Virus record (IMG/VR): IMGVR_UViG_3300032086_004020
Span: 1 to 64,000 of that record
Length of the DNA stretch: 64,000 nt
Origin: a virus
Direction: 5' to 3' (one strand)
The stretch's first letter is position 1, and the number at the start of each line of letters is the position of its first letter. The position numbers were made by a program, and so were the translations under genes. Under the pieces are notes generated by a model that was given only the letters and a program-made list of their open reading frames with translations, was not told the origin of the DNA and searched no databases. Below, piece by piece: positions 1 through 64,000 of the stretch.

Positions 1-1
1 T

Positions 2-1927
2 AAGGCTGCTATGGAGCAGAAGAAATTTACCAGACAGACAGCAGATCTTACTGCAATTATGACACGAGCTAGTGCTAGTTTTAAACGGCTAAGTAGCGAA
101 ATGGATGTTGTTGTTGCGTCTACTAATTCTATGGTGGGTGCAATAGGAGGTCAAGCGACCGCTGCTTCTGGTGTTCGTGGTAGTGCGGCTGTTAGAGATG
201 CAGAAGTTCTTAAAAATCCTACAGCTTTCTCTACATCGGAACTTGATGCTACATTAGCTAGAGCCGTAACAGGCTTAGGGGGTAGTGAGCCAATACAACA
301 AGCTGCAGATTTGACAAGAGCCCAAGCTGGATTCGACAAACTTAAACCTACCATTGAGGCAGCGTTAAAGGGAGAAGGCGGATCAAGTTTAGATCGTACC
401 GATATTGTAGATATGCTGGAAAAAGGATTTAAAGATTTAAAAATAGAAGCTCCTGATGGATTTCTTGATGCTGCGGCAGAATCTTTGCAAGGAGGCGAAG
501 GTGCAGGAAAAACTTTAAGCATGATGTTGACAAAGTCTAAACAAGCCAACGAACTTCTTGCACAATATGCTGATCTTGCTGCTAAAGGTTTACAGCAACT
601 AGCTGGTCAATCTGATTTACTTAGTGCTAGTTTGTCTAGAGTTAAAACTTTGCGTGGTGAAAAAGCTGCAATCGATGCTGAGGGTAACGTTAATTTGAAA
701 CAAGCTTTAGGGTTTGATCCTTCTAAAGGTGAGTTAACGGCTGGTAGAGATGCCAGAATTGGTGCTTTAACTGGCGGAACCACAGATCCTAATGCTATAT
801 TTAATCAAATGCAATCGGATTTAGATACTCGTAAAACTTTAGAGGGAGGCGGCACAGTAAATATTGGTGGCGAAGAGATGGACCAACAAGCTGCATTAGC
901 TAGTGGAGAAATGGCTAAGTTAAATAGTAGTATTAATGATTCTAGAAAAGCTCTTGAGATGTTGGCCAACGACACTACGGCTGCAGATGCCGCGTTGCAA
1001 AAAATTGCTGATAGAGATTCTCAGTTAAGAGAACAGTCTTCTACGGCATTAGACATGGTCGCTGATCCTAGCAAAGCCCTAGATTTTATTGGTCAAAGTC
1101 AATCGTTAAGCAGGGTGTTGAGTGGTCAGGGTGGTTTCCAAGATGTTGGGGCTGGCAAGGCTGCTTTAGGCCAATTAGAAGGCATGATTCCTCCAGAGAT
1201 GTTTGCTAAATTACAAGAAAAATTCTTTAAGGGAGCAGGTCAAGGTACTGGGTTGGGGGGTGCCTTGCAACCATTTGCTGCTGGTGCTGCCAGTGGTATT
1301 GATGGCAAAAAAGATGATCCTGTTATGGCTCGTGAAATTGCGGCTTTTGAAGAAGCTAACAAGATAAGAAAAGAAGCAACAGACAAACTAATCGCACTTG
1401 AGCTACAAGCTGGTGAAGCTATTCAGGGTAGTCTTACTACTTTAAATGATCAAATCACTAATCAGCTTGCTCCCATAATAGATCAAATCAATACCGAACT
1501 TACCACTTTCAAAAATAATGTTGCTGCTGCTAATGGTGGCGGTGCTGGTGGGGCCGGTGGGGCCGGTGGAGCTGGAGCTGGTGCTCCTCCTCCTCCTGAG
1601 GGTGGTGTAGCTGGTGCTGCTCCTGCTAACAATCCTTTGGCGGGCATACAGGCTCCAAATATTTCGAAGGAAGGCAGAGAAAACCTTGGTTATAAAGATT
1701 CTATGGCTGATGATATGGCGGCTCGTGGTGGAGGATCTGCAAACAACACCATGCAACTACAAGCACCATCAGAGCCAATGCAAGTATCCATAAGTCTAGA
1801 CGCAGGATCACAAGCAGCTTTAGGTGCAGCTGGAACAGAAGAGATCAAGAAAGCCATGTCTAGGATAGGTGACTTAATATACGAAAAAACAAATAGCAGT
1901 ATAGATATTAGAGGGGGATTGGCTTAA
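2..1927 (+). CDS. C-terminal part of a probable tape-measure/virion protein (5'-truncated)
   Basis: The reading frame is open to the left edge of the window. The first ATG, at 11, has no ribosome-binding site that can be judged, so I read this as the 3' part of a longer gene. At least 638 residues are visible. They are mostly alpha-helical and Ala/Gln/Ser/Leu-rich, with long stretches suited to coiled coil. Residues about 507-545 form a Gly/Ala/Pro-rich linker with a GAGGAGGAG-type repeat and a run of prolines. There is no enzymatic motif. Position at the head of a plus-strand run of giant virion genes, low complexity and helical character suggest the tail end of a tape-measure protein, which sets tail length. 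Another large structural protein is possible. The stop overlaps the next start as TAATG. Confidence 0.5.
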   Translation, partial: KAAMEQKKFTRQTADLTAIMTRASASFKRLSSEMDVVVASTNSMVGAIGGQATAASGVRGSAAVRDAEVLKNPTAFSTSELDATLARAVTGLGGSEPIQQAADLTRAQAGFDKLKPTIEAALKGEGGSSLDRTDIVDMLEKGFKDLKIEAPDGFLDAAAESLQGGEGAGKTLSMMLTKSKQANELLAQYADLAAKGLQQLAGQSDLLSASLSRVKTLRGEKAAIDAEGNVNLKQALGFDPSKGELTAGRDARIGALTGGTTDPNAIFNQMQSDLDTRKTLEGGGTVNIGGEEMDQQAALASGEMAKLNSSINDSRKALEMLANDTTAADAALQKIADRDSQLREQSSTALDMVADPSKALDFIGQSQSLSRVLSGQGGFQDVGAGKAALGQLEGMIPPEMFAKLQEKFFKGAGQGTGLGGALQPFAAGAASGIDGKKDDPVMAREIAAFEEANKIRKEATDKLIALELQAGEAIQGSLTTLNDQITNQLAPIIDQINTELTTFKNNVAAANGGGAGGAGGAGGAGAGAPPPPEGGVAGAAPANNPLAGIQAPNISKEGRENLGYKDSMADDMAARGGGSANNTMQLQAPSEPMQVSISLDAGSQAALGAAGTEEIKKAMSRIGDLIYEKTNSSIDIRGGLA

Positions 1928-3816
1928 TGTCAAATTATTTTGAAAATACTAAAAGTAGTACTGAATATCATGTTATGACAGAAGAGGTTACTGCATCTGG
2001 CACTACGGTGACATTGGGCAGCATTGGCAAATTAGAGCCTGTTCCTTTTGTTTCTATATCTCTAGAAAAATATACAGTAGGAGACAAAACTCTTGGGGGT
2101 GTGTTAAATCTATCTTTAGAAGGTGTTTTCTATGGACAAAACTTTGATGATACAGCTTCTCAGTTGAAATCAAAAATAGACACCTTAGCAGATCAACATA
2201 GCTGCATGACAGGGATTAATATCAAATGTGGCGATACAACAATTATCTCAAGCGGAATAGGGTATATAAGAAGTTATGCTTTTCCTCAAGGTCCGCAAAA
2301 AAATTGGATGAATATAATTCCTTATAATATAGATGTTGTTATCACTCATCAAGGTACTGATCCTGTAGTGAAACCAGACGGGCAATTAAAACTTAAATAT
2401 GATATAGATAACAATACAGCCATAAGAAGTATTAGAGAAAGTGTAAGTTGGTCATTAAATGAAAATACCCTTCAGATGTATAATCCAGATCCTAGTAAAT
2501 ATGACACGTATGTGTCAGCATATACTAATGAGCATATAGTTGTTCAATATTCTTTAGATATACAGGGTTTTGGTGTTTGTGGAACTGGCTGTCATGATAT
2601 TGCCGTTTTGAATGCGTTAGATTCCGCAAAACATGTTGCTGACTATAGAATACACAATATGCAAAACTTAAATACGTCGTCTTTTAGTTGCGATAGCTCA
2701 GGATTATTACCAAACAATTATGATACCACTATTAGATATGATCATACAAGAGACATTAGCGTTAATGAACTAGAGGGCAGTTTAAGTGTTAAGGGGCAAT
2801 ATATCGTTAGACCTAGTGGCGCAAAGAAAGACACGCTAATGACAATGGAATCTTCTGCTGATTCTAGTTTAGATAGTGGAGAAAAAACAGTCACTCTTAC
2901 TGGCAGTATTAGAGGTCTTGTTCAGAATGAGTATACAACATCTGGCGATGGCAATGGTAATCACTACAGCCCTAAGGATAGTGAAACTCTTATAGATAAA
3001 AAATCAACCGCTATGGATGCTGCTGAACTAGAAATGCAGAATATCATGGTTAGTGGTACCGGTATAATTAAGGAAATAGCTAAACATAATCAGTTGTTAA
3101 AATTTAATGCTGCCGTAGGAGATAATACTGGTAAAACACTAGCAAACATTTCTAGTACCAACGCTAATACTTGGCAAGCCGGAGATTCAGATAATACTGA
3201 ATTTAGACTATTGGGCAAAAGTATTAAAAGAAATTATCCTAATAGTACAATTGATTTTACTTTAACTTATTCTAATAAAAGCAGACATAAAATAGCTAAT
3301 GCTTTATGGGCAGAGATTAGTATAGATCACGAAATGCCTTCTAGAAGATTAGTTGAACATGTAATCCCTGGTAGAGGGTATCCTTTAATGCAAGATATAT
3401 TGTGTGATACACAAGATGTGTTTACTATAAATGTAACTGCACAATTTGAGCCAAACAGTAATATTAAAAACATTATTAATGCAGCTCGTGAAGAGATATT
3501 GGTTTTAGTATATAATACTGCTGTTAGTTTAGGTATAGGTGGATACATTCGCACAGGAGATAGTGAAAATATAGCAAACAATGGTAGTTATAAAAGAAGT
3601 ATAAAACTAACCAGCCCAACGTGTAACAATATAACAACCAGTAATACTACTTTGGATTACTTAGAGATGCCAGGTGATACATTCACTAATGCTGCACAAT
3701 TAGATCTTACCACATTGAATCCAGAAGCTTTTGTGCAAGATGACTTTGAGACTGAACGGGGTATTATTCCAGCATCAATACCAGAGTTTGACAAAACAAG
3801 AGATAAGCCAGAATAA
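1927..3816 (+). CDS. Putative tail/virion structural protein, 629 aa
   Basis: I do not recognise the family. The protein is beta-strand-rich, with many Ser, Thr, Asn and Gly residues. It has no signal peptide, membrane segment or catalytic motif. An N-terminal part with VPFVSISLEKYTVGDKTLGG is followed by repeated extended strands, and a C-terminal part carries HVIPGRGYPLMQD. Composition and size are those of a tail-tube, baseplate or hub-type protein. The start overlaps the upstream stop by one base, so translation is probably coupled to the tape-measure-like gene. The downstream gene follows after 12 bases. The structural role is inferred from context and composition only. Confidence 0.5.
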   Translation: MSNYFENTKSSTEYHVMTEEVTASGTTVTLGSIGKLEPVPFVSISLEKYTVGDKTLGGVLNLSLEGVFYGQNFDDTASQLKSKIDTLADQHSCMTGINIKCGDTTIISSGIGYIRSYAFPQGPQKNWMNIIPYNIDVVITHQGTDPVVKPDGQLKLKYDIDNNTAIRSIRESVSWSLNENTLQMYNPDPSKYDTYVSAYTNEHIVVQYSLDIQGFGVCGTGCHDIAVLNALDSAKHVADYRIHNMQNLNTSSFSCDSSGLLPNNYDTTIRYDHTRDISVNELEGSLSVKGQYIVRPSGAKKDTLMTMESSADSSLDSGEKTVTLTGSIRGLVQNEYTTSGDGNGNHYSPKDSETLIDKKSTAMDAAELEMQNIMVSGTGIIKEIAKHNQLLKFNAAVGDNTGKTLANISSTNANTWQAGDSDNTEFRLLGKSIKRNYPNSTIDFTLTYSNKSRHKIANALWAEISIDHEMPSRRLVEHVIPGRGYPLMQDILCDTQDVFTINVTAQFEPNSNIKNIINAAREEILVLVYNTAVSLGIGGYIRTGDSENIANNGSYKRSIKLTSPTCNNITTSNTTLDYLEMPGDTFTNAAQLDLTTLNPEAFVQDDFETERGIIPASIPEFDKTRDKPE

Positions 3817-3828
3817 TAAGGAAATTAT

Positions 3829-4746
3829 ATGTTTAGGATTTACTACAATACAAAAGTAAGAAATTTTAATAAAGTATTACACAAGCCTAAGGTGTTACAT
3901 AAGGCTTACAACTATATTTATTGTAGAGATATTGATCTAAATACTATACAGCCGGGACAAACTTTTAATATAGGTAATTTAGAGCAAACTATTTTAGAAA
4001 AAGATAGTGATGGTTTCTTTGTAGCTCCTGGATTACATATGCCAAATCCTTTATCAAAAGCAGACTTTGTGATTAACTTATTTGGAAATCAACACAATAT
4101 GTCTTTTAATGCTTTTTCTTCTTATAACTCTATGCTCGTTGGTTCTTTGATTTATCCTAGTTTTTATTCACATATAAACGTTGGAGATGAAGCCAGAGCA
4201 ATAGACATACATGACAATATAGTATATATACAAAATTTAGAAATAACTAGTTTAGAAAATGTAGAAAGTGTTTATTTAAATGACACCATGACTACTGTAG
4301 CAAAATTTAATAAAAATTTAGAGTTGTGCGATTGGCTCAACAAAGCCTCCAACTTATCAATATATTCTTTAACTACTGTCTTAAAAAATTTAGATATGAA
4401 TGTTTATTTTAGGTGTTATGGTGGATCACCTAAGTCCAATTTTGTAGATAATCCAATGCCGCAGTATAAACTAGAAATTACTGACTTGGATACAGAAGAG
4501 ACTGTGACAAAATATATTTATCAGTTTCATAGTGAGACTATTAGTGCAAAACATAGATATAAACTTATGGTTAAAGACGAGTTAAATAACATTCCTGTAT
4601 TGGTTAATGATAGTAGTACTGATGGCAATATATATGTTGATTTTTCTAATATGGATAATTTTACTATGATGTCTCAAAAAACTACTACATCTAGAAAAAC
4701 ACTTGCAGAAATAGCAGAACCTTTGTTCCAAAGAAGAGTAAAATAA
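3829..4746 (+). CDS. Putative tail/baseplate protein, 305 aa
   Basis: Unrecognised protein of 305 aa, preceded by a usable Shine-Dalgarno sequence (AAGGAA) eight bases before the ATG. It is rich in Asn, Tyr, Asp and Phe and is predicted by eye to be mixed alpha/beta. No membrane segment or enzymatic motif is visible. It sits between two larger virion-type genes in one plus-strand operon, and its stop overlaps the next start as TAATG. The likely role is a tail or baseplate component made in fixed proportion to its neighbours. This is inferred from gene order; the sequence alone names no family. Confidence 0.45.
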   Translation: MFRIYYNTKVRNFNKVLHKPKVLHKAYNYIYCRDIDLNTIQPGQTFNIGNLEQTILEKDSDGFFVAPGLHMPNPLSKADFVINLFGNQHNMSFNAFSSYNSMLVGSLIYPSFYSHINVGDEARAIDIHDNIVYIQNLEITSLENVESVYLNDTMTTVAKFNKNLELCDWLNKASNLSIYSLTTVLKNLDMNVYFRCYGGSPKSNFVDNPMPQYKLEITDLDTEETVTKYIYQFHSETISAKHRYKLMVKDELNNIPVLVNDSSTDGNIYVDFSNMDNFTMMSQKTTTSRKTLAEIAEPLFQRRVK

Positions 4747-7700
4747 TGCCTATTAATGATCAATACGACAATAATTTACACATACAATCTCCTGGTAAAT
4801 TTAATCAGGCAAGTAGCACAAACCCTATAACTTACCAGAGGTTCTTAAATTGTGATGTTAAGGGTTTTAATTTGAACTTAGGTTTTGGTGGTGCTGAAAC
4901 TACTATGACTATGGATCTAGTAGAGTCTTTAGTAGGAAATCCGCCAGCTCATAAAGCGAATGAGACTTTAGCGACTTTTAGAGATCGGTGCAATACCAAT
5001 CCTCCTGATTCAGATTGCAATCAACTTCGTTACAGTGGGGAGTTAGGTAGAGTATATACATTTATAGCAACAAATGTGGATGATGATGAAGTCTTTGAAT
5101 TTTCAGGAATACTGTCTGACCACGATATAAAAATAGATAGTAATGGTCGAACTATAACCATACGGCTGACCGATGGTCGTGTTGCGTTAGAAAATGTTCA
5201 ATTAGTTATAGGAAATAATTATTCTAGAAACTATACTTATAATTCTGCTGGAGAAAGTGTTAATGTTTTAAATATTTTATATGAAACTGAAAAAGGTGTT
5301 AGTCATAGTTTTGATAATCTAGGCTTCGACCTTCCGACAGACCCATCAAATCCATTAGCTACATATAGTAAGTGTGATTATTTTATGGATAGTGGATATG
5401 ACGATGACGGCATACCTGTGACATATGTATTAGGTCAATTTATGTCTAGCGATAGATATATGTCCTTACCTCTTAGCGATCAAACGATAAGGATTAATTT
5501 AGATAACATATATAATACAGCATTAAACAGAGTTAGTTACATGCGTATTAATGATACTAGCATTAGTTTAATGGATTTATTGCAGCAGGTTTGTGAAGAA
5601 GCGGCTGGAGAACTAGTTATAAATACAGAGAGTACAGCAACAGGATATGAAATAGTTGCTTCATTTATTGACAGAAGTGTACCTATACCATCTGATGGAT
5701 ATGCTTTAGGAGCATATGTACAAAGCAAATTTCCTGTTTATAAATCTTTAAGCTACGGCCAAGAATCATCTTACGAAACTACGCAAAATCTTGTCTTTGG
5801 ATCTAAGATGAGATATTTTGTAGAAGTCCAAAGACAAAAAATGCATAGTATACCCACTAAAGATGCTGGTGCGATTATTAATAATCCTCTAGATGTCGTG
5901 GTGCCTGATATGTCTAGCGATGCTACAGCAGATCACGACAAAGTAAAATCACAAGATCTTAGTGAGCCTCCAGAAGAGAGTTGCTATGATCCGGATGATT
6001 TTACTCCACCCAACGGAACATTTTGTAATATTCCTACTGGCGGTGGCCGAATTGCTATGGTTTTGGGAGAAAAACTTAATGGAGCATTAACAGATCAAGG
6101 TATACCTGCTTATACTTTATACTTAAGTAATCTTTGTGGAGATTATATGGGTATAACTTATGATCTTACAGAGATATGTAGTATTTTAGGTGTTGCAGAT
6201 CAAGGGTCTGCATTATTGACAGAAGAAGAATTGCTGTTTAGCCAAACATACGAATCATATATTAATTGGGCTACTATGCATCCTAATAGTATTGGTTCTA
6301 AAATGGGAGCTGTGATTTTTGGAGATCTTTGGGGCAATTTCCAAGAATATTCATTAAAGATTTTTGCAGACATTGTGGAGAATGGTAGTTTCGACAGCTT
6401 CAAAGACCCTGCATTAGCTTTTCCTGATGTTGAAGTTAGTAAAAAACTTTTTGAGGTTGTTCATGCTTATGTAAAAAATATATATGATACATATTATGGT
6501 AAAGAATATGTAGCTTTATTAGACACTAGAACAAATCAAACTCTTCCAAAAAATAATTTTCAGGTTTGTATAGGTAAAAGTTTTAACACATGGACCAATC
6601 AATCTCAGGGAGATATCGCATTTCCTCAAGCTAATGCTAACGTAACAATACCTAATAATGATCCATTGTTGTTTATACAACAGGGAGTTTTGCAAAATGT
6701 TATCAAAACAGCAGGTAAAGGATATTTAAGTACTAGCGAGACCGTATGTAATGGAGCTTGGTTTGGTGGTACTTCTTCTAGCGAAAGAGGAGCAACTAAG
6801 ATTCTCAGTGATGAGCTGGGTAATGGTGGTTTAGGTACAGAAGACGGGTTGGCTAGATTTTTAAACGACGACAACACGATAGGTTCTTTTGTAAAATACG
6901 GTCCTGTAGATAGTATTTGTAAAAGGATAGGTGGGACCACTTTTGTGTTTCGTGTAGACTTGAGTGCTTTAAATCCTAGTGATTTTGTTGTTAGGACAGA
7001 AATAGTAGGCACTAAGCCAACAGCTATGTTATATCTCAGGGCTAGTGTAAGTGAAGAGATGTATTTTGGTAAAATATCACTTACTAATAGTATTGACGTT
7101 TATACTGGCTTGGGTGAGCTTCAAGATGATTATACATGGGTTAGATTTAGTATACCTAGAGTAAAACTTATTCCGACAGTAGGACAAGAAGGAGCTGTTG
7201 GTAGGGCCGCCAGTAGGATGGCGCTAATTGCTTTACAAGTTATGACAGATATGGGCTCTCTGTCTGGTATAATTGAAGGAGATTTTACTTTAAGAGATGC
7301 CATTGCAGACAAATTAGCTGGTGGAGGAATCAATCCTGGTGTTTTTGATGGGATAGCTGCAAACTTAGCTGTAACAAATTTAGCAAAAATGTCCATACCG
7401 GCTATTGTTCCAGAGGCAGTTGCTATTCCTTTGCAGAGTGAAATCAGAACCTATGGCCCATGGAAAGGTGTTAGCAATCCTAGTGGCGGAATGAATGTAG
7501 TTGAAATGGATTTAGCTCCGTGGCAATTTGGTTTCGGTCCTAATGCTCCTGCAGATAGCTACAATAGATTGGAGGCTATTGGGTCATCTCATGCTCAAAA
7601 TGGAACCTTCGGTCGTCTGTATCAAGAAAAAGCTAGCATTTCCTTAGCTGGAATTCCTGAGATAAATATTGGTGTTCCGGCGAGTCAACTTAATCAAGAT

Positions 7701-9581
7701 GGTACTACGACCGGTGATCCATACAATCTTCTTACTGACATTAGTTTTGGCTTCGGTGCTGATGGAGCTAGGACCACAATGACATATCAAACATATAGTC
7801 CTAAATTTGGTAATGCTCCTAAATATTTAGAAGATACAGCCAAAAACACAATAGGACAGAAACTTGAATATATGAAACAGTTTAGGACTGAACGCATCAA
7901 AAATGCTGCTGCTGGCTTAAAACTAAAAGAAGATTTAACCAAGGTTCTTGTTGGTCGTAATATTGGTGGAGGTGGTGGAGGTGCAGGTGTAGAAAATAGT
8001 CAGGACAACAGTAGTTATGGGCATACCCCCACTAAGTTTTTGATGTGTGGATATTTGAATAAAAATAAGACTAACGATTTAGTTAATTCTGATGATGGTA
8101 GAGATGATGACAGTCCTACTATCATAACACACAATTTCACGGACAGCTGTGAAGAAATAGATGAAAATCCTTTTGGTTACACAGACACTGGAGCATCGAC
8201 TAATGAGGGGAATGTTTGTAACAGATATACTTCTGCAGAGATACACCCATCCTACCATTTTGATAGTTATCAAAAAGAATACTATAAAAATTTAAGTATG
8301 ATGAGTATGGATGGAATATATTTACCTATATCTATAGAGGGTGGTCCAAATAATAATTTAGCTAGATATACTTCTTATTCTACTCCGGCTGGTCTACCAA
8401 AAGGACGACCTATTACTATGATGCCTCCAGTAAACATTATTAGTAGTGCTGGAGGAGGAGCAGCATTAGATTTAGTTATAGATCAAAAATATACGAACCC
8501 TATTTGCAGTAAAGCTATTTTAAGCACTTGGGATGATAGAAATTGTGATAGTGATCAAGGTTTTGTCATTATGAATGTGGCGCACGGCAGCGGTGCTGAC
8601 GATAACTTTAATTTTGATACTGTTGGACAAAGCGGAACATCAGGTCCTTTAAAAGATAGACAGCAGGAAACAGATTTTAGATTTACCGCTATGAGAGGTC
8701 CGTTGGTTTTACAGGCTTGGGGTTATGATATTAATGGCAAACCTATTCCTAACGCTAACGATTCAGCGACTGCTGCTGAGTCAGGTACATTTAGAAATAA
8801 TAATTTAGAAGATAAGTTTTTGAAAAATTGGTTGAGTAATCCTAAAACCTGGCCTGCTGGCCCTATCGATCTTCGATGGGATAGACATAGAGGTATGTGG
8901 GTATCTCCACCATCTAGTAAAATTATTGTAGGTAGACTAACATCTTCCTTGTCCGCTTTTGGATCAGCAACTGCAGAATTGTTAAACCCAAGTGCTGGTG
9001 GGGTAGACTTTTACGAAGATTACGATTTCCATGGTGCTGACGGCACTACTCTTACTGCTAATGTTAGAAATTTAAATGTAACGGTTCATGATTATATTGG
9101 TTCTAGCATTTCTAAATGTGCCATTGTTTTATTGTATTATGCTGATGGCAAATATATGGTGATAGAAGAAGGCGGTAGTAGAAGTTTACAAAGAGCAAGG
9201 ATTAGTAGTGATCAAACTTTGAGTTGCAATGGTCAATGTCAAGCAGAATTGTTTTCGGTGGGTGTAGGAGGAGGAATAACATATGGTGATATTGGTGGTA
9301 TTACAGTGTCGGATACTATGGGTATTGTTTCACAAACACTTGCTGGTTTAACGAGAGTTTGGGTGTATAAACCTTCAGATGCAGCTAATTATGAAGTAGT
9401 ATACATAGGTACTAGAACTGACGCAGATTGTGGTAGTTGTGGAGGTTTTGGAGTTTATCAGGTTGCTGGAGTAGACTTTAATAGATTGCCAACAGTTGCT
9501 TCTGTGGGCAAAGTTGTAACGGTAACAGATGGTGGGTGTTTAGCTTTAGTGGACACAAAGAGTTGTGATGGAACTGCATAG
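4746..9581 (+). CDS. Giant virion protein, 1611 aa
   Basis: A 1611-residue protein of unknown family. The N-terminal third is beta-rich with several Cys residues. The middle contains a long helical and hydrophobic part (about residues 800-900, with many Ala and Leu). A pure-glycine linker lies near residues 1074-1081, just after a lysine-rich helix. The C-terminal third is Gly/Ser/Asp-rich beta structure and ends in a Cys-rich tail (motifs DCGSCGGFG and SCDG). The architecture suggests a multidomain baseplate, hub or tail-fibre-like protein, with the Gly linker joining two modules. No lysozyme, peptidase or lectin motif was recognised. It overlaps the upstream gene as TAATG and the downstream gene as TAGTG. 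Confidence 0.5.
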   Translation: MPINDQYDNNLHIQSPGKFNQASSTNPITYQRFLNCDVKGFNLNLGFGGAETTMTMDLVESLVGNPPAHKANETLATFRDRCNTNPPDSDCNQLRYSGELGRVYTFIATNVDDDEVFEFSGILSDHDIKIDSNGRTITIRLTDGRVALENVQLVIGNNYSRNYTYNSAGESVNVLNILYETEKGVSHSFDNLGFDLPTDPSNPLATYSKCDYFMDSGYDDDGIPVTYVLGQFMSSDRYMSLPLSDQTIRINLDNIYNTALNRVSYMRINDTSISLMDLLQQVCEEAAGELVINTESTATGYEIVASFIDRSVPIPSDGYALGAYVQSKFPVYKSLSYGQESSYETTQNLVFGSKMRYFVEVQRQKMHSIPTKDAGAIINNPLDVVVPDMSSDATADHDKVKSQDLSEPPEESCYDPDDFTPPNGTFCNIPTGGGRIAMVLGEKLNGALTDQGIPAYTLYLSNLCGDYMGITYDLTEICSILGVADQGSALLTEEELLFSQTYESYINWATMHPNSIGSKMGAVIFGDLWGNFQEYSLKIFADIVENGSFDSFKDPALAFPDVEVSKKLFEVVHAYVKNIYDTYYGKEYVALLDTRTNQTLPKNNFQVCIGKSFNTWTNQSQGDIAFPQANANVTIPNNDPLLFIQQGVLQNVIKTAGKGYLSTSETVCNGAWFGGTSSSERGATKILSDELGNGGLGTEDGLARFLNDDNTIGSFVKYGPVDSICKRIGGTTFVFRVDLSALNPSDFVVRTEIVGTKPTAMLYLRASVSEEMYFGKISLTNSIDVYTGLGELQDDYTWVRFSIPRVKLIPTVGQEGAVGRAASRMALIALQVMTDMGSLSGIIEGDFTLRDAIADKLAGGGINPGVFDGIAANLAVTNLAKMSIPAIVPEAVAIPLQSEIRTYGPWKGVSNPSGGMNVVEMDLAPWQFGFGPNAPADSYNRLEAIGSSHAQNGTFGRLYQEKASISLAGIPEINIGVPASQLNQDGTTTGDPYNLLTDISFGFGADGARTTMTYQTYSPKFGNAPKYLEDTAKNTIGQKLEYMKQFRTERIKNAAAGLKLKEDLTKVLVGRNIGGGGGGAGVENSQDNSSYGHTPTKFLMCGYLNKNKTNDLVNSDDGRDDDSPTIITHNFTDSCEEIDENPFGYTDTGASTNEGNVCNRYTSAEIHPSYHFDSYQKEYYKNLSMMSMDGIYLPISIEGGPNNNLARYTSYSTPAGLPKGRPITMMPPVNIISSAGGGAALDLVIDQKYTNPICSKAILSTWDDRNCDSDQGFVIMNVAHGSGADDNFNFDTVGQSGTSGPLKDRQQETDFRFTAMRGPLVLQAWGYDINGKPIPNANDSATAAESGTFRNNNLEDKFLKNWLSNPKTWPAGPIDLRWDRHRGMWVSPPSSKIIVGRLTSSLSAFGSATAELLNPSAGGVDFYEDYDFHGADGTTLTANVRNLNVTVHDYIGSSISKCAIVLLYYADGKYMVIEEGGSRSLQRARISSDQTLSCNGQCQAELFSVGVGGGITYGDIGGITVSDTMGIVSQTLAGLTRVWVYKPSDAANYEVVYIGTRTDADCGSCGGFGVYQVAGVDFNRLPTVASVGKVVTVTDGGCLALVDTKSCDGTA

Positions 9582-12500
9582 TGAATCATTTAAATTATTT
9601 ACAAGAACTTTCATACCTAATAAATAAACCTGGTATTAGTGGAATACCTAAAGCTAGGGTTATGATTGCGTTGTATGGACTAACAGATCACTTGCTAAAT
9701 AGTGCTAGCTATAGTTCAGGAGAATTGGCTAATGAATTGCACTTAATGGGCGATTTGGGCATTTCTGTTTTAGATGAATACTCTGATTATTTTTATAATA
9801 AAAGAAAAAGCAATGACATTATTACAGATTCTATTAAAGACCTTAATAAATTATATAAAGCGAATAAAGAACGTACTATTGCTGCTGCTAACAATAAAAA
9901 ATTATACAATTCAATTCTAAATATTGACGAAAAAGATATTGATGAAATAGATGTGGTTTATAGTACAGCATCTTACGGAGATGGAGATCCTACTGACTGT
10001 TGCAATCAATCTGGCATTGTGCCTTGCGACGAACCCTTCACTACTTATGTTAAATATAGTGGAGAGAGCTTTGTGTTTAATACTCCCTTGATGGAATCTG
10101 GTGTGTTTGAACCTGGGGTTAATGTTGAGATTATTAAAGGCAGAAATAATATATTTGATATATACACAGTGGTTAGTGGTTTGGGTGTTGATGGCAGTGG
10201 CACTGTAGATCATCCTTTCAGTATAATTAATTTTCAAACAATAGATTGCTCTAATGATTTATTAGATCCTACTATTAACACAAATGGTTTGTATACATCT
10301 GATGGGCTAATAATAATTACTCCTAATTTAGACTCTCAATTGACGCAACTAAAATATACTTGTCATGATGGTGAAGAAGCTTTGAAGAGTGGAGATACTG
10401 AAACACATATTCATGGCACTGGCGAGAACATTAATGTAAGACATGAGAGAGGTAAGATAAAAGTATCGGATCCTTTTACAGCACATGTATTGCCTGTTAG
10501 ACCTGAGTATATAATACAGTCTGGCACTCATGACCATATTCCCAGTAAGTTTTGGGATTTTGATGAAGATATTCCATGTAAGTATGGTGGCTTGTCAAAA
10601 ATAAAAGCTTTTACTAATAAGAAAGCTCATTGTTTTGATCAAAATAATTTTGTTTATGAGGTTGAAGGATGGCTTGGAGCACAGCAGTTTTATCCTGATT
10701 TACCTGATACTGTATCAATTCTTGATTTTAGAGAGGGTTTATTATATCCTACCTCTAACACCAGCCAGATTATGGGAGGTCAACCTAATAAATTTTTACA
10801 TAGCTCTAATTTACAAGATTTTGATGACAAGTTTATTCTTAATATTGGGCAAAATATTGATCCAGACTTACGAATATATGACAGTAGAGGAGATGTCGAT
10901 CATACAATATTAAGTACTAGATGGCCAGCAGAAAGAGTCAATTTAAGAATACGCCCTAACTACTTGACATTACCTGATGTGCAATGTCCGGCTACTGAAG
11001 AGGAACTACAAAAAGAAGTATATGTAGTTGATGATTATGGTTCTCCATTATGTTATCCTACTGGGTTTACTAGTTTTAGGAATATTAGTTTAGTAGACGT
11101 TAGAACAAATGCTTACATTGTAGAAAATACAACTCAAGCAGATAATTTTTCTGCATATACATCTATGTATAGCAAAACACTCACTCCTTTAGATGGTATA
11201 TATTTAGACGAAAATTATAATCCTATCTTGGTCAATGAGAATGGTGGTATATTTGGACGTGGGAATATTACGGCCAGAGCACGAGCAGGTTTAAAAACTT
11301 ACGAATTTTATTATGCAAATTTCATAGTAGAGAATAGAGAGTGGGACGCTAATGCTGGGCATGCATATTTACAAACAAATATATCTGTTAACGCTAATGC
11401 TGGTAATTTCTTTATAACGGATGTTGCTGAAATTAGTAGAAATGACTATGAGATTGGATCGGTGGATTGGTACATGGGTTCTGCTATACCTGCTGGCGGA
11501 AGTAATGTTTTTGAAGCTAGGGGTGGGATTAGTATTTTTAACCCTTTTAAACGCAGATGTCCAGGAAACGAAGACACTCCAGAGGGTAGGGCTGCTATTG
11601 CTGAGTGTTACCGACGAATAGTTGAGATTCCTGGATATGAACTGTGTAATGGTGATAGTGATCCAGGTTTTGTACAAAATGATATAATGACTTTTTTGCC
11701 CTATGATCTTAATTTGCCTCCTGGAACTAAACTTAGTGACTTTATTCAACCTGGATACTTAGTAGAAGGACCTTATGTTTTGCCAGGTACTTATGTTGTG
11801 TCTGTAAGTGAGTGTGAATGTACTAGCTACTACGGTTATAATTATGGGGATTGTCTAGATTGCTGTGGGCCTGTTGTAACTTTGAGTAGGGGTTTTATTT
11901 TTAGCGATTATTCATCTACTTCTCAATTTCCAGACACCAATTATTTTCCTTATAGATTTAGAGATCCTGCTGGCTTAACAACACAATCTGTAAATATAAA
12001 CTATTTTGTTAGATCGAATAAAGCTGTATTATATAATTATGCTGTGTATGTAACTAGTCCTCCTCCTCCAGGGCCAGTGACAGTTTTTACTGCTTTTGAA
12101 TATTTTGAAGTATGGCTGTCATTATTTAGTTCTCCTCAACCAATTATATATCCTAAATACAAATTGCCGTCTCTTATTCCTACTCAAAGTTATGGTAAAG
12201 ATAATTTTACTTTTAGTAATTGGAACGTATGCTATAGACCAGTTTCATTGTCGGCTTATGAGTCAAAAGTTAGTCAACCTGGTGCTGGTGTTTCGTCTAG
12301 CACTTATCTAGCTTATTATGGTTATAGCAGACTTGGTTGTCAAGGATTATTGCCTTTTTATGATTTAACAGCAATAGATGGAGGGCTTTGTCCTGATGAG
12401 CTAGATCCTTATTGCGTGTTGTGTGCAAGTGGGGGTGGTCACAACAATCCTTATAATATTGCTCCTTGTTTAGCTGAAGATGTATTAGATTATGAAAATA

Positions 12501-14857
12501 ATTCTTTTTATAACCTACCCGTTGTAGAATCACAACAGGTCACAGGATCGGTTTATGACGGCCATACAGTACAGGTTTTAGGCTTTATTGTAATAGTAGA
12601 ATTAAATTTTGCTCCAGGTTTTGGGCTTAGTGGAAATGTTACTGTAACAGGGAATCCTTCTGTACAGGTAAATTTATTTCCTGGTGGAGATACAGTAACT
12701 GTTCCGTATACACCAGGAGAAAGCACTAGTCAACTTCTTAGATTTCAAATATCATTAACAGGTAGCGATTTGTATGATGGTGGGACAATAGTCGTTGATA
12801 GCAATGGTGAAATTGTTTTATCTGGTGGATCTATTTTAGACGAAACTGGATCTACCGTACTTCTTCAAGAGGGCACAATTATTGGTTCTAGATATGGTCC
12901 ATCCTTTGATACTAGTGGAGATAGTACTGGTCATGAAGGTAACAGTATTTTCCCAGCAGGGAAAGTTTCAGATCCAATCAGAAGATTTCCAGAAAGCGAT
13001 TTGGGCATTTCAGCAGGTGGAATTGGCGATGCTGTAGAACAACAATATTATGGTTATATAGATCCGGTATCAGACATTGTAAATAATCATAATAGAACAC
13101 ATAGACCTAAAGATGTAGGTGGTTATGATCTGCCTAATTTTAATACATTTTATACAGTACATCCTAAGTCTATAGAAATAAATGCTCCATCTTCTAGTGA
13201 ATTATTTCGTGTTTATTCTTCTGATGGTTATGCTAGCTTCCTTGTTGGTATGATAGGTGAGGTTGGCTTGATAGAACATAAATATTATACGCCTCCCTGC
13301 AGATTGGGTGGTCCAGACGGGCCTTGGTCCGATCCAGTAACTCCTGAAGATTATGAAGAATTAGAAATATGTACTTCAGAAATAGTACCATTATCTTTAG
13401 GCACACTCCATTTTGAGACTAAATTAAATAATTTGCATATTAATGTATCACAAGACCATGATCCTCTTGGCAGTGGTTCTTATCCTGATTCTTGGACTAG
13501 AAAATATATGGAAAATCCTGTTAATTATACAGGAGCAGGCGTATTAGTGCCTCCTACTGGTTTTACTGTTATCAATAATGATTTAATTCTGCAACATAAG
13601 CCTTCATCTATGAGTTATGATGAAGCTGCTGGTAGTACTAATATGGGTCTGTTAAGCAACCAGCTAAGCTTTGAAGAAAATGCGGGTGAATATGTTGTTG
13701 ATAAGAGAGTTAAACATAGTAATACTAATGTTCAAACAATATTAGGTGGAGATGGAGAAATTACTGATTGGTATTGTTATCAGTTGCCAGAAAAAATAAT
13801 ATCAGATGATGGTTGTGGCAATTCGTATTTTGGTCCTCTCTCATACGATAGATTGCTGTTAGATGATCCTTATGAGGATTACCTCAGCATCTATCAAGAT
13901 AAATGCTGTAAGACTAGAGGTTGCAGCTGTGCAGACGGCGACTATAATGCTTTTGGTATACATGACATAAGTACGGTTAATGGAGTAGGCGGTAGACCCG
14001 GTGATGAGTCAACACAAGCACTCTTACATTTTAAGGTATTAGAACGTTTTTGTTACGAGTCTAAAACACAATGGGATTACAATGTTTTTATAAACGGGCC
14101 AGCGATTGATGATAGAAGGAGGCGTGATGGGACTTTAATTGCTCCCCCCGGCAATACGTTCTATGATATGGGTTACCTTATAGACCAATCAAATGCATTT
14201 CAAGTTTTTCCAGTATCTGGTGAAAGCTGTTGTGAGTTTCCAGCATCTACTCCTTGCCCTATTATGCAAACTTATATAGACATAGGGAGTACTCTATATA
14301 ATAGTCTTCCAGGTTGTATAAATGCTTATGAGGCTTTGGACGGAAGGCATGTAACGTACAATTTAACTGTTCCAGGAAACCCCGACGGAATCGGAAGTAC
14401 AGGAAAATCGCAAGGCACTTCAGGTCAGACGGGTCATCTGCAATATTACTTTGATAAAGATATTGATGGATATGGTTCAACGTTATATTTAAGAGCAGGG
14501 TATGGTATTGTATATCAGTTTCCAGAAATTTATGATACTAGTATTGGTGACTCCGTCCCAGGGGAATGGTACGTTGCCGATACCTGTGAGTCTGGTATAG
14601 TTCCTGGTCCTGGAGTTCCTGGTTCAAGCGGTCCATATCCGAGGTTGGAGATACCATATGATACTTACGATGTTTTTCAATACACACCATGGTTAGCCGT
14701 AGACTGTGATAGTGTAGACTCAAAAAGCAATCAATTTGTACTGGAAGCGCCTGATGGTGCTTGGACTGTTACTGTTAATATAGGTGGAGATTGCAAGGTG
14801 GGTTTTTTAAATAGTATGGCAAATTGTCTAATGGGAGATAAAAACATATATCCATGA
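9581..14857 (+). CDS. Giant virion protein, 1758 aa, possible fibre/receptor-binding protein
   Basis: The start is GTG, overlapping the preceding TAG by one base. Residues 1-130 are helical and charged and could anchor the protein in the baseplate. The remaining roughly 1600 residues are beta-rich with many Tyr, Asp, Gly, Pro and Cys, including a Cys cluster CECTSYYGYNYGDCLDCCG near residue 745 and an SPPPPGP stretch near residue 825. A helical attachment domain followed by a very long beta-rich body, at the distal end of the tail operon, fits a tail-fibre or receptor-binding protein. The high Cys content is unusual for a cytoplasmically assembled virion protein. I recognise no domain family, so the role is inference. 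Confidence 0.5.
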   Translation: MNHLNYLQELSYLINKPGISGIPKARVMIALYGLTDHLLNSASYSSGELANELHLMGDLGISVLDEYSDYFYNKRKSNDIITDSIKDLNKLYKANKERTIAAANNKKLYNSILNIDEKDIDEIDVVYSTASYGDGDPTDCCNQSGIVPCDEPFTTYVKYSGESFVFNTPLMESGVFEPGVNVEIIKGRNNIFDIYTVVSGLGVDGSGTVDHPFSIINFQTIDCSNDLLDPTINTNGLYTSDGLIIITPNLDSQLTQLKYTCHDGEEALKSGDTETHIHGTGENINVRHERGKIKVSDPFTAHVLPVRPEYIIQSGTHDHIPSKFWDFDEDIPCKYGGLSKIKAFTNKKAHCFDQNNFVYEVEGWLGAQQFYPDLPDTVSILDFREGLLYPTSNTSQIMGGQPNKFLHSSNLQDFDDKFILNIGQNIDPDLRIYDSRGDVDHTILSTRWPAERVNLRIRPNYLTLPDVQCPATEEELQKEVYVVDDYGSPLCYPTGFTSFRNISLVDVRTNAYIVENTTQADNFSAYTSMYSKTLTPLDGIYLDENYNPILVNENGGIFGRGNITARARAGLKTYEFYYANFIVENREWDANAGHAYLQTNISVNANAGNFFITDVAEISRNDYEIGSVDWYMGSAIPAGGSNVFEARGGISIFNPFKRRCPGNEDTPEGRAAIAECYRRIVEIPGYELCNGDSDPGFVQNDIMTFLPYDLNLPPGTKLSDFIQPGYLVEGPYVLPGTYVVSVSECECTSYYGYNYGDCLDCCGPVVTLSRGFIFSDYSSTSQFPDTNYFPYRFRDPAGLTTQSVNINYFVRSNKAVLYNYAVYVTSPPPPGPVTVFTAFEYFEVWLSLFSSPQPIIYPKYKLPSLIPTQSYGKDNFTFSNWNVCYRPVSLSAYESKVSQPGAGVSSSTYLAYYGYSRLGCQGLLPFYDLTAIDGGLCPDELDPYCVLCASGGGHNNPYNIAPCLAEDVLDYENNSFYNLPVVESQQVTGSVYDGHTVQVLGFIVIVELNFAPGFGLSGNVTVTGNPSVQVNLFPGGDTVTVPYTPGESTSQLLRFQISLTGSDLYDGGTIVVDSNGEIVLSGGSILDETGSTVLLQEGTIIGSRYGPSFDTSGDSTGHEGNSIFPAGKVSDPIRRFPESDLGISAGGIGDAVEQQYYGYIDPVSDIVNNHNRTHRPKDVGGYDLPNFNTFYTVHPKSIEINAPSSSELFRVYSSDGYASFLVGMIGEVGLIEHKYYTPPCRLGGPDGPWSDPVTPEDYEELEICTSEIVPLSLGTLHFETKLNNLHINVSQDHDPLGSGSYPDSWTRKYMENPVNYTGAGVLVPPTGFTVINNDLILQHKPSSMSYDEAAGSTNMGLLSNQLSFEENAGEYVVDKRVKHSNTNVQTILGGDGEITDWYCYQLPEKIISDDGCGNSYFGPLSYDRLLLDDPYEDYLSIYQDKCCKTRGCSCADGDYNAFGIHDISTVNGVGGRPGDESTQALLHFKVLERFCYESKTQWDYNVFINGPAIDDRRRRDGTLIAPPGNTFYDMGYLIDQSNAFQVFPVSGESCCEFPASTPCPIMQTYIDIGSTLYNSLPGCINAYEALDGRHVTYNLTVPGNPDGIGSTGKSQGTSGQTGHLQYYFDKDIDGYGSTLYLRAGYGIVYQFPEIYDTSIGDSVPGEWYVADTCESGIVPGPGVPGSSGPYPRLEIPYDTYDVFQYTPWLAVDCDSVDSKSNQFVLEAPDGAWTVTVNIGGDCKVGFLNSMANCLMGDKNIYP

Positions 14858-15309
14858 AAATTAAAAATAAAAAAGCAAAAATATTAGTTTTAGTATTACA
14901 GGCACTAGGTTGTCGTGTAACTTTTACAGATGAAGATGCGACATTTAGTCCTATTGGTGTTGTTAACGAGAAATTAAAAGAAGAGATATTAGAACATAAG
15001 ACTGAGATACAAGAAGAACTAGGTTCAGATATTAGACTTATGTCTATATCAGGTAGTAAAAATTGTGTAGGTCATGAATTACAATTGTTAATAAACAAAT
15101 ATTATCCAGATATATCCTGTGAAAGCATTCAGTCTAAATTAGATGAATATGATGCAAGAGGTTGCTTATGGTGTGAAACTAACAAAAGTATTGTTATTAG
15201 AGAAGTACAGCAATTTGCTCGCAAGCACGATATACAATCAACTTACGAGCAGATTAGAACTGTAGTAAAAAAGGCTATATCAAACGCTAAGAAAACGATT
15301 ATTTCTTAG
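14854..15309 (+). CDS. Small protein with TubC_N-like docking domain
   Basis: A 151-aa protein starting in an ATGA overlap with the giant virion gene. Residues 8-54 read as the pattern of TubC N-terminal docking domains: two short helices around LQALGC, a beta turn (VTFTDEDATF) and a final helix with EEILEHKTEIQEEL, the typical HK-x-E-I-x-x-x-L signature. That family mediates subunit docking in NRPS/PKS lines and also occurs in phage and plasmid proteins next to other domains. Residues 75-151 are unassigned, with two Cys (GCLWC) and a basic helical end. It is the last gene of the plus-strand operon, and its 3' end overlaps the convergent gene by 11 bases. The domain call is by eye. Confidence 0.45.
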   Translation: MKIKNKKAKILVLVLQALGCRVTFTDEDATFSPIGVVNEKLKEEILEHKTEIQEELGSDIRLMSISGSKNCVGHELQLLINKYYPDISCESIQSKLDEYDARGCLWCETNKSIVIREVQQFARKHDIQSTYEQIRTVVKKAISNAKKTIIS

Positions 15310-15622
15310 GAGGTTTATATTTGTACCAGCCTCTATTTTCGAGCCAGTTACCTTCAGCATCTTTACGCTTAGGAAATAGTGTACCACCCTTTTTATGTTG
15401 TCCGAAGCCAAGAACAGCTCCACAGTCCATACAGCGCAGTTCGTAATATTCGTTGTCGTCTACAACTCTAACCACAAACCTAATGTTTTCAGACCCACAT
15501 ACGCCACACTTAGCTTCTCCAAAAATTTCTTGGATATTTGCTATTTCTTTAAAAAGTTCTTTTTGACCAGCTCCGTCTAATTCAAACTCAAGCTTGTCTC
15601 CAACCTTATATTTAGCTTTCAT
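15299..15622 (-). CDS. Zinc-ribbon phage protein, 107 aa
   Basis: Two CxxC knuckles, CGVC (C39, C42) and CMDC (C64, C67), separated by a beta hairpin, form a classical zinc ribbon. The N-terminus has a helix. The C-terminus is basic and aromatic (WYKYKPPKK), consistent with nucleic-acid binding. I place the start at the ATG at 15622, which has GAGGAG five bases upstream and forms an ATGA overlap with the preceding gene; a GTG two codons earlier is possible. It follows the putative annealing protein in the operon, a pairing that suggests a helper in recombination. That role is inferred from position. The 3' end overlaps the plus-strand operon by 11 bases. Confidence 0.6.
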   Translation of the reverse strand: MKAKYKVGDKLEFELDGAGQKELFKEIANIQEIFGEAKCGVCGSENIRFVVRVVDDNEYYELRCMDCGAVLGFGQHKKGGTLFPKRKDAEGNWLENRGWYKYKPPKK

Positions 15623-16326
15623 CGCCACTCCTCTGTGTAACCTTTAATAAATTCAGGAACACTATCAGTATCTTGTTGATAACCAGATAGCTGTCTTATA
15701 ATAGTCACACCTTCTCTATGAGTCAAATTTCTTATGTTATTATTATCTAATTCCATGTGCTCTGCTAAAGTTAAAGCATTAATATCTAGGCGTTTACATA
15801 ATACATCCATAAAATTAATTTGAGTATCACTAATCTTATTAACATTATCACCATCAATGTCTGCCACTTCTTCTGCCAGTTCTTCAGCAGCTACAACCTT
15901 TCTAAGCCTAAGTCCTCTGCGTAATGCTCTACCTTCAGCCCTTGTTTCTGCTACGGCAACAGGGTGGTTACGAAAAATTTTATCACAATTGCCCCAAAAT
16001 ACGTCTGCTGCGCCATTAACGATCCTGGTTTTAATTTCTACTGGTGTCTTACTATCATTTAAAACATAGGTCAGAGAATGGACTACAGTGGCTCTATTGC
16101 CGTTTTCTGGGTCTGGAGACTGTGTTACTTCTGAAGTAGAGTTAATAACGGTGCAATCTAGAGCGATCTCAAAAATTCTACGCAAACCATCAGTAGTTGG
16201 ATTGCCTTTAATCTTCTCATCATCTGATAATAATTCTAGTACATAATCAGTCCACCCTATATCATTAGGTGTTACTTGTTGTTGAGTTTCTGTTTTCTCT
16301 TCAGTTTGTTTTTTAACTCTTGGCAT
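15619..16326 (-). CDS. Putative single-strand annealing protein (Rad52/Erf-like)
   Basis: A 235-aa protein with a low-complexity start (KKQTEEKTETQQQ), a central alpha/beta domain at residues 20-145 and an acidic linker, then a helical C-terminal domain. The central domain has a beta-hairpin region (VVHSLTYVLNDSKTPVEIKTR) and a helix ending AVAETRAEGRALRRGLRL. The ETRAEGRALR helix resembles the conserved helix of Rad52/Erf-type annealing proteins found in phages. Such proteins anneal complementary single strands coated with SSB. The start has AGGA upstream and overlaps the preceding stop as TAATG. Neighbouring zinc-ribbon and nuclease genes fit a recombination group. The assignment is tentative; another DNA-binding function is possible. 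Confidence 0.4.
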   Translation of the reverse strand: MPRVKKQTEEKTETQQQVTPNDIGWTDYVLELLSDDEKIKGNPTTDGLRRIFEIALDCTVINSTSEVTQSPDPENGNRATVVHSLTYVLNDSKTPVEIKTRIVNGAADVFWGNCDKIFRNHPVAVAETRAEGRALRRGLRLRKVVAAEELAEEVADIDGDNVNKISDTQINFMDVLCKRLDINALTLAEHMELDNNNIRNLTHREGVTIIRQLSGYQQDTDSVPEFIKGYTEEWR

Positions 16327-17120
16327 TATTCATCCTTTATAGTAAAAGTCTTGTCCTTGCTATTCTTTAAATCTTCTAATACTTTTTGCAGCTTATTGAA
16401 AATCAATTTTGCTCTTGTGGGAGTAAAATCTTTTTGTTGTTGAATTCTTATAAGCTTCATTCCTTTACCAATAATTAGTCCGGTCTTTTTCCTGTCGTAT
16501 TGTTGATTTCTGGTGAGGGTTTCTTGGCCCCACACTGGCTCAAAATGAGAAGGTCCGTCAACCTCTATTGCTGTAGTAAGTTCTGGGAGATAAATGTCAA
16601 TCTGCAGTTTGGTATTAGACAATACTTGCTCTTTATGAAACTCTACCCTATAGCCATTGTCAATAAGGTGTTTGAGTAAAAATTTTTCTAGTTTTGATCC
16701 TGTTTTACTACTTTCTCTTACTCCAGCTAGTGCTGAGTTTAATATATTAGCTTTCTTATTGTCTGACAGTTTGTCCCAAGATTGCTTGGCCTTTAGTTTT
16801 CTGTCTGCCAACTCTGCTTCACTAAGGCTGTTCCAAGAATGATGAATACCTAGACCTATTTTACTTTTCTCTTCTGCTGTTCTTTGCTTTCCTTTTGTAG
16901 GGTGTTTATGTACACCTTTCTTAAGAGCATTGCTTTGAGCCTGGCTTTTATCTCTAATAGGTATTTCAAACTTATTGGCATCTCTTCTTATTTTATTAGC
17001 ATAAGTATTTAGCTGTTTCGCTATAGCTGCAAAACTCAATTTGTCTTTTGTGTATAGTTTTTCAATAACGTTTTTTTGTTCTGTTTCAGAGAGTTTACTA
17101 TATTTGGGCATAATCTGCAT
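16326..17120 (-). CDS. Free-standing Vsr/EDxHD-like endonuclease with HTH and NUMOD-like repeats
   Basis: The 264-aa protein has a homing-endonuclease layout. Residues 1-50 form a helix-turn-helix (SFAAIAKQLNTYANKI). Residues 55-140 contain basic NUMOD3-like repeats (HPTKGKQRTAEEKSKIG and related), which bind DNA in group I homing enzymes. Residues 140-245 are a PD-(D/E)XK/Vsr-like nuclease with E145, D175 in LQIDIYLPE, E186, D188 and H192 in IEVDGPSHF. Such enzymes cut at or near their own insertion site to spread into related genomes. No intron or intein surrounds the gene, so it is free-standing. An AGGA ribosome-binding site precedes the ATG at 17120; a second ATG three codons later is less well placed. 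Confidence 0.65.
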   Translation of the reverse strand: MQIMPKYSKLSETEQKNVIEKLYTKDKLSFAAIAKQLNTYANKIRRDANKFEIPIRDKSQAQSNALKKGVHKHPTKGKQRTAEEKSKIGLGIHHSWNSLSEAELADRKLKAKQSWDKLSDNKKANILNSALAGVRESSKTGSKLEKFLLKHLIDNGYRVEFHKEQVLSNTKLQIDIYLPELTTAIEVDGPSHFEPVWGQETLTRNQQYDRKKTGLIIGKGMKLIRIQQQKDFTPTRAKLIFNKLQKVLEDLKNSKDKTFTIKDE

Positions 17121-17493
17121 ATTCCTTTTGATTTAAAATGTCTACTAATAACTTAACGCTATCTTCTGTGCTGGTTAGCTTTAAAAACGGTTCTATGCTA
17201 TAGTGAGATACATTGCTAGCATTATGTCTACAGGGCACATCTATACTTATAAATTTATTAGAAGGAAATATATGGGCTATATCATATACGGTATTGTCTG
17301 ATAGCACCAGTTCTTTTGCAGCACACAGGTGCCATGCATGAAAATTAGGAATTCCTGGCTTTAATAATATTGATGTTGTATCATAGAATACTTTCGGCTC
17401 TGATACTAAATTGGCATTAATTAATGCTGTGTACATAGAAAAAATATTACATCTGTCGTGCAGTATTGTCGTATATACTGAAAGATTATACAT
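17098..17493 (-). CDS. Hypothetical protein, 131 aa
   Basis: Well-supported small gene: an AAAGGAG ribosome-binding site lies six bases before the ATG. It overlaps the upstream gene by 8 bases and the downstream nuclease by 23 bases. The protein is alpha/beta and soluble, with scattered Cys and His (CRHNASNVSHYS near residue 85) and no recognisable catalytic motif. It lies at the end of the first glycosyltransferase cluster and could be an accessory of it, for example a fragment of a sugar-processing enzyme. I do not recognise the family. Confidence 0.45.
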   Translation of the reverse strand: MYNLSVYTTILHDRCNIFSMYTALINANLVSEPKVFYDTTSILLKPGIPNFHAWHLCAAKELVLSDNTVYDIAHIFPSNKFISIDVPCRHNASNVSHYSIEPFLKLTSTEDSVKLLVDILNQKEYADYAQI

Positions 17494-18169
17494 AACTCTC
17501 CTTTTTTTTATTAATTTGATGATAGTCTTTCATGTTGTTGATCAATGAAACACTGTTGTTTATTTCTTGATAATAAAATGGCTCATATTTTGATAATGTA
17601 TTAATTGTTTCAAATAAGTACTTGGATTGCCAGCTATCTTGCCATTGTTGTAAAAAATATCTTATATGATCACTTTGTAGTATATATATATTTGTAACTT
17701 TGTTCGGTAGCCCAAAAAATATATAATTAACCTTGTCATTATTGATAGTGGCCCCTAAGTTCGAATTAAATCTTTTATTAGAGCTTATAATAACTATAGA
17801 TTTTTTAATTCTATATTTTATCTTTAACCAAAATGACTTACTTACTATACAGTTTGTATTAAAAACTATACACTTCGTATTGGTACAGCAACTTAATCCT
17901 TGTTTTAAGCTTTGTGTTTCATTAGAGTGAGTATATATTTCATGTTGTGTAAATTTTACTCTCTTGTACTTATCTATAAGTTTTTGCATTTTTTTACTCT
18001 CAAATCCACCAACGACTATAATTTCTGCAGTAGGAAACACCGATGTGATGTTGATAATATGTTTCTCTATTATGGTTTGTTTTTTGTTTGCAGCTAGTAA
18101 ACCAACATTACCTATTGATTTCATTCCTTTGGTAGGTAAAGAACTTATTAATATAAATGATAGATTCAT
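17486..18169 (-). CDS. Putative sugar nucleotidyltransferase / GT-A-like protein
   Basis: The 227-aa protein starts with a Rossmann-like strand followed by GMKSIGNVGLLAANKKQTIIEK and then VFPTAEIIVVGGFESKK. This is the order seen in the nucleotide-binding half of sugar-phosphate nucleotidyltransferases (strand, Gly-rich loop, PxI-helix, E-I-x-V-V-G-G). The usual GxGxRL loop is degenerate, and the aspartate that binds metal is not clear (FNTNCIV where the DxD would lie). It might be an inactive or divergent family member, or a GT-A glycosyltransferase. It overlaps the small methyltransferase-like gene by 4 bases in a glycosyltransferase operon. The fold call has moderate support; substrate unknown. 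Confidence 0.4.
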   Translation of the reverse strand: MNLSFILISSLPTKGMKSIGNVGLLAANKKQTIIEKHIINITSVFPTAEIIVVGGFESKKMQKLIDKYKRVKFTQHEIYTHSNETQSLKQGLSCCTNTKCIVFNTNCIVSKSFWLKIKYRIKKSIVIISSNKRFNSNLGATINNDKVNYIFFGLPNKVTNIYILQSDHIRYFLQQWQDSWQSKYLFETINTLSKYEPFYYQEINNSVSLINNMKDYHQINKKKESYV

Positions 18170-18582
18170 GCTGTCTTACTGCAAATAAAGAGGTATTCAA
18201 ATACATTTACATATTTCTGTGTCATTATGATATAGTTATTATGTTCTAATATATCTTTAATGTTATTAGCAGTGTGTAAAAACAGTCTGCTTTTGTACAG
18301 AATGAGTTGGGCTATTTCTATTTTAATTTTATCAAATGTCATCGCAATTGCTAATTGTTTTAAATCAGGGGCTTGTATATGTAGCATTCCGTTTGGTTTT
18401 AATTTATTAAAGATCACCTGTAGCAATTCTGAATGCTGGTCTATAATAACAAAGTCTAAGCAGTCATGTAAATAGATATTATCTACAGAATTGTCTTCTA
18501 TTTCCTTTACGTCTTGAAAGTATATATTCTGAGCGTTAGGTACTTCTATATTGTTTTTATGATATATGCTTATATTATTCAT
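18166..18582 (-). CDS. Truncated class I SAM-methyltransferase-like protein
   Basis: Only the second half of a Methyltransf_11-type Rossmann fold is present in its 138 aa. The acidic post-motif (DVKEIEDNSVDNIYLHDCLDFV) corresponds to motifs II/III, LLQVIFNKLKPNGMLHIQAPD to motif IV/V, and IMTQKYVNVFEYLFICSKT to the last strands. The N-terminal GxGxG SAM-binding loop is missing, and no frame upstream supplies it. The same arrangement is known in small glycan-cluster proteins that follow glycosyltransferases. It may be inactive, or may act together with a partner. It overlaps the upstream gene by 8 bases and the downstream gene by 4 bases. Confidence 0.5.
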   Translation of the reverse strand: MNNISIYHKNNIEVPNAQNIYFQDVKEIEDNSVDNIYLHDCLDFVIIDQHSELLQVIFNKLKPNGMLHIQAPDLKQLAIAMTFDKIKIEIAQLILYKSRLFLHTANNIKDILEHNNYIIMTQKYVNVFEYLFICSKTA

Positions 18583-19021
18583 ATTTATATATTAGTTTTC
18601 TGGTTGTGTCTATAAATTCTTGCCAAGTATTTTTATCAGAATTTTCGTTTAAAATTAATTCATGAATATCCCCCCAGGATTGTTTAATTTGTTTAGAAAA
18701 CGCAATTTGTTTGACTATGGGGATATTGTTGATCTTTTCTTGAAATTTATTTGAATCTATCATATCAGATTTTGGTTCGTGGTCAATCAATATCAATGGG
18801 CATTGATGATATTTCGTAAGTTTAATAATTTTTTCTAAGTGTTTAGTCTTATCGTTTGATATAATTAACTCCGGAATAAAACTACCCAAATATATTTGGT
18901 CTAAAGCAAATAGACATACTCTTAGTGTTTTAAAAAACTCTTCAAACTCTCTGTTGTCACTAGGTATCCATAGTATATTATTTATGATGTTTGTTTCTCT
19001 TGCTAGTAAACTAGAAATCAC
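18575..19021 (-). CDS. Hypothetical protein, possibly a partial GT-B fold
   Basis: A 148-aa protein starting with GTG in a GTGA overlap with the glycosyltransferase upstream, so it is translationally coupled. Alternating strands and helices (CLFALDQIYLGSFIPELIISND, CPLILIDHEP, IVKQIAFSKQI) resemble one Rossmann domain of a GT-B glycosyltransferase, but the UDP-binding ExxxxxxxE motif is absent. It could be an accessory to the GT4 gene immediately upstream. I do not recognise a family. Confidence 0.35.
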   Translation of the reverse strand: MISSLLARETNIINNILWIPSDNREFEEFFKTLRVCLFALDQIYLGSFIPELIISNDKTKHLEKIIKLTKYHQCPLILIDHEPKSDMIDSNKFQEKINNIPIVKQIAFSKQIKQSWGDIHELILNENSDKNTWQEFIDTTRKLIYKYE

Positions 19022-20082
19022 AATATATACCTGCTGAAATTTGTGTTGTCAAAAATATTTATGTCAATCTTGCTTATCTTTTTTTGTTTTTCTGATGCAG
19101 ATAAGGACACAGCTTTTCTCATTTGTGACTTAATAGATTGTATGTTTGGATTATTCCAAGTCTCATATATGTTAGATATATTATGTGTAGAATATTTACA
19201 TGCAGATAATATATTCTCCCTATCACTATCTACTAGAAAACCGTTGTCTTTTGTTACATAAGAAGAGTTTGCTGTTCCATTTGTAACTATACATAGCTTT
19301 TTATGTATCAGGGCTTCTATGCACGAAGCTGTAGTATATGATCCTTTTGAAACGTCTATATAACAATCACAATTATTAAATAATTGATGCATTTTATGTT
19401 CTTCCACATCTCCCACAACCACTACAGGTTCGTTTACAGCCTCACTGCTTTTCTTGGTTATGCGATACGCATTATACATTAAATTTTTAATTTCTGTTTC
19501 ATCATCCCCATTTGTTTTTATTATCAGTCTAGTATTATCCTCTTTGTCAAATTCCGTCATGTATGCTACTAGAAGAGATATTAGACTGTCTTTATCGTCA
19601 CTAGATGACATTGTGTAGAAATTAAATTCTTTATCTGTATCTAATTTTTTTTGGGTTTTTATATTGATGTCAAAGGGTTCAGGCAATACTTTAATCATTT
19701 TGACTACTCCAGATTCTCTCAATGATTTTTCTGCAAAATAAGAGTTTACCCATACTTCGTCCATCATATTTATTTTTTCTATCCAGCCTGTATGCCTTAG
19801 GTTTCTAGAGATTATTTTTGGAACACATATATTGATACCAAATCTGGCATTGTATTCATAATAATCAGGCATGGTATCCTGTATTACTGCGTCGTAGTAA
19901 TCACTTTTATTGAGTTCATTTTCTAGTATTTTACCTTGTATGCCAAATGTTTTTGTTTGTAAATACAAAGGCCTAACAGATAATTTTATATTTTTTACAT
20001 GTTGTAATGCTGAAATATATCTTCTAGAAGAGTGCCCTAGAGCAGAATCCTCTCTATAATGACCTAGATATAAAATATTCAC
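19018..20082 (-). CDS. GT4-type glycosyltransferase, 354 aa
   Basis: GT-B glycosyltransferase. The N-terminus has MNILYLGHYREDSALGHSSRRY, the typical first strand and nucleotide-sugar loop, and the linker has WVNSYFAEKSLRESGV and a proline-rich strand (KVLPEPFDI). The C-terminal domain has VVVGDVEEHKMHQLFNNCDCYIDVS and then SCIEALIHKKLCIVTNGTANSSYV, the nucleotide-binding region of GT4 enzymes. It would transfer a sugar from a nucleotide donor to a glycan or lipid acceptor in the cytoplasm. The start is GTG, in a GTGA overlap with the zinc-ribbon glycosyltransferase; no separate ribosome-binding site is visible, so coupling is likely. Acceptor and sugar are unknown. Confidence 0.7.
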   Translation of the reverse strand: MNILYLGHYREDSALGHSSRRYISALQHVKNIKLSVRPLYLQTKTFGIQGKILENELNKSDYYDAVIQDTMPDYYEYNARFGINICVPKIISRNLRHTGWIEKINMMDEVWVNSYFAEKSLRESGVVKMIKVLPEPFDINIKTQKKLDTDKEFNFYTMSSSDDKDSLISLLVAYMTEFDKEDNTRLIIKTNGDDETEIKNLMYNAYRITKKSSEAVNEPVVVVGDVEEHKMHQLFNNCDCYIDVSKGSYTTASCIEALIHKKLCIVTNGTANSSYVTKDNGFLVDSDRENILSACKYSTHNISNIYETWNNPNIQSIKSQMRKAVSLSASEKQKKISKIDINIFDNTNFSRYIL

Positions 20083-21713
20083 GAGTAATCTACTATATAT
20101 TTAAGACCATCTGGAACTGGCGTTTTACCAGATCTGACTGATTCCCATAAGGTTTGATTATTCATGCTGTCTTCTAAAATCTTCATAGCTTGTTGAAAAG
20201 TAAACGGAGTAATATTTGTTCCATCTTGCTGATACCCTAAGTCTAAATTCCTAATTAATTGTTGAGCAGAAGCAGTTTTCATCATGTGTGGGTTTTTAAT
20301 GATATTTTCTACTATAAATTGTATTATTCTTCTGTGACTACCTAAAGGAGGTACTTTAATGTCATGTCTAGTTATTCTTTCTGCTGTTTCCCACTTGCCT
20401 TGTAGTCCTGTAAGTTTTATATTGTCAAAAATATTTTCGAAAGATTTTGCTGTTTTGTCCCAGTCATATTCCTTGATGCTTTTTTCTCTAACGGATTCCG
20501 CTAGTTTCATGCGATCAATAAAACCCAGCCCATTTATTTCTTTGTATTTATCTATTAAAATATCACAACACTTTTTATCATCAGGATACACTCTGTCTGC
20601 ACCTGTTTCTAATTCTCTAAAGCTACAGCTCAAAGGGACAATATCTGCACCTATAGCCCTACCTATCTCTGCCATAGCTCCATGGTCTATAGTAACTACA
20701 GGAACTCCGCATGCAGCTGCTTCTACAGGAGGAATACCAAACCCTTCGCAGATAGCATATTGTATATATACGTCAAAAGCATTAAATATATTAGCAAGCT
20801 CTGGTTCTGATATTCCGTTAGCAACACTGCAGAAACCCGCTGAGTTTTTTTTGCAATGAGGGCAAGCTATTGGTGATTCAGAATATGTTCCAGAAAAGTT
20901 TTTGTGACATTGTGAACACTTGTAAGAGAAGTATACTAAATTCTCAGCACCATGCTCAATAAGTAAAGAAGGTAGATCCCAACCGTTCATATCAGGATAG
21001 CTGGTATGTAAATATAGTTTAGCATTAGGTACAACCTTGGCAACATTTTTAATAATTTTAATTAGATTAGGTATCAATTTGCGTTTTTGATTACGCATCA
21101 CAGAACCTATGATAAAATCATTAGGATTAAGTCCTAATTGCAATTTAATGTTATCCTTGCTCTGACTGCTTATCTTAAATGTATCGATGTTTACTGCATC
21201 ATTTACTGGCTCTACTAGATTCATAGGAATCTGTGTAGACCTTAAGTAGTCTATGCCCCATTGGGTGTGTCCAGAAACCGTATCGGCATTAGAAAAAGTT
21301 TGTAGCCATTCTTTTTTTTGTGGCGCAGAGTCTATTGTTGGTGCTATCATCCAATGGTAAAAAGGTCTATATGGAGAATTTTCTGGAAAATTCAACATCC
21401 AATAATCTCTGACATCAAAAACAATATCTGGTTTGAAGTCTTGCACAGCAGTCTCAAAAGCCCAAGACCCAAATGCATGGTGCGGTTTGCTGGCGTATGT
21501 CTTAAGCAACTCTTGATCGCTTTTGGGAGGCACAACAGGATATAATTTCCATGAGACATTATTTTTCATATCAGGGGTTCTGTACGCAGACAGTTCAGCA
21601 ATTTCGTACTTGCCTGTTGCGTACAGTCTGGAAAGAACATTTCTAGTATAATTACCAAAGCCTGAGTCAATGTGACTAGACTCTGCACACATAAATATTC
21701 TTTTTTTGCCCAT
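20079..21713 (-). CDS. GT4-type glycosyltransferase with internal zinc ribbon, 544 aa
   Basis: The first domain begins IFMCAESSHIDSGFGNYTR, a GT4 N-terminal signature. The second domain has the EX7E nucleotide-sugar motif (E323, E331 in CEGFGIPPVEAA). Between them, at residues 266-287, a zinc ribbon is inserted: C266, C269, C284, C287 in CSQC and CPHC. The last 110 residues are an extra helical tail. Insertion of a zinc ribbon inside the GT-B fold is unusual and may bind an acceptor or a nucleic acid. The start ATG at 21713 has AGGA upstream. It heads the first glycosyltransferase cluster, which also holds an NTP-transferase-like and a methyltransferase-like gene. Confidence 0.75.
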   Translation of the reverse strand: MGKKRIFMCAESSHIDSGFGNYTRNVLSRLYATGKYEIAELSAYRTPDMKNNVSWKLYPVVPPKSDQELLKTYASKPHHAFGSWAFETAVQDFKPDIVFDVRDYWMLNFPENSPYRPFYHWMIAPTIDSAPQKKEWLQTFSNADTVSGHTQWGIDYLRSTQIPMNLVEPVNDAVNIDTFKISSQSKDNIKLQLGLNPNDFIIGSVMRNQKRKLIPNLIKIIKNVAKVVPNAKLYLHTSYPDMNGWDLPSLLIEHGAENLVYFSYKCSQCHKNFSGTYSESPIACPHCKKNSAGFCSVANGISEPELANIFNAFDVYIQYAICEGFGIPPVEAAACGVPVVTIDHGAMAEIGRAIGADIVPLSCSFRELETGADRVYPDDKKCCDILIDKYKEINGLGFIDRMKLAESVREKSIKEYDWDKTAKSFENIFDNIKLTGLQGKWETAERITRHDIKVPPLGSHRRIIQFIVENIIKNPHMMKTASAQQLIRNLDLGYQQDGTNITPFTFQQAMKILEDSMNNQTLWESVRSGKTPVPDGLKYIVDYS

Positions 21714-21738
21714 GATAATTCCTGAAGTTATTTAAAAA

Positions 21739-22128
21739 CTAAAATGCTAGAGATTCTTTGTCAGACTGACTTTTCTTACTAGCATTTCTAGTAATTTTAG
21801 CAAAGTTGCTGACACGAATCTTCATAGTGGATTGCTTGATCTTTTCTCCGGACTCTAGCTCTTTTTCCCAGCTGTCTTTCCTTAAAGAACCTTCAAGCAT
21901 GACCAGATCTCCTTTGCGAAAAGACGATCCGATATTTTCTGCACCAGTATCCCATGCTTCACAAGGGACAAATGTTGTGACCTGATCGGTCTTACCATCA
22001 GCCTTGGTATACTCCCTAGACACCGCTACTGTAAAGTTAACCACAGATGTAGATTTGCCGTTAGAAGTATTAATATTACGCAATTCTGGATCTCTAGCTA
22101 AATTTCCCTTCAATAAAACTAAATTCAT
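21739..22128 (-). CDS. ssb: Single-stranded DNA-binding protein
   Basis: An OB-fold SSB of 129 aa. MNLVLLKGNLARDPELR, VVNFTVAVSREYT, FVPCEAWDTGAENI and FRKGDLVMLEGSLRKDSW are the consecutive strands of bacterial-type SSB. The tail is short and ends DKESLAF, a weak form of the acidic Phe-ending tip that recruits partner proteins. It would protect single strands during replication and recombination. I chose the ATG at 22128 because AAAGGAG lies just upstream and the first SSB strand starts there; a longer reading adds 11 residues that belong to no SSB. A near-consensus promoter lies at 22168-22195. Confidence 0.93.
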   Translation of the reverse strand: MNLVLLKGNLARDPELRNINTSNGKSTSVVNFTVAVSREYTKADGKTDQVTTFVPCEAWDTGAENIGSSFRKGDLVMLEGSLRKDSWEKELESGEKIKQSTMKIRVSNFAKITRNASKKSQSDKESLAF

Positions 22129-22167
22129 AGTTTCTCCTTTTTCAAAAATAAAGTAACACAATAAGCT

Positions 22168-22195
22168 ATTATATCAAACATAGATATAATGTCAA
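22168..22195 (-). promoter_or_regulatory. Sigma-70-type promoter for ssb
   Basis: On the minus strand, TTGACA (22190-22195) and TATAAT (22168-22173) are separated by 16 bases. Both hexamers match the sigma-70 consensus exactly. The promoter sits two bases beyond the dnaE C-half stop and 40 bases before the ssb ATG. It should give strong, host-polymerase-driven transcription of ssb independently of the polymerase genes upstream. Confidence 0.8.
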
Positions 22196-22196
22196 G

Positions 22197-23774
22197 CTAC
22201 ACTTGCCATACCTTTTTTATTATCATTCCGTCTTTCTTCTTGGACTGTTCTAGTTTCATCACAGCCGTATTGTCAATAGACAAAAGGTTTTTAAAGGTTT
22301 TGAATTCTTCTGGGAAGATGACAGCATCCAAAGAACCTGTGCTATCTGTAACTTTTACAAATGCCATTTCTTGTCCTGGATTTGCTCCTCTTTTTGTTTT
22401 AATAATATTAACATCTTTTATTTCTATACCAATCATTATATTATTAGATGCTATTTTAGATTCTTTAAGTGTTCTGCAATCTGTGTTAACAAAATTTAGA
22501 TCACATTCGTCAATCTTAGAGCAAGATACAGCGATCCCTAGTAGTTGGTTTTCTGTGTCTGCTATCCAAGGTATAGTGTCTGACAGGCTATATGCTGGTT
22601 TTTTAACAGAACTCAATATTGACTCTACCGACTTTTTTCTTCTGGCATTAACTTTGGTCAGAACGCCTTCAATACATTGAGTAATATTCTTATATCCTGC
22701 TATATTAGTGATTACAAATTCTTTTTCTTTTTTGGTTAAGTTTGTTATTGCATCAAAATCAAATAACATTCGTTTTCTATCTACCTTAAAATAATCAAAG
22801 CATCCTACGGATATCATATTTTTTGCAGCCGTTTTGTTTATGTTGTCTAAAACTATAAATAGTATCTGTAGATATGAAGCGTCTTTTATATCTATTTTAA
22901 TTTCTTGTAGTTTGTTAAATACTGAAGCGCCAACCCCCTTAATGTTGGTCAGTCCAAAGTATATACATTTATCTTTTAATACAAAGTCTTTATTTAATAA
23001 TTTAAAATTAGGATTACAAACCTCAATAGCCATTTCTCTACAATTGCTGACTAATTCATATATTTCTCTTAAAGGATCTATCTTATCTTTGGCAAACTTT
23101 AAATACGATACAAAAAATCTAGAAGGGAAATGAGCTTTGACATATGCAGATAGGTAAGCATTCATAGCATAGCTGACGGCATGGCTTTTATTAAAACTAT
23201 ATCTTTGACTTTTTTCAATCCACCCAAAGATTTCTTCAGCTTCTTCTTCATTGACAATGTTTGCTTCCTTAGCACCATCAATAAACTGCTTTTTAACTTG
23301 AGCCATTAGGTCGGCTTTTTTCTTACCAATAGCTTTACGAAGAACATCAGCATCCTGCAAATTAAAGCCTGCTATTTTCTGAGCGATTTGCATAGCTTGT
23401 TCTTGATAAATCATTTCTCCATATGTAGACGACAGTATATCTTTTAAACTATCATGATAATGATCTACAGTTTCTAGGCCGTTCTTTTTATCTATGTAAT
23501 GATTAGAGACATTCTTACCGTCTCGATAAGCCTCTAAACATCCTGGGCGTAGAATAGATATAAGAGCAGAAAGCTGTTCTATATTTTGTGGTTTGAGTTT
23601 TTTAGACATAGTTTGACCAAGTCTAGACTCTAGCTGAAAACAACCTTTTGTATTGCCTTCTCCAATTAAATGCCAAGTGGTTTTACAGTCTAGATCTAAA
23701 TTCTCAAGAGTAAGGTCTAAATCTATCTTACCTTCGTGTTTTTTAAATCTACAATCACATCTTCTTTTATTCAT
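22197..23774 (-). CDS. dnaE: DNA polymerase III alpha subunit, C-terminal half
   Basis: The 525-aa product covers the remainder of DnaE from the fingers on. It has FQLESR, the LRPG loop, MIYQEQAMQIAQ, LRKAIGKKK, SFNKSHAVSYAMNAYL, the tandem HhH region (GLTNIKGVGASVFNKL) and a C-terminal OB fold. The first residues align with the loop in E. coli DnaE just after the third catalytic Asp, so nothing appears to be lost between the two halves. The catalytic aspartates lie in the other half (24687-26537), and the two products must assemble. I choose the ATG at 23774, which overlaps the exonuclease gene by 8 bases; its ribosome-binding site is weak, implying coupled translation. No intein motif is present. 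Confidence 0.85.
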   Translation of the reverse strand: MNKRRCDCRFKKHEGKIDLDLTLENLDLDCKTTWHLIGEGNTKGCFQLESRLGQTMSKKLKPQNIEQLSALISILRPGCLEAYRDGKNVSNHYIDKKNGLETVDHYHDSLKDILSSTYGEMIYQEQAMQIAQKIAGFNLQDADVLRKAIGKKKADLMAQVKKQFIDGAKEANIVNEEEAEEIFGWIEKSQRYSFNKSHAVSYAMNAYLSAYVKAHFPSRFFVSYLKFAKDKIDPLREIYELVSNCREMAIEVCNPNFKLLNKDFVLKDKCIYFGLTNIKGVGASVFNKLQEIKIDIKDASYLQILFIVLDNINKTAAKNMISVGCFDYFKVDRKRMLFDFDAITNLTKKEKEFVITNIAGYKNITQCIEGVLTKVNARRKKSVESILSSVKKPAYSLSDTIPWIADTENQLLGIAVSCSKIDECDLNFVNTDCRTLKESKIASNNIMIGIEIKDVNIIKTKRGANPGQEMAFVKVTDSTGSLDAVIFPEEFKTFKNLLSIDNTAVMKLEQSKKKDGMIIKKVWQV

Positions 23775-24510
23775 CTTTAAAACAATTCTTAAACTGTATC
23801 CTTTGTGCAAGGTTTTTATGTAATTTCAAAAATCTGATTAGTATATTGGCACAATCCGTAACATCTTTGAATGCGTCGTGAGCATTAGAAGAATCTATTC
23901 CCATGTAAGTCCTAATAGAATCTAATGAAATAGATTTGATTTCTGGAACATACATCAGCCATAAGCCTATAACATACATTAGATCAATCCTATCTCTAGG
24001 ATGAAATATAGATGAACTTTTTTCTTTTGCATCAAAATTGTCATACGTTTCACTCAATCTGTCTACAATCTTCATATCAAACTTATTAATATTATATCCA
24101 CAGGCTATAGGTGCGGTAAATTTACTTTTTTTACTTTTGCCAGACCCTACTAAGTGATAGTTGTCTAGATACCCTATAAATTGTTGCCAAGAGTGTTTTT
24201 GCTCTGGATATTTCAGCCATTCATTAAGAATTTGACTCTTATCAACACCCTTAACTTTCCCGTGCCAATCTAAAATATCAGAATCGGTGTAAGGATGATT
24301 ATCTATTGTGACAGCCTTGGACTTCTCTTGCAATTCAAAATCAGCTAACTTAATAGGCTTAAGGTTTATATTAAATTCAGAGTCCTTGACTATCTCCAAC
24401 CTGTAGGGGTCAACCATAACGGCGGCTAGTTGAACAGGACTACACTCGTTAGGATTGGCCCCATCGGTTTCAAAATCAAATACACATATCTTATTCTTGT
24501 TTATGTTCAT
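23767..24510 (-). CDS. DEDDh 3'-5' exonuclease (DnaQ-like)
   Basis: The 247-aa protein has ExoI DFETDG (D12, E14), ExoII in FMAY-type position as CGYNINKFDMKIV, and ExoIII HDAFKDVTD (H211, D216). This is the DEDDh family used for proofreading (epsilon) or strand resection. It is longer than a minimal epsilon domain because of an insert around residues 60-115. The gene lies between the two dnaE halves, overlapping the 64-aa gene upstream by 20 bases and the dnaE C-half downstream by 8 bases. A proofreading role for the split polymerase is therefore a strong inference. No clamp-binding motif is obvious. Confidence 0.85.
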   Translation of the reverse strand: MNINKNKICVFDFETDGANPNECSPVQLAAVMVDPYRLEIVKDSEFNINLKPIKLADFELQEKSKAVTIDNHPYTDSDILDWHGKVKGVDKSQILNEWLKYPEQKHSWQQFIGYLDNYHLVGSGKSKKSKFTAPIACGYNINKFDMKIVDRLSETYDNFDAKEKSSSIFHPRDRIDLMYVIGLWLMYVPEIKSISLDSIRTYMGIDSSNAHDAFKDVTDCANILIRFLKLHKNLAQRIQFKNCFKDE

Positions 24511-24685
24511 CTTCTATAGTTTCTACTTCCTTATTTCCATCGATAATTAAATCCTTGTCACCATCAAGAATTGCTGCATTTCTTTTTAGCTTACAGCAAC
24601 TAATCTTTTGAGGCTGAACTTTTACACACTCTTTACCATCATGTAAAAACTTAGCGCCAATACTTAACCTACCGAACTTAGTCAT
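24491..24685 (-). CDS. Small conserved phage protein, 64 aa
   Basis: The gene has a good AAGGAG ribosome-binding site before the ATG at 24685. The first 45 residues form a compact beta-type unit (FGRLSIGAKFLHDGKECVKV, then two Cys in ISCCKL). The tail is acidic (EVETIEDEHKQE). Similar small one-domain proteins occur in many tailed-phage replication regions without known function. It lies directly after the dnaE N-half and overlaps the exonuclease gene by 20 bases, so it is part of the interrupted polymerase operon. Confidence 0.55.
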   Translation of the reverse strand: MTKFGRLSIGAKFLHDGKECVKVQPQKISCCKLKRNAAILDGDKDLIIDGNKEVETIEDEHKQE

Positions 24686-24686
24686 A

Positions 24687-26537
24687 TCATACTCCTTGTA
24701 ATAGTGATTGTACGCCCATCATTTTATCTAACAGGCCGATACCTAATATATCAAACTTTACTACACCAATAGACTCCAGGTCATTCATCTCTAACCCTGC
24801 GATATTCTTTTTTGTTTTGGTGTCATAGATCATTGGACAGATTGAGGATAGGCTACTTTGTGATATCGCTATACCCGCTGCGTGTTTAGACTGATTACAT
24901 TTAGTTCCTTCTAGTCTAATAGCCTGCTCAAATCTTTTTGCAAGTGGGCCGACTAATTTATCGTCTTTTAAATGACACCAATCTTTAAGGGGTTTTGGGT
25001 TGTTTTCTAAAGCCCACTTAATTATAGAAGCGTCTTTCATTTCCTGTAATTCGTCTGCGATCTTAGCTTCGTCTGGTATATGCTTTGTGATTTGATTCAT
25101 TTCTTCAAAAGAAATATTGCTATAAACCCTCAACACCTCCTTGAGTGAACCTCTACCCTTTAGGGTGTTATATGTAATCATTTGGGAAACCTTGTCTTGA
25201 CCATATGTATCTTTAATATAATCAATGATGTTTTCTCTTTGATCCATAGGTACGTCTACATCGATATCTGGCATGGATACTCTACCGCCAGTATTCCTGC
25301 CAGCATTGTAAAATCTTTCAAAAATTAAGTCATATTTAATAGGATCTATAGCGGTAATACCAATAAGATAGGAAACCAGACATCCAGCAGCACTACCTCT
25401 TCCTGGTCCAGGTAGCCACTTCTGTTTACGGACATGATCAACAATATCCTGTACAATCAAGAAGTAGCTAGACAAATCTGCTCCTTGTAGTACGTCTAAC
25501 TCGTATTTAATTCTGTCCACATATTGAGAATGCAATTCTTTGTCTACATTATTGACTATTTTGTTTTTCCAGCCATCTCTACAAAGCTGTCTCAGGTATT
25601 GGGCTGGATCGTATCCTTCTGGACACTTAAAGTCTGGAAGGTTAGGTGTTTCTAAAATATCATAGTCTTCACACATACTGTCTACTAGATTAGTATTATC
25701 TATTTCGTCTTCTGTGTTTACTTCATTCATTTCTTCATGAGACAACAGGTGATAGCTGTCAGACTTGAAAAAAGAATCTAAACCAAAACTTTCTCCGGTA
25801 GAGAGCTTACTAGCTACTTGAGGTAAAGTCATTTTGAGATTACTACACAGTAAAATCCTTTGGTCTACGGCGTCATATCGTTCACAATAATGAGAATCTA
25901 TACTAGATATTTTAGGTATCTTGTTTAAGTTACAAATATCTCTTAGTTTTTTGCCAATAATTTGTTGATATTCATTCTCTTGGTCCATTAGTTGAACTTC
26001 AACAAAAAAATTATCTTTACCAAAAATTTCGGATAATTCGCCCACCTCTTTCTCTATCTGTGAGTCTGAAACAAACTTCTCCTCTTTATATATTTTATTA
26101 GCCAAATAAGAACCAGGATGTCCACTCATGCCAATAATATTGCCTTGAGATAACCTATCTTTTAATTTCGCTATATCTAATCTAGGTTTGTAATAATAGT
26201 TATCTGGCCTATTTGATTCTGACACTATTTCAATTAAATTCTTCCAACCAGCTAGATTTTTAGACAACAGAAGCATGTGTGATAATTTTCTGTTTTCTTT
26301 AGATTGTATATTACTGTCTTGATCTGATATATACAATTCAACGCCAAGGATAGGTTTGATTTTGTTGTGTTTCATAGTTTGGAAAAAATTGATACACCCA
26401 GAGATGGATCCATGATCGGTAACAGCACAACTGGTCATATTTAATTTATGACATCTTTTAGCAACATCCTCTGGCTTAGAAAGACCATCCAATAAAGAGT
26501 AATGCGTATGCAAATGCAAAGGCGTATAGTGTTTCAT
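24687..26537 (-). CDS. dnaE: DNA polymerase III alpha subunit, N-terminal half (PHP and palm)
   Basis: The 616 aa begin with a PHP domain whose metal ligands look intact: HLHTH (H8, H10), TDHG (D41, H42), GVE (E67), SGHPG and SIDSHYC. The polymerase part has PGPGRGSAAG (residues 376-385), the catalytic PDIDVD (D424, D426), SKHAAGIAIS and the third aspartate D596 in VKFDILG. The reading frame stops 20 residues later, at the palm/fingers border, and the rest of the enzyme is encoded at 22197-23774. No intein N-terminal Cys block follows. The ATG directly follows the stop of the RecB-like nuclease gene. All three catalytic Asp residues are in this half. Confidence 0.9.
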   Translation of the reverse strand: MKHYTPLHLHTHYSLLDGLSKPEDVAKRCHKLNMTSCAVTDHGSISGCINFFQTMKHNKIKPILGVELYISDQDSNIQSKENRKLSHMLLLSKNLAGWKNLIEIVSESNRPDNYYYKPRLDIAKLKDRLSQGNIIGMSGHPGSYLANKIYKEEKFVSDSQIEKEVGELSEIFGKDNFFVEVQLMDQENEYQQIIGKKLRDICNLNKIPKISSIDSHYCERYDAVDQRILLCSNLKMTLPQVASKLSTGESFGLDSFFKSDSYHLLSHEEMNEVNTEDEIDNTNLVDSMCEDYDILETPNLPDFKCPEGYDPAQYLRQLCRDGWKNKIVNNVDKELHSQYVDRIKYELDVLQGADLSSYFLIVQDIVDHVRKQKWLPGPGRGSAAGCLVSYLIGITAIDPIKYDLIFERFYNAGRNTGGRVSMPDIDVDVPMDQRENIIDYIKDTYGQDKVSQMITYNTLKGRGSLKEVLRVYSNISFEEMNQITKHIPDEAKIADELQEMKDASIIKWALENNPKPLKDWCHLKDDKLVGPLAKRFEQAIRLEGTKCNQSKHAAGIAISQSSLSSICPMIYDTKTKKNIAGLEMNDLESIGVVKFDILGIGLLDKMMGVQSLLQGV

Positions 26538-27569
26538 TCAATCAGTACTTCCAGGAGCTTGGTAATATCCTACATGATAGCCGGGTACAGTGTACTCGTC
26601 AACCACAGAATCTATTCCATTCATTTCTACATCATGTTTTACTTGTTCACACATAGTCATAAATTCTCCTTGTTCACACAACTTACCTTCACGATATTCA
26701 ATCATTGGGGTTACATTTGTGCCATTAAAAGAATTTTTACCATAATGACATAACTTTTTACATTTCCAGCTTTTGCTTAACTGTGGTTTTTTACATTTTT
26801 TAATTTTTTCAAATTTTGTCCTAAGCAAATTTTCTGTTGCTATAATGTCTGACTTATCAAAAGTCATACTAAAAGGACCACCATCATTAATAAAATATAT
26901 TGTTACAATACAGTGTTTAATTTCAGGATATAGTTTTTGTGCAGCATAGAAGTAGATCATAAGTTGGGGATCTTTTTCTAGTTTTTCTTGTGTCTTCTCT
27001 TCTCCTGTAGCCCAGTTAAGCCTACGTCCAGTTTTCCAATCAATAATCTCTAAGGTGTCTTCATTAACCCTAGTAATTAAATCTATTGTACCTTTCATAG
27101 CTAGGTTACCTTTAAGGTCACCATAATCATATTTAGCCCATGGTTTGTCTATAGTAATATCAAACTGCTGTTCAGGATAAAGAATGTCTCTGTTTCTAGG
27201 ATCAAACATACCATCAGCATATGTGATGGCTTTGTGGGCCCATTTAAAACAATCTTTTTTGTCTTTTTCAGACCATTCATGATGGTCAAAATTAGATGTA
27301 TAGTAATCATATACTTGTGTACTTAATTCAGTCAGATCGTAATCGTTTACATCAACTTCACCCACAATATCATCTGTAAAAGTTTTTTCTCCTTTTTGTT
27401 TAGTGAACTGTACAAAAGCTAATATTTCTAATATCTTGTGGACTATAGTGCCTTTATCTGCTTTTTTATTAGAAGGAGACCTATAGCCTAAAACATAATC
27501 AAAAAAGTATTGTTGTTCACACATACAATGGGTATTATATGATGAGCTGCGGAAATAAGTAATTATCAT
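26538..27569 (-). CDS. PD-(D/E)XK nuclease, Cas4/RecB type
   Basis: The 343-aa protein carries the ordered motifs of the PDDEXK_1 family: YFRSSSYNTHCMCEQQYFFDY at the start (with Cys), GTIVHKILE, MKGTIDLIT, LEIIDWKTG (the D-x-K core) and a QLMIYFYA helix. A Cys group near residue 270 (KSWKCKKLC) with the N-terminal cysteines could hold an iron-sulfur or zinc site, as in Cas4/AddB proteins. The likely role is DNA-end processing in replication or recombination. The next gene, dnaE N-half, begins directly at its stop; the dNMP kinase gene upstream overlaps by one base. Confidence 0.8.
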   Translation of the reverse strand: MIITYFRSSSYNTHCMCEQQYFFDYVLGYRSPSNKKADKGTIVHKILEILAFVQFTKQKGEKTFTDDIVGEVDVNDYDLTELSTQVYDYYTSNFDHHEWSEKDKKDCFKWAHKAITYADGMFDPRNRDILYPEQQFDITIDKPWAKYDYGDLKGNLAMKGTIDLITRVNEDTLEIIDWKTGRRLNWATGEEKTQEKLEKDPQLMIYFYAAQKLYPEIKHCIVTIYFINDGGPFSMTFDKSDIIATENLLRTKFEKIKKCKKPQLSKSWKCKKLCHYGKNSFNGTNVTPMIEYREGKLCEQGEFMTMCEQVKHDVEMNGIDSVVDEYTVPGYHVGYYQAPGSTD

Positions 27570-28198
27570 TATGTTGCCTTATTTTTTGTATGAACTAGGT
27601 ATTTTTGGTTCTTGGGTGAGGTTATATGTTTTTTTAGAAAGTCAATAATTAATTTATTTCTGTCATCAATAGATATGTCGGGATTGTCTATAACTAAATC
27701 AAAATTAGATTGGTCGTATTTATCCTCGTCTAGTGCTGTTTCGCTTGCGTGTGTAGAGCTATAAAGGTTTCTATTAAGTTTGACTACTAGACCACCAGCA
27801 TTTTTAACAGCCTCAACCTCATTCGGAAATCGACAATCAGCAATTAAGGATAATCCTCTCCCGTGTTTTTGGATTAATCTGATAGTAGCCGCTGCCCAGA
27901 CATCGTGCTGCATTCTTCTAAAAACATCCGTTCCAACATACTGGAGTACTTCTCTGGCTGTCATTTGTGCGTCAATACCGGGCCAATAGCAATCCACAGT
28001 TTCATTTTTGTTTTCATCTGTACCATAACATTGTTCTTCTGTTAAGCCCAATATATTGATACAAAGTTGTTTTAAAGGATCTGCAAAATTGTATATCTGT
28101 GAGCATCCTAGAGGTGTGTGTTCATCAAACAAATTTTTAACAAATTCACAAGATGTAGTTTTACCAGATTGTTTTCTGCCAGCAAACGCTATAATCAT
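27569..28198 (-). CDS. Deoxynucleoside monophosphate kinase
   Basis: P-loop kinase of 209 aa, with FAGRKQSGKTT (Walker A) at residues 5-14 and the family marks FADPLKQLC, YWPGIDAQMTAREVLQYVGT and SLIADCRFPNEVEAV, as in T4 gp1-type dNMP kinases. It would phosphorylate dNMPs, including those released from host DNA, to dNDPs, feeding the phage dNTP pool with the ribonucleotide reductase and dCMP deaminase nearby. It overlaps the primase gene by 4 bases and the nuclease gene by one base. Confidence 0.85.
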   Translation of the reverse strand: MIIAFAGRKQSGKTTSCEFVKNLFDEHTPLGCSQIYNFADPLKQLCINILGLTEEQCYGTDENKNETVDCYWPGIDAQMTAREVLQYVGTDVFRRMQHDVWAAATIRLIQKHGRGLSLIADCRFPNEVEAVKNAGGLVVKLNRNLYSSTHASETALDEDKYDQSNFDLVIDNPDISIDDRNKLIIDFLKKHITSPKNQKYLVHTKNKAT

Positions 28199-29355
28199 AA
28201 ATACTCCTGTATGGTTTTTTTGATTTCTGTGTCAATTTGATTAGAAGTCATGTCGGCAATATCATTAGCAGATATTCCTATATTATATACATTATATGTA
28301 CGATTGCAATTTTTGGAAATATTTTGAGCTGCCTTACGACCAGCATCATCATTGTCCATAATTGTAAATATGCACATTGCTCCACTAGAATCTAGTAGTA
28401 GCTTTTGTTGATTACTAAGATTAGTGCCAAATATAGCTACGCTATTATGAATACCATTTTCTTCTAACTTCCACACATTACCAGGACTCTCTACTAGAAT
28501 TACATACATACTTTTTTTAATATGCTGTTTAGCAAACCAAAAGTTATATAAGTATTCTTGTGTTTTAAATCCACCATTGTGTTTCCACTTAGAATATTTC
28601 CATAGGTTTTCGGCAGAAGGGCAAGGGTCTGATGGATCATGAAAACCTCCACACCTATCACACTTTTCATATATACTTCTACCGGTACAGCCCACCATCG
28701 TTTCATAATTCATGTCGTAAATAGGTACGACAACCCTGTTGTACATCTCCCTTTTAGGATTAGAACATAGTCCAACATCATATTTGTCCATAATGTTTTG
28801 GCTATATCCTCTGTCTATGTAGTATTGAGCAGGTATTGCTAGACTACTTCTCACCGTGTTTCTAGTAACAGCAGGCTTGTTAGACTTTGCTGTTTTTTGC
28901 ATAGATCGCATAGCAATATTAAATTTATGCTTGCTTTGCTGGGTTCTATTAATTCTGATGTTTTGTAATTTGGTATTTGTAAACTCTTCACAGAATTGTA
29001 AAGTTTCTTTAAAGCTACAAGTTTCGTCACCCGACTTAGACCAGTTGTATTTTTTGTTAGACAAAAGCCCTCTAACGAAACCTATAATAGATGGCTGAAA
29101 AACTTCTTCACAATTATGTGTTCTACACTTCCAGTTACCTCTATATGATTCTCCTTCTGGATATATGTTAATTGCTGATGGATTGTCACCACCATGAATA
29201 GGGCAGCACATACTATAAAATCTACCATTATCTTTATGGTCAATTTCAAAATAATCGAATAAATCTTCTGCTTTATCGCATAAGTTGTCGCAGAGTATCT
29301 TTAATTTTTGTTGTTGATTTTTATTCGAATGGGATTGCTTCTTCACTGTCTTCAT
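28195..29355 (-). CDS. dnaG: DnaG-type DNA primase
   Basis: The N-terminal zinc-binding domain has CCPIHGGDNPS and WKCRTHNC, a CHC2-like C-x2-H / C-x2-H-x-C set. The central primase part is followed by a TOPRIM domain with the catalytic Glu in ILVESPGN and the DxD in IMDNDDAG. A second Cys cluster (CDRCGG...CPS) lies in the middle. It makes RNA primers with the DnaB-like helicase encoded immediately upstream. I place the start at the ATG at 29355, which has GAGGAG upstream; a TTG four codons earlier is possible. The 35-base overlap with the helicase gene suggests coupling. At 386 aa it is shorter than bacterial DnaG, lacking a full C-terminal helicase-binding domain. Confidence 0.85.
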   Translation of the reverse strand: MKTVKKQSHSNKNQQQKLKILCDNLCDKAEDLFDYFEIDHKDNGRFYSMCCPIHGGDNPSAINIYPEGESYRGNWKCRTHNCEEVFQPSIIGFVRGLLSNKKYNWSKSGDETCSFKETLQFCEEFTNTKLQNIRINRTQQSKHKFNIAMRSMQKTAKSNKPAVTRNTVRSSLAIPAQYYIDRGYSQNIMDKYDVGLCSNPKREMYNRVVVPIYDMNYETMVGCTGRSIYEKCDRCGGFHDPSDPCPSAENLWKYSKWKHNGGFKTQEYLYNFWFAKQHIKKSMYVILVESPGNVWKLEENGIHNSVAIFGTNLSNQQKLLLDSSGAMCIFTIMDNDDAGRKAAQNISKNCNRTYNVYNIGISANDIADMTSNQIDTEIKKTIQEYL

Positions 29356-30769
29356 CAAACTCCTCAATACTATCAGGTTTTTGCATTAGTTCCAATCTGG
29401 TTTTGCCTTCGCTAATCTTAGCACACCAACCCTTCATGTTACAATTAATATAATCATTGTCATCCAACCCTCCTCCATGCCTGCTGACCAGAGGTAATAG
29501 TTTTCTATTTCCGTTATCTGGACCATCTTCTGCTATTTCCTCATCTGTCTTACGTTTGAATATAGTGAAGTTGCTACAAAGCCAAATAATTCTATCTGAT
29601 CCACTGGCGGTATCTGTGCTCTCTTTGGTGATACCATCCCTGTTAAGCTGAACAAATGCTACTATAGGGACTTTATACCTAGTAGCAAAGTTATGTAAGG
29701 CTGTCATCATGAATCCTAGAACCTGATATTCTTTCATGTCTTGACTCATGCCTTGGCTGTCCATGAGTTTTAAGTAGTCGTAAAATATTACGCAGTCCTT
29801 AGCTGATCCGTCTTCATTTAGTCCAACTTCTTTAATCAACCATCGTCGCATCAAGGAGATTTGATCTTCAAAAGGTTGTCCAGCAATAGACTTGTGATAT
29901 ATACCCATATCTTTGAGTTGCTCTGCTGCTTTTTGTATTTTGTTTTTCTTGTTTGGAGATTGAGCAAACTTACCGGTTTCGATGCTACTAATATCCACTT
30001 CTGTCATCATGGCCAGTATCCTATTTATGTGATCCTCTTTCATCATTTCTGTATCTAAATTTAGGATTGGTACTTTTGATTTAGAAGCAACATTAAATCC
30101 AATATTATCTGACAATAAAGTTTTCCCTGTTTTAGGTCTAGCAGCAATTACATTTACTGTACCTCTACGCAAACCGCCTCCAATAGCCTGATCATAGATA
30201 GGGAATCCTGTAGGTATACCTATTTGGTCTATAGGATTATCAATTAATGACTGTATATATTCGTCAACATCCTGACCAACGGTTGTGGGGTGATTCTCTG
30301 TGTCATTAAGAAGAGAAGAAAAATTAAATATGACGTCTTCTGCAATACCGACGATACTGCCAACAGGTTCGGTTCCTTTTACTTCTGAAACCTTACTTTT
30401 AGCTTCGTCTAACTGTTTTTCTAATAGTCTAGCTATTTCTAGCTTTCTAACTTTTGCAGCAAACTTTCTAACATTGTCTAATTCTACTGGGAAGCTGGTA
30501 ATTGCCTGCAAATGTTGAACTTCTTCTTTTTTAGTAACTATTGAGGATAGATGTAATTCCTCAGCAGCTGAAAAAATAGTAGCTATATCCAATTTAGTGT
30601 TTGGATTTTTCTCAAAAACATATTTAAAGCATTTGTATAAAACAATATTGCTATCTATAGTAAATGAGCTTTCTTGTAGCAGATCTGCTACATCATAGTA
30701 AGCATCTTCACCGTAGTTAAATATACCTGACAGAACCGCACGTTCTGCTGACGCATCTGATAATTTCAT
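29321..30769 (-). CDS. dnaB: Replicative DNA helicase, DnaB type
   Basis: A 482-aa protein with a helical N-terminal domain (ERAVLSGIFNYG, residues 9-20) and a RecA-like ATPase. The ATPase shows IGIPTGFPIYDQAIGGGL, Walker A ARPKTGKT (210-217), Walker B CVIFYDYLKL, and VAFVQLNRDG with the arginine finger region. It unwinds the fork 5'-3' as a hexamer. Primase follows with a 35-base overlap and a zinc-ribbon protein gene precedes it. The acidic C-terminal tail (EEFDEDSEEAIPFE) may recruit partners. Confidence 0.9.
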   Translation of the reverse strand: MKLSDASAERAVLSGIFNYGEDAYYDVADLLQESSFTIDSNIVLYKCFKYVFEKNPNTKLDIATIFSAAEELHLSSIVTKKEEVQHLQAITSFPVELDNVRKFAAKVRKLEIARLLEKQLDEAKSKVSEVKGTEPVGSIVGIAEDVIFNFSSLLNDTENHPTTVGQDVDEYIQSLIDNPIDQIGIPTGFPIYDQAIGGGLRRGTVNVIAARPKTGKTLLSDNIGFNVASKSKVPILNLDTEMMKEDHINRILAMMTEVDISSIETGKFAQSPNKKNKIQKAAEQLKDMGIYHKSIAGQPFEDQISLMRRWLIKEVGLNEDGSAKDCVIFYDYLKLMDSQGMSQDMKEYQVLGFMMTALHNFATRYKVPIVAFVQLNRDGITKESTDTASGSDRIIWLCSNFTIFKRKTDEEIAEDGPDNGNRKLLPLVSRHGGGLDDNDYINCNMKGWCAKISEGKTRLELMQKPDSIEEFDEDSEEAIPFE

Positions 30770-30770
30770 T

Positions 30771-31148
30771 TTACCCAGCCATTGTAGAACATTTATTACA
30801 CTTATAACGATCTATAGATTCCACCACCCCTGCATTTACTTCTTCCTTTTTGCCACAAACACGACAGGTTACATTTACCGGAGTATAGCTTCTCGTTCTA
30901 GGTACAGGAGACTGTTTTGATACTTTTTTATCAAATTCCACATCCTCTTTATGCATATTAAATTCTGCCATCTGTTCAAACTTATTTACTCTTGCACTTT
31001 TCCTATCTATATTTTTAGATTTAATTGCAGAGTTGCTGAACTGTGGTTCTGACTGTTGTTCTACTGCTGGTTCATCATCTTCAGGCAGCATAGCAGACAA
31101 CATCTTAATCATTTGTTTGATCTGTTTTGGGCTTAAGTTATCATCCAT
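30771..31148 (-). CDS. Zinc-ribbon protein next to helicase, 125 aa
   Basis: An acidic, helical N-terminus (KQIKQMIKMLSAMLPEDDE) leads through a charged linker to a C-terminal zinc ribbon with CRVCGKK and CNKC. The family is unrecognised. It overlaps the upstream gene by 8 bases and ends two bases before dnaB. Adjacent location suggests a helicase loader or replisome accessory, which is only inference. Confidence 0.5.
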   Translation of the reverse strand: MDDNLSPKQIKQMIKMLSAMLPEDDEPAVEQQSEPQFSNSAIKSKNIDRKSARVNKFEQMAEFNMHKEDVEFDKKVSKQSPVPRTRSYTPVNVTCRVCGKKEEVNAGVVESIDRYKCNKCSTMAG

Positions 31149-31632
31149 TTTTAATCATCCCCTTTGCTCTTTGTGTAGAAATTAAAATATCTGATAAATT
31201 TTTAAGTGTACTTGAGAGATAGGTTAATCTATCTGATCTTTGTTTAGCATATTTTTTTATTTGGTTTAGCTTGATTGCTCTTTCATTGTGCTTGATTGCC
31301 TGTAAGGATTTTTCTACATATCCGTAACCCTTATAATTATTAATTTCGTCAGCTATAGTTTCTTTAATAGTCTCATCAGCCCAATTGTATCTAGCCATTT
31401 CTCTATTTAAACTTCTTTGTATATGGAAACCAAATTGACCAATCCTGTATGCGATCTCAGCACATTCTGTAACAGTAAGTTTTTCTAGAACGTCCCTATT
31501 CATAGTAAGGTATTCTTGTAGTTCCGCTTCTGGCAAGCTATCTCCGGCATATGCTGGGATACCAATACCCTTTTCGTATTCGTCTAATATGTTGTCCCAA
31601 TGGGTTATTTCTTCTTTAGCCGTTCTGCTCAT
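31141..31632 (-). CDS. Conserved phage protein, 163 aa
   Basis: All-helical, soluble protein. Recognisable blocks are HWDNILDEYEKGIGIPAY, ECAEIAYRIGQFGFHIQRS and YGYVEKSLQAIKHNERA. It has no catalytic motif and no Cys ladder. It overlaps the nuclease gene upstream by 17 bases and the zinc-ribbon gene by 8 bases. Similar helical proteins occur between recA and dnaB genes in aquatic phages, without known function; a replisome accessory is conceivable. Confidence 0.45.
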   Translation of the reverse strand: MSRTAKEEITHWDNILDEYEKGIGIPAYAGDSLPEAELQEYLTMNRDVLEKLTVTECAEIAYRIGQFGFHIQRSLNREMARYNWADETIKETIADEINNYKGYGYVEKSLQAIKHNERAIKLNQIKKYAKQRSDRLTYLSSTLKNLSDILISTQRAKGMIKNG

Positions 31633-32026
31633 TTATTATATCTTTCCATTCTGATATTTTATTATAAGGCAATTCTATAAAACCAATCTCGTTTGTTTCA
31701 CACCAGTTTTTCTTTTCTCTGTCTCTTTTTTTATGTTTTAAAAAATTTAGTTTGTTTTGATGGAAAAATGGAACATACTTATAGTGCTGTTCGCCATGAA
31801 CCTCTATACAAATTTTAGCAAGAGGTAGGTAAAAGTCAAGATATAAAATTTCGGTTCTTCTCAAAGGTATCGGAACTTCCTCTAAAATCTGATAAGTAGG
31901 AAAAATATTTCTTATGACTTCCCTAGCTTGTAAATGTAGTTCAGATTTATTCTGTCTACTACCTTTAGCTATGTGTCCTGTTAATTGCCATTTTTGTAAT
32001 TTACCATCTAAATCAATAATCTCCAT
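31616..32026 (-). CDS. Small Vsr/EDxHD-like endonuclease beside recA
   Basis: A 136-aa protein consisting of one PD-(D/E)XK-type domain. Visible acidic and His positions are E29 (KSELHLQ), D64 (YLDFYLP), E75, H77 and H81 (IEVHGEQHY), and D102 (KKRDREKK). This is the order E-D-x-H-D of the Vsr-like EDxHD nucleases, a family that includes homing enzymes found in recA genes. It lies four bases downstream of recA and overlaps the helical protein gene. It could be a free-standing homing enzyme or a repair nuclease working with RecA. No DNA-binding NUMOD repeats are present. Confidence 0.6.
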   Translation of the reverse strand: MEIIDLDGKLQKWQLTGHIAKGSRQNKSELHLQAREVIRNIFPTYQILEEVPIPLRRTEILYLDFYLPLAKICIEVHGEQHYKYVPFFHQNKLNFLKHKKRDREKKNWCETNEIGFIELPYNKISEWKDIINEQNG

Positions 32027-32030
32027 ACCA

Positions 32031-33077
32031 TCACATACCCATTGTGTCTTTCACTTGATTCCAAAGAGTGTCATATACTTCTGGATTAGAAGCAATATAA
32101 TTTCTAGCTTTTTCTTCACCTTGGAATTTAGGGGTGTCTTCTACACAAGAAATAGTATACCAAGCGCCAGCCTGATCTACCAATCCAATATCTTTAGCTA
32201 AATTAAATACTTCCATCGCTCTGTCTATACCTTCTCCATACCGTAAGAAACTTGTAATCTTACCACCAGGAGGACCTAAAGCAGAACAATTTACCATCCA
32301 ATGTATTTTTTGTCCAATCTGAGTATCTTCTTTACCCACTCTCCATGGCTCAAAATAAGTAGCTCTTAGTTTAACATCAGTTTGATAAGCAATAGCTTGT
32401 CCAGATTTTTCCTTAAACTCTACATTACCGTGACCCGGATTACCCATTAGGTGAGTAATGCCAATGACAACATTTTTATTAACAGGAATTACATTTGCTA
32501 CTTTTCTGCAAAACTTAGCCAATAGCTTTGCTCCATCTGCTCTTTGCATTTTACCCATGTCAGCAGTAATTTCAGCTTCTGTACATAGTGCTGAATAAGA
32601 ATCTATAATTAGTACAGATCCTGGTTCTTCATTAATGATTCTTTCTCCGATAGATAAATACTCTTCAGCATGTAGTATCTTACCTTGCTGAGATCCTATG
32701 ACATGAAACTTATCTAGATTCAAACCTGGAATACCTTCTAAATCCCTCTTCTTCAATCTACCTTCTATGTTTAGATAATACACATCTCTACCATCTGCAA
32801 ACGAACTGTGTGCATATTCTTTTCTTTGTGCTGTAGCAGCGAAGTCTAACGATGTTGTTGTCTTGCCACACTTAGGATGTCCGGTGAAAATCATAAAGCT
32901 ACCCTCTGGGACACCACCATTCAACACAAGGTCTAGGCAAGGAGATACAGGGATAGTTATGAGGTTTTGGTCTACCACGGAATTAGCAGATAGCATGATG
33001 CCGTCCCCAAATTGTTTTTTGACCCCATCTTGGATTTTGTTTTTCGTTGTTGGGGTTTTACTTTTGGTTTTGCTCAT
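32031..33077 (-). CDS. recA: RecA/UvsX-like recombinase
   Basis: The 348 aa include the RecA core. The N-terminal part has FGDGIMLSAN, Walker A GHPKCGKTT (66-74), YYLNIEGRLKK, Walker B SVLIIDSYSAL, and GITHLMGNPGH with loop 2 (KEKSGQAIAYQTDV). It catalyses strand exchange in recombination and repair. Spacing is tight: its start overlaps the preceding gene by 20 bases, and an EDxHD nuclease gene follows after four bases. It is shorter than bacterial RecA (about 350 aa, against 352 for E. coli including a long tail) and has no acidic C-terminal tail. Confidence 0.88.
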   Translation of the reverse strand: MSKTKSKTPTTKNKIQDGVKKQFGDGIMLSANSVVDQNLITIPVSPCLDLVLNGGVPEGSFMIFTGHPKCGKTTTSLDFAATAQRKEYAHSSFADGRDVYYLNIEGRLKKRDLEGIPGLNLDKFHVIGSQQGKILHAEEYLSIGERIINEEPGSVLIIDSYSALCTEAEITADMGKMQRADGAKLLAKFCRKVANVIPVNKNVVIGITHLMGNPGHGNVEFKEKSGQAIAYQTDVKLRATYFEPWRVGKEDTQIGQKIHWMVNCSALGPPGGKITSFLRYGEGIDRAMEVFNLAKDIGLVDQAGAWYTISCVEDTPKFQGEEKARNYIASNPEVYDTLWNQVKDTMGM

Positions 33078-33483
33078 CTTCTAAATCCTTAAGTTTTGAT
33101 AAAATATTTTTAGTAGTTTTGTATTTCTTGTAAGTAGACTTATCTCTACCCAAGTCTATTGTAACATCTTTATTCTGTTTAGACAAGATCTTTTCATGCT
33201 TCTGTATTACCGGTGTCAAAAATTTAGATCTTAGAGAGTAGGTTCTATAGCACTTCTTATCCTTGATAGCTGCTATAATTGCCTTAGCACTATGCTTTTT
33301 CAAAAGCCTGTGTGCTGTAAAAATTTGACTTTTATAAAATGACGACCATTCCTTATTATTCCAAAATCTGTAATGTAAATCCTTTTGTTCAATTCTTGCC
33401 TTATTCTCACAAATCAATTCCGTAATATACTGAGCAGCAGATACTTCTTTGCCGTTCGAATATTTAGAAATGTATTTATTCAC
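33058..33483 (-). CDS. Conserved phage protein upstream of recA, 141 aa
   Basis: A basic, helical protein with DLHYRFWNNKEWSSFYKSQI and AHRLLKKHSAKAIIAAIKD, no catalytic motif and about 15% lysine. It probably binds nucleic acid or a polymerase. The start is GTG, overlapping the preceding stop. It overlaps recA by 20 bases, so expression is tied to recA. I do not know its function. Confidence 0.45.
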   Translation of the reverse strand: MNKYISKYSNGKEVSAAQYITELICENKARIEQKDLHYRFWNNKEWSSFYKSQIFTAHRLLKKHSAKAIIAAIKDKKCYRTYSLRSKFLTPVIQKHEKILSKQNKDVTIDLGRDKSTYKKYKTTKNILSKLKDLEDEQNQK

Positions 33484-33793
33484 GAGCTTTGTTAATGGCG
33501 TTCTTATACTTGGAGTTTATATTGCTTTCTCTATCGTCAGTTAGTTCAGACGATGCCTGTGTCATTATAGTAACATTTTTGGTTCTTTTGCCAGATGTTT
33601 CTTTGATAAAAGAATCGGCCTTACTAGATACCGTTTTAATGTTCGCATTATTGGAGCTTTCTACGCCGACAACATCTACCACTGTTTGTTCAGACAGATT
33701 TAATTCTTTAGCTATTTGCTTATCCTCCATTTGAATAACTTCTTTCAAATATCGAACAGCATATTCTTTAGTTTTAGATATTTTTGCCATCAT
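33476..33793 (-). CDS. Small HTH protein, 105 aa
   Basis: After AKISKTKEYAVRYL comes a clear helix-turn-helix (EDKQIAKELNLSEQTVVDVV), then a low-complexity Ser/Asn/Lys-rich stretch and a basic C-terminus. It looks like a small DNA-binding regulator. The ATG at 33793 gives an ATGA overlap with the upstream gene and the ATG at 33790 a TGATG overlap; both are possible. A longer reading lacks a ribosome-binding site. Control of the replication operon is a guess. Confidence 0.5.
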   Translation of the reverse strand: MMAKISKTKEYAVRYLKEVIQMEDKQIAKELNLSEQTVVDVVGVESSNNANIKTVSSKADSFIKETSGKRTKNVTIMTQASSELTDDRESNINSKYKNAINKARE

Positions 33794-34161
33794 TCCATCT
33801 CTCTTTCTGCATTTCTTAACCATGCAATATTCTTAGTCTTTAAAAAATTTGTATATAGTTCAAATACTCTAGGCGATACCGACTTAAACTCCCACGCCTT
33901 CTTGCCAATTTTAGATAAGAACTTATTTGATGTTCCTTCTGAATACATTCCGATAGGATTGTATATTTTGCCGTGTGATCCTAGCTTCAAAAAATATCTG
34001 GTACTATTACCTAAAGTAATACTTTTGGCTAGGACATCTCCAGTACCGTCCTCTAGTCTTGGAAAATTTTTATTATCTAAATAATCATGCTGTCCAAATA
34101 CTGTGTAGTATTCATATGTCTTGTTATCAGGCTCATGATTATTAATCTGTCTTGTACTCAT
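33790..34161 (-). CDS. Conserved phage protein, 123 aa
   Basis: An alpha/beta protein with STRYFLKLGSHGKIYNPIGM in the middle, and WEFKSVSPRVFELYTNFLKTKN near the C-terminus. No metal ligands or P-loop. Its end overlaps the HTH gene by 4 bases and it starts one base after the FmdB-type gene stop. The family occurs in other large phages next to HNH and zinc-ribbon genes; function unknown. Confidence 0.4.
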   Translation of the reverse strand: MSTRQINNHEPDNKTYEYYTVFGQHDYLDNKNFPRLEDGTGDVLAKSITLGNSTRYFLKLGSHGKIYNPIGMYSEGTSNKFLSKIGKKAWEFKSVSPRVFELYTNFLKTKNIAWLRNAEREME

Positions 34162-34162
34162 A

Positions 34163-34510
34163 TTATTTGGGCCAAATTGTTTTTGGCTTCCTTTCTATTC
34201 TAGACATTCCATCAGGCAAAACGGTGTTAGGATCTTCTTTGCCTCTATTAGAATAATGTTTCCTTTGTAGTTCAGCTTTATAGTCGTCACTAAATTTTTC
34301 TGTGTTTCTCTGAGCCAAGTCTCCTAAGGTTTTTAGTTCAGAATCACTTTTCTTTACAGAGCTGTTTAAGGTAAGCATATCTTCCTGATAGTCTCTACCA
34401 CAAATTTCGTTACAGCTATCGCACTTTACTCTGTCTTTGTAGTCGTTGATATTAGCAAAGAGATCAAATGATTTATTGCAGGATTCACAAAAATATGTAT
34501 ATGTTGGCAT
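34163..34510 (-). CDS. FmdB-type zinc-ribbon protein
   Basis: The N-terminal 45 residues, MPTYTYFCESCNKSFDLF to CDSC (C8, C11, C30, C33), match the FmdB/CxxC_CXXC_SSSS putative regulatory family. The rest is helical and basic (AELQRKHYSNRGKED) and ends IERKPKTIWPK. FmdB members are proposed transcription regulators; in phages the role is unproven. The ATG follows the HNH gene stop by one base. Confidence 0.6.
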   Translation of the reverse strand: MPTYTYFCESCNKSFDLFANINDYKDRVKCDSCNEICGRDYQEDMLTLNSSVKKSDSELKTLGDLAQRNTEKFSDDYKAELQRKHYSNRGKEDPNTVLPDGMSRIERKPKTIWPK

Positions 34511-34511
34511 A

Positions 34512-35078
34512 TTAATTTATAAAATTAGAAACGTATTCCATCCACTCTTCTGGTATTTCTTTTATTGTAAGTAAGTACTGTGCTATTGGCAAGTATTTTT
34601 CGCTCTTAGATGGAATATATGGTTTTTTTATTAGAGGCATCTTAGCTTGTTGTGGGGTTTTATCTCCTTTTTTTAAATTACAACTTAGACATGCGGTGGT
34701 TATATTATGCCACCCAGTTGCTTTTAAAGAACTGTGAACCGGCCATTTAGACTTGGGTATAACATGGTCATAAGTTAGCTTTCTTGATTTCTTGCCACAA
34801 TACTGGCATGTATAATTATCTCTAATGAATATATTCTTCCTGCAGAATTTTATTTCTTCTTTAAAGAAATTATAAAACTTAGTTAATTTAATTACAGAGG
34901 GTATAGATATATCTTTATACACAGACTTGATACTATCTTTGTAGTAAGATACAACCTCTACATTGCTTTTGTATCCTTTAGAACTACCATACCATAGCAC
35001 CATAGCCTTTTGCCAAGATATGGTGCATAGTGGTGTGTAGTTACAGTTTATAATTAAACAGTCTTTGTGCTTAGACAT
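34512..35078 (-). CDS. HNH endonuclease
   Basis: A 188-aa protein with an HNH core flanked by a zinc site: CQYCG (C91, C94), TYDHVIP (D104, H105), HNITTACLSCN (N125, C130, C133). The N-terminal 80 residues include LIINCNYTPL and are typical of the McrA-like phage and bacterial HNH family. It may be a homing enzyme, a DNA repair nuclease or a host-DNA cutter. The gene starts one base after the phoH stop. Catalytic residues are intact. Confidence 0.8.
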   Translation of the reverse strand: MSKHKDCLIINCNYTPLCTISWQKAMVLWYGSSKGYKSNVEVVSYYKDSIKSVYKDISIPSVIKLTKFYNFFKEEIKFCRKNIFIRDNYTCQYCGKKSRKLTYDHVIPKSKWPVHSSLKATGWHNITTACLSCNLKKGDKTPQQAKMPLIKKPYIPSKSEKYLPIAQYLLTIKEIPEEWMEYVSNFIN

Positions 35079-35079
35079 T

Positions 35080-35766
35080 TTAAAGCCTATGTACTATCTC
35101 TGCTATGATTGGATTTCTAACGATGTCGGAAATTTCTAAATGAGAAAAACCCACACCATTGGCTCCTTGCAATCTATCTATAATAGATCCAAAACCACCC
35201 TTTTGAGTAGCATGTAGATCTGATTGGTCTAGATCACCAGTAAGCACCATTTTACTATTCATGCCGATTCTAGTCAACAGCATTTTCAATTGATCATAAG
35301 AAGCGTTTTGACATTCATCCGCTACAATAAAAGAGTCATGAAAACTTCTACCTCTCATTAAACCTAGAGGCACAATTTCTATTGCCCTACCAGACTTAAG
35401 TTTGTGGAAATGTTCCATTTTAAGAAAATAATTGACTTCATCAAATAATGGCAATAAGTATGGGTGTAGTTTTTCTTCAGCACTACCCGGCAAAAAGCCT
35501 AGCTTTTCTCCTGCTTCGACAACAGGTCTAGTGATAACTATCTTTTGGACCTTATAATCTAATAGATATTCTAGAGCCATACCAACAGCGATATGCGTTT
35601 TACCACTCCCAGGAACACCCTGACAGAAAGTGATAGTGCTTTCCGCTACAGTTCTAATATAATCTTTTTGATTTATAGATCTTGGCTTAAGTCTATTTTT
35701 AAATCCAACAATATGTTCTTCAGGGGCTAGCTTGTCAGCAGCCTTTTTAATTTTGCGTTTTCTCAA
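35080..35766 (-). CDS. phoH: PhoH-like ATPase
   Basis: The 228 aa are a PhoH AAA-type ATPase with GVPGSGKT (50-57), VITRPVVEAGEKLGFLPG, Walker B FIVADECQNA and MVLTGDLDQSD. PhoH proteins are RNA/DNA-dependent ATPases. They are frequent in aquatic phages and often proposed, without proof, to work in phosphate stress or RNA metabolism. The start codon is TTG at 35766, preceded by AGAGAGG nine bases upstream; no closer ATG exists before the Walker A, so I accept it. The HNH gene follows one base after the stop. Confidence 0.85.
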   Translation of the reverse strand: MRKRKIKKAADKLAPEEHIVGFKNRLKPRSINQKDYIRTVAESTITFCQGVPGSGKTHIAVGMALEYLLDYKVQKIVITRPVVEAGEKLGFLPGSAEEKLHPYLLPLFDEVNYFLKMEHFHKLKSGRAIEIVPLGLMRGRSFHDSFIVADECQNASYDQLKMLLTRIGMNSKMVLTGDLDQSDLHATQKGGFGSIIDRLQGANGVGFSHLEISDIVRNPIIAEIVHRL

Positions 35767-35790
35767 GGTTATACCTCTCTAGGAGTAGAA

Positions 35791-37989
35791 CTAAATCAGA
35801 CATGCGCCGCCAGCACAGCTAATTTCCTCTATCCCTGTGGTATTGTCCTCTGTTTCCAATAGCTGTGTATAATCAACTTTTGCGAAACTGTTATATAGAT
35901 CTGTGTATATCTTCCAATTATATACGTCTTTCATACAGTAGGTCAATCTCTTTAGGTCGTCATCGAAATATTTTTTAGCAAATCTTTGCATTTTTATGGC
36001 AAATAGTTTTTTGTCTTCCGAGTCTTTGTCAGATGATTGCTCTAGGGTCATATAGTCGCAAGCAGCCCATAGATTTAAACCAAAGGCATTCAGACCCAAT
36101 TCAATTAAACCAGAACACCATAGTGACGCATCTCCATATTCTTTGGCTATTTCTTTGGGAGTGTATACTGTGGTGAATGGTGCTTGTGGATAATCCTTAT
36201 CTCCACTTTGTGGAATAAGACTAATACCAGCAAAGAACCGCCTATTATTATATATAAACTTTGTAACATCTTGCCATTCATCAGGCTGCACGGTAACGGT
36301 ATTGCTAACATTATGGCTTAGAAAATCTTGAGTGCATAAGGATCTGTTCTTTCCAGAATGGACCCAATTCTTCTGAGCTTCTTTTACAACACCCAGCATT
36401 TCTAAAGCTGGTAATTGATTTTTTAGCTTAGAGCCATCAGGAACTTCAATAGGAAATTTTACAACCTCGTCTGTATCATTGGCAGACCAAGATGATTTTT
36501 CACACGCTTGAGGATTATAACTTTTAAAGTGTTGATAGGGAGCTTCTAGAATATTGGCTTGTACATGCCTAATGTATCTTTTTGCATGATGCGGATGGAT
36601 ACCAGAACTTGTTCCCAGCATGCTACTACTAGTACCTTCAGGCTTTAAGCACGTAACTCTTGCTGCCTGATTGATGCCTATCTTTTTAGAAAGTTCTTTA
36701 TTGGTATCAACAGCAATTTTTGCGCCTTTTTTCAAAACTTTTTCCGTTAATACTAACTCATGCTTTTCCATAATCCCTGTTAAAGAAACACCAAGTAAAG
36801 CCTCTCGCTCAAAAATAGTCTTGCTATCATCTCCTAAATAATCTAATGCAGTAAATCCAGCCTGTAAAGTTCCAATAATTGCAGCAGCTTTGCAGCGTTC
36901 ATAAAAATCTTCTTCATCAGATAATGAAGAACAGTTAATGGTAGAAAGATTACATCCCTGCCAGCCTGATCTGCCAGACTCTTCGTTTACAGGCCACATA
37001 CCCACTTCAACACATGGATTAAACGTCATTTCTGTAGAGTCACTCCAAATAAAACCTGGCTCACCAAACTCTTTTACAGAATCCATTAGTATTTGGAATT
37101 GTTCATATGTTGTATTGTCTTTTAGCAATAAGGCCGAATTATTGCTTCTGGCTCTCTGTGGATTGTCTACATACCAGTTACCAGTTTTAGCCTTTGCCAT
37201 CTCTTCATCATCTGGACTAAATAACGCTAGTGACGCACTTCTGCGAACGCCACCAGATAGTACAGCATCGCTTGAGTGCATAATAATATCATAAGCATCA
37301 ATCGGTCTGAGTTTTTTCTGTTTTCTTTCAACGCACACCTCCAATAATTCTCTAATTTTTTCTAATCCATTTTGTAATGGTTCAAACCCAGGAGCTTTGC
37401 CTACGCCAGAAGACAGGGTTGATCCCTTTTCTCTGATGTTACTATAATCAAAAACGATATATTGATCTTTGTATTCTTTAAATTTATTTTCGGCAGGCTT
37501 TGTGAAATATGAACTCAATAACACCCCCAAGGCATCTGCCCAACCTTCAATACTATCTTCTATTTTATACTTTACGCCCTTACGCTTATCTTTTGTGTTC
37601 GGAGAAAGTGTTGGTAATTTGGCGATGTGGTGTTTTTGAACACTAAACCCTGTGCCACTACCACACAGCAATAGCCAGAAACATTCTTGAAAAAATCTCA
37701 ATCGATCACAGTATGAGCTTGTACAATTGTAGATCTTGGCATGTCTTTTTAAAATAGGTTCTCCACCGAATTGTAAGGCCCTCTGGCTACCCAATACTTT
37801 TTTCTTCAGCATGAGGTCGTAGGCCCAATTAATATCTTCTGTGATATCATTATCGTCATATTGAGTATGCATCATGTTTTGCACACGCTCAACCGCTTCT
37901 TTCCAGGTCTCTCTACGATTCTTGTCTCCCAACCATCTAGCGTATTTAGAAACGAAAGTATAGTTTTGAAGTTCTTGAAGCGCAGACAT
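35791..37989 (-). CDS. nrdJ: Class II (B12-dependent) ribonucleotide reductase
   Basis: At 732 aa it fits the monomeric adenosylcobalamin-dependent reductase (Lactobacillus leichmannii type, 739 aa). It has the thiyl-radical loop NPCVEV (C326, E328), CNLST (C346), and a C-terminal swinging cysteine pair CAGGAC (C725, C730) as in that family. N-terminal cysteines C89 and C94 are present. It converts ribonucleotides to deoxyribonucleotides, needing host or environmental B12. It has its own promoter (38090-38117) and a strong AAGGAG ribosome-binding site six bases before the ATG. Activity needs a reductant such as thioredoxin; none is seen in this window. Confidence 0.9.
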   Translation of the reverse strand: MSALQELQNYTFVSKYARWLGDKNRRETWKEAVERVQNMMHTQYDDNDITEDINWAYDLMLKKKVLGSQRALQFGGEPILKRHAKIYNCTSSYCDRLRFFQECFWLLLCGSGTGFSVQKHHIAKLPTLSPNTKDKRKGVKYKIEDSIEGWADALGVLLSSYFTKPAENKFKEYKDQYIVFDYSNIREKGSTLSSGVGKAPGFEPLQNGLEKIRELLEVCVERKQKKLRPIDAYDIIMHSSDAVLSGGVRRSASLALFSPDDEEMAKAKTGNWYVDNPQRARSNNSALLLKDNTTYEQFQILMDSVKEFGEPGFIWSDSTEMTFNPCVEVGMWPVNEESGRSGWQGCNLSTINCSSLSDEEDFYERCKAAAIIGTLQAGFTALDYLGDDSKTIFEREALLGVSLTGIMEKHELVLTEKVLKKGAKIAVDTNKELSKKIGINQAARVTCLKPEGTSSSMLGTSSGIHPHHAKRYIRHVQANILEAPYQHFKSYNPQACEKSSWSANDTDEVVKFPIEVPDGSKLKNQLPALEMLGVVKEAQKNWVHSGKNRSLCTQDFLSHNVSNTVTVQPDEWQDVTKFIYNNRRFFAGISLIPQSGDKDYPQAPFTTVYTPKEIAKEYGDASLWCSGLIELGLNAFGLNLWAACDYMTLEQSSDKDSEDKKLFAIKMQRFAKKYFDDDLKRLTYCMKDVYNWKIYTDLYNSFAKVDYTQLLETEDNTTGIEEISCAGGACLI

Positions 37990-38008
37990 ATTTTCTCCTT
38001 AAAATAAT

Positions 38009-38083
38009 TCAGGATACAGCGACGGCGAAAGAAATAACATAAAGGCCATCAGCTAGGTAAGTGTTAATAAAATTTACAGTCAT
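38009..38083 (-). CDS. Possible 24-codon leader ORF before nrdJ
   Basis: MTVNFINTYLADGLYVISFA and four more residues, then TGA, 19 bases before the nrdJ ATG. The start lies almost at the predicted transcription start, so the transcript would be nearly leaderless and no ribosome-binding site is present. It is hydrophobic and could be a leader peptide or simply open by chance. No stem-loop accompanies it. Confidence 0.2.
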   Translation of the reverse strand: MTVNFINTYLADGLYVISFAVAVS

Positions 38084-38089
38084 GATAGT

Positions 38090-38117
38090 ATTATAGTACA
38101 CCGAACAGATCTTGCAA
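38090..38117 (-). promoter_or_regulatory. Sigma-70-type promoter for nrdJ
   Basis: On the minus strand, TTGCAA (38112-38117) and a perfect TATAAT (38090-38095) are separated by 16 bases. The -35 matches the consensus at four of six positions. The -10 hexamer overlaps the stop codon of the dCMP deaminase gene. The start would fall near 38083, about 93 bases before the nrdJ ATG. This gap is the largest intergenic stretch in the replication block. Confidence 0.6.
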
Positions 38118-38558
38118 CCAAGAAACATTCGGTTTTGTTTTTATAATCTCTATCTTACTCTGTTTAACAAAAAGGTTGAATTTTTTTTGTTCTTTTTCAT
38201 TGAATAATTTTGTTCCGTGGCTGTCCCACATTATTACTTTTTTTATTCCTTCTTGGTGTAGGGCGAGTATGCAGTCGTTGCAACACTGACCTGTAATATA
38301 CGCAATACCGTTGTCTGGACGTACAACACAATTAGACAAAGCATTGCGTTCAGCATGAATCATCCAATCATATTTTTCTGGACGAGTTTTTGGTAAGGAT
38401 TCGTCATCCATACCTTTAGGGAAACCATTGTAGCCAACACCCAATATTCTGTTGTGTTGATCTGTAATCACGCAGCCGTGTTGGGTATGAATGTCATGAC
38501 TACGTTGCGATGCAACTTTTGCAATTCCTAAAAAATAATCTGTCCAGTTTGGTCTCAT
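38091..38558 (-). CDS. dCMP deaminase
   Basis: The 155-aa protein has the zinc-dependent deaminase motifs HAERNAL (His ligand, catalytic Glu) and GQCCNDC (Cys ligands), plus a long insertion around RPEKYDW as in phage dCMP deaminases. It makes dUMP from dCMP for dTTP synthesis. The N-terminus begins WTDYFLGIAKVASQRSHD, the usual start. It sits with nrdJ and the dNMP kinase in a nucleotide-supply set. The upstream sulfotransferase-like gene ends 3 bases before its ATG. Confidence 0.92.
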   Translation of the reverse strand: MRPNWTDYFLGIAKVASQRSHDIHTQHGCVITDQHNRILGVGYNGFPKGMDDESLPKTRPEKYDWMIHAERNALSNCVVRPDNGIAYITGQCCNDCILALHQEGIKKVIMWDSHGTKLFNEKEQKKFNLFVKQSKIEIIKTKPNVSWLQDLFGVL

Positions 38559-38561
38559 ATT

Positions 38562-39518
38562 TTATACTATTGGTATCTCAGTTTGGATATTGGGAAAATC
38601 TTTTAAAAACTCTTCAGGGTTATTGAAATTATCTTCTAATGGCTGTTCTTTAGACTGCTTAATTGTTACATGATCTATTTCTTCTGGTTTTATTTTTATA
38701 TTTATTCCGTTTTGATCATAGACTTCCTGAAGGTATTCCAGTTTATTTTTCTGTGCGTGTAACACTTCATAATTTATTATGCACTTAGGTCCATCGAAGT
38801 TGTTATATATTTCAGCAATTTTTTCTTGAGCGTTTTTTATCTGATTAAATTTACCTAAATATGCTTCTTTATTCCACGTAATCTTTAGCTTTTTGCATTC
38901 TTGTATTCTGTTCATATTTTTTTCGTTAGTGTCAATATACCACACATTATTTAGGTTTCCTTTAACTTCGCTAATATGCGTCAACAAAGCACTTTTCCTG
39001 TGTGGTATTATTAAAGCATTGCAGTGTTTTAGTATTTTGTTTATATCTATATTATTATTCATCCTGTCTGTTTCTTCTAAAGATGTTTGACCTAGGAAAA
39101 CTTTTACTATTGTATTTTTATTCACAGTTTTGTTTAAAAACTTTACACTTACTCCATACAATTCTTCGTTAGATGGTTCGATAAATCTTTCCATCTCTTC
39201 GATAAGTTCCTGTATAGGTACTGAGTGATATTCACGAACTAAGCTTGATAAATTCCTAAGTAAAAACTCCTGATGTGCATCAAGCCATCCCGCATACTTA
39301 TATATATAATTGCTTTTGTGAGCAGCCATTAACTGTACAACTTTTGTTTTTATGTACATATTCCAAAAGATATGATTGAAAAATTCACCCAAACAAAACC
39401 ATTCTTTAAAATTTGAACGAATTGTTGACAGTATGAAATTTGTACCAACTCTACCACAAGCTGACAACATGATAGCATTTGTCTTGTTACAGCTTGGAGA
39501 AGTGTTCTTTGATTTCAT
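38562..39518 (-). CDS. Putative sulfotransferase, P-loop-like, 318 aa
   Basis: The N-terminus has AIMLSACGRVGTNFILSTIR, which fits the 5'-phosphosulfate-binding loop and following helix of PAPS-dependent sulfotransferases (Stf0/HS type). CLGEFFNHIFW follows, as in the Stf0 family. The 3'-phosphate-binding Arg/Ser region could be HRKSALLTHI near residue 180. The C-terminal third is helical and charged. Sulfation of a glycan fits the surrounding glycosyltransferases. I chose the ATG at 39518 with AAAGG upstream; a TTG codon precedes it. The gene overlaps the GT paralogue upstream by 32 bases. The substrate is unknown. Confidence 0.5.
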   Translation of the reverse strand: MKSKNTSPSCNKTNAIMLSACGRVGTNFILSTIRSNFKEWFCLGEFFNHIFWNMYIKTKVVQLMAAHKSNYIYKYAGWLDAHQEFLLRNLSSLVREYHSVPIQELIEEMERFIEPSNEELYGVSVKFLNKTVNKNTIVKVFLGQTSLEETDRMNNNIDINKILKHCNALIIPHRKSALLTHISEVKGNLNNVWYIDTNEKNMNRIQECKKLKITWNKEAYLGKFNQIKNAQEKIAEIYNNFDGPKCIINYEVLHAQKNKLEYLQEVYDQNGINIKIKPEEIDHVTIKQSKEQPLEDNFNNPEEFLKDFPNIQTEIPIV

Positions 39519-40338
39519 CAAATTTACCTTTATTATTCAGTTTATACAGCCCGTTGCTATCCATTTCCAGATCTTTAATATCAAAATCATGAGTAAGTAT
39601 TTTTTCTCTAGAATTATATCCTCTATATTTGTAGTCTCCGTGATATAAATGCTCTACGACACCTTTACAATAGCCAACATCTACGCCAGAAGATTTGTCT
39701 AAATTTTGATAATAATTTAAAAAATCTTGTATCAAATTATTAGGCATTGCGAATATCTTGTAATTAACAATATCGCCTAACCAAGCATATAATTGTAAGC
39801 CATCATTACTACCCATAATATGTTTATCATAAAAGCCGTTTGGTAAAAGTGATCTGCGACATCCCCAGGATAGTCCAACAGCCAAGCTGCGTCCTATAGG
39901 TTCATTATGATGTATGTAAGAGTGTAGTAGTTTGGCATAAGAAAAGCAGTTGAGATTATGATTAAAATGATTGTCTAGCTCTACCACTCTTTCAAACGGT
40001 TGACCAAAACACTTTTCATCTAATAATTTATCTAATTCCGTAAGCCAATCGTCATTATGAAATACTACATCTGTATCTACCCATACAATTTTATCTACAC
40101 TATCAGGCAAAGTTTCTAAAGCTATATTGAAACATCTTTCCTTTTGCCATAAAAAATTTTCAGGCTTAGCTACAATTTGTATAGCATCATCTATAAAAAA
40201 ATGAGATGCGTCTGTAGCTAATTCTACTGTAATTAGATCATGGGCAAAGTTTTTTCTAAATTTCTCATAGTTAGATTTTCTAACAGGATTATTATTATAA
40301 TTAAAATATGAGCATATTGCCTTAATCATTGAAGTCAT
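39487..40338 (-). CDS. GT-A glycosyltransferase, paralogue A
   Basis: A 283-aa protein beginning AICSYFNYNNNPVRKSNY. It has LWQKERCFNIALETLP, the metal-binding WVDTDVVF (DxD), WGCRRSLLP, MGSNDGLQLYAWLGD and EHLYHGDYKYRGY. It has the same order of motifs as the two homologues at 51716-52561 and 53196-54011, so the three are paralogues. All the motifs expected for catalysis are intact here. It probably transfers a sugar to a glycan in the cytoplasm. An AGGA ribosome-binding site precedes the ATG; it overlaps the next gene by 32 bases and the preceding by 17. Confidence 0.6.
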   Translation of the reverse strand: MTSMIKAICSYFNYNNNPVRKSNYEKFRKNFAHDLITVELATDASHFFIDDAIQIVAKPENFLWQKERCFNIALETLPDSVDKIVWVDTDVVFHNDDWLTELDKLLDEKCFGQPFERVVELDNHFNHNLNCFSYAKLLHSYIHHNEPIGRSLAVGLSWGCRRSLLPNGFYDKHIMGSNDGLQLYAWLGDIVNYKIFAMPNNLIQDFLNYYQNLDKSSGVDVGYCKGVVEHLYHGDYKYRGYNSREKILTHDFDIKDLEMDSNGLYKLNNKGKFDEIKEHFSKL

Positions 40339-40750
40339 GTTCCTGTATACGTTTTTCTATATCAAGATTAAATGCAACCGACTTAACTAAGTTAATGTTG
40401 AAGTCTCCATCTTCGTTAGAGTCGCACACATGCGGATTGTATGTGGTAGTCCTAATAAAATTTACGATCATTTTTAGTAGCCGTTCTTTTTGTTGATGTG
40501 CATAGGCTATCTCTTCAAAAAGGAAAGCTAAAAATTTGTGTATGTCTGTTGTTTTGCAGGGTAGCATGCCCATATTTATACCGTAGCATACCCAATGAAA
40601 ATACAGTCTTTCTTTTTCTGTCACGCTATGTTCTTTACAATAAGGTTGATAAAAATCAGAAACCTCAGGGTATTGTTCTGAGTATGTAACTTCATCAAAA
40701 AATTGATTACATTTATTCTTTTTATAAAAATCTTTTAGTGTTATTTCCAT
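40322..40750 (-). CDS. Small protein with FD-YxxxYPxV-type domain, 142 aa
   Basis: Residues 17-60 (FFDEVTYSEQYPEVSDFY, then ERLYFHWVCYGINMGM) match the pattern of a short repeat often appended to glycosyltransferases and surface proteins: FD-x-x-YL-x-x-YPDV, then HY-x-x-x-G-x-x-x-GR. Here HWVCYGINMG takes the second position. The remaining 80 residues are helical with one CDSNEDGD stretch. It lies between a methyltransferase and GT paralogue A, which fits an acceptor-binding or scaffolding accessory. The domain call is by eye. Confidence 0.4.
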   Translation of the reverse strand: MEITLKDFYKKNKCNQFFDEVTYSEQYPEVSDFYQPYCKEHSVTEKERLYFHWVCYGINMGMLPCKTTDIHKFLAFLFEEIAYAHQQKERLLKMIVNFIRTTTYNPHVCDSNEDGDFNINLVKSVAFNLDIEKRIQEHDFND

Positions 40751-40753
40751 AAT

Positions 40754-41392
40754 TTAATTTTTGTAGGCAAAAAACCTATGAAAAGGACAGTCCATAATAC
40801 CAATAATTCTGTCCATCAATAACTGCTCAGTAATATCTACCAAAATATTACTATTACATACATCAACAACTCCTTGATATACATCTTGGTTTCCAGGTAT
40901 ATCATCAATAACAACTATGGTGTCAGTATGAGCGAATTTTTTACAATCATGGACATCTTGAATTAAATCGTCTGTACTATGACCTCCATCAATATGAATT
41001 AAATCATATTTTTGTGTCGGAATATGTTTTTTTATAGTGGTATGACTGTTACCAGCAGTAAATATGCAGTCATAATTCTGTGCTAAATAATCGCAACTAC
41101 CCTTGGTATAAGGATGGCTAAATAAATCAAAACCTAGTACTTTTAATTTTGGATTAGCGTACAAACACAAGCCTACAGAATGTCCTCCATTAATTCCTAC
41201 TTGAACTAAACTTTCAGAAACTCTAGACAAATTGTATAAATTGTTTCTTAGTGAATACTTCTCTGTATCTAAAACAAAATGGCTGGCATGATTGTATAGG
41301 CAATTTCCCTCAAAGTCAGGCAAATATGGTTTTACAGATTTATTTAAGTTTTTGACTATTTCAGAATCAAGAAATTCGTTGTCATTAAGCAT
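40754..41392 (-). CDS. Class I SAM methyltransferase, glycan cluster
   Basis: A 212-aa protein with the Methyltransf_24-type order: motif I VQVGINGGHSVGL, acidic post-I KVLGFDLFSHPYTK, motif II YDLIHIDGGHS and DTIVVIDDIPG. It is of the small glycan O-methyltransferase kind. It overlaps the upstream glycosyltransferase-like gene by 8 bases and is followed after 3 bases by the 142-aa gene. The glycan context suggests O-methylation of a sugar; the substrate cannot be read from the sequence. Confidence 0.65.
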   Translation of the reverse strand: MLNDNEFLDSEIVKNLNKSVKPYLPDFEGNCLYNHASHFVLDTEKYSLRNNLYNLSRVSESLVQVGINGGHSVGLCLYANPKLKVLGFDLFSHPYTKGSCDYLAQNYDCIFTAGNSHTTIKKHIPTQKYDLIHIDGGHSTDDLIQDVHDCKKFAHTDTIVVIDDIPGNQDVYQGVVDVCNSNILVDITEQLLMDRIIGIMDCPFHRFFAYKN

Positions 41393-42140
41393 TAATTATT
41401 TCCTTTGCCATTTCTAATCTATATTGATTAATTTGATTGTGTGTGTAACCAAGCCTCTCTGCTCTTTTCCACGATGTGCCGTGACCTAAATGATATATTT
41501 CCATATTAGGAAAATCTTTTTCTTCCGGATCGTAGTGCCTACAGATCTTGGTATGATGTCTTGAAATATTAAATACTTTCATTACATCAGAAAGTGTGTT
41601 TTGATGATATACAGCTTCAAGAAAGTCTTGATCTCCAAAACATCTCCTGTTTCTTTCTTCATAATGTTTCTTGCACCAATTAACAATATTATTTTTTTGT
41701 GCAATTAAGAATAAGATATATTTCTCCCAACCATGACTGTCTGCAGAGGCAAAGCATGAACAACATTCGTCTCTCCAATATAATTTACTATCTATCTTGT
41801 GATCAAATCTAAATCTTTTATTTATTACATCATAATCAGATATAAAAGAAGGTTCTTGTATTGTGTGGAAAGCAGCTATTTCTCTTTGTGCAGCCAACCA
41901 ATATCTATGAACTGGATTTTTTTGTTTTAGTCCTGCACCTCCCCTAACTTCTATATGTACTTCTTGCACTAAGTCCATATATTGATTAAATAGTGATGAT
42001 TTTTTGGCATCATCAATAGACAAAATGATAGGATCAAAACCTTGCTTTTTCCAGCTCTCTTCCCACACACCTAGCAAGCTCTCATGCATTTCTTGATCTG
42101 GATCATTTAGATTTTCATAATATGTATATATTTTTGTCAT
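41385..42140 (-). CDS. Glycosyltransferase-like protein (DxD type)
   Basis: A 251-aa protein with IYTYYENLNDPDQEMHESLL at the start, SWKKQGFDPIILS, an aromatic acidic site FISDYDVINKRF (a DxD variant), and EIYHLGHGTSWKRAE near the end. The order matches small GT-A enzymes of capsule-type gene clusters (mannosyl/alpha-glycosyl transferases of unclear class). It overlaps the fucosyltransferase-like gene by 4 bases and the methyltransferase by 8 bases. The family call is moderate. Confidence 0.5.
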   Translation of the reverse strand: MTKIYTYYENLNDPDQEMHESLLGVWEESWKKQGFDPIILSIDDAKKSSLFNQYMDLVQEVHIEVRGGAGLKQKNPVHRYWLAAQREIAAFHTIQEPSFISDYDVINKRFRFDHKIDSKLYWRDECCSCFASADSHGWEKYILFLIAQKNNIVNWCKKHYEERNRRCFGDQDFLEAVYHQNTLSDVMKVFNISRHHTKICRHYDPEEKDFPNMEIYHLGHGTSWKRAERLGYTHNQINQYRLEMAKEIINA

Positions 42141-43330
42141 AGCGTATTGATTTCACAAGGGACATCAAAAATTTTACTAATCCAATAAACAAAACCAGAC
42201 CCCCAATCATACACACTGTAAGATATATTACTTTTGCTTTCAGAAAGAATCTTTACATCTAAAGCTGTGTGTAATAATTTTTCATCTTCTATGTCTTGAT
42301 TTTGAAAATCAGTAAAAGTAAGGGTAGAAGGAGCATAGGATGTATGAGTGCTCTTTTCGTGTATAATGTGTATCTTTTTGCTCTTGTTGACCTTCTTAAA
42401 GTATGCTTTTAAATCATTGCAGTCCGACATAATGATTAGATTTTTACACTTACTATCTTTCAAATATTTTTTTGCCATTTTGTAGTATTCACTATAGTCA
42501 TGATCAAAAGATTTGTAATTAGGATTTTCTTTAATATACTCTGGCAAATCAGATATTTGCTCGTCTAAGTGAGATACGCTTTTTCTGTCGCCTAGCCTAA
42601 AGTGTAAAACATGATAGTCTTTTATATTAAGTGTTTGATAAAGATTTTCTACATCTTTATGAAAGTAAATATGAAATTTAAAATATCTTTTGCATTTATC
42701 TGTTAGGTTGTAGTTTTGTAAGAAACATCTAGCATTTCTGTCATAGTGCGGCACAATTAGAACATCATGATAAAATGAAGATATTGCTAGATCTTTTGAA
42801 CTACTTATGGTCTCGTTAAGTATCTTTTTCATGTGCATAGACCAATTTTGGGAACCTCTATTGGATTCTGCTTCTACTTCTAAATCTATGGGCTCTGATT
42901 GCGTTTCAGGGGCTGTGGTTAAAATAAACTTACCGATAGGGTGCTGTTTAAAATCAAGGGTTACAGAGGCTTGTGTGTGATGACACAAGTTTTCAAATAG
43001 ATGCACAGAACCTCTGAGAAAATCCCCTATACCACCACTAAATCTCTTAGTGTAGCAATTAGTTACACTTTTTAAATTTGATACATTTACAGGATATATA
43101 CTAGACAGCTCAAAATGAGATAAGTCATGATCATCTCTATATAGTTGTAAAATAAAATTATACAAGATATCCATATGATGTCTTTGTGTAATCACCAATA
43201 TGGATTTTACCAACCATTCATCTAACTGAGACTTATCTTTGCAATAGTCATACTGTAAAAAGTATTCAGCAAAAGTTACTAAGTCTCCAGTATTAACAAA
43301 GTCATTAAGTATCTCTTTAGGTTCGGCCAT
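42137..43330 (-). CDS. Putative fucosyltransferase-type GT-B enzyme, 397 aa
   Basis: Motifs resemble GT11/GT23/GT65-type fucosyltransferases: RFSGGIGDFLRGSVHLF (donor-loop GG-x-GD), HVLHFRLGDRKSVSHL (the H-x-R-x-GD phosphate-binding motif), NLIIMSDCNDLKAYFKK (the S-D-x-x-x-x-K/L segment) and a C-terminal LSESKSNISYSVYDWGSGFV. The first 85 residues are a helical extension. A GDP-sugar donor is plausible, because GDP-mannose 3,5-epimerase is encoded immediately upstream with a 14-base overlap. GDP-L-galactose could replace GDP-L-fucose as donor. That last point is inference. Confidence 0.5.
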   Translation of the reverse strand: MAEPKEILNDFVNTGDLVTFAEYFLQYDYCKDKSQLDEWLVKSILVITQRHHMDILYNFILQLYRDDHDLSHFELSSIYPVNVSNLKSVTNCYTKRFSGGIGDFLRGSVHLFENLCHHTQASVTLDFKQHPIGKFILTTAPETQSEPIDLEVEAESNRGSQNWSMHMKKILNETISSSKDLAISSFYHDVLIVPHYDRNARCFLQNYNLTDKCKRYFKFHIYFHKDVENLYQTLNIKDYHVLHFRLGDRKSVSHLDEQISDLPEYIKENPNYKSFDHDYSEYYKMAKKYLKDSKCKNLIIMSDCNDLKAYFKKVNKSKKIHIIHEKSTHTSYAPSTLTFTDFQNQDIEDEKLLHTALDVKILSESKSNISYSVYDWGSGFVYWISKIFDVPCEINTL

Positions 43331-44291
43331 TTTGTTCCTGTATCCATTTATATGTCTTCTCTAATCCATTATAAAGTGTCATAGAGGGTTGCCAACCTAA
43401 TTCTTTTTGTAAAAGTCTATTATCAGAATTTCTACCATTAACACCCACGGGACCATCTACATTTTTGTATTTAACATTCTTGCCAGACAATTTAATAATC
43501 ATTTCTGCAAACTGATTGATGCTCACCATTTCTTCACTACCAATATTAACTGGTCCAGCAAAATCTGATCGTGTTAATCTTAATGTGCCTTCTATACACT
43601 CATCAATATATAGGAATGATCTTGTTTGCTTACCCGTTCCCCAAATTTCAATAGTATCTCCTTCTTCTGCCCTAATAACTTTTCTACACAATGCAGCAGG
43701 AGCTTTCTCTTTGCCTCCATCCCAAGTGCCTTCTGGCCCAAAGATATTATGATACCTAGCTATGCTTACGTCTAATCCATGATTTCTTTGTAATGCTAAA
43801 TAAAATCTTTCACTAAATAGTTTTTCCCATCCATATTCACTATCTGGTGCGGCTGGATATGCAGAATCTTCGCTACATTTTGGGTTGTCTGGATCTTCTT
43901 GATTATATGCTGGATACATGCAGGCACTGCTGCTATAGAACAGCTTACCGACTTTTTTGCTAACAGCTATTGAGCCTATATTAAGATTAATTTGTGCAGA
44001 ATTATGCATGATACCCGCATCGTTCTCTCCAGTGAAAATATATCCTGCTCCACCCATATCTGCTGCTAGTTGATAAACTTCGTCAAACACTTCTCCATTA
44101 GGTAAAGACATTACTCTTTCAGCATTTCTAAAATTACACAAATCTCCTAGTGCAAAATCATCAGCTTCTGTTGTAGAGAAATCTGGTATCTTTAGATCCG
44201 CACCTCTAACCCAGTATCCATCTGCCTTTAATCTTTTAACAAGATGCGATCCTATGAATCCACCGGCTCCACACACTAATGCTGTTTTCAT
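43317..44291 (-). CDS. gme: GDP-mannose 3,5-epimerase
   Basis: The 324 aa are a short-chain dehydrogenase with GAGGFIG at residues 8-14 and all marks of GDP-mannose 3,5-epimerase: LAADMGGAGYI, SSACMYP (C124), the Y153-x3-K157 pair, GTWDGGKEKAPAALCRK (K196), TRSFLYIDECIEG, NIGSEEMVSINQ and GPVGVNGRNSDN. These positions match Cys145, Tyr174, Lys178 and Lys217 of the plant enzyme with a constant offset of 21. It converts GDP-D-mannose to GDP-L-galactose (and some GDP-L-gulose). It is one gene upstream of the fucosyltransferase-like gene. Compared with the plant form it lacks the N-terminal extension. Confidence 0.9.
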   Translation of the reverse strand: MKTALVCGAGGFIGSHLVKRLKADGYWVRGADLKIPDFSTTEADDFALGDLCNFRNAERVMSLPNGEVFDEVYQLAADMGGAGYIFTGENDAGIMHNSAQINLNIGSIAVSKKVGKLFYSSSACMYPAYNQEDPDNPKCSEDSAYPAAPDSEYGWEKLFSERFYLALQRNHGLDVSIARYHNIFGPEGTWDGGKEKAPAALCRKVIRAEEGDTIEIWGTGKQTRSFLYIDECIEGTLRLTRSDFAGPVNIGSEEMVSINQFAEMIIKLSGKNVKYKNVDGPVGVNGRNSDNRLLQKELGWQPSMTLYNGLEKTYKWIQEQNGRT

Positions 44292-45232
44292 CTAGCTTGC
44301 CTCTTTTTTTCTATTTCTTTTTGTAACATAGATAAGAATTGATTATTTAATTGTCTTATGTTGTCTAGCTGCCAATTAACCACACTTTCGTAGTAATCGA
44401 TATTTTTTTCTAGCTCTTCTATTTTGTCTTGTACACAAGTTATATTATTACAAATCATGTCTGGGTGCAAGAAATGACTATTATCATTAGCGGTTTGTCC
44501 TATACACACTGTGTTTAATGAGCTTGCGTCATGGAAAAATTGACCATGTCTTTGACTAATACATATTGCATATTTAGATTTTGATAAATTGCTATAATAT
44601 TGTTTCGATTCACCCTCTATAATATTAGTAGGACAATAATATGAAGTATTTTTTACTGGAGAATTATTGTTGTTTGGCATATCTAACATATATTCGTCTT
44701 TATCTCTATTGTCTAAAAAGTACCCATGCTTGTTTGTAACATTAAACATTTTTTGCATAGCTTCTATATCTCTAGGAAAAGTAAAGAACTTTTCATTAAT
44801 ATGTCTTTGCTGTTGATGATTAATATGTTGCAAAAATACGTCGTAGTCTTGACTATATTTAGCATCAAAATGCTCAGCATTAAAATATAAAAATAGAGTA
44901 TTGGGGTATCTATCAATAATATTTTTTTGTATTATTGCATCTTCTGATATTACTACATCATATTGACCAAAATCTACATCATCAATATTCACTGTATTTT
45001 GTGTGTGTTGCTTTACGGTGTCGAACAAATGAGAAATCTCTCTCATCCAGGGCATAGCAATAGTTTCATTAATTATTGCACAGTCCATTTGTAACAATAA
45101 TATCATTTGCAAAGGATGTCCAGCTTTAGCATAAAATTTTGAAAGTATAAATTCTGGACTAACATCATTAAACTTAAATGATGACCACGGGCCACCTATG
45201 TGTATTTTTTGCTTAACATACAGACTTTTCAC
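44288..45232 (-). CDS. Putative GT-B-like protein, 314 aa
   Basis: Unrecognised soluble protein. It has alternating alpha/beta structure (VVISEDAIIQKN, TLFLYFNAEHFD) and then SYYCPTNIIEGESKQYYSNLSK, KYAICISQRHGQFFHD and HPDMICNN. The C-terminus is a probable coiled coil (IDYYESVVNWQLDNI to the KKRQAR end). The alternation of strand and helix and the SKYAICISQRHGQFFHDA region resemble GT-B enzymes. I place the start at the GTG at 45232, which forms a GTGA overlap with the dehydrogenase stop; a TTG four codons earlier is also possible. It overlaps the epimerase gene by 4 bases. Confidence 0.4.
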   Translation of the reverse strand: MKSLYVKQKIHIGGPWSSFKFNDVSPEFILSKFYAKAGHPLQMILLLQMDCAIINETIAMPWMREISHLFDTVKQHTQNTVNIDDVDFGQYDVVISEDAIIQKNIIDRYPNTLFLYFNAEHFDAKYSQDYDVFLQHINHQQQRHINEKFFTFPRDIEAMQKMFNVTNKHGYFLDNRDKDEYMLDMPNNNNSPVKNTSYYCPTNIIEGESKQYYSNLSKSKYAICISQRHGQFFHDASSLNTVCIGQTANDNSHFLHPDMICNNITCVQDKIEELEKNIDYYESVVNWQLDNIRQLNNQFLSMLQKEIEKKRQAR

Positions 45233-46434
45233 AACATGCCCCAAGGATCAACGACTTTTTTATTATAAAAATTTAATCCAGCAAATCTTTTATCTGGATG
45301 CATAATTATTATGCAATCACTTTTATTAATTAGGTCTTCTGGCGTTTGTTCCATAAAAATATTTAAATTTTCAGATGTTTGCACTATGTAATCAAATACC
45401 CGCACTTGTTTTTGTATTCTTTTTAGAAGTGATACAGATGGCGACCCTATGGTAACTGGTGAGTCAGGTTTAAAAGATAAACCAAGAATGCCTATGTTTT
45501 GATATTTATCACACTCTTTAGCTATACTATTTAAAACCATATCGTTAACTTCTTGTGCAAATATTAGATTTTTAGCTATATGATTCCTGTCTTTAGCGAA
45601 TTTTACAAAAGCGGTGGCATCTCTGGGAAAACAGGTACCTCCATATGGAGCACCCGCGCCAAAAAACTTATTACCAATTCTTTGGTCCATACCTACAACA
45701 TTAGTAATATTATGGACATTGACATTTGGCAAGCCTTTACAAAGCTCTCCTAAAAAATTAGCAAAAGTAATTTTACTTACTATATATGCATTTAAAGCAA
45801 CCTTAGCTATTTCAGTTTCTTCTAAGGTTAAAGATTCATGACTACAATTGTTTTGGTGCATTTTAGACCAAACTTTATGTACAGTTTCTAAATCTCTAAC
45901 ATTATTAGATCCGACTAGGAAAAAGTCTGGATTTTTAAAATCTTTAATAACGCTGCCTAATTTTACAAAATCAGGTACATACGCAAAGCCAAAATCATCC
46001 TCAAATTTTTTACCAGAAATTTTCTCTATGTCAGATATTAATTTTTTAATACTACCAGGTAAAACAGTTGAAGATAGAACTATGGTATGATACGGCTTTT
46101 CTATCTTTTTCAAGTTTACAGCTATATCAGACATAGCAGCTTCTACAAAATCAGCAGCATAGCCATCATCTCCCAACTGTGTATTAACTAAAATTATAGA
46201 TACGTCTGTCTCTTTAATTGCCTGTTCATATGAGTCTGTAAATTTTAAAAATCTATGCTTGCAGCTATTAAACAATTCTTCAAGACCCGGTTCATAAAAT
46301 GGAAGCTGTCCATTTTTTAAACTATCTAATATATATTCGTTTTTATCAACAGCAACTATACTATTCCCTATTTCTGCTAAACAGCTTGCCAAAGGTAGTC
46401 CTAGTTTTCCCAAACCTATAAAACTTATATTCAT
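45229..46434 (-). CDS. ugd: UDP-glucose/GDP-mannose dehydrogenase-type enzyme
   Basis: The 401-aa protein has FIGLGKLGLPLA (NAD-binding), EPGLEELF, SSTVLPGS, the catalytic lysine region ETEIAKVALNAY (K211, N215) and the catalytic Cys C268 in GAGAPYGGTCFPRD. Three domains follow in order: NAD-binding, central and C-terminal (IGILGLSFKPDS). It oxidises a nucleotide-sugar C6 hydroxyl to a uronate. Whether the sugar is UDP-glucose, GDP-mannose or another cannot be settled by eye. It overlaps the aminotransferase gene by 4 bases (ATGA) and the GT-B-like gene by 4 bases. Confidence 0.85.
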   Translation of the reverse strand: MNISFIGLGKLGLPLASCLAEIGNSIVAVDKNEYILDSLKNGQLPFYEPGLEELFNSCKHRFLKFTDSYEQAIKETDVSIILVNTQLGDDGYAADFVEAAMSDIAVNLKKIEKPYHTIVLSSTVLPGSIKKLISDIEKISGKKFEDDFGFAYVPDFVKLGSVIKDFKNPDFFLVGSNNVRDLETVHKVWSKMHQNNCSHESLTLEETEIAKVALNAYIVSKITFANFLGELCKGLPNVNVHNITNVVGMDQRIGNKFFGAGAPYGGTCFPRDATAFVKFAKDRNHIAKNLIFAQEVNDMVLNSIAKECDKYQNIGILGLSFKPDSPVTIGSPSVSLLKRIQKQVRVFDYIVQTSENLNIFMEQTPEDLINKSDCIIIMHPDKRFAGLNFYNKKVVDPWGML

Positions 46435-47471
46435 TGTAATACCTGTAATATTTTTTTGGTTAGATCTAAAGGTCCTATAGATACCCTAAAACAATTTTGC
46501 AATCCCTCCAAGTAACTCCTATCTCTGACTAAAATTTTATTTTCTGCTAAAACCTTTAGTGTATTTTTAATATTATCGGTTTTAACAATTATAAAGTTTC
46601 CGTAACCCTTTAGTGTTTGGTACGATGTGTTTAAATTATCATAAAAATATTGCTTAGACAATTCCGTTTGCTCAACACATGAGTTCAAATAATCAATATC
46701 AGACAATGCAGCTATTCCAGCAAGTTGAGCAATTGAGTTTACACTTTTGCCATTTTTAATTTTTTGTAAAGATTTTATATTTTCTTTATTAGATATAATA
46801 TATCCTAGTCTAAATGAAGCTAAGCCAAATGCCTTAGAGAAAGTTCTTGTCACAACAATATTAGAAAATTGTTTTGTTAATTGCACACAACTTGTTTTAC
46901 AAAACTCATAATAGGCTTCATCTATAATAAATAGAGTATTTGGATTATCTTTTAGTAAACTTTCAATAACAGATATGGGTATCAAATGTCCAGTTGGATT
47001 ATTAGGATTAACTATATATACAACATTATGCTTTGAGCATTCTTCAAAGTCGTATTCATGTTTATCAAAAATATTATTTATTAAAGAGCTTGTGTGGTTG
47101 GCTGTATTAATATCAATAAAGGTATCTACCTGAGTATATGATGGTGCATAGGTCAGAACACTGGTGCTTTCATCTACAAACACAGAAAATATGTCTTTTA
47201 AAGCATCGTCAGATCCATTGTATACCTCAATATTTTCTTTTGGAACATCAACATACTCAGATATTTTGCTTTTAAGTTGTTGTTGTGTGATATCAGGATA
47301 TAGTCTAAAATTAATTTGTTTGGTTAAACTGTCAAAAACTTCTGTTACCTTGGCACTAGGAGCAAACAAAGACTCGTTCCAATCACAAAGAGTCCACGAC
47401 TTATCTAAAGTAAATCTATTAGATGTAACATATGGTTTAATTGTTGCCAAATGTTTATTGTGCTTAATCAT
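46431..47471 (-). CDS. HisC-like PLP aminotransferase/decarboxylase
   Basis: A fold-type I PLP enzyme of 346 aa with YNGSDDALKDIF, VNPNNPTGHLIP (155-161 core), IIDEAYYEF, and TRTFSKAFGLASFRLGY with the PLP lysine K213. C-terminal GNFIIVKT and FRVSIGP are as in histidinol-phosphate aminotransferase and CobD. In glycan clusters such enzymes make amino sugars or amino-alcohol decorations. Its flanks are a CapK-like adenylating enzyme and the dehydrogenase, both overlapping by 4 bases. A biosynthetic (not histidine) role is inferred from context. Confidence 0.65.
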   Translation of the reverse strand: MIKHNKHLATIKPYVTSNRFTLDKSWTLCDWNESLFAPSAKVTEVFDSLTKQINFRLYPDITQQQLKSKISEYVDVPKENIEVYNGSDDALKDIFSVFVDESTSVLTYAPSYTQVDTFIDINTANHTSSLINNIFDKHEYDFEECSKHNVVYIVNPNNPTGHLIPISVIESLLKDNPNTLFIIDEAYYEFCKTSCVQLTKQFSNIVVTRTFSKAFGLASFRLGYIISNKENIKSLQKIKNGKSVNSIAQLAGIAALSDIDYLNSCVEQTELSKQYFYDNLNTSYQTLKGYGNFIIVKTDNIKNTLKVLAENKILVRDRSYLEGLQNCFRVSIGPLDLTKKILQVLQ

Positions 47472-48799
47472 TTTTCTGTAAAGATGTTTCTTATTTTACC
47501 TGTTTCAGTACTTCTTTTAATTTCATCAACTATTGCAATATTCAGTGGTAGCGAACCTACTCTGCTAGACATACCTTTTCTAATTTCGGTTTCCGTTTTT
47601 TCGCAAAATTTCTCATTCTTAACAATATTCATTGTAAGACTACGGTCTGCTTTTTGAAAAATTTGGAACATTTTAACACCATCTATCTTATACATCATAG
47701 TGTAAAAGTTAACCCCTGGCAATCTACAACCATCTTTAGATATTAGTATATCGTCACATCTACCATCTATATCTAACATAGTGTAACATGTGCTTTTGTC
47801 ATTGTTTATGATTCCTACATCGTTTGTTTTATATCTAAGAAAAGGCATATAGTAATTATTAAACCCTGTACCAACTATTACATTTTGATCATTTTCTTGC
47901 ACAAATTCAGTAATACCATATTCAAAATTTTCATAATAGTGGTCCGACTCACTAGTTTGATGATGAAACACAACTTTTTCTTGTAGTCCATAGTGCGCTT
48001 TGGGTTTGATGCCAAAAGCCTTATATATTTTGTTAGACCATTCTTCTAACATTTTTTCTGAGGCTACATGTATTTGCGATATGTTTAATGATAAATTATG
48101 GTCTTCACATAAACATGCTAGTATGTAAATGCTAGACGGATACCCAACCAGTGTGTGATAATTTCCTGCATTTATTTTTTTTACATAATCATGTACAGTC
48201 TTATCATTAACATGATATGCTGACATGTATAGTCTTCTTAATTCATAGTCATAATTCCATAACATATTTTCTTTAGGGGGCACAAATCTACGCAGCCAAA
48301 CACTAGGCTTGTCGTACATTGTTGCTCCATGGTCATTAAAAGCCCTTAGTACAAAAGCGGCTTCTTTTTTGTATAAATCATCAGTGCCATAAAAAATTAA
48401 TTTTTTACCTGTTGATCCACTAGTTCTAAATTCAAAACATTTTTGTCCAATCATATTAGAAGCAATAAGATCTTTTGTATTATCTCTAATAATATCTTTT
48501 GTAAGTATTGGCAGTAAAGAGATATCAGAAGCAGATTTGAATGATTGTGGACAAAGCCCACGGTCTAACATCACATTTTTATAGTAAGGCACATTATTGT
48601 AGCAGTGTGTAATGAGTTTCTTGAACTCTAAATATTGATAGTCTAATAATTGTTGTTTGTTCCATGTTCTAGATGTCATTAAGTTTTGAAAAGTTTCTAC
48701 AAAAATCTTACCATACCTACGATTGAAAGGCACGCAATTGTAGTATGCTCTTTTTAGAAAACCAGGACAAACTTTAATTATTTTGTTTACACTACCCAT
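47468..48799 (-). CDS. CapK/PaaK-like adenylate-forming enzyme
   Basis: A 443-aa protein with the phosphate-binding loop FRTSGSTGK, YPSSIYILACL, SEKMLEEW, AHYGLQEKV, TGFNNYYMPFLRYKTND and DGRCDDIL, all seen in the phenylacetate-CoA ligase/CapK family. Such enzymes adenylate a carboxylic acid and pass it to CoA or to an amine. In capsule operons they attach acyl or amino-acid groups to sugars. The start is the ATG at 48799, overlapping the HAD stop; an upstream reading adds residues without a ribosome-binding site. The catalytic C-terminal lysine is not obvious in this family (TGKIRNIF is a candidate). Substrate unknown. Confidence 0.65.
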   Translation of the reverse strand: MGSVNKIIKVCPGFLKRAYYNCVPFNRRYGKIFVETFQNLMTSRTWNKQQLLDYQYLEFKKLITHCYNNVPYYKNVMLDRGLCPQSFKSASDISLLPILTKDIIRDNTKDLIASNMIGQKCFEFRTSGSTGKKLIFYGTDDLYKKEAAFVLRAFNDHGATMYDKPSVWLRRFVPPKENMLWNYDYELRRLYMSAYHVNDKTVHDYVKKINAGNYHTLVGYPSSIYILACLCEDHNLSLNISQIHVASEKMLEEWSNKIYKAFGIKPKAHYGLQEKVVFHHQTSESDHYYENFEYGITEFVQENDQNVIVGTGFNNYYMPFLRYKTNDVGIINNDKSTCYTMLDIDGRCDDILISKDGCRLPGVNFYTMMYKIDGVKMFQIFQKADRSLTMNIVKNEKFCEKTETEIRKGMSSRVGSLPLNIAIVDEIKRSTETGKIRNIFTEK

Positions 48800-49130
48800 T
48801 ATGAAAAAAGTCTTCGCTGTTAATAGCTTTGTCGTCAATATAATAATCTGCCATATACTTTACTCCACTTCTCAGGTGATCAAATTTTAATCCCCAATCT
48901 TTTAGTTGATTTAACGTTTTAAAAAACCAAGACCTACCTGAATTATTACCTCTGGCTGTTTCAATGATGATTATATGTCCCTCATCATGTAATTCGTTAA
49001 TTTTATTAATTCTGTCAGATATAGGCTTAGAATCAAAATACTGCGGACCACTCTTACCGTCTGGGCCCACACCCATTTCAGTTCTACATAACGTGTCGTC
49101 TAAATCTACTACATAAATTAATCTTTTCAT
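48792..49130 (-). CDS. Small HAD-family phosphatase
   Basis: At 112 aa it is a minimal HAD protein with motif I VDLDDTLC (D9, D11), motif II IIIETARG and motif IV DYYIDDKAIN. It matches the small HAD enzymes of capsule clusters. It has no cap domain, so it may act on a large or exposed substrate. It precedes the CapK-like and aminotransferase genes with an 8-base overlap and follows a glycosyltransferase. A sugar-phosphate or phospho-amino intermediate is a reasonable but unproven substrate. Confidence 0.65.
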   Translation of the reverse strand: MKRLIYVVDLDDTLCRTEMGVGPDGKSGPQYFDSKPISDRINKINELHDEGHIIIIETARGNNSGRSWFFKTLNQLKDWGLKFDHLRSGVKYMADYYIDDKAINSEDFFHNG

Positions 49131-49909
49131 TATAAAGGTGCTTTTACATTTACTCCTGGAAAATTTGGAATTACATGCGTTGATTGATTAAATTTTCGCA
49201 TAGCTTCTACCAAAAGTCTTTCATTTTCTCTAAACTGTGGCCAGAATGAAGGTCTAGAACTTTTGTAAGGGCCTCTAACGTCTCCACCTTCTTCGTGATG
49301 TAAAGCATAAATATTTTCACTACAATCTATACTATCATAGCCTATTTGTCTTGGAAGCCATAACATACACCTATCAAAAGATCCTCTAGCTATTAAGAAA
49401 TTTGGAAAGAAATTTTTAGAATTTAAATTTAAATATACGTCTTTGTGAAAACAAAAATAGTCACAATGTTCTGTGTTTCTGAATGGCAGGTCACCAGCAA
49501 TTTCCATGATTTGCTCATCAGACAAATTATTAATATCTAAATCACAATAATCTACCCAATCTCTTCTTTTGCCTACCATTTGAAAGGGCTTATCATATTT
49601 ATCTTTTATATGCTTAAAAGTTTCACAAAAATCTGATAAAAATATTATATCGCTATTTACATAGCAAAGATATTGATTATCGGTTTTATCTATAGCATCT
49701 AGGAAAAGATCTTTGATTGAAGGTGGATCTAAAGGCTTGAGTTCTTTAGGATATTTTCTAGCAACAACTTTAGGATGTTCTAAAATCTGACTAGTTTCTA
49801 AAGACGTATACACTACAATTTCATGGACGCAATCTAGTTTTGTCCATGATAGTAGTGAGTTTTTTTCTCTATACAAGAATTGTTCTAGAGTAGTAAAGAA
49901 TGTTATCAT
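49130..49909 (-). CDS. GT-A glycosyltransferase-like protein, 259 aa
   Basis: N-terminal FFTTLEQFLYREKNSLLSW, then IVVYTSLETSQ and the DxD-like site CYVNSDIIFLSDF at residues 80-92. An aromatic acceptor part follows (HCDYFCFHKDVYLN, LIARGSFDRCMLWLPRQIG, LHHEEGGDVRG). It has the GT-A pattern of small glycosyltransferases of glycan islands. The stop overlaps the HAD start by one base and the start overlaps the preceding gene stop by 4 bases. The sugar is not known. Confidence 0.5.
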   Translation of the reverse strand: MITFFTTLEQFLYREKNSLLSWTKLDCVHEIVVYTSLETSQILEHPKVVARKYPKELKPLDPPSIKDLFLDAIDKTDNQYLCYVNSDIIFLSDFCETFKHIKDKYDKPFQMVGKRRDWVDYCDLDINNLSDEQIMEIAGDLPFRNTEHCDYFCFHKDVYLNLNSKNFFPNFLIARGSFDRCMLWLPRQIGYDSIDCSENIYALHHEEGGDVRGPYKSSRPSFWPQFRENERLLVEAMRKFNQSTHVIPNFPGVNVKAPL

Positions 49910-50796
49910 TTTAAAAACTTAGCTTTGCATAATGTCCTAATTTTTTCTTTTACGCCATCGTCCCATAAAAATTCCTTTACCATTTTATTATATGGCTTAT
50001 AGTTTTTCCAATTTTGTGCATAGTGGTCTGCGTTGCTATGCTCTCCCCATTCTCCAATATACTGTGCATTCATAGTAAAGGTGGATATTTTAATAAAATT
50101 ATTTAAGGCTAGAAAACCACTCATAACACTATCTTGACTAGTTACTACTTTGGTTGGGTCCATGCCATATTGTTCACAGTATCCCAATATTTGTTGATGC
50201 GGCCTACCCCTATAGTCATCTGGTAGCATAGCATAGTAACCTTCCATAAAAGGAGCCACAACATCATATGCTCTTTTAAAAAACCCATATCCCCAAATAT
50301 GCTCCATTTGCATAAATTTGTTATTATTTCTCTCTTGCTGTTTATCCCAATCGTCGTATCTTGTAAGATAGTCACAATACTTAAAAACATCTGTGTGTCT
50401 ATGAATTTCACCAAAACAACTCACCATACTGACGTCTTTATCATCCTGGAATTTATCCATTAATAAATTTAACTGTTCTAGATAATAGTCATTTAATACT
50501 ATATCGTCTTCTATAAATATAGCAGAATCTGCTCTATCAAAAATAAATTCTCTTGCTCTTTTTTGATTAAAAGCAACGCCTAAGTTGCATTCACTAGCAA
50601 AGACTTTGGATTTAGGAAAATGCTTACTAAAAACATCTACACTGTTTTTTACTTTGGGCTTATCATCCGTTAGTATTCTTGCACCATCTTGAAACAAAAA
50701 AACCTCAGCGTCCTTGACTTGAGGCTTTAATGCTTGCAATACTTTATCTAAATAATCTGGACGATTATACGCATATACTACTATTGGTCTTGACAT
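49906..50796 (-). CDS. GT2/GnT-I-like glycosyltransferase, 296 aa
   Basis: A 296-aa protein starting VVYAYNRPDYLDKVLQAL and with VFLFQDGARIL, then SECNLGVAFNQKRAREFIF and the metal-binding IFIEDDIVLNDYYLEQL (EDD as in GnT-I). HIWGYGFFKRAYDVV is the acceptor-side WGYG motif. It would use UDP-GlcNAc or a similar donor. The gene starts 25 bases after the GlsB-like gene, with AGGA upstream of the ATG, and overlaps the next gene by 4 bases. Confidence 0.6.
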   Translation of the reverse strand: MSRPIVVYAYNRPDYLDKVLQALKPQVKDAEVFLFQDGARILTDDKPKVKNSVDVFSKHFPKSKVFASECNLGVAFNQKRAREFIFDRADSAIFIEDDIVLNDYYLEQLNLLMDKFQDDKDVSMVSCFGEIHRHTDVFKYCDYLTRYDDWDKQQERNNNKFMQMEHIWGYGFFKRAYDVVAPFMEGYYAMLPDDYRGRPHQQILGYCEQYGMDPTKVVTSQDSVMSGFLALNNFIKISTFTMNAQYIGEWGEHSNADHYAQNWKNYKPYNKMVKEFLWDDGVKEKIRTLCKAKFLK

Positions 50797-50821
50797 TATA
50801 ATCCTAGATACTGTAGTGAAG

Positions 50822-51070
50822 TTAACTCTTGGTTAGTTTATTATAAACTAAAAGAGCAACCACGCCACCACCAATTCCCATAAAAATTCCCGCAGGCTCT
50901 AACGCACTATAAAACCCTAATAAATAAGATGCTGCTCCGCCGCAATACGATCCAGCAACACCAAGGGCTACGGTTTGAAAAAACCCTAATTTTTCTTCAC
51001 CAGGAACTATACTCTTAGCAATAGACCCTACAAAAATACCATATACGCACCATATTAATAAACTAAACAT
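50822..51070 (-). CDS. GlsB/YeaQ/YmgE-family membrane protein
   Basis: An 82-aa protein with three hydrophobic segments and the family pattern IWCVYGIFVGSIAKSIVPGE, GFFQTVALGVAGSYCGGAASYLLG and AGIFMGIGGGVVALLVYN. This is a small inner-membrane stress-response family (transglycosylase-associated protein) of bacteria; it is uncommon in phages. It overlaps the next gene by 8 bases. A role in envelope integrity during infection is possible but not shown by the sequence. Confidence 0.7.
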   Translation of the reverse strand: MFSLLIWCVYGIFVGSIAKSIVPGEEKLGFFQTVALGVAGSYCGGAASYLLGFYSALEPAGIFMGIGGGVVALLVYNKLTKS

Positions 51071-51449
51071 TACTTACCTCTATTAAAGAATGAACTTGTT
51101 CGTGACTCAAATCGCTTGCAGCATCCAATATTTTCTCACACAAAACACTTCCATGTTTTTTATATTCTTCCCTTGGCATATTTTTCCGTAATATTTTTTT
51201 AAGACGCATTTTGGTATACCATCCACGCCTTACGCTTAATGTTTTAATATGACTAGCATAAGCAGTACATTTTTGTTCAGTACTAGTCAGCATTTTGAGT
51301 TCTGTTTTATTACAGTCTTGTATGACTCTGATCAAAGTAAGAAATACCCCAATCAACATAATAACAACTATGACACTACCAAAGTTAGCCTTCGGATCTA
51401 TGTCAGAATCTATAGCAATTTTTTCTGCAATTTTTTCTAATTCATTCAT
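51063..51449 (-). CDS. Single-pass membrane protein, 128 aa
   Basis: Residues 25-42 (GSVIVVIMLIGVFLTLIR) are one membrane segment. The N-terminus is acidic and the C-terminus basic, with two Cys, suggesting an N-out or N-in small membrane protein with a cytoplasmic basic domain (MRLKKILRKNMPREEYKKH). It overlaps the GlsB-like gene by 8 bases. A lysis accessory or an envelope protein are both possible; the family is not recognised. Confidence 0.4.
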   Translation of the reverse strand: MNELEKIAEKIAIDSDIDPKANFGSVIVVIMLIGVFLTLIRVIQDCNKTELKMLTSTEQKCTAYASHIKTLSVRRGWYTKMRLKKILRKNMPREEYKKHGSVLCEKILDAASDLSHEQVHSLIEVSNV

Positions 51450-51453
51450 GATA

Positions 51454-51726
51454 TTACTTCGGCCTTATGTTAATATAAAATTTACCATCCCTGGCGCCAG
51501 TTTTTAAAATACCATCCGATGTTATTTGTGCTTTAGCTTCAACTGGCGGACCTCCGCCTATGACTGTAGGAGGATACCCAGCAGTATTCGTTCCAAAAAC
51601 AGGGTTGTACCCTGCAGTATTGTACGCTGCAGTATTATACCCTGCAGTACTATACACTATATTGTCGTCAATATTATTTATAGTCGTTTGTAAAATTTTG
51701 TTGAATAGTTCTTTATTACTCATCAT
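51454..51726 (-). CDS. Small protein with YNTAG-type pentapeptide repeats
   Basis: The 90-aa protein has a repeated five-residue unit: YSTAG, YNTAA, YNTAG, then YNPVF and GTNTAG. It is followed by a Pro/Gly linker and a C-terminal strand-rich end (ITSDGILKTGARDGKFYINI). The DNA behind the repeat is a 15-base tandem (51611-51655). Tyr/Asn/Gly repeats of this kind are flexible or adhesive. It overlaps the next GT paralogue by 11 bases. No function is known. Confidence 0.4.
   Translation of the reverse strand: MMSNKELFNKILQTTINNIDDNIVYSTAGYNTAAYNTAGYNPVFGTNTAGYPPTVIGGGPPVEAKAQITSDGILKTGARDGKFYINIRPK
51611..51655 (+). repeat. 15-base tandem repeat, three copies
   Basis: Three consecutive 15-base units, CCTGCAGTATTGTAC, GCTGCAGTATTATAC and CCTGCAGTACTATAC, differ at one to three positions. 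They lie inside the 90-aa gene and give its pentapeptide repeats. Fifteen-base length keeps the frame, so copy-number change would simply add or remove protein repeats. Confidence 0.8.
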
Positions 51727-52561
51727 CTTTTCTGTCTATAAAATATTGAGCTATGTCCTGTTTAAACTCTGGCTTGTTGGGCAGCAACTCTATAAGACCA
51801 TCTGTAATTTTTATGTCTGTATATGGGTCATATTTGTGATTCTGTAGTATTTTGTTCTTTTCCCAATACTGTCTATTGTCAGTATTCCCATGATACAAAT
51901 GCTCTACACTCCCTTTAATACACCCAATTTGACCGTTGACGTTTTCATTATTGCTTAAGGCCCATAATAGGTATTTACGCCTCATTCTTGGAGGCAGAAC
52001 CAATACTTGCTGATGGTCCCACAGTCCCAACCAAGCTATTAGCTGTAAAGCGTCATTGTTCCCCAACACATCGCAATCAAACAATCCACCATCTATCACA
52101 TTTTTTCTCATAGCCCAACTAAAACCTATAGCTGGCCAATCTTGTTTCTTTGTATTAAGGTAGTCTCTAGCAAAAGAAATGTTATTATGTGTGCTGTTTT
52201 CTGATTTCTCATAAACGCTTTCAAAACATTGTGCAACAGGGTAACGATTTAAAGTTTTATCTATGTCTTTTAGTATATCTTTATTATTAAAGATAATGTC
52301 ACAGTCCACCCAAACCACAATATCTGTACTATTTGGAAGACTATCAATTAATATATTTAGAAGTCTTTCTTTTTGCCAGACTATATTAGAAGTTGTTCCT
52401 TTTAGCTTTATGCTGTCTTCTATAAAAAAATCTTGATCATCAATGGTGAGTTCTGCTGTATGAATTTTATATGGAAAATGTCTACGAAACTCTATATAGT
52501 TATTCTTAATCCTATTAGAGTTTGTAAAATTGAAGTACGAAGTTATAAATGATATACTCAC
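51716..52561 (-). CDS. GT-A glycosyltransferase, paralogue B
   Basis: A 281-aa homologue of the genes at 39487-40338 and 53196-54011. It has SYFNFTNSNRIKNNYIEFRR, VWQKERLLNILIDSLP, the metal-binding WVDCDIIF (DxD), FSWAMRKNVI, LGNNDALQLIAWLG and EHLYHG. All the motifs expected for catalysis are intact, as in paralogue A. It starts with GTG in a GTGA overlap with the methyltransferase and overlaps the repeat-protein gene by 11 bases. Confidence 0.6.
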   Translation of the reverse strand: MSISFITSYFNFTNSNRIKNNYIEFRRHFPYKIHTAELTIDDQDFFIEDSIKLKGTTSNIVWQKERLLNILIDSLPNSTDIVVWVDCDIIFNNKDILKDIDKTLNRYPVAQCFESVYEKSENSTHNNISFARDYLNTKKQDWPAIGFSWAMRKNVIDGGLFDCDVLGNNDALQLIAWLGLWDHQQVLVLPPRMRRKYLLWALSNNENVNGQIGCIKGSVEHLYHGNTDNRQYWEKNKILQNHKYDPYTDIKITDGLIELLPNKPEFKQDIAQYFIDRKDDE

Positions 52562-53199
52562 AGTTTCTTATATTCTAAAATAATCTGTGTTGGATATTCT
52601 AATATACCTAAGTTTAAGGGGTTGTCTTTACTTGATCCCAAATACTTTAGTTCTTCATCGTTGTAGTCAAGTTGTTTATTGGGCAAAATTGGCCTGAGGT
52701 TATTCGATGCATTGATAACTTTAAATATGTTGTCTAACTGTATTCCAGGCAAACAATCATCAATTAAAATTATAGCAGAATCGTTGAGAAAATTATTTGG
52801 ATGATTTAAAATAACAGTGAGTACTATATCTTTAGCTACAGCATCAATAAAAAGGAAATCATAACTACTATTGTTAGACGATATAGTAGTAAACTGACAT
52901 TCATTGTGCAGTGTAGTATACTCTGAGAGTTGCATTTCATGTAATACGCCTTTAGCCCAATTATAATTATCTTTATTAACTTCTATTGAATAAAATTCAA
53001 ACCCAAATATTCTTGAAAGTTGTGCAAAAGTAACGGTGCTCCAACCCTCATTTGTCGAGTCTTTACGCATTGTGCCAAACTCTATTATTTTTTCTGGTTT
53101 TCTATCTAAGATTAATTCAATCGCATGATTAAATGAATTATATCTGCAATTACCTGCTAAAAAACCTTTTTGTTTTGGTTTGTTGTCTTCTTCCGTCAT
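52558..53199 (-). CDS. Class I SAM methyltransferase between GT paralogues
   Basis: A 213-aa protein with motif I KIIEFGTMRKDST, FEFYSIEVNKDNYNWAK (post-I), YDFLFIDAVAKD (motif II/III) and DSAIILIDDCLPG. It is similar in layout to the methyltransferase at 40754-41392 and likewise neighbours a GT paralogue, so the GT + MT pair occurs twice. It overlaps paralogue B by 4 bases (GTGA) and paralogue C by 4 bases. The acceptor is unknown. Confidence 0.55.
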   Translation of the reverse strand: MTEEDNKPKQKGFLAGNCRYNSFNHAIELILDRKPEKIIEFGTMRKDSTNEGWSTVTFAQLSRIFGFEFYSIEVNKDNYNWAKGVLHEMQLSEYTTLHNECQFTTISSNNSSYDFLFIDAVAKDIVLTVILNHPNNFLNDSAIILIDDCLPGIQLDNIFKVINASNNLRPILPNKQLDYNDEELKYLGSSKDNPLNLGILEYPTQIILEYKKL

Positions 53200-54011
53200 A
53201 AAATATCTTTAATTTCATTGTGCAATTCTGTTTTATCGCTAGACCATTGCCATAAACCATTACTACCTAATTCAATATCCTCACTGATATCAAACAGATG
53301 TTTGTTTAATATGTGTGTATAAATTGGACGTTGACTACTAGTGGTGGTAATTTTAATGTCATTTAAATTATTTAATTTATTTTGCACAACCATAAAGTCA
53401 TCGATAGCTTTGGCTAATAGGGGTAGGCTAATATCTTGATGGAAGTCACGACAAAAACTGTTATTCCAAGCTCCTTGCCAAGTAACAATTTGATGTAATT
53501 CATTATTGCCTACAATAGAAAAATCATACAAGCCCTTAGGCAAAGCATCTCTTCTTGCAGCCCAAGCCAAATCATACCTACCTACATTAGATATGACAGG
53601 ATTATTCTTTAGACTATATTTTTCACCTTCCTGTTTGATTTTTGCTAGATATCCCAACTCATCATTAACATGACTAAAAAGTTGGCATATAGGATATTCG
53701 TCTAATGCCACTGTTGCCCTTTTGTACCATGACAAATCTTCAAAAATAATATTGGGATCTAACCAAGCTACTTGATCAACAGAAGACCTTAGTGATTCTA
53801 CACCTATATTAATTAATCTTTGTGGTTGCCAAAGCATATTAGATTCGTTGGCAGATATCCTAATAGAATCATCAATCCAAAAATATTGATCGGCAAAAGC
53901 AACTTCTACTACAGTTAAGGGAGCATTTAGATTATTTTTAAATTCTATAAAATCCTGTCTAACTTTGTCAGAATTATTAGGATTAAAATAGTAGCTTATA
54001 CATCGTAACAT
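53196..54011 (-). CDS. Degenerate GT-A paralogue C
   Basis: The 271-aa protein is related over its length to paralogues A and B (ISYYFNPNNSDKVRQDFIEF, LWQPQRLINIGVESL, WAARRDALPKGLYD). The DxD site is replaced by WLDPNIIF, the NND motif is NNE, and the EHLYHG motif near the C-terminus is absent. It is therefore probably inactive in sugar transfer, or has taken a binding role. The position next to an active paralogue and methyltransferase fits a duplicated module that is decaying or has changed function. Confidence 0.55.
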   Translation of the reverse strand: MLRCISYYFNPNNSDKVRQDFIEFKNNLNAPLTVVEVAFADQYFWIDDSIRISANESNMLWQPQRLINIGVESLRSSVDQVAWLDPNIIFEDLSWYKRATVALDEYPICQLFSHVNDELGYLAKIKQEGEKYSLKNNPVISNVGRYDLAWAARRDALPKGLYDFSIVGNNELHQIVTWQGAWNNSFCRDFHQDISLPLLAKAIDDFMVVQNKLNNLNDIKITTTSSQRPIYTHILNKHLFDISEDIELGSNGLWQWSSDKTELHNEIKDIL

Positions 54012-54013
54012 GG

Positions 54014-54286
54014 TTATCTATAAATTATATTACTTGTTTTTTCTAACCCATCTTCTGGTTCACAATAGTTGCAATCTATTTTCTTAATTCCATCACCACT
54101 GATATACCACCCCTTGCCTTTACACACTGGACAGTCTTTGCGTTTGGGTTTTTTAATGTTCACGCTGTCACCCGCAGCAGCTTTTAAAACAGCTCCAGAC
54201 AAAGTCACCACAGAAGTTGTACTATATTTAGGTGTTGCAGCAAACGCTACGGTCATCATTAATGCTACACAAAATAATTTATTCAT
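54014..54286 (-). CDS. Exported protein with CxxC...CxxC zinc motif, 90 aa
   Basis: The N-terminus MNKLFCVALMMTVAFAATPK is a signal peptide with a plausible AFA cleavage site. Two cysteine pairs, CPVCKGKG and CNYC, are arranged like half of the DnaJ-type zinc domain. So a secreted or periplasmic zinc or disulfide protein is likely. It lies next to a small protein and the papain-like peptidase. It overlaps the 60-aa gene by 4 bases. No known family was assigned. Confidence 0.45.
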   Translation of the reverse strand: MNKLFCVALMMTVAFAATPKYSTTSVVTLSGAVLKAAAGDSVNIKKPKRKDCPVCKGKGWYISGDGIKKIDCNYCEPEDGLEKTSNIIYR

Positions 54287-54465
54287 TTCTTAAGCCACCT
54301 ATCTAACAAATCTCTTAATGGTCTTTTTGGTTTTGTGATATGTTTGTCTGTACTGAATAATTTCATAATACCTAATATAAAATCCGTTAGAATTCTAATT
54401 AATTGATTCATAAGAAGCTGATCTATCCAGCCACCTTTATGCTCGTCTTTCTGTTCGTCTGTCAT
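54283..54465 (-). CDS. Small amphipathic protein, 60 aa
   Basis: The 60-aa protein has a charged start, then one hydrophobic-leaning helix WIDQLLMNQLIRILTDFILGIMKLF, written here as two parts WIDQLLMNQLIR and ILTDFILGIMKLF, and a basic end (KRPLRDLLDRWLKK). It could associate with the membrane. It overlaps the papain-like gene by 4 bases (ATGA) and the next gene by 4 bases. A small holin-like or anchoring part in the lysis region is possible; the call rests on size and place. Confidence 0.35.
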   Translation of the reverse strand: MTDEQKDEHKGGWIDQLLMNQLIRILTDFILGIMKLFSTDKHITKPKRPLRDLLDRWLKK

Positions 54466-55388
54466 AGATAACTCTCAAATCCGTAGTCAGGAAGTTTTTG
54501 TGGTGGAAATCCATTAAAATCACTAAAGGCGTAAGCTCCGTTTTGCCTTAACATACCAGCCGCTACATCTGCGTGTATTAAAAAAGAACCATCAGGAATA
54601 GGACCCCAATCTGGATGTCCTCCAGAGTTCCATTTACCCCAGCTATTTTGAACAAGAAAGGCTGGCTCATCACCAGTATCATCGCAAGCCGTCCAAGCCA
54701 TTGCGTGAGCCCATGACCCACTTTTACGAGCAAATCCCTTAGAGCTACGCTTGTTAGAAAATCCATAGCCGCTACAAACACTTAATCCATACCCATTAGC
54801 TAATGCGTCCCTAGCTTCTTCTATTGTTCGAATTAACGAGACTGTTCTAATCTGATGATCATCTGCTTTTGCTAAAACCTTATCCGGCACTCCACGACCA
54901 CCCCAGTTTGTGCCTATCTTACTATTGTACTTGCTGAAGTCGGCCACCCCAGGATAATTTTTACGCACAAGAACGCCGCCTGTTTGACTCACAAATGTAG
55001 CAGCACGACTACAACTCATACCCTGTCCAGTATGACCTCTAGCGCCGTATATTGCTTCTGTAGCACCTCTAGCAAGCCAGCTTTCTTTGTCTCCCTTCAC
55101 ATCTATTTCTACAGCTCTAGTTACATCACATCCATTTCGTGTAGCATGTGAAACGCAATCGCCCGTAGTCTGTCGTTCTGTGTAGGCATTTTTGTCAAAT
55201 TTCAACACAGACTTATATGGTGTTGACAGTTTACCCTTACCGCTATTTTTTATTCTCTTAGCGCCGTCTGTAAAGTAGGCGTATTTAGATGTAGCAATTA
55301 AGTCGTCATAGACATGCTGTTCCCAAAGGCATCCGCTAAAGCCTTTTTTGTATTCATTGTATAATTGTTCTGGTGTCATTCTTGCCAT
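54462..55388 (-). CDS. Papain-like (C1) cysteine peptidase
   Basis: The 308-aa protein shows the C1 catalytic set: Q73 and C78 in RQTTGDCVSHA, H228 in GSWAHAMAWTA and N248 in LVQNSWGKW, the hallmark NSWG loop. The middle holds several Cys and a Gly-rich loop. There is no signal peptide or cell-wall-binding repeat, so if it is a lysin it needs help to cross the membrane. It lies among small membrane proteins typical of a lysis region, but it might equally mature virion or host proteins. It overlaps both neighbours by 1-4 bases. Confidence 0.75.
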   Translation of the reverse strand: MARMTPEQLYNEYKKGFSGCLWEQHVYDDLIATSKYAYFTDGAKRIKNSGKGKLSTPYKSVLKFDKNAYTERQTTGDCVSHATRNGCDVTRAVEIDVKGDKESWLARGATEAIYGARGHTGQGMSCSRAATFVSQTGGVLVRKNYPGVADFSKYNSKIGTNWGGRGVPDKVLAKADDHQIRTVSLIRTIEEARDALANGYGLSVCSGYGFSNKRSSKGFARKSGSWAHAMAWTACDDTGDEPAFLVQNSWGKWNSGGHPDWGPIPDGSFLIHADVAAGMLRQNGAYAFSDFNGFPPQKLPDYGFESYL

Positions 55389-55888
55389 TATTTACTACCT
55401 TGATAGAATGCCCAGCTTAAAGCCCTGAAAGCTTCAGCAGACTTGGATCTTAAATCATCACTTAACGACACATCATCATCCCCAATAGCAGTAACTACCA
55501 AAGACCTAGAGGCTTCTGCAAGGTTAGGGTACTTATCTTTGATATCTAATCTCAGCATATTGCCAGCAATAGAATTAACTTGCCTAATAGCATTAGTGTC
55601 TTTAACTACTTGATCTTCTCCATCTAGCTCTATTAGTGTTGCTATGTCTGCATATAAAGAAGATAATTTTAAGGCATCTGATTTTCTAGTAGAATCTTCA
55701 GATGATTGCAGTATTTCTTTGATTTCTCTTGCTTTTTCTAGTAGATCAGTGTCTGAAGGAGCATCTACAACATATGATTCAACAACAGACACATTATCTG
55801 AAGGCGTAAAAATATTACCCAAATCTGGCTTAACTAAACCAAACAATACTAGAATTGCACCTATCGCTAATAATACTTTATTCTGCAT
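55388..55888 (-). CDS. Membrane-anchored helical protein, 166 aa
   Basis: Residues 5-19 (VLLAIGAILVLFGLV) are a single N-terminal membrane anchor. The rest is a soluble, helical, acidic domain (LLEKAREIKEILQSSED, LADIATLIEL). The start is the ATG at 55888, with GGAG upstream; a GTG five codons earlier lacks a better site. It overlaps the next membrane protein by 11 bases and the peptidase gene by one base. A spanin-like or pinholin-associated part is one possibility; no family is recognised. Confidence 0.4.
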   Translation of the reverse strand: MQNKVLLAIGAILVLFGLVKPDLGNIFTPSDNVSVVESYVVDAPSDTDLLEKAREIKEILQSSEDSTRKSDALKLSSLYADIATLIELDGEDQVVKDTNAIRQVNSIAGNMLRLDIKDKYPNLAEASRSLVVTAIGDDDVSLSDDLRSKSAEAFRALSWAFYQGSK

Positions 55889-56246
55889 CGTCTTGATCTC
55901 CACACACTGTTGGGCTTAAATAAGGAAACATAGTATCGGCTACTTCAACAGCTCTTTTGCACCCACTTTTTTCTGCTAAATCTCTGGTCTGCTTCCAAGA
56001 AACAACCAGATCGAAAAACAGATTTTCAGTCTTAGCATTTTTTACAACAGATGGCACTTTGACAACTACTGTTGATGAGCCTGTTTTACTTTTAATCTTA
56101 TCTACCAAATCCATAATAAATTTTTGTACAGGGCTTAGCTGATCCTTAAATAGCACCCATATAATTATACCAGCACCAGCATATAAAGCCAAATCCATTG
56201 TGCTTAATTTAGAACTAAATTCATTAAAACTGTCTGTAAAATTCAT
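55878..56246 (-). CDS. Small membrane protein, 122 aa
   Basis: One membrane segment near residues 18-34 (LALYAGAGIIIWVLFKD) is followed by a short amphipathic helix, a beta-rich part (SSTVVVKVPSVVKN) and a helix with two Cys (KSGCKRAVEV, PTVCGDQ). The topology suits a holin accessory or a phage membrane protein. It overlaps the following gene by 11 bases. The next gene upstream lies one base away. Function unknown. Confidence 0.35.
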   Translation of the reverse strand: MNFTDSFNEFSSKLSTMDLALYAGAGIIIWVLFKDQLSPVQKFIMDLVDKIKSKTGSSTVVVKVPSVVKNAKTENLFFDLVVSWKQTRDLAEKSGCKRAVEVADTMFPYLSPTVCGDQDDAE

Positions 56247-56247
56247 A

Positions 56248-56640
56248 TCACCCCTCTACTTTTTTCTTTATAAATATTCCGGTTTCCCTAAACGTGGTAA
56301 CTAACGCATCAATGGTTGATCCAACCAATATCATTAAAAATGCTTTTACAGATTGATGGAATAAAGGTTCTAAAAAATTAGGAATCATAGGTATGTCTAC
56401 TGATTTAAAAACCTTATCATAAAAATTAGATATAGCATCTAACGCTACTTTCTTCTTTTCTGGACCACTTAGATCTGTGCCAATTTTTTCAATTATCTGG
56501 ATAATACTAGCTGTGGCTAGTTGTAAAATTTTCCAAGCCTCACCAACAGCAATCCTTTTGGCGTCATTTAAGGCTTCTTTTATATTCTTTGTTAGCTCAT
56601 CTACTTCACCATAAATTAATTCTTTTTTTTCTTCGCTCAT
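56248..56640 (-). CDS. Helical membrane-associated protein, 130 aa, holin candidate
   Basis: The N-terminal half is amphipathic helix (DELTKNIKEALNDAKRI, AWKILQLATASIIQIIEK) and the C-terminus has a hydrophobic stretch SVKAFLMILVGSTIDALVT. The central SGPEKKKVALDAISNFYDKV is reminiscent of a region seen in small phage proteins of the holin group, and the hydrophobic helices could insert in membranes. It lies in a run of small membrane genes. I cannot name the family. Confidence 0.35.
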   Translation of the reverse strand: MSEEKKELIYGEVDELTKNIKEALNDAKRIAVGEAWKILQLATASIIQIIEKIGTDLSGPEKKKVALDAISNFYDKVFKSVDIPMIPNFLEPLFHQSVKAFLMILVGSTIDALVTTFRETGIFIKKKVEG

Positions 56641-56650
56641 TATTATTACC

Positions 56651-57112
56651 TTAATGTAGTGTTATATAGGGCTGTATATCTTTATATGTGGAACCACCAA
56701 TACCATTTATATCTATCAACTGTTCAACGTAATCAAATCCGTCATTTTGTTCTCTGTATTGCAGAATTTTTTCAGCAATAGACGGGCCTATGTGTGGAAG
56801 TTGTATTAATTCGCCTAAGTTTGCTGTATTTATATTAATTTGATTATATTCTTTGTCAACCCCTACATACTCTTCTAGTTCTCTACGGTGTTGTTCTGAA
56901 GCCTTTTGTTTATTCCTACCCTGTATATATCTGTAGAATATAGCAGTCTGTCCACCAATCAGTATGACGGACTCTACAGCATGAGTGACAACTGTAATCA
57001 GTGTATCTTTTGTATCACTTTCTGTAATGATACCAGCTAAGAACAGACCACTAAATATGAAGCTTACTAAAGTAAACCAAAATTCACTGGTCTGATATCC
57101 TTTAGTTTTCAT
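56651..57112 (-). CDS. Holin-like membrane anchor with ComEA-type HhH domain
   Basis: Residues 12-30 (WFTLVSFIFSGLFLAGII) and about 40-60 (VVTHAVESVILIGGQTAIF) are two membrane helices, in a holin-like N-terminus. The C-terminal 65 residues carry a ComEA helix-hairpin-helix: NINTANLGELIQLPHIGPSIAEKI and YVEQLIDINGIGGSTY, given here in parts. ComEA HhH domains bind duplex DNA. A membrane-tethered DNA-binding protein in a phage lysis region is unusual; it may bind genome ends or DNA at the membrane. It lies 10 bases after the 56640 gene's neighbour and just before the 69-aa gene. Confidence 0.6.
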   Translation of the reverse strand: MKTKGYQTSEFWFTLVSFIFSGLFLAGIITESDTKDTLITVVTHAVESVILIGGQTAIFYRYIQGRNKQKASEQHRRELEEYVGVDKEYNQININTANLGELIQLPHIGPSIAEKILQYREQNDGFDYVEQLIDINGIGGSTYKDIQPYITLH

Positions 57113-57121
57113 TTATTTACC

Positions 57122-57331
57122 TTATGAGGCTGTGTCCCCAGAATAGTAACGAGTATCATCAAATCTATTGGTATATTTTGTTTCTACATCAGTAGCAACA
57201 GGCTGAGTGAGAGGATAGTCGTTACGAGTTCTTTTTGCTTTTACATTAGCAAAAGTATCTGATCTACTAGGTTGAGTAACGATAGAACCTTGACGAGCTG
57301 TATTGTCTCGTAATACGTCGGAAGTTGCCAT
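57122..57331 (-). CDS. Small basic protein, 69 aa
   Basis: The 69-aa product is polar, rich in Arg, Asp and Thr (AKRTRNDYPLTQPVATDVE), with no hydrophobic core and no membrane segment, so it is probably intrinsically disordered. It lies 49 bases after the sulfotransferase gene. I recognise no family; a minor virion protein is possible. Confidence 0.35.
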   Translation of the reverse strand: MATSDVLRDNTARQGSIVTQPSRSDTFANVKAKRTRNDYPLTQPVATDVETKYTNRFDDTRYYSGDTAS

Positions 57332-57380
57332 GATAATGCCTCACTGGTTAATAATTTAAAAGCTAGTATAATATACACCA

Positions 57381-57992
57381 TTATGCCTGCATGAAATCCC
57401 ATCTAGCCATATCTATTGCATAATATTCTTGAATTTGATCAATTTGAGATTTAGTTAATACTGGTTTTTCTGCTGTTTTTGATGGGTTGATTCTTTTTAA
57501 CGGAAAGTCTAAGTCCAATAATTCTGCTGCTTTTTCTAGCTGATCATGCATTCTAAAATAATGTAGATCTTTAGCATGAAATCTCTCCTGAATTAAAAAG
57601 TGTATATTTTTATATATCGGTGTGCAAAAACGGTGATACATTATTCTTTTGTTGGTGTGTTTTGCTATTTTAAGTACCTTGTCTGTTTCGTTGATTAGGT
57701 CTTCTATAATTTCTTCCACTGTAACTATTTGTAGTAATTCTAAAAAAGCTACGGATGATTTAAATTTTTCTACGGGATCACGAAATATTTGTATCACCGG
57801 CCTGTCAGGATGGAACCTTTTGGGTACTTTGTTATGGTACGCTAGTTGATCTGTAGCTAGTCTTTGGGGATTAATCTTCTTTAGAAATTCTGGGTAATAT
57901 CTTTTGAGTATCGCATAAGCAAAGCTATTGCTGGCACACTTAGGATTAAAAGCAAGCAGCCAGTTTTCGTTACATATAAAGTATTTACTCAT
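57381..57992 (-). CDS. Carbohydrate sulfotransferase-like protein, 203 aa
   Basis: The 5'-PSB loop is NPKCASNSFAYAIL (K18 with the following Ser). The 3'-PB motif is IFRDPVEKFKSS (R71, S79). Both are diagnostic of PAPS-dependent sulfotransferases of the carbohydrate type. Size and order fit a small glycan sulfotransferase. It is separate from the glycan island by 3.4 kb but close to virion genes, so sulfation of virion glycans is one option. No PAPS-synthesis gene is seen in this window, so host PAPS would be needed. Confidence 0.75.
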   Translation of the reverse strand: MSKYFICNENWLLAFNPKCASNSFAYAILKRYYPEFLKKINPQRLATDQLAYHNKVPKRFHPDRPVIQIFRDPVEKFKSSVAFLELLQIVTVEEIIEDLINETDKVLKIAKHTNKRIMYHRFCTPIYKNIHFLIQERFHAKDLHYFRMHDQLEKAAELLDLDFPLKRINPSKTAEKPVLTKSQIDQIQEYYAIDMARWDFMQA

Positions 57993-58006
57993 TTATGTTT
58001 TGAGAT

Positions 58007-58324
58007 TTAATTCTCTAGTGCTTCAATAGCTTTAGCCAGTGTAGCTATCTGTATTTTAAGATCATTCATGACCTCTGTATTCTTTTCCAATGCCCTAAAC
58101 AAGATATTACTATCTTCTTTATGCGTATTTAATCTTTCCATAATAAACTGCCTATCTTTAGAATACTGACTTGCTTCTGACTGTGCTGCCAACATTGCTT
58201 CTACATCCTTGCGATTCACTAAACCTTTAATAAAAGTTGTCCAGAATCCTACCAATGCTATAATAATACTAAGCATAGACATTGTTAGGTTTTCAAAGAA
58301 ATGACCCACAGTTGGTTCTGCCAT
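58007..58324 (-). CDS. Membrane-anchored coiled-coil protein, 105 aa
   Basis: Residues 15-30 (LTMSMLSIIIALVGFWTTF, shortened here) form one membrane segment, followed by a long coiled coil (AAQSEASQYSKDRQFIMERL to LKIQIATLAKAIEAL). The start is the ATG at 58324, with GGAG upstream and preceded by an intrinsic terminator. It has the layout of a spanin- or Rz-like lysis protein or of a tail-fibre accessory. The assignment is structural only. Confidence 0.4.
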   Translation of the reverse strand: MAEPTVGHFFENLTMSMLSIIIALVGFWTTFIKGLVNRKDVEAMLAAQSEASQYSKDRQFIMERLNTHKEDSNILFRALEKNTEVMNDLKIQIATLAKAIEALEN

Positions 58325-58344
58325 TTTTATCTCCAAGTAAATAT

Positions 58345-58382
58345 AAAAAAAATAGACCAATAGTTTTTACACCACAGGTCTA
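58345..58382 (-). terminator. Intrinsic terminator
   Basis: On the minus strand, a stem AGTAGACC/GGTCTATT (six Watson-Crick pairs TAGACC/GGTCTA, extended by a G-T and an A-T) closes an 18-base loop and is followed by an eight-T run at 58345-58352. It lies 24 bases after the stop of the virion gene ending at 58406 and just before the ATG of the membrane-coiled-coil gene. It should end the virion operon here, or attenuate it. Confidence 0.75.
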
Positions 58383-58405
58383 CTTTTAAAGTCAAAATAT
58401 TAAGA

Positions 58406-58930
58406 TTAAGTAGTCTTAGCTTCGTAATCTACGCTTGATGGATTCTTAGCACCAGTTCTGAATGTAAGCTCACCAGCACCACCAACACCACCATTAACAG
58501 CTTGGTCAATAGGTGTATCTCCAACAGTTGTAGCATTGTATGCTGTAGTTACTCCACTAGGAACTGTGCTAAAGTTACTTGTTTGACAGGATATGCCAAA
58601 CATATTAAAATCACCAGCACGAATACGGGTTGTGGTGTCAGCTACCTTTTGACTAACTAGTTTATGAACAGATACTGTAGAAGGTCTAACTGGTGTTTCG
58701 TAAAGCTCACCAATACTTGCTACGGTATTAAGTATAGCTCCACCTAAACCAATTTGTCTTACATCAGCAGATGCTACAGATACTGTCGATCCGTGTACAG
58801 TTACTGTGTCATCAGATGATTTTAAGGTTTTAGTTATAGGACTATCACTAGATGTAGTTCCGGTATTAATAGCAGAACCACCATCATTCACCGTTGTGGT
58901 GATTGAGCTATGTGCTTTTCTTGTACTCAT
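58406..58930 (-). CDS. Putative virion protein, 174 aa
   Basis: Ser/Thr/Gly/Ala/Val-rich protein with a repetitive beta-like pattern (STVSVASADVRQIGLGGAIL, TTTRIRAGDFNMFGIS) and a Gly-rich end (NGGVGGAGELTFRTGAK). No charge clusters or membrane segment. Composition resembles a capsid-decoration or tail component. It is followed by the terminator. A GGAG precedes the start. Function inferred from composition and place. Confidence 0.45.
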   Translation of the reverse strand: MSTRKAHSSITTTVNDGGSAINTGTTSSDSPITKTLKSSDDTVTVHGSTVSVASADVRQIGLGGAILNTVASIGELYETPVRPSTVSVHKLVSQKVADTTTRIRAGDFNMFGISCQTSNFSTVPSGVTTAYNATTVGDTPIDQAVNGGVGGAGELTFRTGAKNPSSVDYEAKTT

Positions 58931-59003
58931 TATTAATCTCCATGGTTAAATAGGCATATATGCAATAGTGCTATACCCCAAAATGGCTGATATTGGCTTA
59001 ATT

Positions 59004-59534
59004 TTATGAAGAGTATCTATACTGGGCATTAGAACCAAAATACCCATCATAAGGATTGGGTGTTGTAAACCAAGCTGCTTCTTGTCCAGAAGGAAGCGTG
59101 GCCGCATGAAGTATACATTCTGTTTGGTTCTTAATGAATGGTAAAGCCACATATACCGAGTCAGGATCTAGTGCTGCAGCACCATTGGGTGAGGTGCAAC
59201 TATCATCTGGGCAGGCGGCTTCGTACTCATCATATGTGTCCCATATTGCTGGGCCATACCAAACGGCAGTATATTCAGATTCAGGATCGCTAGGATCTCT
59301 ACCACTGACAATCCATCCTGGACCTTGATAATCTAAATAATCATCACCAGTAAGCGAGCCACCAATCTCTCCTACAGCTCTCCACTTTTTTTTTCTACAC
59401 TCTCCACAAACACCGCAATGCTTAGGTTTGCATGTATCTGTACCACTAATATTAATCCCCAAATTAAACAACGGAGTGTCATAAGAAGGGGGTGACACAG
59501 GATCTGGTTTTCTAGAAAAATTTAAATTAGCCAT
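59004..59534 (-). CDS. Putative virion/surface protein, 176 aa
   Basis: A Gly/Pro/Asp/Tyr-rich protein with a CKPKHCGVCGECRKKK metal-binding-like cluster near residue 35, followed by GWIVSGRDPSDPESEYTAVW and a Cys pair at CPDDSC. The start is best at the ATG at 59534 (AAAGG upstream); a longer reading has no ribosome-binding site. Short beta modules and a Cys/Lys knuckle suggest a minor virion protein. Family unknown. Confidence 0.4.
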   Translation of the reverse strand: MANLNFSRKPDPVSPPSYDTPLFNLGINISGTDTCKPKHCGVCGECRKKKWRAVGEIGGSLTGDDYLDYQGPGWIVSGRDPSDPESEYTAVWYGPAIWDTYDEYEAACPDDSCTSPNGAAALDPDSVYVALPFIKNQTECILHAATLPSGQEAAWFTTPNPYDGYFGSNAQYRYSS

Positions 59535-59560
59535 ATTTGTTAAAACCTTTTGTAAATTTA

Positions 59561-61204
59561 TTAGGAGGATTCGCCTAGACAGAAAGTAATTGTTTTTGTA
59601 CACCCATTCAAATCATTTAACAAAGCGTCTTGTTGGTCAGGTGTTAAATCTACGATACCTTTAGCTTTTTTAGCCTTCTCTTTAGCGGCATCATCTAGCA
59701 CAATTTTTACGGTAGCATTTAGAGTAACAGGATAAGAATATGTTTTGCCTTCACTCGTATCTCCTCTAGCAGCGCAGCATGCCTTATCTGCTGGATAAGT
59801 GGTGTTTACATGGCTACCTGGACCTGTATCGAAGCTAGTCATACCTGCTGCATTTGTTGTAGTAAACATCTGCGGACCAAACACGCCAGACGCTAATGGA
59901 TATCTTTGAGGTATTACTTGTGTACCGCAAGGTACTCTATGTGTAGTATTTACAGTTTCTCGTATAGAACTTCTTATTACCTGTCCTAGTCCTTGCTCAA
60001 TAGCGTTTTTATTTTGAGTTGCATTTTCTGCTATCTCCTCATCAAGTGCTGCTTTCTCAGCTACAATTGCAGCTCTGTCTTTTGTCAAGTCTTCTTTATA
60101 TCTCATAGCATAGCGCAGGTTATCTCTTTGTACCGCAACTTGTTTTTCGTATTCTGCTATTGCCTCTGTGAAAGCCTGATCTGCTATATTTCTAAATGCG
60201 GTACTTGCCTTTCTCACCTTGGGACGTTTCATTGTTGGCAGGTTTTGTTCGACTTTGAAAAGATCTCTACAAAAAGCTTCTACGTTTGGAAATTGTTTTT
60301 TTATGTGGTCTGACATCTTTTTTTCGCCAAGACTAATGGTGTTGTATTCTTCTACGCTAAAACAGTGAAAAGTTTGTGTTGGTATGTCTGTTACACCACT
60401 ACACTCTGGGAATGGTGGAGGATTAAAAACAGTAGGTCCTCCGCTAGAAAAAGGACCAGGTAAAGTAATGTTTAGTATATTAGCTAACGTTGAAGCACTT
60501 GTTGCCTGCTCATAAAATAACGTTGCAAACCTATCACTTGCGCTCTGACTAACAGATGAGCCCCAGCCAGTAACAGTAATTTCTCTATTATTACCAGAAC
60601 CTGCTTCAGTATACGACAAATTGCCACTGTATTTTATATTGTACTGAAGTATAGCAACTAGAGTGGATGCTCTGAACCCATCATATATTTGATCTAGTTG
60701 GTATTGATAACTTCCTGAAGGATCGTTCCAAGTGTTATATTGTTTTCTGGCATCTGTCACCATCTTTAGTTTACTCTCAAAACAGCTTCCAATCTGATTT
60801 ATACGAGTTTGCATTGCGACTAGAAGATTATCAACATAATCTAGTTGCGTGTCTAGATCACAACAACGTTTTTTATATTTTATGTTGGTATCACAGTTTG
60901 ATTCAGGTATCGTAACACAGCTTAAAAAGTTTACTCCAGCATTACTACAATTGCTAGTATCTTCGCAGCCTTCTTGTCTAAAATTTAAATGCAACGTATC
61001 GATCTGTTTGTCGGTTTCTTTTACAAGTGCTGCTGCCGCATTCTTAGCATCTAGCAACTTTGTGCATTCAGGCGTTGAAAAATAATGGTCTGGGCAACCT
61101 GCACTTTCATATGCTTGTCTAGCACTATTTAATGCGCCTATTTGTATTGTTCGTGTTTCAACTTTTGATAAAATACTATTAACTATAGTGTTGCAATCTG
61201 GCAT
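59561..61204 (-). CDS. Large Cys-rich virion-like protein, 547 aa
   Basis: A 547-aa protein with coiled coil and cysteines: the first 200 residues are helical with CysCys (KKRCCDLD), then a beta-rich middle (LSYTEAGSGNNREITVTGWG), a long coiled-coil helix in residues 350-420 (AIAEYEKQVAVQRDNLRYAM) and a C-terminal part with CCAARG. High Cys and coiled coil suggest a fibre, whisker or capsid-associated protein. No enzymatic motif. An AAAGG ribosome-binding site precedes its start; the 176-aa gene begins 26 bases after its stop. Confidence 0.45.
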   Translation of the reverse strand: MPDCNTIVNSILSKVETRTIQIGALNSARQAYESAGCPDHYFSTPECTKLLDAKNAAAALVKETDKQIDTLHLNFRQEGCEDTSNCSNAGVNFLSCVTIPESNCDTNIKYKKRCCDLDTQLDYVDNLLVAMQTRINQIGSCFESKLKMVTDARKQYNTWNDPSGSYQYQLDQIYDGFRASTLVAILQYNIKYSGNLSYTEAGSGNNREITVTGWGSSVSQSASDRFATLFYEQATSASTLANILNITLPGPFSSGGPTVFNPPPFPECSGVTDIPTQTFHCFSVEEYNTISLGEKKMSDHIKKQFPNVEAFCRDLFKVEQNLPTMKRPKVRKASTAFRNIADQAFTEAIAEYEKQVAVQRDNLRYAMRYKEDLTKDRAAIVAEKAALDEEIAENATQNKNAIEQGLGQVIRSSIRETVNTTHRVPCGTQVIPQRYPLASGVFGPQMFTTTNAAGMTSFDTGPGSHVNTTYPADKACCAARGDTSEGKTYSYPVTLNATVKIVLDDAAKEKAKKAKGIVDLTPDQQDALLNDLNGCTKTITFCLGESS

Positions 61205-61227
61205 TGTTATTAACCTTTATTTTGACA

Positions 61228-61677
61228 TTAAAAATATGTAATAAACCCAGCAAAATTTCGACTTCTGATATATTGTATTTTTGACTCTTCACCAAAAAAA
61301 GTATATCCAGGATAATTATTATCCTGTACAGGGAATGACATGGTTTTTGTTTGATTTTGTCCTTTTACCACGGCATCTCTAACTATACTGCCACCATAAC
61401 TGATAGTTGTACCAGCAGATTTGTCAGCAGCTCTTGAATTTCTGCCTTCAGTAACACTAAGGTTTCCTCCAGTAAAATCAAATCCGCTAGGTGATGCAGT
61501 AAAGTTGGACACCACTACTTCTGGATTACCGCCATCACTAAAAATACCACTACCTGTATTGATGACAGGTTCGCTTACTACAGCTTTATTTACATCAGTA
61601 TTTGCAGAATGTGCTGTAGTTAACGCAGTAAACTGCTGCAACGTATAATTGTTAAATCCTAAAGAAAATGTTGCCAT
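61228..61677 (-). CDS. Putative minor virion protein, 149 aa
   Basis: A beta-rich protein with Gly, Thr, Asn and Ser (FSLGFNNYTLQQFTALTTAH, NTGSGIFSDGGNPEVVVSN, GEESKIQYIRSRNFAGFI). No membrane segment and no catalytic motif. It lies between the DeoC-like gene and the Cys-rich virion protein. The start has AGGG eight bases upstream. A head or tail minor component is suggested by composition only. Confidence 0.45.
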   Translation of the reverse strand: MATFSLGFNNYTLQQFTALTTAHSANTDVNKAVVSEPVINTGSGIFSDGGNPEVVVSNFTASPSGFDFTGGNLSVTEGRNSRAADKSAGTTISYGGSIVRDAVVKGQNQTKTMSFPVQDNNYPGYTFFGEESKIQYIRSRNFAGFITYF

Positions 61678-61695
61678 CTTAAAACCCTTAAGTAT

Positions 61696-61729
61696 AATTG
61701 TGTAAGCTTACGTCTTTCTATACACAATT
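61696..61729. other. Inverted repeat at the end of the DeoC-like gene
   Basis: AATTGTGTA at 61696-61704 and TACACAATT at 61721-61729 are a perfect 9-base inverted repeat with a 16-base loop. The 3' arm overlaps the last codons of the DeoC-like gene. No T-run follows on the minus strand, so it is not a simple terminator. It may be an mRNA stem or an operator in front of the 149-aa gene. Confidence 0.45.
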
Positions 61730-62374
61730 ACTACTCAAAGCTTCTAAAGTGAGAATATTGTTCGTTTTATAGCCATATATATCTGTTTTTTGAATAAGAT
61801 TGAGCTGCTTCTCATTCCAAGCATTACCATTTACAATAACATTAATATAAGGCACTTTCTTTGCGATCATCATAGATGCTATCAAATTATCTACTATATT
61901 ATCTAACATATAATTATTGGAAGGATAAATAGTATCAATCTGATGTGCTGCAACCATTGTGGTAATTTTGTAGAGCATATATTCTGTATATGTTCTATAA
62001 TCTATAACATATCTAAGTTCAGCATTATGTCTATCACAAAGAGCTTTTTGTTCGTTAATGTCCTTCCTAAATTTATCGTACTTTTTATTACACAAGGCGT
62101 GATTAGGTGCTACAAGTTCTATCATTTTAGCCCCGGCCTTTAAAGCGTTTTCTGTCTCTACTCTTCTTGATTCTATAGAAGACAGACCAAAAGGATAGTC
62201 TATAACAGTAGAAAGAATAGTCTCAGAGTCTTTTAGAAGATTCTTAATAGCCCTAAGGTAAGACGGCAATACAGACACCACATCAACAGACAGCTTAACT
62301 GCCTTGGCAACATTTTGTTTTACTTCTATATCGTTGGACGCTACATCGTAGTATCCATACTCTAAAATATTCAT
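61718..62374 (-). CDS. DeoC-fold (deoxyribose-phosphate aldolase-like) protein
   Basis: A 218-aa TIM-barrel-like protein with TVIDYPFGLSSIESRRVETE (given in part), the aldolase TNFPHG-type strand, followed by NALKAGAKMIELVAPNHAL and LRYVIDYRTYTEYML, in the order of DeoC. The two catalytic lysines of DeoC (in KTSTG and KPAGG) are missing; the strands end at TIYPSNNYML and INVIVNGNAW instead. So it probably lacks aldolase activity and may serve a binding or structural role. It overlaps the ClpP-like gene by 4 bases and may be co-expressed with it. Confidence 0.6.
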   Translation of the reverse strand: MNILEYGYYDVASNDIEVKQNVAKAVKLSVDVVSVLPSYLRAIKNLLKDSETILSTVIDYPFGLSSIESRRVETENALKAGAKMIELVAPNHALCNKKYDKFRKDINEQKALCDRHNAELRYVIDYRTYTEYMLYKITTMVAAHQIDTIYPSNNYMLDNIVDNLIASMMIAKKVPYINVIVNGNAWNEKQLNLIQKTDIYGYKTNNILTLEALSSNCV

Positions 62375-63045
62375 GACGCTATATCTTTAATTGATTTAAT
62401 ATCAGGATGTTTTCTATCTCCTAATACACCATCAGCGAACCCATAGCTAACAGCTTCTTCTGCATTAATATACCAATCTCCTTGTTTTAGTTTTGTGTTT
62501 AAAAAGTTTTTAACTTTAGTTGTTGTTAATTTATCACCATACTTATCTTTGAAGAATTGTCCATTTGCACATTGACCAGCATATACATCTAACATAACGC
62601 TACATATATGCTTTTCATAAGCTACCCAATTTTGCACGCTAAGGTATTCACCACCGGCATCGGTTGATCCATAATGACTCATAAAATAAGCGTTAGGCAT
62701 CATTATTCTAGTGTCAGCAGCCTGTAGAATAATACTACTCATGCTTTCTGCTTGACCATAAACCAAAACGCTTACATAAGACTTACAATTAATAATAGCG
62801 TCATATATAGCCATACCATCTGACCACTCTCCTCCAACACTTTGCATGTGTATTAAAATATGATTGTGGTTGGTATAGTCCAAAGCTCTTATGTTTTTAA
62901 TAAAAGTATTGGCCATTCTATATTCTACGCCAGGATTCCCATCATCTGCTACAAAATGATTATGCAAAAATATCTCTCTTGTTTTCATACTAGAAGAATA
63001 ATTGTGTAGATCAAAAAGTAGATCATTTTGCTCGTTATTATTCAT
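62371..63045 (-). CDS. ClpP-like serine protease
   Basis: A 224-aa ClpP/crotonase-fold protease with the catalytic Ser S101 in GQAESMSS, His H124 in FMSHYG and an Asp in the QGDWYINAEEAVSYGFADG strand, in order. In phages, ClpP-type proteases near virion genes are commonly prohead maturation proteases; others act on host proteins. The location among virion-like genes favours the first. It overlaps the next gene by 4 bases and the preceding one by 8 bases. Confidence 0.8.
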   Translation of the reverse strand: MNNNEQNDLLFDLHNYSSSMKTREIFLHNHFVADDGNPGVEYRMANTFIKNIRALDYTNHNHILIHMQSVGGEWSDGMAIYDAIINCKSYVSVLVYGQAESMSSIILQAADTRIMMPNAYFMSHYGSTDAGGEYLSVQNWVAYEKHICSVMLDVYAGQCANGQFFKDKYGDKLTTTKVKNFLNTKLKQGDWYINAEEAVSYGFADGVLGDRKHPDIKSIKDIAS

Positions 63046-63442
63046 GTAGATATATTCCTACTAGTTTATTGACGGTATTCATCACATTTCTATCTATAAA
63101 GTTTTTACCTATAGCTATTCTGAAACGATATCTAGTAAATATATCTAAAATTTCAATACCATCAGTCTGTTCTATGATATTAGAAATTTGATTAGTAATA
63201 TTAAAGTTGGTGTGGCCTACCCAAAAATTAAATACTTTACTAGGTGCGCTATATTCATTATAAGGAATTATTCCCATAGGCGAAGATATTGCATACATTA
63301 AATGTTTTTGCACTTCTGCATCTTGAGATTCTTCGTCTTCATCTAAATGATTTTCCTCATTTGCATTTTCTGGCCATGCTGGTTCTTCGTAATTTGGTAG
63401 ATATGGATCTGTCCATTTTTCCCATATGATTTTATTCTTCAT
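63038..63442 (-). CDS. Conserved protein upstream of the protease, 134 aa
   Basis: The protein has an acidic N-terminal part (WTDPYLPNYEEPAWPENANEE and EDEESQDAEV) and a compact C-terminal domain with MGIIPYNEYSAPSKVFNFW, GHTNFNITNQISN and IFTRYRFRIAIG. No metal ligands or catalytic motifs are visible. It overlaps the protease gene by 8 bases and the next by 11. Unknown; a virion or chaperone-like role near the protease is possible. Confidence 0.4.
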   Translation of the reverse strand: MKNKIIWEKWTDPYLPNYEEPAWPENANEENHLDEDEESQDAEVQKHLMYAISSPMGIIPYNEYSAPSKVFNFWVGHTNFNITNQISNIIEQTDGIEILDIFTRYRFRIAIGKNFIDRNVMNTVNKLVGIYLHE

Positions 63443-63785
63443 TTTTATTAATACTATAGCTAAAATCAGAAGGTCTGACCATAGGTATTTCTTTAGATGT
63501 TTGTAATTTGGTTATTGCTTTTAAGTTAAATAGTGTTTGTTTTATAAATTTTTCAGAACTTTTATCTTCCTGCATAGCATTAGACAATATATCTAAAACA
63601 GAATCAGTATAGCTACCATTATTTATATTATATAAAAGTGTAGCTAGTATTACACTAATAGAGTCTTCATCACTAACCCAGTCTATAGTAACGTCAACCT
63701 CATTAAAAGGATCTACCTTAAAAGTGACGCTTACTACAGATTGGTCTTCTAGTTCTAGATTTCTTTTTTTAAAAAAATTAAACAT
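63432..63785 (-). CDS. Hypothetical protein, 117 aa
   Basis: A small protein with basic N-terminal MFNFFKKRN and a two-strand segment (VSVTFKVDPFNEVDVTIDWV), then helices (ISVILATLLYNINNGS, KFIKQTLFNLKAITKLQ). No family recognised. The ATG follows directly on the stop of the sigma-factor gene upstream and its end overlaps the next gene by 11 bases, so it is coupled to both. Confidence 0.4.
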   Translation of the reverse strand: MFNFFKKRNLELEDQSVVSVTFKVDPFNEVDVTIDWVSDEDSISVILATLLYNINNGSYTDSVLDILSNAMQEDKSSEKFIKQTLFNLKAITKLQTSKEIPMVRPSDFSYSINKNEE

Positions 63786-64000
63786 TTATACTAGATTTTT
63801 AATGTTTCTTAACGCTTTGTGTATATTTTGCCTAACGGCCTCTCTAGTTATATTAAAGCGTTGTCCTACTTTTTCAAGTGTATAGCCCTCAAAGTAATAC
63901 AACTTGATGAACTCTCTTTGGTTGTCTGTCACTAAATTAGAGTTTAATATATTATATATATCATTATGAAGAATATCTTCCGATTCTTTTTCTATAGCGA
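63786..64000 (-). CDS. Sigma-70-family factor, C-terminal region 4 (truncated by the window edge)
   Basis: The frame is open to the right edge and its last 70 codons are visible. They read NQREFIKLYYFEGYTLEKVG, then QRFNITREAVRQNIHKALRN, the helix-turn-helix of region 4.2 that reads the -35 element. It ends with TAA directly before the next ATG. The N-terminal regions lie outside the window. Phage-encoded sigma factors usually switch host polymerase to late or middle genes; the neighbouring virion genes are natural targets. It was too near the edge to be called as a full gene. Confidence 0.85.
   Translation of the reverse strand, partial: AIEKESEDILHNDIYNILNSNLVTDNQREFIKLYYFEGYTLEKVGQRFNITREAVRQNIHKALRNIKNLV

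What the first reader, a model, noticed from the sequence alone, without database searches (positions are those of the whole stretch)
22197..26537. dnaE is split into two genes with a DEDDh exonuclease gene between the halves
The N-half (616 aa) has the intact PHP and the three catalytic aspartates; the C-half (525 aa) begins in the loop just after the third aspartate and carries fingers, HhH and OB. Between them lie a 64-aa gene and a DnaQ-like exonuclease. Known split cyanobacterial DnaE is cut elsewhere and rejoined by a split intein; here there is no intein block at either edge, so the two parts should work as separate subunits. A proofreading exonuclease gene encoded between the halves suggests a cotranslated three-part polymerase.
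Basis: partly seen in the sequence, partly recalled or inferred. Interest (0 to 1): 0.85.

Follow-up and report, generated by a model that had tools for sequence, protein, structure and literature searches.

The report
Phage polymerase split around its exonuclease
In a large group of uncultured phages the main DNA-copying enzyme is made as two separate proteins, with the gene for a probable proofreading enzyme conserved between the two halves, so these viruses appear to copy their DNA with a polymerase assembled from pieces.

Summary
The dnaE halves (N 24687-26537, C 22197-23774) flank a 64-aa gene and a DEDDh exonuclease. No known domain is missing at the break; no intein is at either edge and no known intron family was found. 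It is not a one-off: 79 of 79 complete related IMG/VR loci (53-100% identity) keep N - exonuclease - C. All four genes are under strong purifying selection (dN/dS 0.01-0.07). Trees place the split before the divergence of a well-supported clade. One member (L133) has the junction rejoined but is broken further on, with the exonuclease still between the pieces. Four cysteines (one in N, three in C) nearly always accompany the split and are jointly absent in L133, suggesting an inter-subunit metal clasp. Best reading: separate subunits reassemble an active Pol III alpha, probably with the exonuclease as proofreader. Split phage polymerases are known (T4-type 43A/43B, minimal jumbo-phage Pol III, phage phiT1), so this is a new variant, not a new kind. 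By-product: in 17 relatives the N-half carries a stop-bearing insert with covarying hairpins, apparently a programmed ribosomal bypass resembling T4 gene 60.

The parts
24687..26537 (-). DnaE N-half, 616 aa: PHP domain (nine metal-ligand positions intact) + palm with catalytic D424, D426, D596
   Evidence: Pfam PHP 1.2e-37 and DNA_pol3_alpha 3.2e-71; ligands and Asps invariant in 24 sequences; PDB matches to Pol III alpha
24750..24752 (-). codon of third catalytic Asp (D596), about 20 codons before the N-half stop
   Evidence: alignments
24837..24839 (-). codon of N-half Cys567: 86/86 in the lineage, mostly hydrophobic in continuous DnaE, Met in the re-joined L133
24491..24685 (-). small conserved gene (64 aa; pattern F..G..F...G..Y.K....SCC...NA), start 1 nt after the N-half stop; overlaps exonuclease by 20 nt
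   Evidence: homologue at this place in nearly all relatives; dN/dS 0.05-0.07; no Pfam or PHROG family
23767..24510 (-). DEDDh (DnaQ-like) 3'-5' exonuclease, 247 aa
   Evidence: Pfam RNase_T 5.9e-6, phrog_192 'DNA polymerase exonuclease subunit' 1.7e-15; DEDDh residues invariant incl. L133, L134; dN/dS 0.01
23767..23774 (-). ATGAATAA: C-half start codon overlaps exonuclease stop by 8 nt
   Evidence: sequence
22197..23774 (-). DnaE C-half, 525 aa: fingers, helix-hairpin-helix, OB; ends after OB (no room for a tau-binding C-terminal domain)
   Evidence: Pfam DNA_pol3_finger 1.2e-45, HHH_6 1.5e-9, OB 9.8e-5; AlphaFold model pLDDT 82 matches Pol III alpha
23751..23759 (-). C6-x-C8 motif at the new N-terminus of the C-half
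   Evidence: 59/60 distinct C-halves, L134, L113; absent from L133, L004/L083 and continuous DnaE
23685..23687 (-). codon of C30, third conserved Cys near the C-half N-terminus
   Evidence: 60/60 C-halves; Asp/Glu in outgroup DnaE
26538..27569 (-). PD-(D/E)XK nuclease, conserved upstream neighbour
21739..22128 (-). SSB, conserved downstream neighbour
28195..30769 (-). Toprim primase and DnaB helicase of the same replication block

Best explanation
This is a naturally split C-family replicative polymerase (Pol III alpha). N-half (PHP + palm) and C-half (fingers + HhH + OB) are made as separate proteins from one gene cluster and fold together non-covalently into one active alpha. The DEDDh exonuclease encoded between them most likely acts as its epsilon-like proofreader. 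Shown: gene order, intact catalytic motifs, purifying selection, deep conservation, no intein at this break. Inferred: physical assembly, coupled translation, exonuclease partnership, and a Cys4 metal clasp (N C567 + C-half C6, C8, C30). The split arose before the clade's divergence, at a place that tolerates cutting (phage phiT1 was cut there independently).
For: Order N - exo - C in 79/79 complete loci, with a small gene in nearly all. dN/dS N 0.03, C 0.03, exo 0.01, small gene 0.05-0.07. Polymerase Asps, nine PHP ligands and DEDDh residues invariant. Only alpha in the record and no PolA. Clade support 99-100, with the re-joined L133 nested inside split members in the finger tree. In L133 the junction is continuous but the OB domain is a separate gene after the exonuclease, so domain content and the exonuclease link are kept while the break moved. 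The four Cys are present in split members and L134 and jointly missing in L133. Independent split at the same site in phiT1. The N-half C-terminus (597-616) has low confidence when modelled alone, as expected if it needs its partner. Split 43A/43B of phage 25 co-purify and polymerise (PMC2988022).
Against: No RNA or protein data. L004/L083 lack C6 and C8 but keep the split, so a Cys4 clasp cannot be essential. Exonuclease partnership rests on synteny and family only; the PHP site is also intact in this lineage, so the PHP could proofread instead. The small gene's role is unknown. The position of L133 depends on the gene used: palm and joined trees pair it with L134 (support 92 and 88). Monomer models only; no complex could be modelled and no coordinates were available to measure the Cys distances.
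Confidence: 0.78

Rival explanations
1. Two-part polymerase, but the exonuclease and small gene lie between the halves only by history (relic of the event that broke the gene) and are not subunits of it.
For: No interaction data. Extra HNH ORFs also lie in the gap in L134 and L079, so the gap tolerates passengers.
Against: The exonuclease stays between the dnaE pieces in L133 and L134 too, even though the break point differs in L133; phrog_192 is annotated as a polymerase exonuclease subunit; strongest selection of the four genes.
Confidence: 0.3
2. The halves are ligated after translation by a split intein, as in cyanobacterial DnaE or 'fractured genes'.
For: Split inteins with an intervening endonuclease-like ORF do occur inside the N-half of relatives L018, L039, L079 at GPGRG|SAAG.
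Against: At this break there are no intein blocks: the N-half ends about 20 residues after D596, and in almost all loci the C-half starts only a few residues before a conserved CxC. No intein match in the window halves.
Confidence: 0.03
3. RNA splicing removes the small gene and exonuclease as one intron.
For: LAGLIDADG and HNH ORFs, often carried by introns, are common nearby in relatives.
Against: The interval is wholly coding with overlapping, selected genes; no Rfam intron hit; in L134 the interval grows by whole genes; the C-half has its own conserved N-terminus.
Confidence: 0.02
4. Origin hypothesis, compatible with the main mechanism: the layout arose by tandem duplication of dnaE with complementary loss of parts, rather than by insertion of a cassette.
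For: Two different break points with the exonuclease in the gap each time (window lineage; L133).
Against: No genome with two full copies was found; re-joining by recombination in L133 also fits, and the finger tree favours a split ancestor.
Confidence: 0.35

Closest known systems
Split Pol III alpha of group 2.2 jumbo phages (Iyer et al. 2021, PMC7824862)
   Same: C-family polymerase encoded as two stand-alone proteins in phages
   Different: Theirs is a minimal version lacking the other Pol III domains, encoded by distant genes and accompanied by a family B polymerase; here PHP to OB is complete and the halves flank an exonuclease and small gene
T4-like gene 43A/43B of Aeromonas phages 25 and 44RR (Petrov et al. 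2010, as reviewed in PMC2988022)
   Same: Replicative polymerase in two genes; the products of phage 25 co-purify and polymerise
   Different: Family B; the gap holds a homing endonuclease or an untranslated sequence, not a proofreading exonuclease
Rossellomorea phage phiT1 gp20-gp18 (PV767480)
   Same: dnaE cut at the same junction, with a 49-aa ORF between
   Different: Different branch of the tree, no exonuclease between, no CxC motif in the annotated C-half
Fractured genes with split inteins (Dassa et al. 2009, cited in PMC10448857) and cyanobacterial DnaE
   Same: Gene broken into two parts, in fractured genes with an ORF between
   Different: Those are rejoined by protein splicing; no intein at this break
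Aeromonas phage Aeh1 genes-in-pieces nrdA (Friedrich et al. 2007, as reviewed in PMC2988022)
   Same: Essential phage enzyme working as two polypeptides
   Different: The intervening gene is a homing endonuclease

Membership tests
C-family DNA polymerase (Pol III alpha / DnaE) | palm with three catalytic aspartates | tested here: met
   D424, D426, D596 invariant; DNA_pol3_alpha 3.2e-71
C-family DNA polymerase (Pol III alpha / DnaE) | PHP, palm, fingers, HhH, OB in order | tested here: met
   spread over two genes; OB hit below Pfam cut-off
C-family DNA polymerase (Pol III alpha / DnaE) | single polypeptide (usual, not strictly defining) | tested here: not met
   two genes in 79/79 complete loci
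DEDDh (DnaQ-like) exonuclease | D-x-E, D, H-x4-D catalytic set | tested here: met
   D12, E14, D145, H211, D216 in 15/15
Pol III epsilon subunit | binds alpha (PHP) and clamp | not testable with these tools
   phmmer against the PDB gives no significant match to epsilon; no complex modelling available
Split-intein DnaE (cyanobacterial type) | N-intein at the end of the N-half and C-intein at the start of the C-half | tested here: not met
Fractured gene with split intein and endonuclease | endonuclease ORF between intein halves at the break | tested here: not met
   met only at another N-half site in relatives L018, L039, L079
Genes-in-pieces polymerase (43A/43B type) | two separately encoded, selected, intein-free parts of one enzyme | tested here: met
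Genes-in-pieces polymerase (43A/43B type) | parts associate and polymerise | not testable with these tools
   needs biochemistry
Minimal split Pol III of group 2.2 jumbo phages | lacks the other Pol III domains; halves encoded by distant genes | tested here: not met
   PHP, HhH, OB present and the halves within one cluster
Minimal split Pol III of group 2.2 jumbo phages | accompanied by a family B polymerase | not tested
   PolB was not searched for; PolA is absent

The most novel reading that the evidence does not exclude
An obligate multi-subunit replicase core in which the proofreading exonuclease is synthesised between the two halves of its polymerase and assembles with them during translation, the halves being held by an inter-subunit Cys4 metal site that was gained with the split and lost on re-joining. 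In part of the clade the N-half is additionally decoded by a mobile, HNH-linked short ribosomal bypass in the PHP active-site motif.
Probability: 0.3. Interest if true: 0.85.

Novelty: new variant of a known kind. Interest (0 to 1): 0.66.

Why it matters
It shows that the catalytic alpha subunit of the bacterial-type replicase can persist as two proteins across a large virus clade, which makes the minimal interface between palm and fingers testable. It gives a natural split site and a natural test of whether gene order guides assembly of a polymerase with its proofreader. The same gene in relatives carries split inteins, an in-frame intein, endonuclease insertions and an apparent ribosomal bypass, so it is a good place to study how essential genes survive being broken.

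Tried and rejected
Assembly error: rejected, hundreds of relatives. Intron: no Rfam hit. Intein at this break: no blocks. Top 'Bacteriophage sp.' MT83xxxx hits as fused sister phages: those inspected (L089-L091, L093) carry dnaE followed by an ORF that reads as phosphofructokinase and other chromosomal-looking genes, so they look like bacterial DNA. Finding more close sisters of L105 returned only the same contig. Virus family: ten window proteins gave no PHROG match and several others no Pfam match, so taxonomy and host stay open. Cys4 clasp geometry: could not be measured, no coordinates returned. The Dassa 2009 paper is not held. A first tree run failed on a thread setting and was repeated. 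One family scan failed on a wrong frame.

Full report
What is there. Four overlapping or abutting minus-strand genes: DnaE N-half, a 64-aa gene, a DEDDh exonuclease and the DnaE C-half. They lie in a replication block DnaB - primase - dNMP kinase - PD-(D/E)XK nuclease - N - small - exo - C - SSB. Pfam and PHROG assign PHP + palm to N and fingers + HhH + OB to C, and one PHROG profile is covered almost without a gap at the break. By comparison with E. coli alpha the cut falls between about residues 562 and 581, just after the third catalytic aspartate. From general knowledge, the cyanobacterial split lies near the FNKSH motif, roughly 180 residues further on.

Is it real. In IMG/VR, 397 stretches encode a relative of the C-half and the best 80 were fetched. 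All 79 that contain the whole region keep N, exonuclease and C as separate genes in that order, and a small gene with an SCC...NA pattern sits between N and exonuclease in nearly all. Three bacterial-genome bins hold the same block on short contigs (L109-L111). Against two relatives, dN/dS is about 0.03 for N and C, 0.01 for the exonuclease and 0.05-0.07 for the small gene. Polymerase aspartates, the nine PHP ligand positions and the DEDDh residues are invariant in the sampled relatives. The window's record has no second alpha and no PolA, though it may be incomplete.

Age and history. Trees of the palm and finger parts put the window lineage, L133, L134 and, in the finger tree, L113 in one clade (support 99-100) away from continuous DnaE of phages and bacteria. 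L134 has the same N - small - exo - C order with extra HNH genes. L113 has a stand-alone C-half with CxC and an in-frame intein at FNR|SH. L133 is continuous across the junction but its OB domain is a separate gene after the exonuclease. The finger tree nests L133 inside split members; the palm and joined trees pair it with L134. Either way the simplest reading is a split ancestor and later re-joining with the break moved. Tandem duplication with complementary loss remains possible. Rossellomorea phage phiT1 is cut at the same place with a 49-aa ORF between, on another branch. Bacillus phage Jayan is cut elsewhere.

How it probably works. With no intein at the break and no known intron, the halves should assemble non-covalently. 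The small gene starts 1 nt after the N stop, the exonuclease overlaps it by 20 nt, and the C start overlaps the exonuclease stop by 8 nt (ATGAATAA), which fits coupled translation but does not prove it. The isolated N-half model loses confidence over its last 20 residues, as expected if they need the C-half. A set of four cysteines tracks the split: N C567 (86/86 and L134; Met in L133) and C-half C6, C8, C30 (near-invariant; also in L134 and L113; absent in L133). An inter-subunit metal site is an attractive guess, but L004/L083 have lost C6 and C8. The exonuclease as proofreader rests on its family, synteny and selection. In L133 and L134 the PHP motifs look eroded while the exonuclease is kept, which favours the exonuclease as the proofreader; in the window lineage both are intact.

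Compared with what is known. Split phage polymerases are not new: gene 43A/43B products of phage 25 co-purify and polymerise (PMC2988022), and jumbo phages of group 2.2 have a minimal two-protein Pol III (PMC7824862). New here, as far as the searched collections and papers show, is a complete PHP-to-OB alpha split with a proofreading-type exonuclease conserved inside the split across a large uncultured clade. As a polymerase it is a member of the C family; as an arrangement it meets the sequence features of a genes-in-pieces polymerase, whose biochemical feature (the parts associate and polymerise) could not be tested; it fails the tests for a split-intein or fractured gene at this break.

A second finding in relatives, not in the window. 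In 17 loci the N-half is interrupted after codon HVHS by 9, 10 or 11 nt that begin with a stop codon and end in TCT, TCA or ACT, before the reading resumes (H/M)(Y/F)SLLDG. In the eleven checked, all nine PHP ligands on both sides of the interruption are intact, so the parts are probably joined in the protein (L030 is cut again further on). The start codon region pairs with the HVH codons, and the insert pairs with the codons after it; 96.9% of cells pair against 34-51% when slid, with changes on both sides at three pairs. L005 and L006 are 93-96% identical on both sides, but L005 carries a 240-aa HNH-like ORF plus the interrupted leader while L006 has neither. This resembles the T4 gene 60 bypass, which has a matched take-off and landing codon, a stop next to the take-off site and a 5' stem-loop, and whose insert may have protected against the nuclease of a neighbouring homing endonuclease gene (PMC5009743). 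Bypass is inferred, not shown; landing codons are not always matched to the take-off codon.

Noticed in passing
L005:5224-5294, L026:5226-5298, L027:5225-5297, L028:4064-4134, L030:4097-4168, L031:5205-5276, L055:5224-5296, L068:5215-5286 and others (17 loci): Stop-containing 9-11 nt insert in the PHP motif of the dnaE N-half with two hairpins supported by compensatory changes; looks like a short programmed ribosomal bypass.
   Followed up: partly
L005:4512-5234 versus L006:5215-5340: An HNH-like ORF together with the bypass leader is present in L005 and absent in its 93-96% identical neighbour L006: an apparently mobile cassette.
   Followed up: partly
L018:4026-7102, L039, L079:3303-6382: N-half broken at GPGRG|SAAG by a split intein with an intervening endonuclease-like ORF (fractured-gene type).
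   Followed up: partly
L030:4116-7109, L064 and relatives: N-half broken before MPDIDVD by a LAGLIDADG ORF; the downstream part carries about 90 extra residues without an intein match. Intron or further split not resolved.
   Followed up: partly
L051:3805-4751, L064:2668-3614: In-frame intein-like insertion in the PD-(D/E)XK nuclease gene at the motif DWK|TGRR.
   Followed up: no
L113:4293-6584: In-frame intein at FNR|SH in a stand-alone C-half, next to the cyanobacterial DnaE intein site.
   Followed up: partly
L096 (PQ299153, Bacillus phage Jayan): dnaE split at a different place (410 aa, 76-aa ORF, 634 aa).
   Followed up: no
L089, L090, L091, L093 (MT835501, MT836213, MT835604, MT835632): Records called 'Bacteriophage sp.' carry dnaE followed by a phosphofructokinase-like ORF and other housekeeping-looking genes; they look like bacterial chromosome fragments.
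   Followed up: partly
window 31616-32026 and 34512-35078: Two homing-type nuclease genes in the window itself (PHROG homing endonuclease match; Pfam HNH).
   Followed up: no
window 1-15309: Large plus-strand genes (up to 1758 aa), those tested without a PHROG match; nearly all the rest of the window's long genes are on the minus strand.
   Followed up: no
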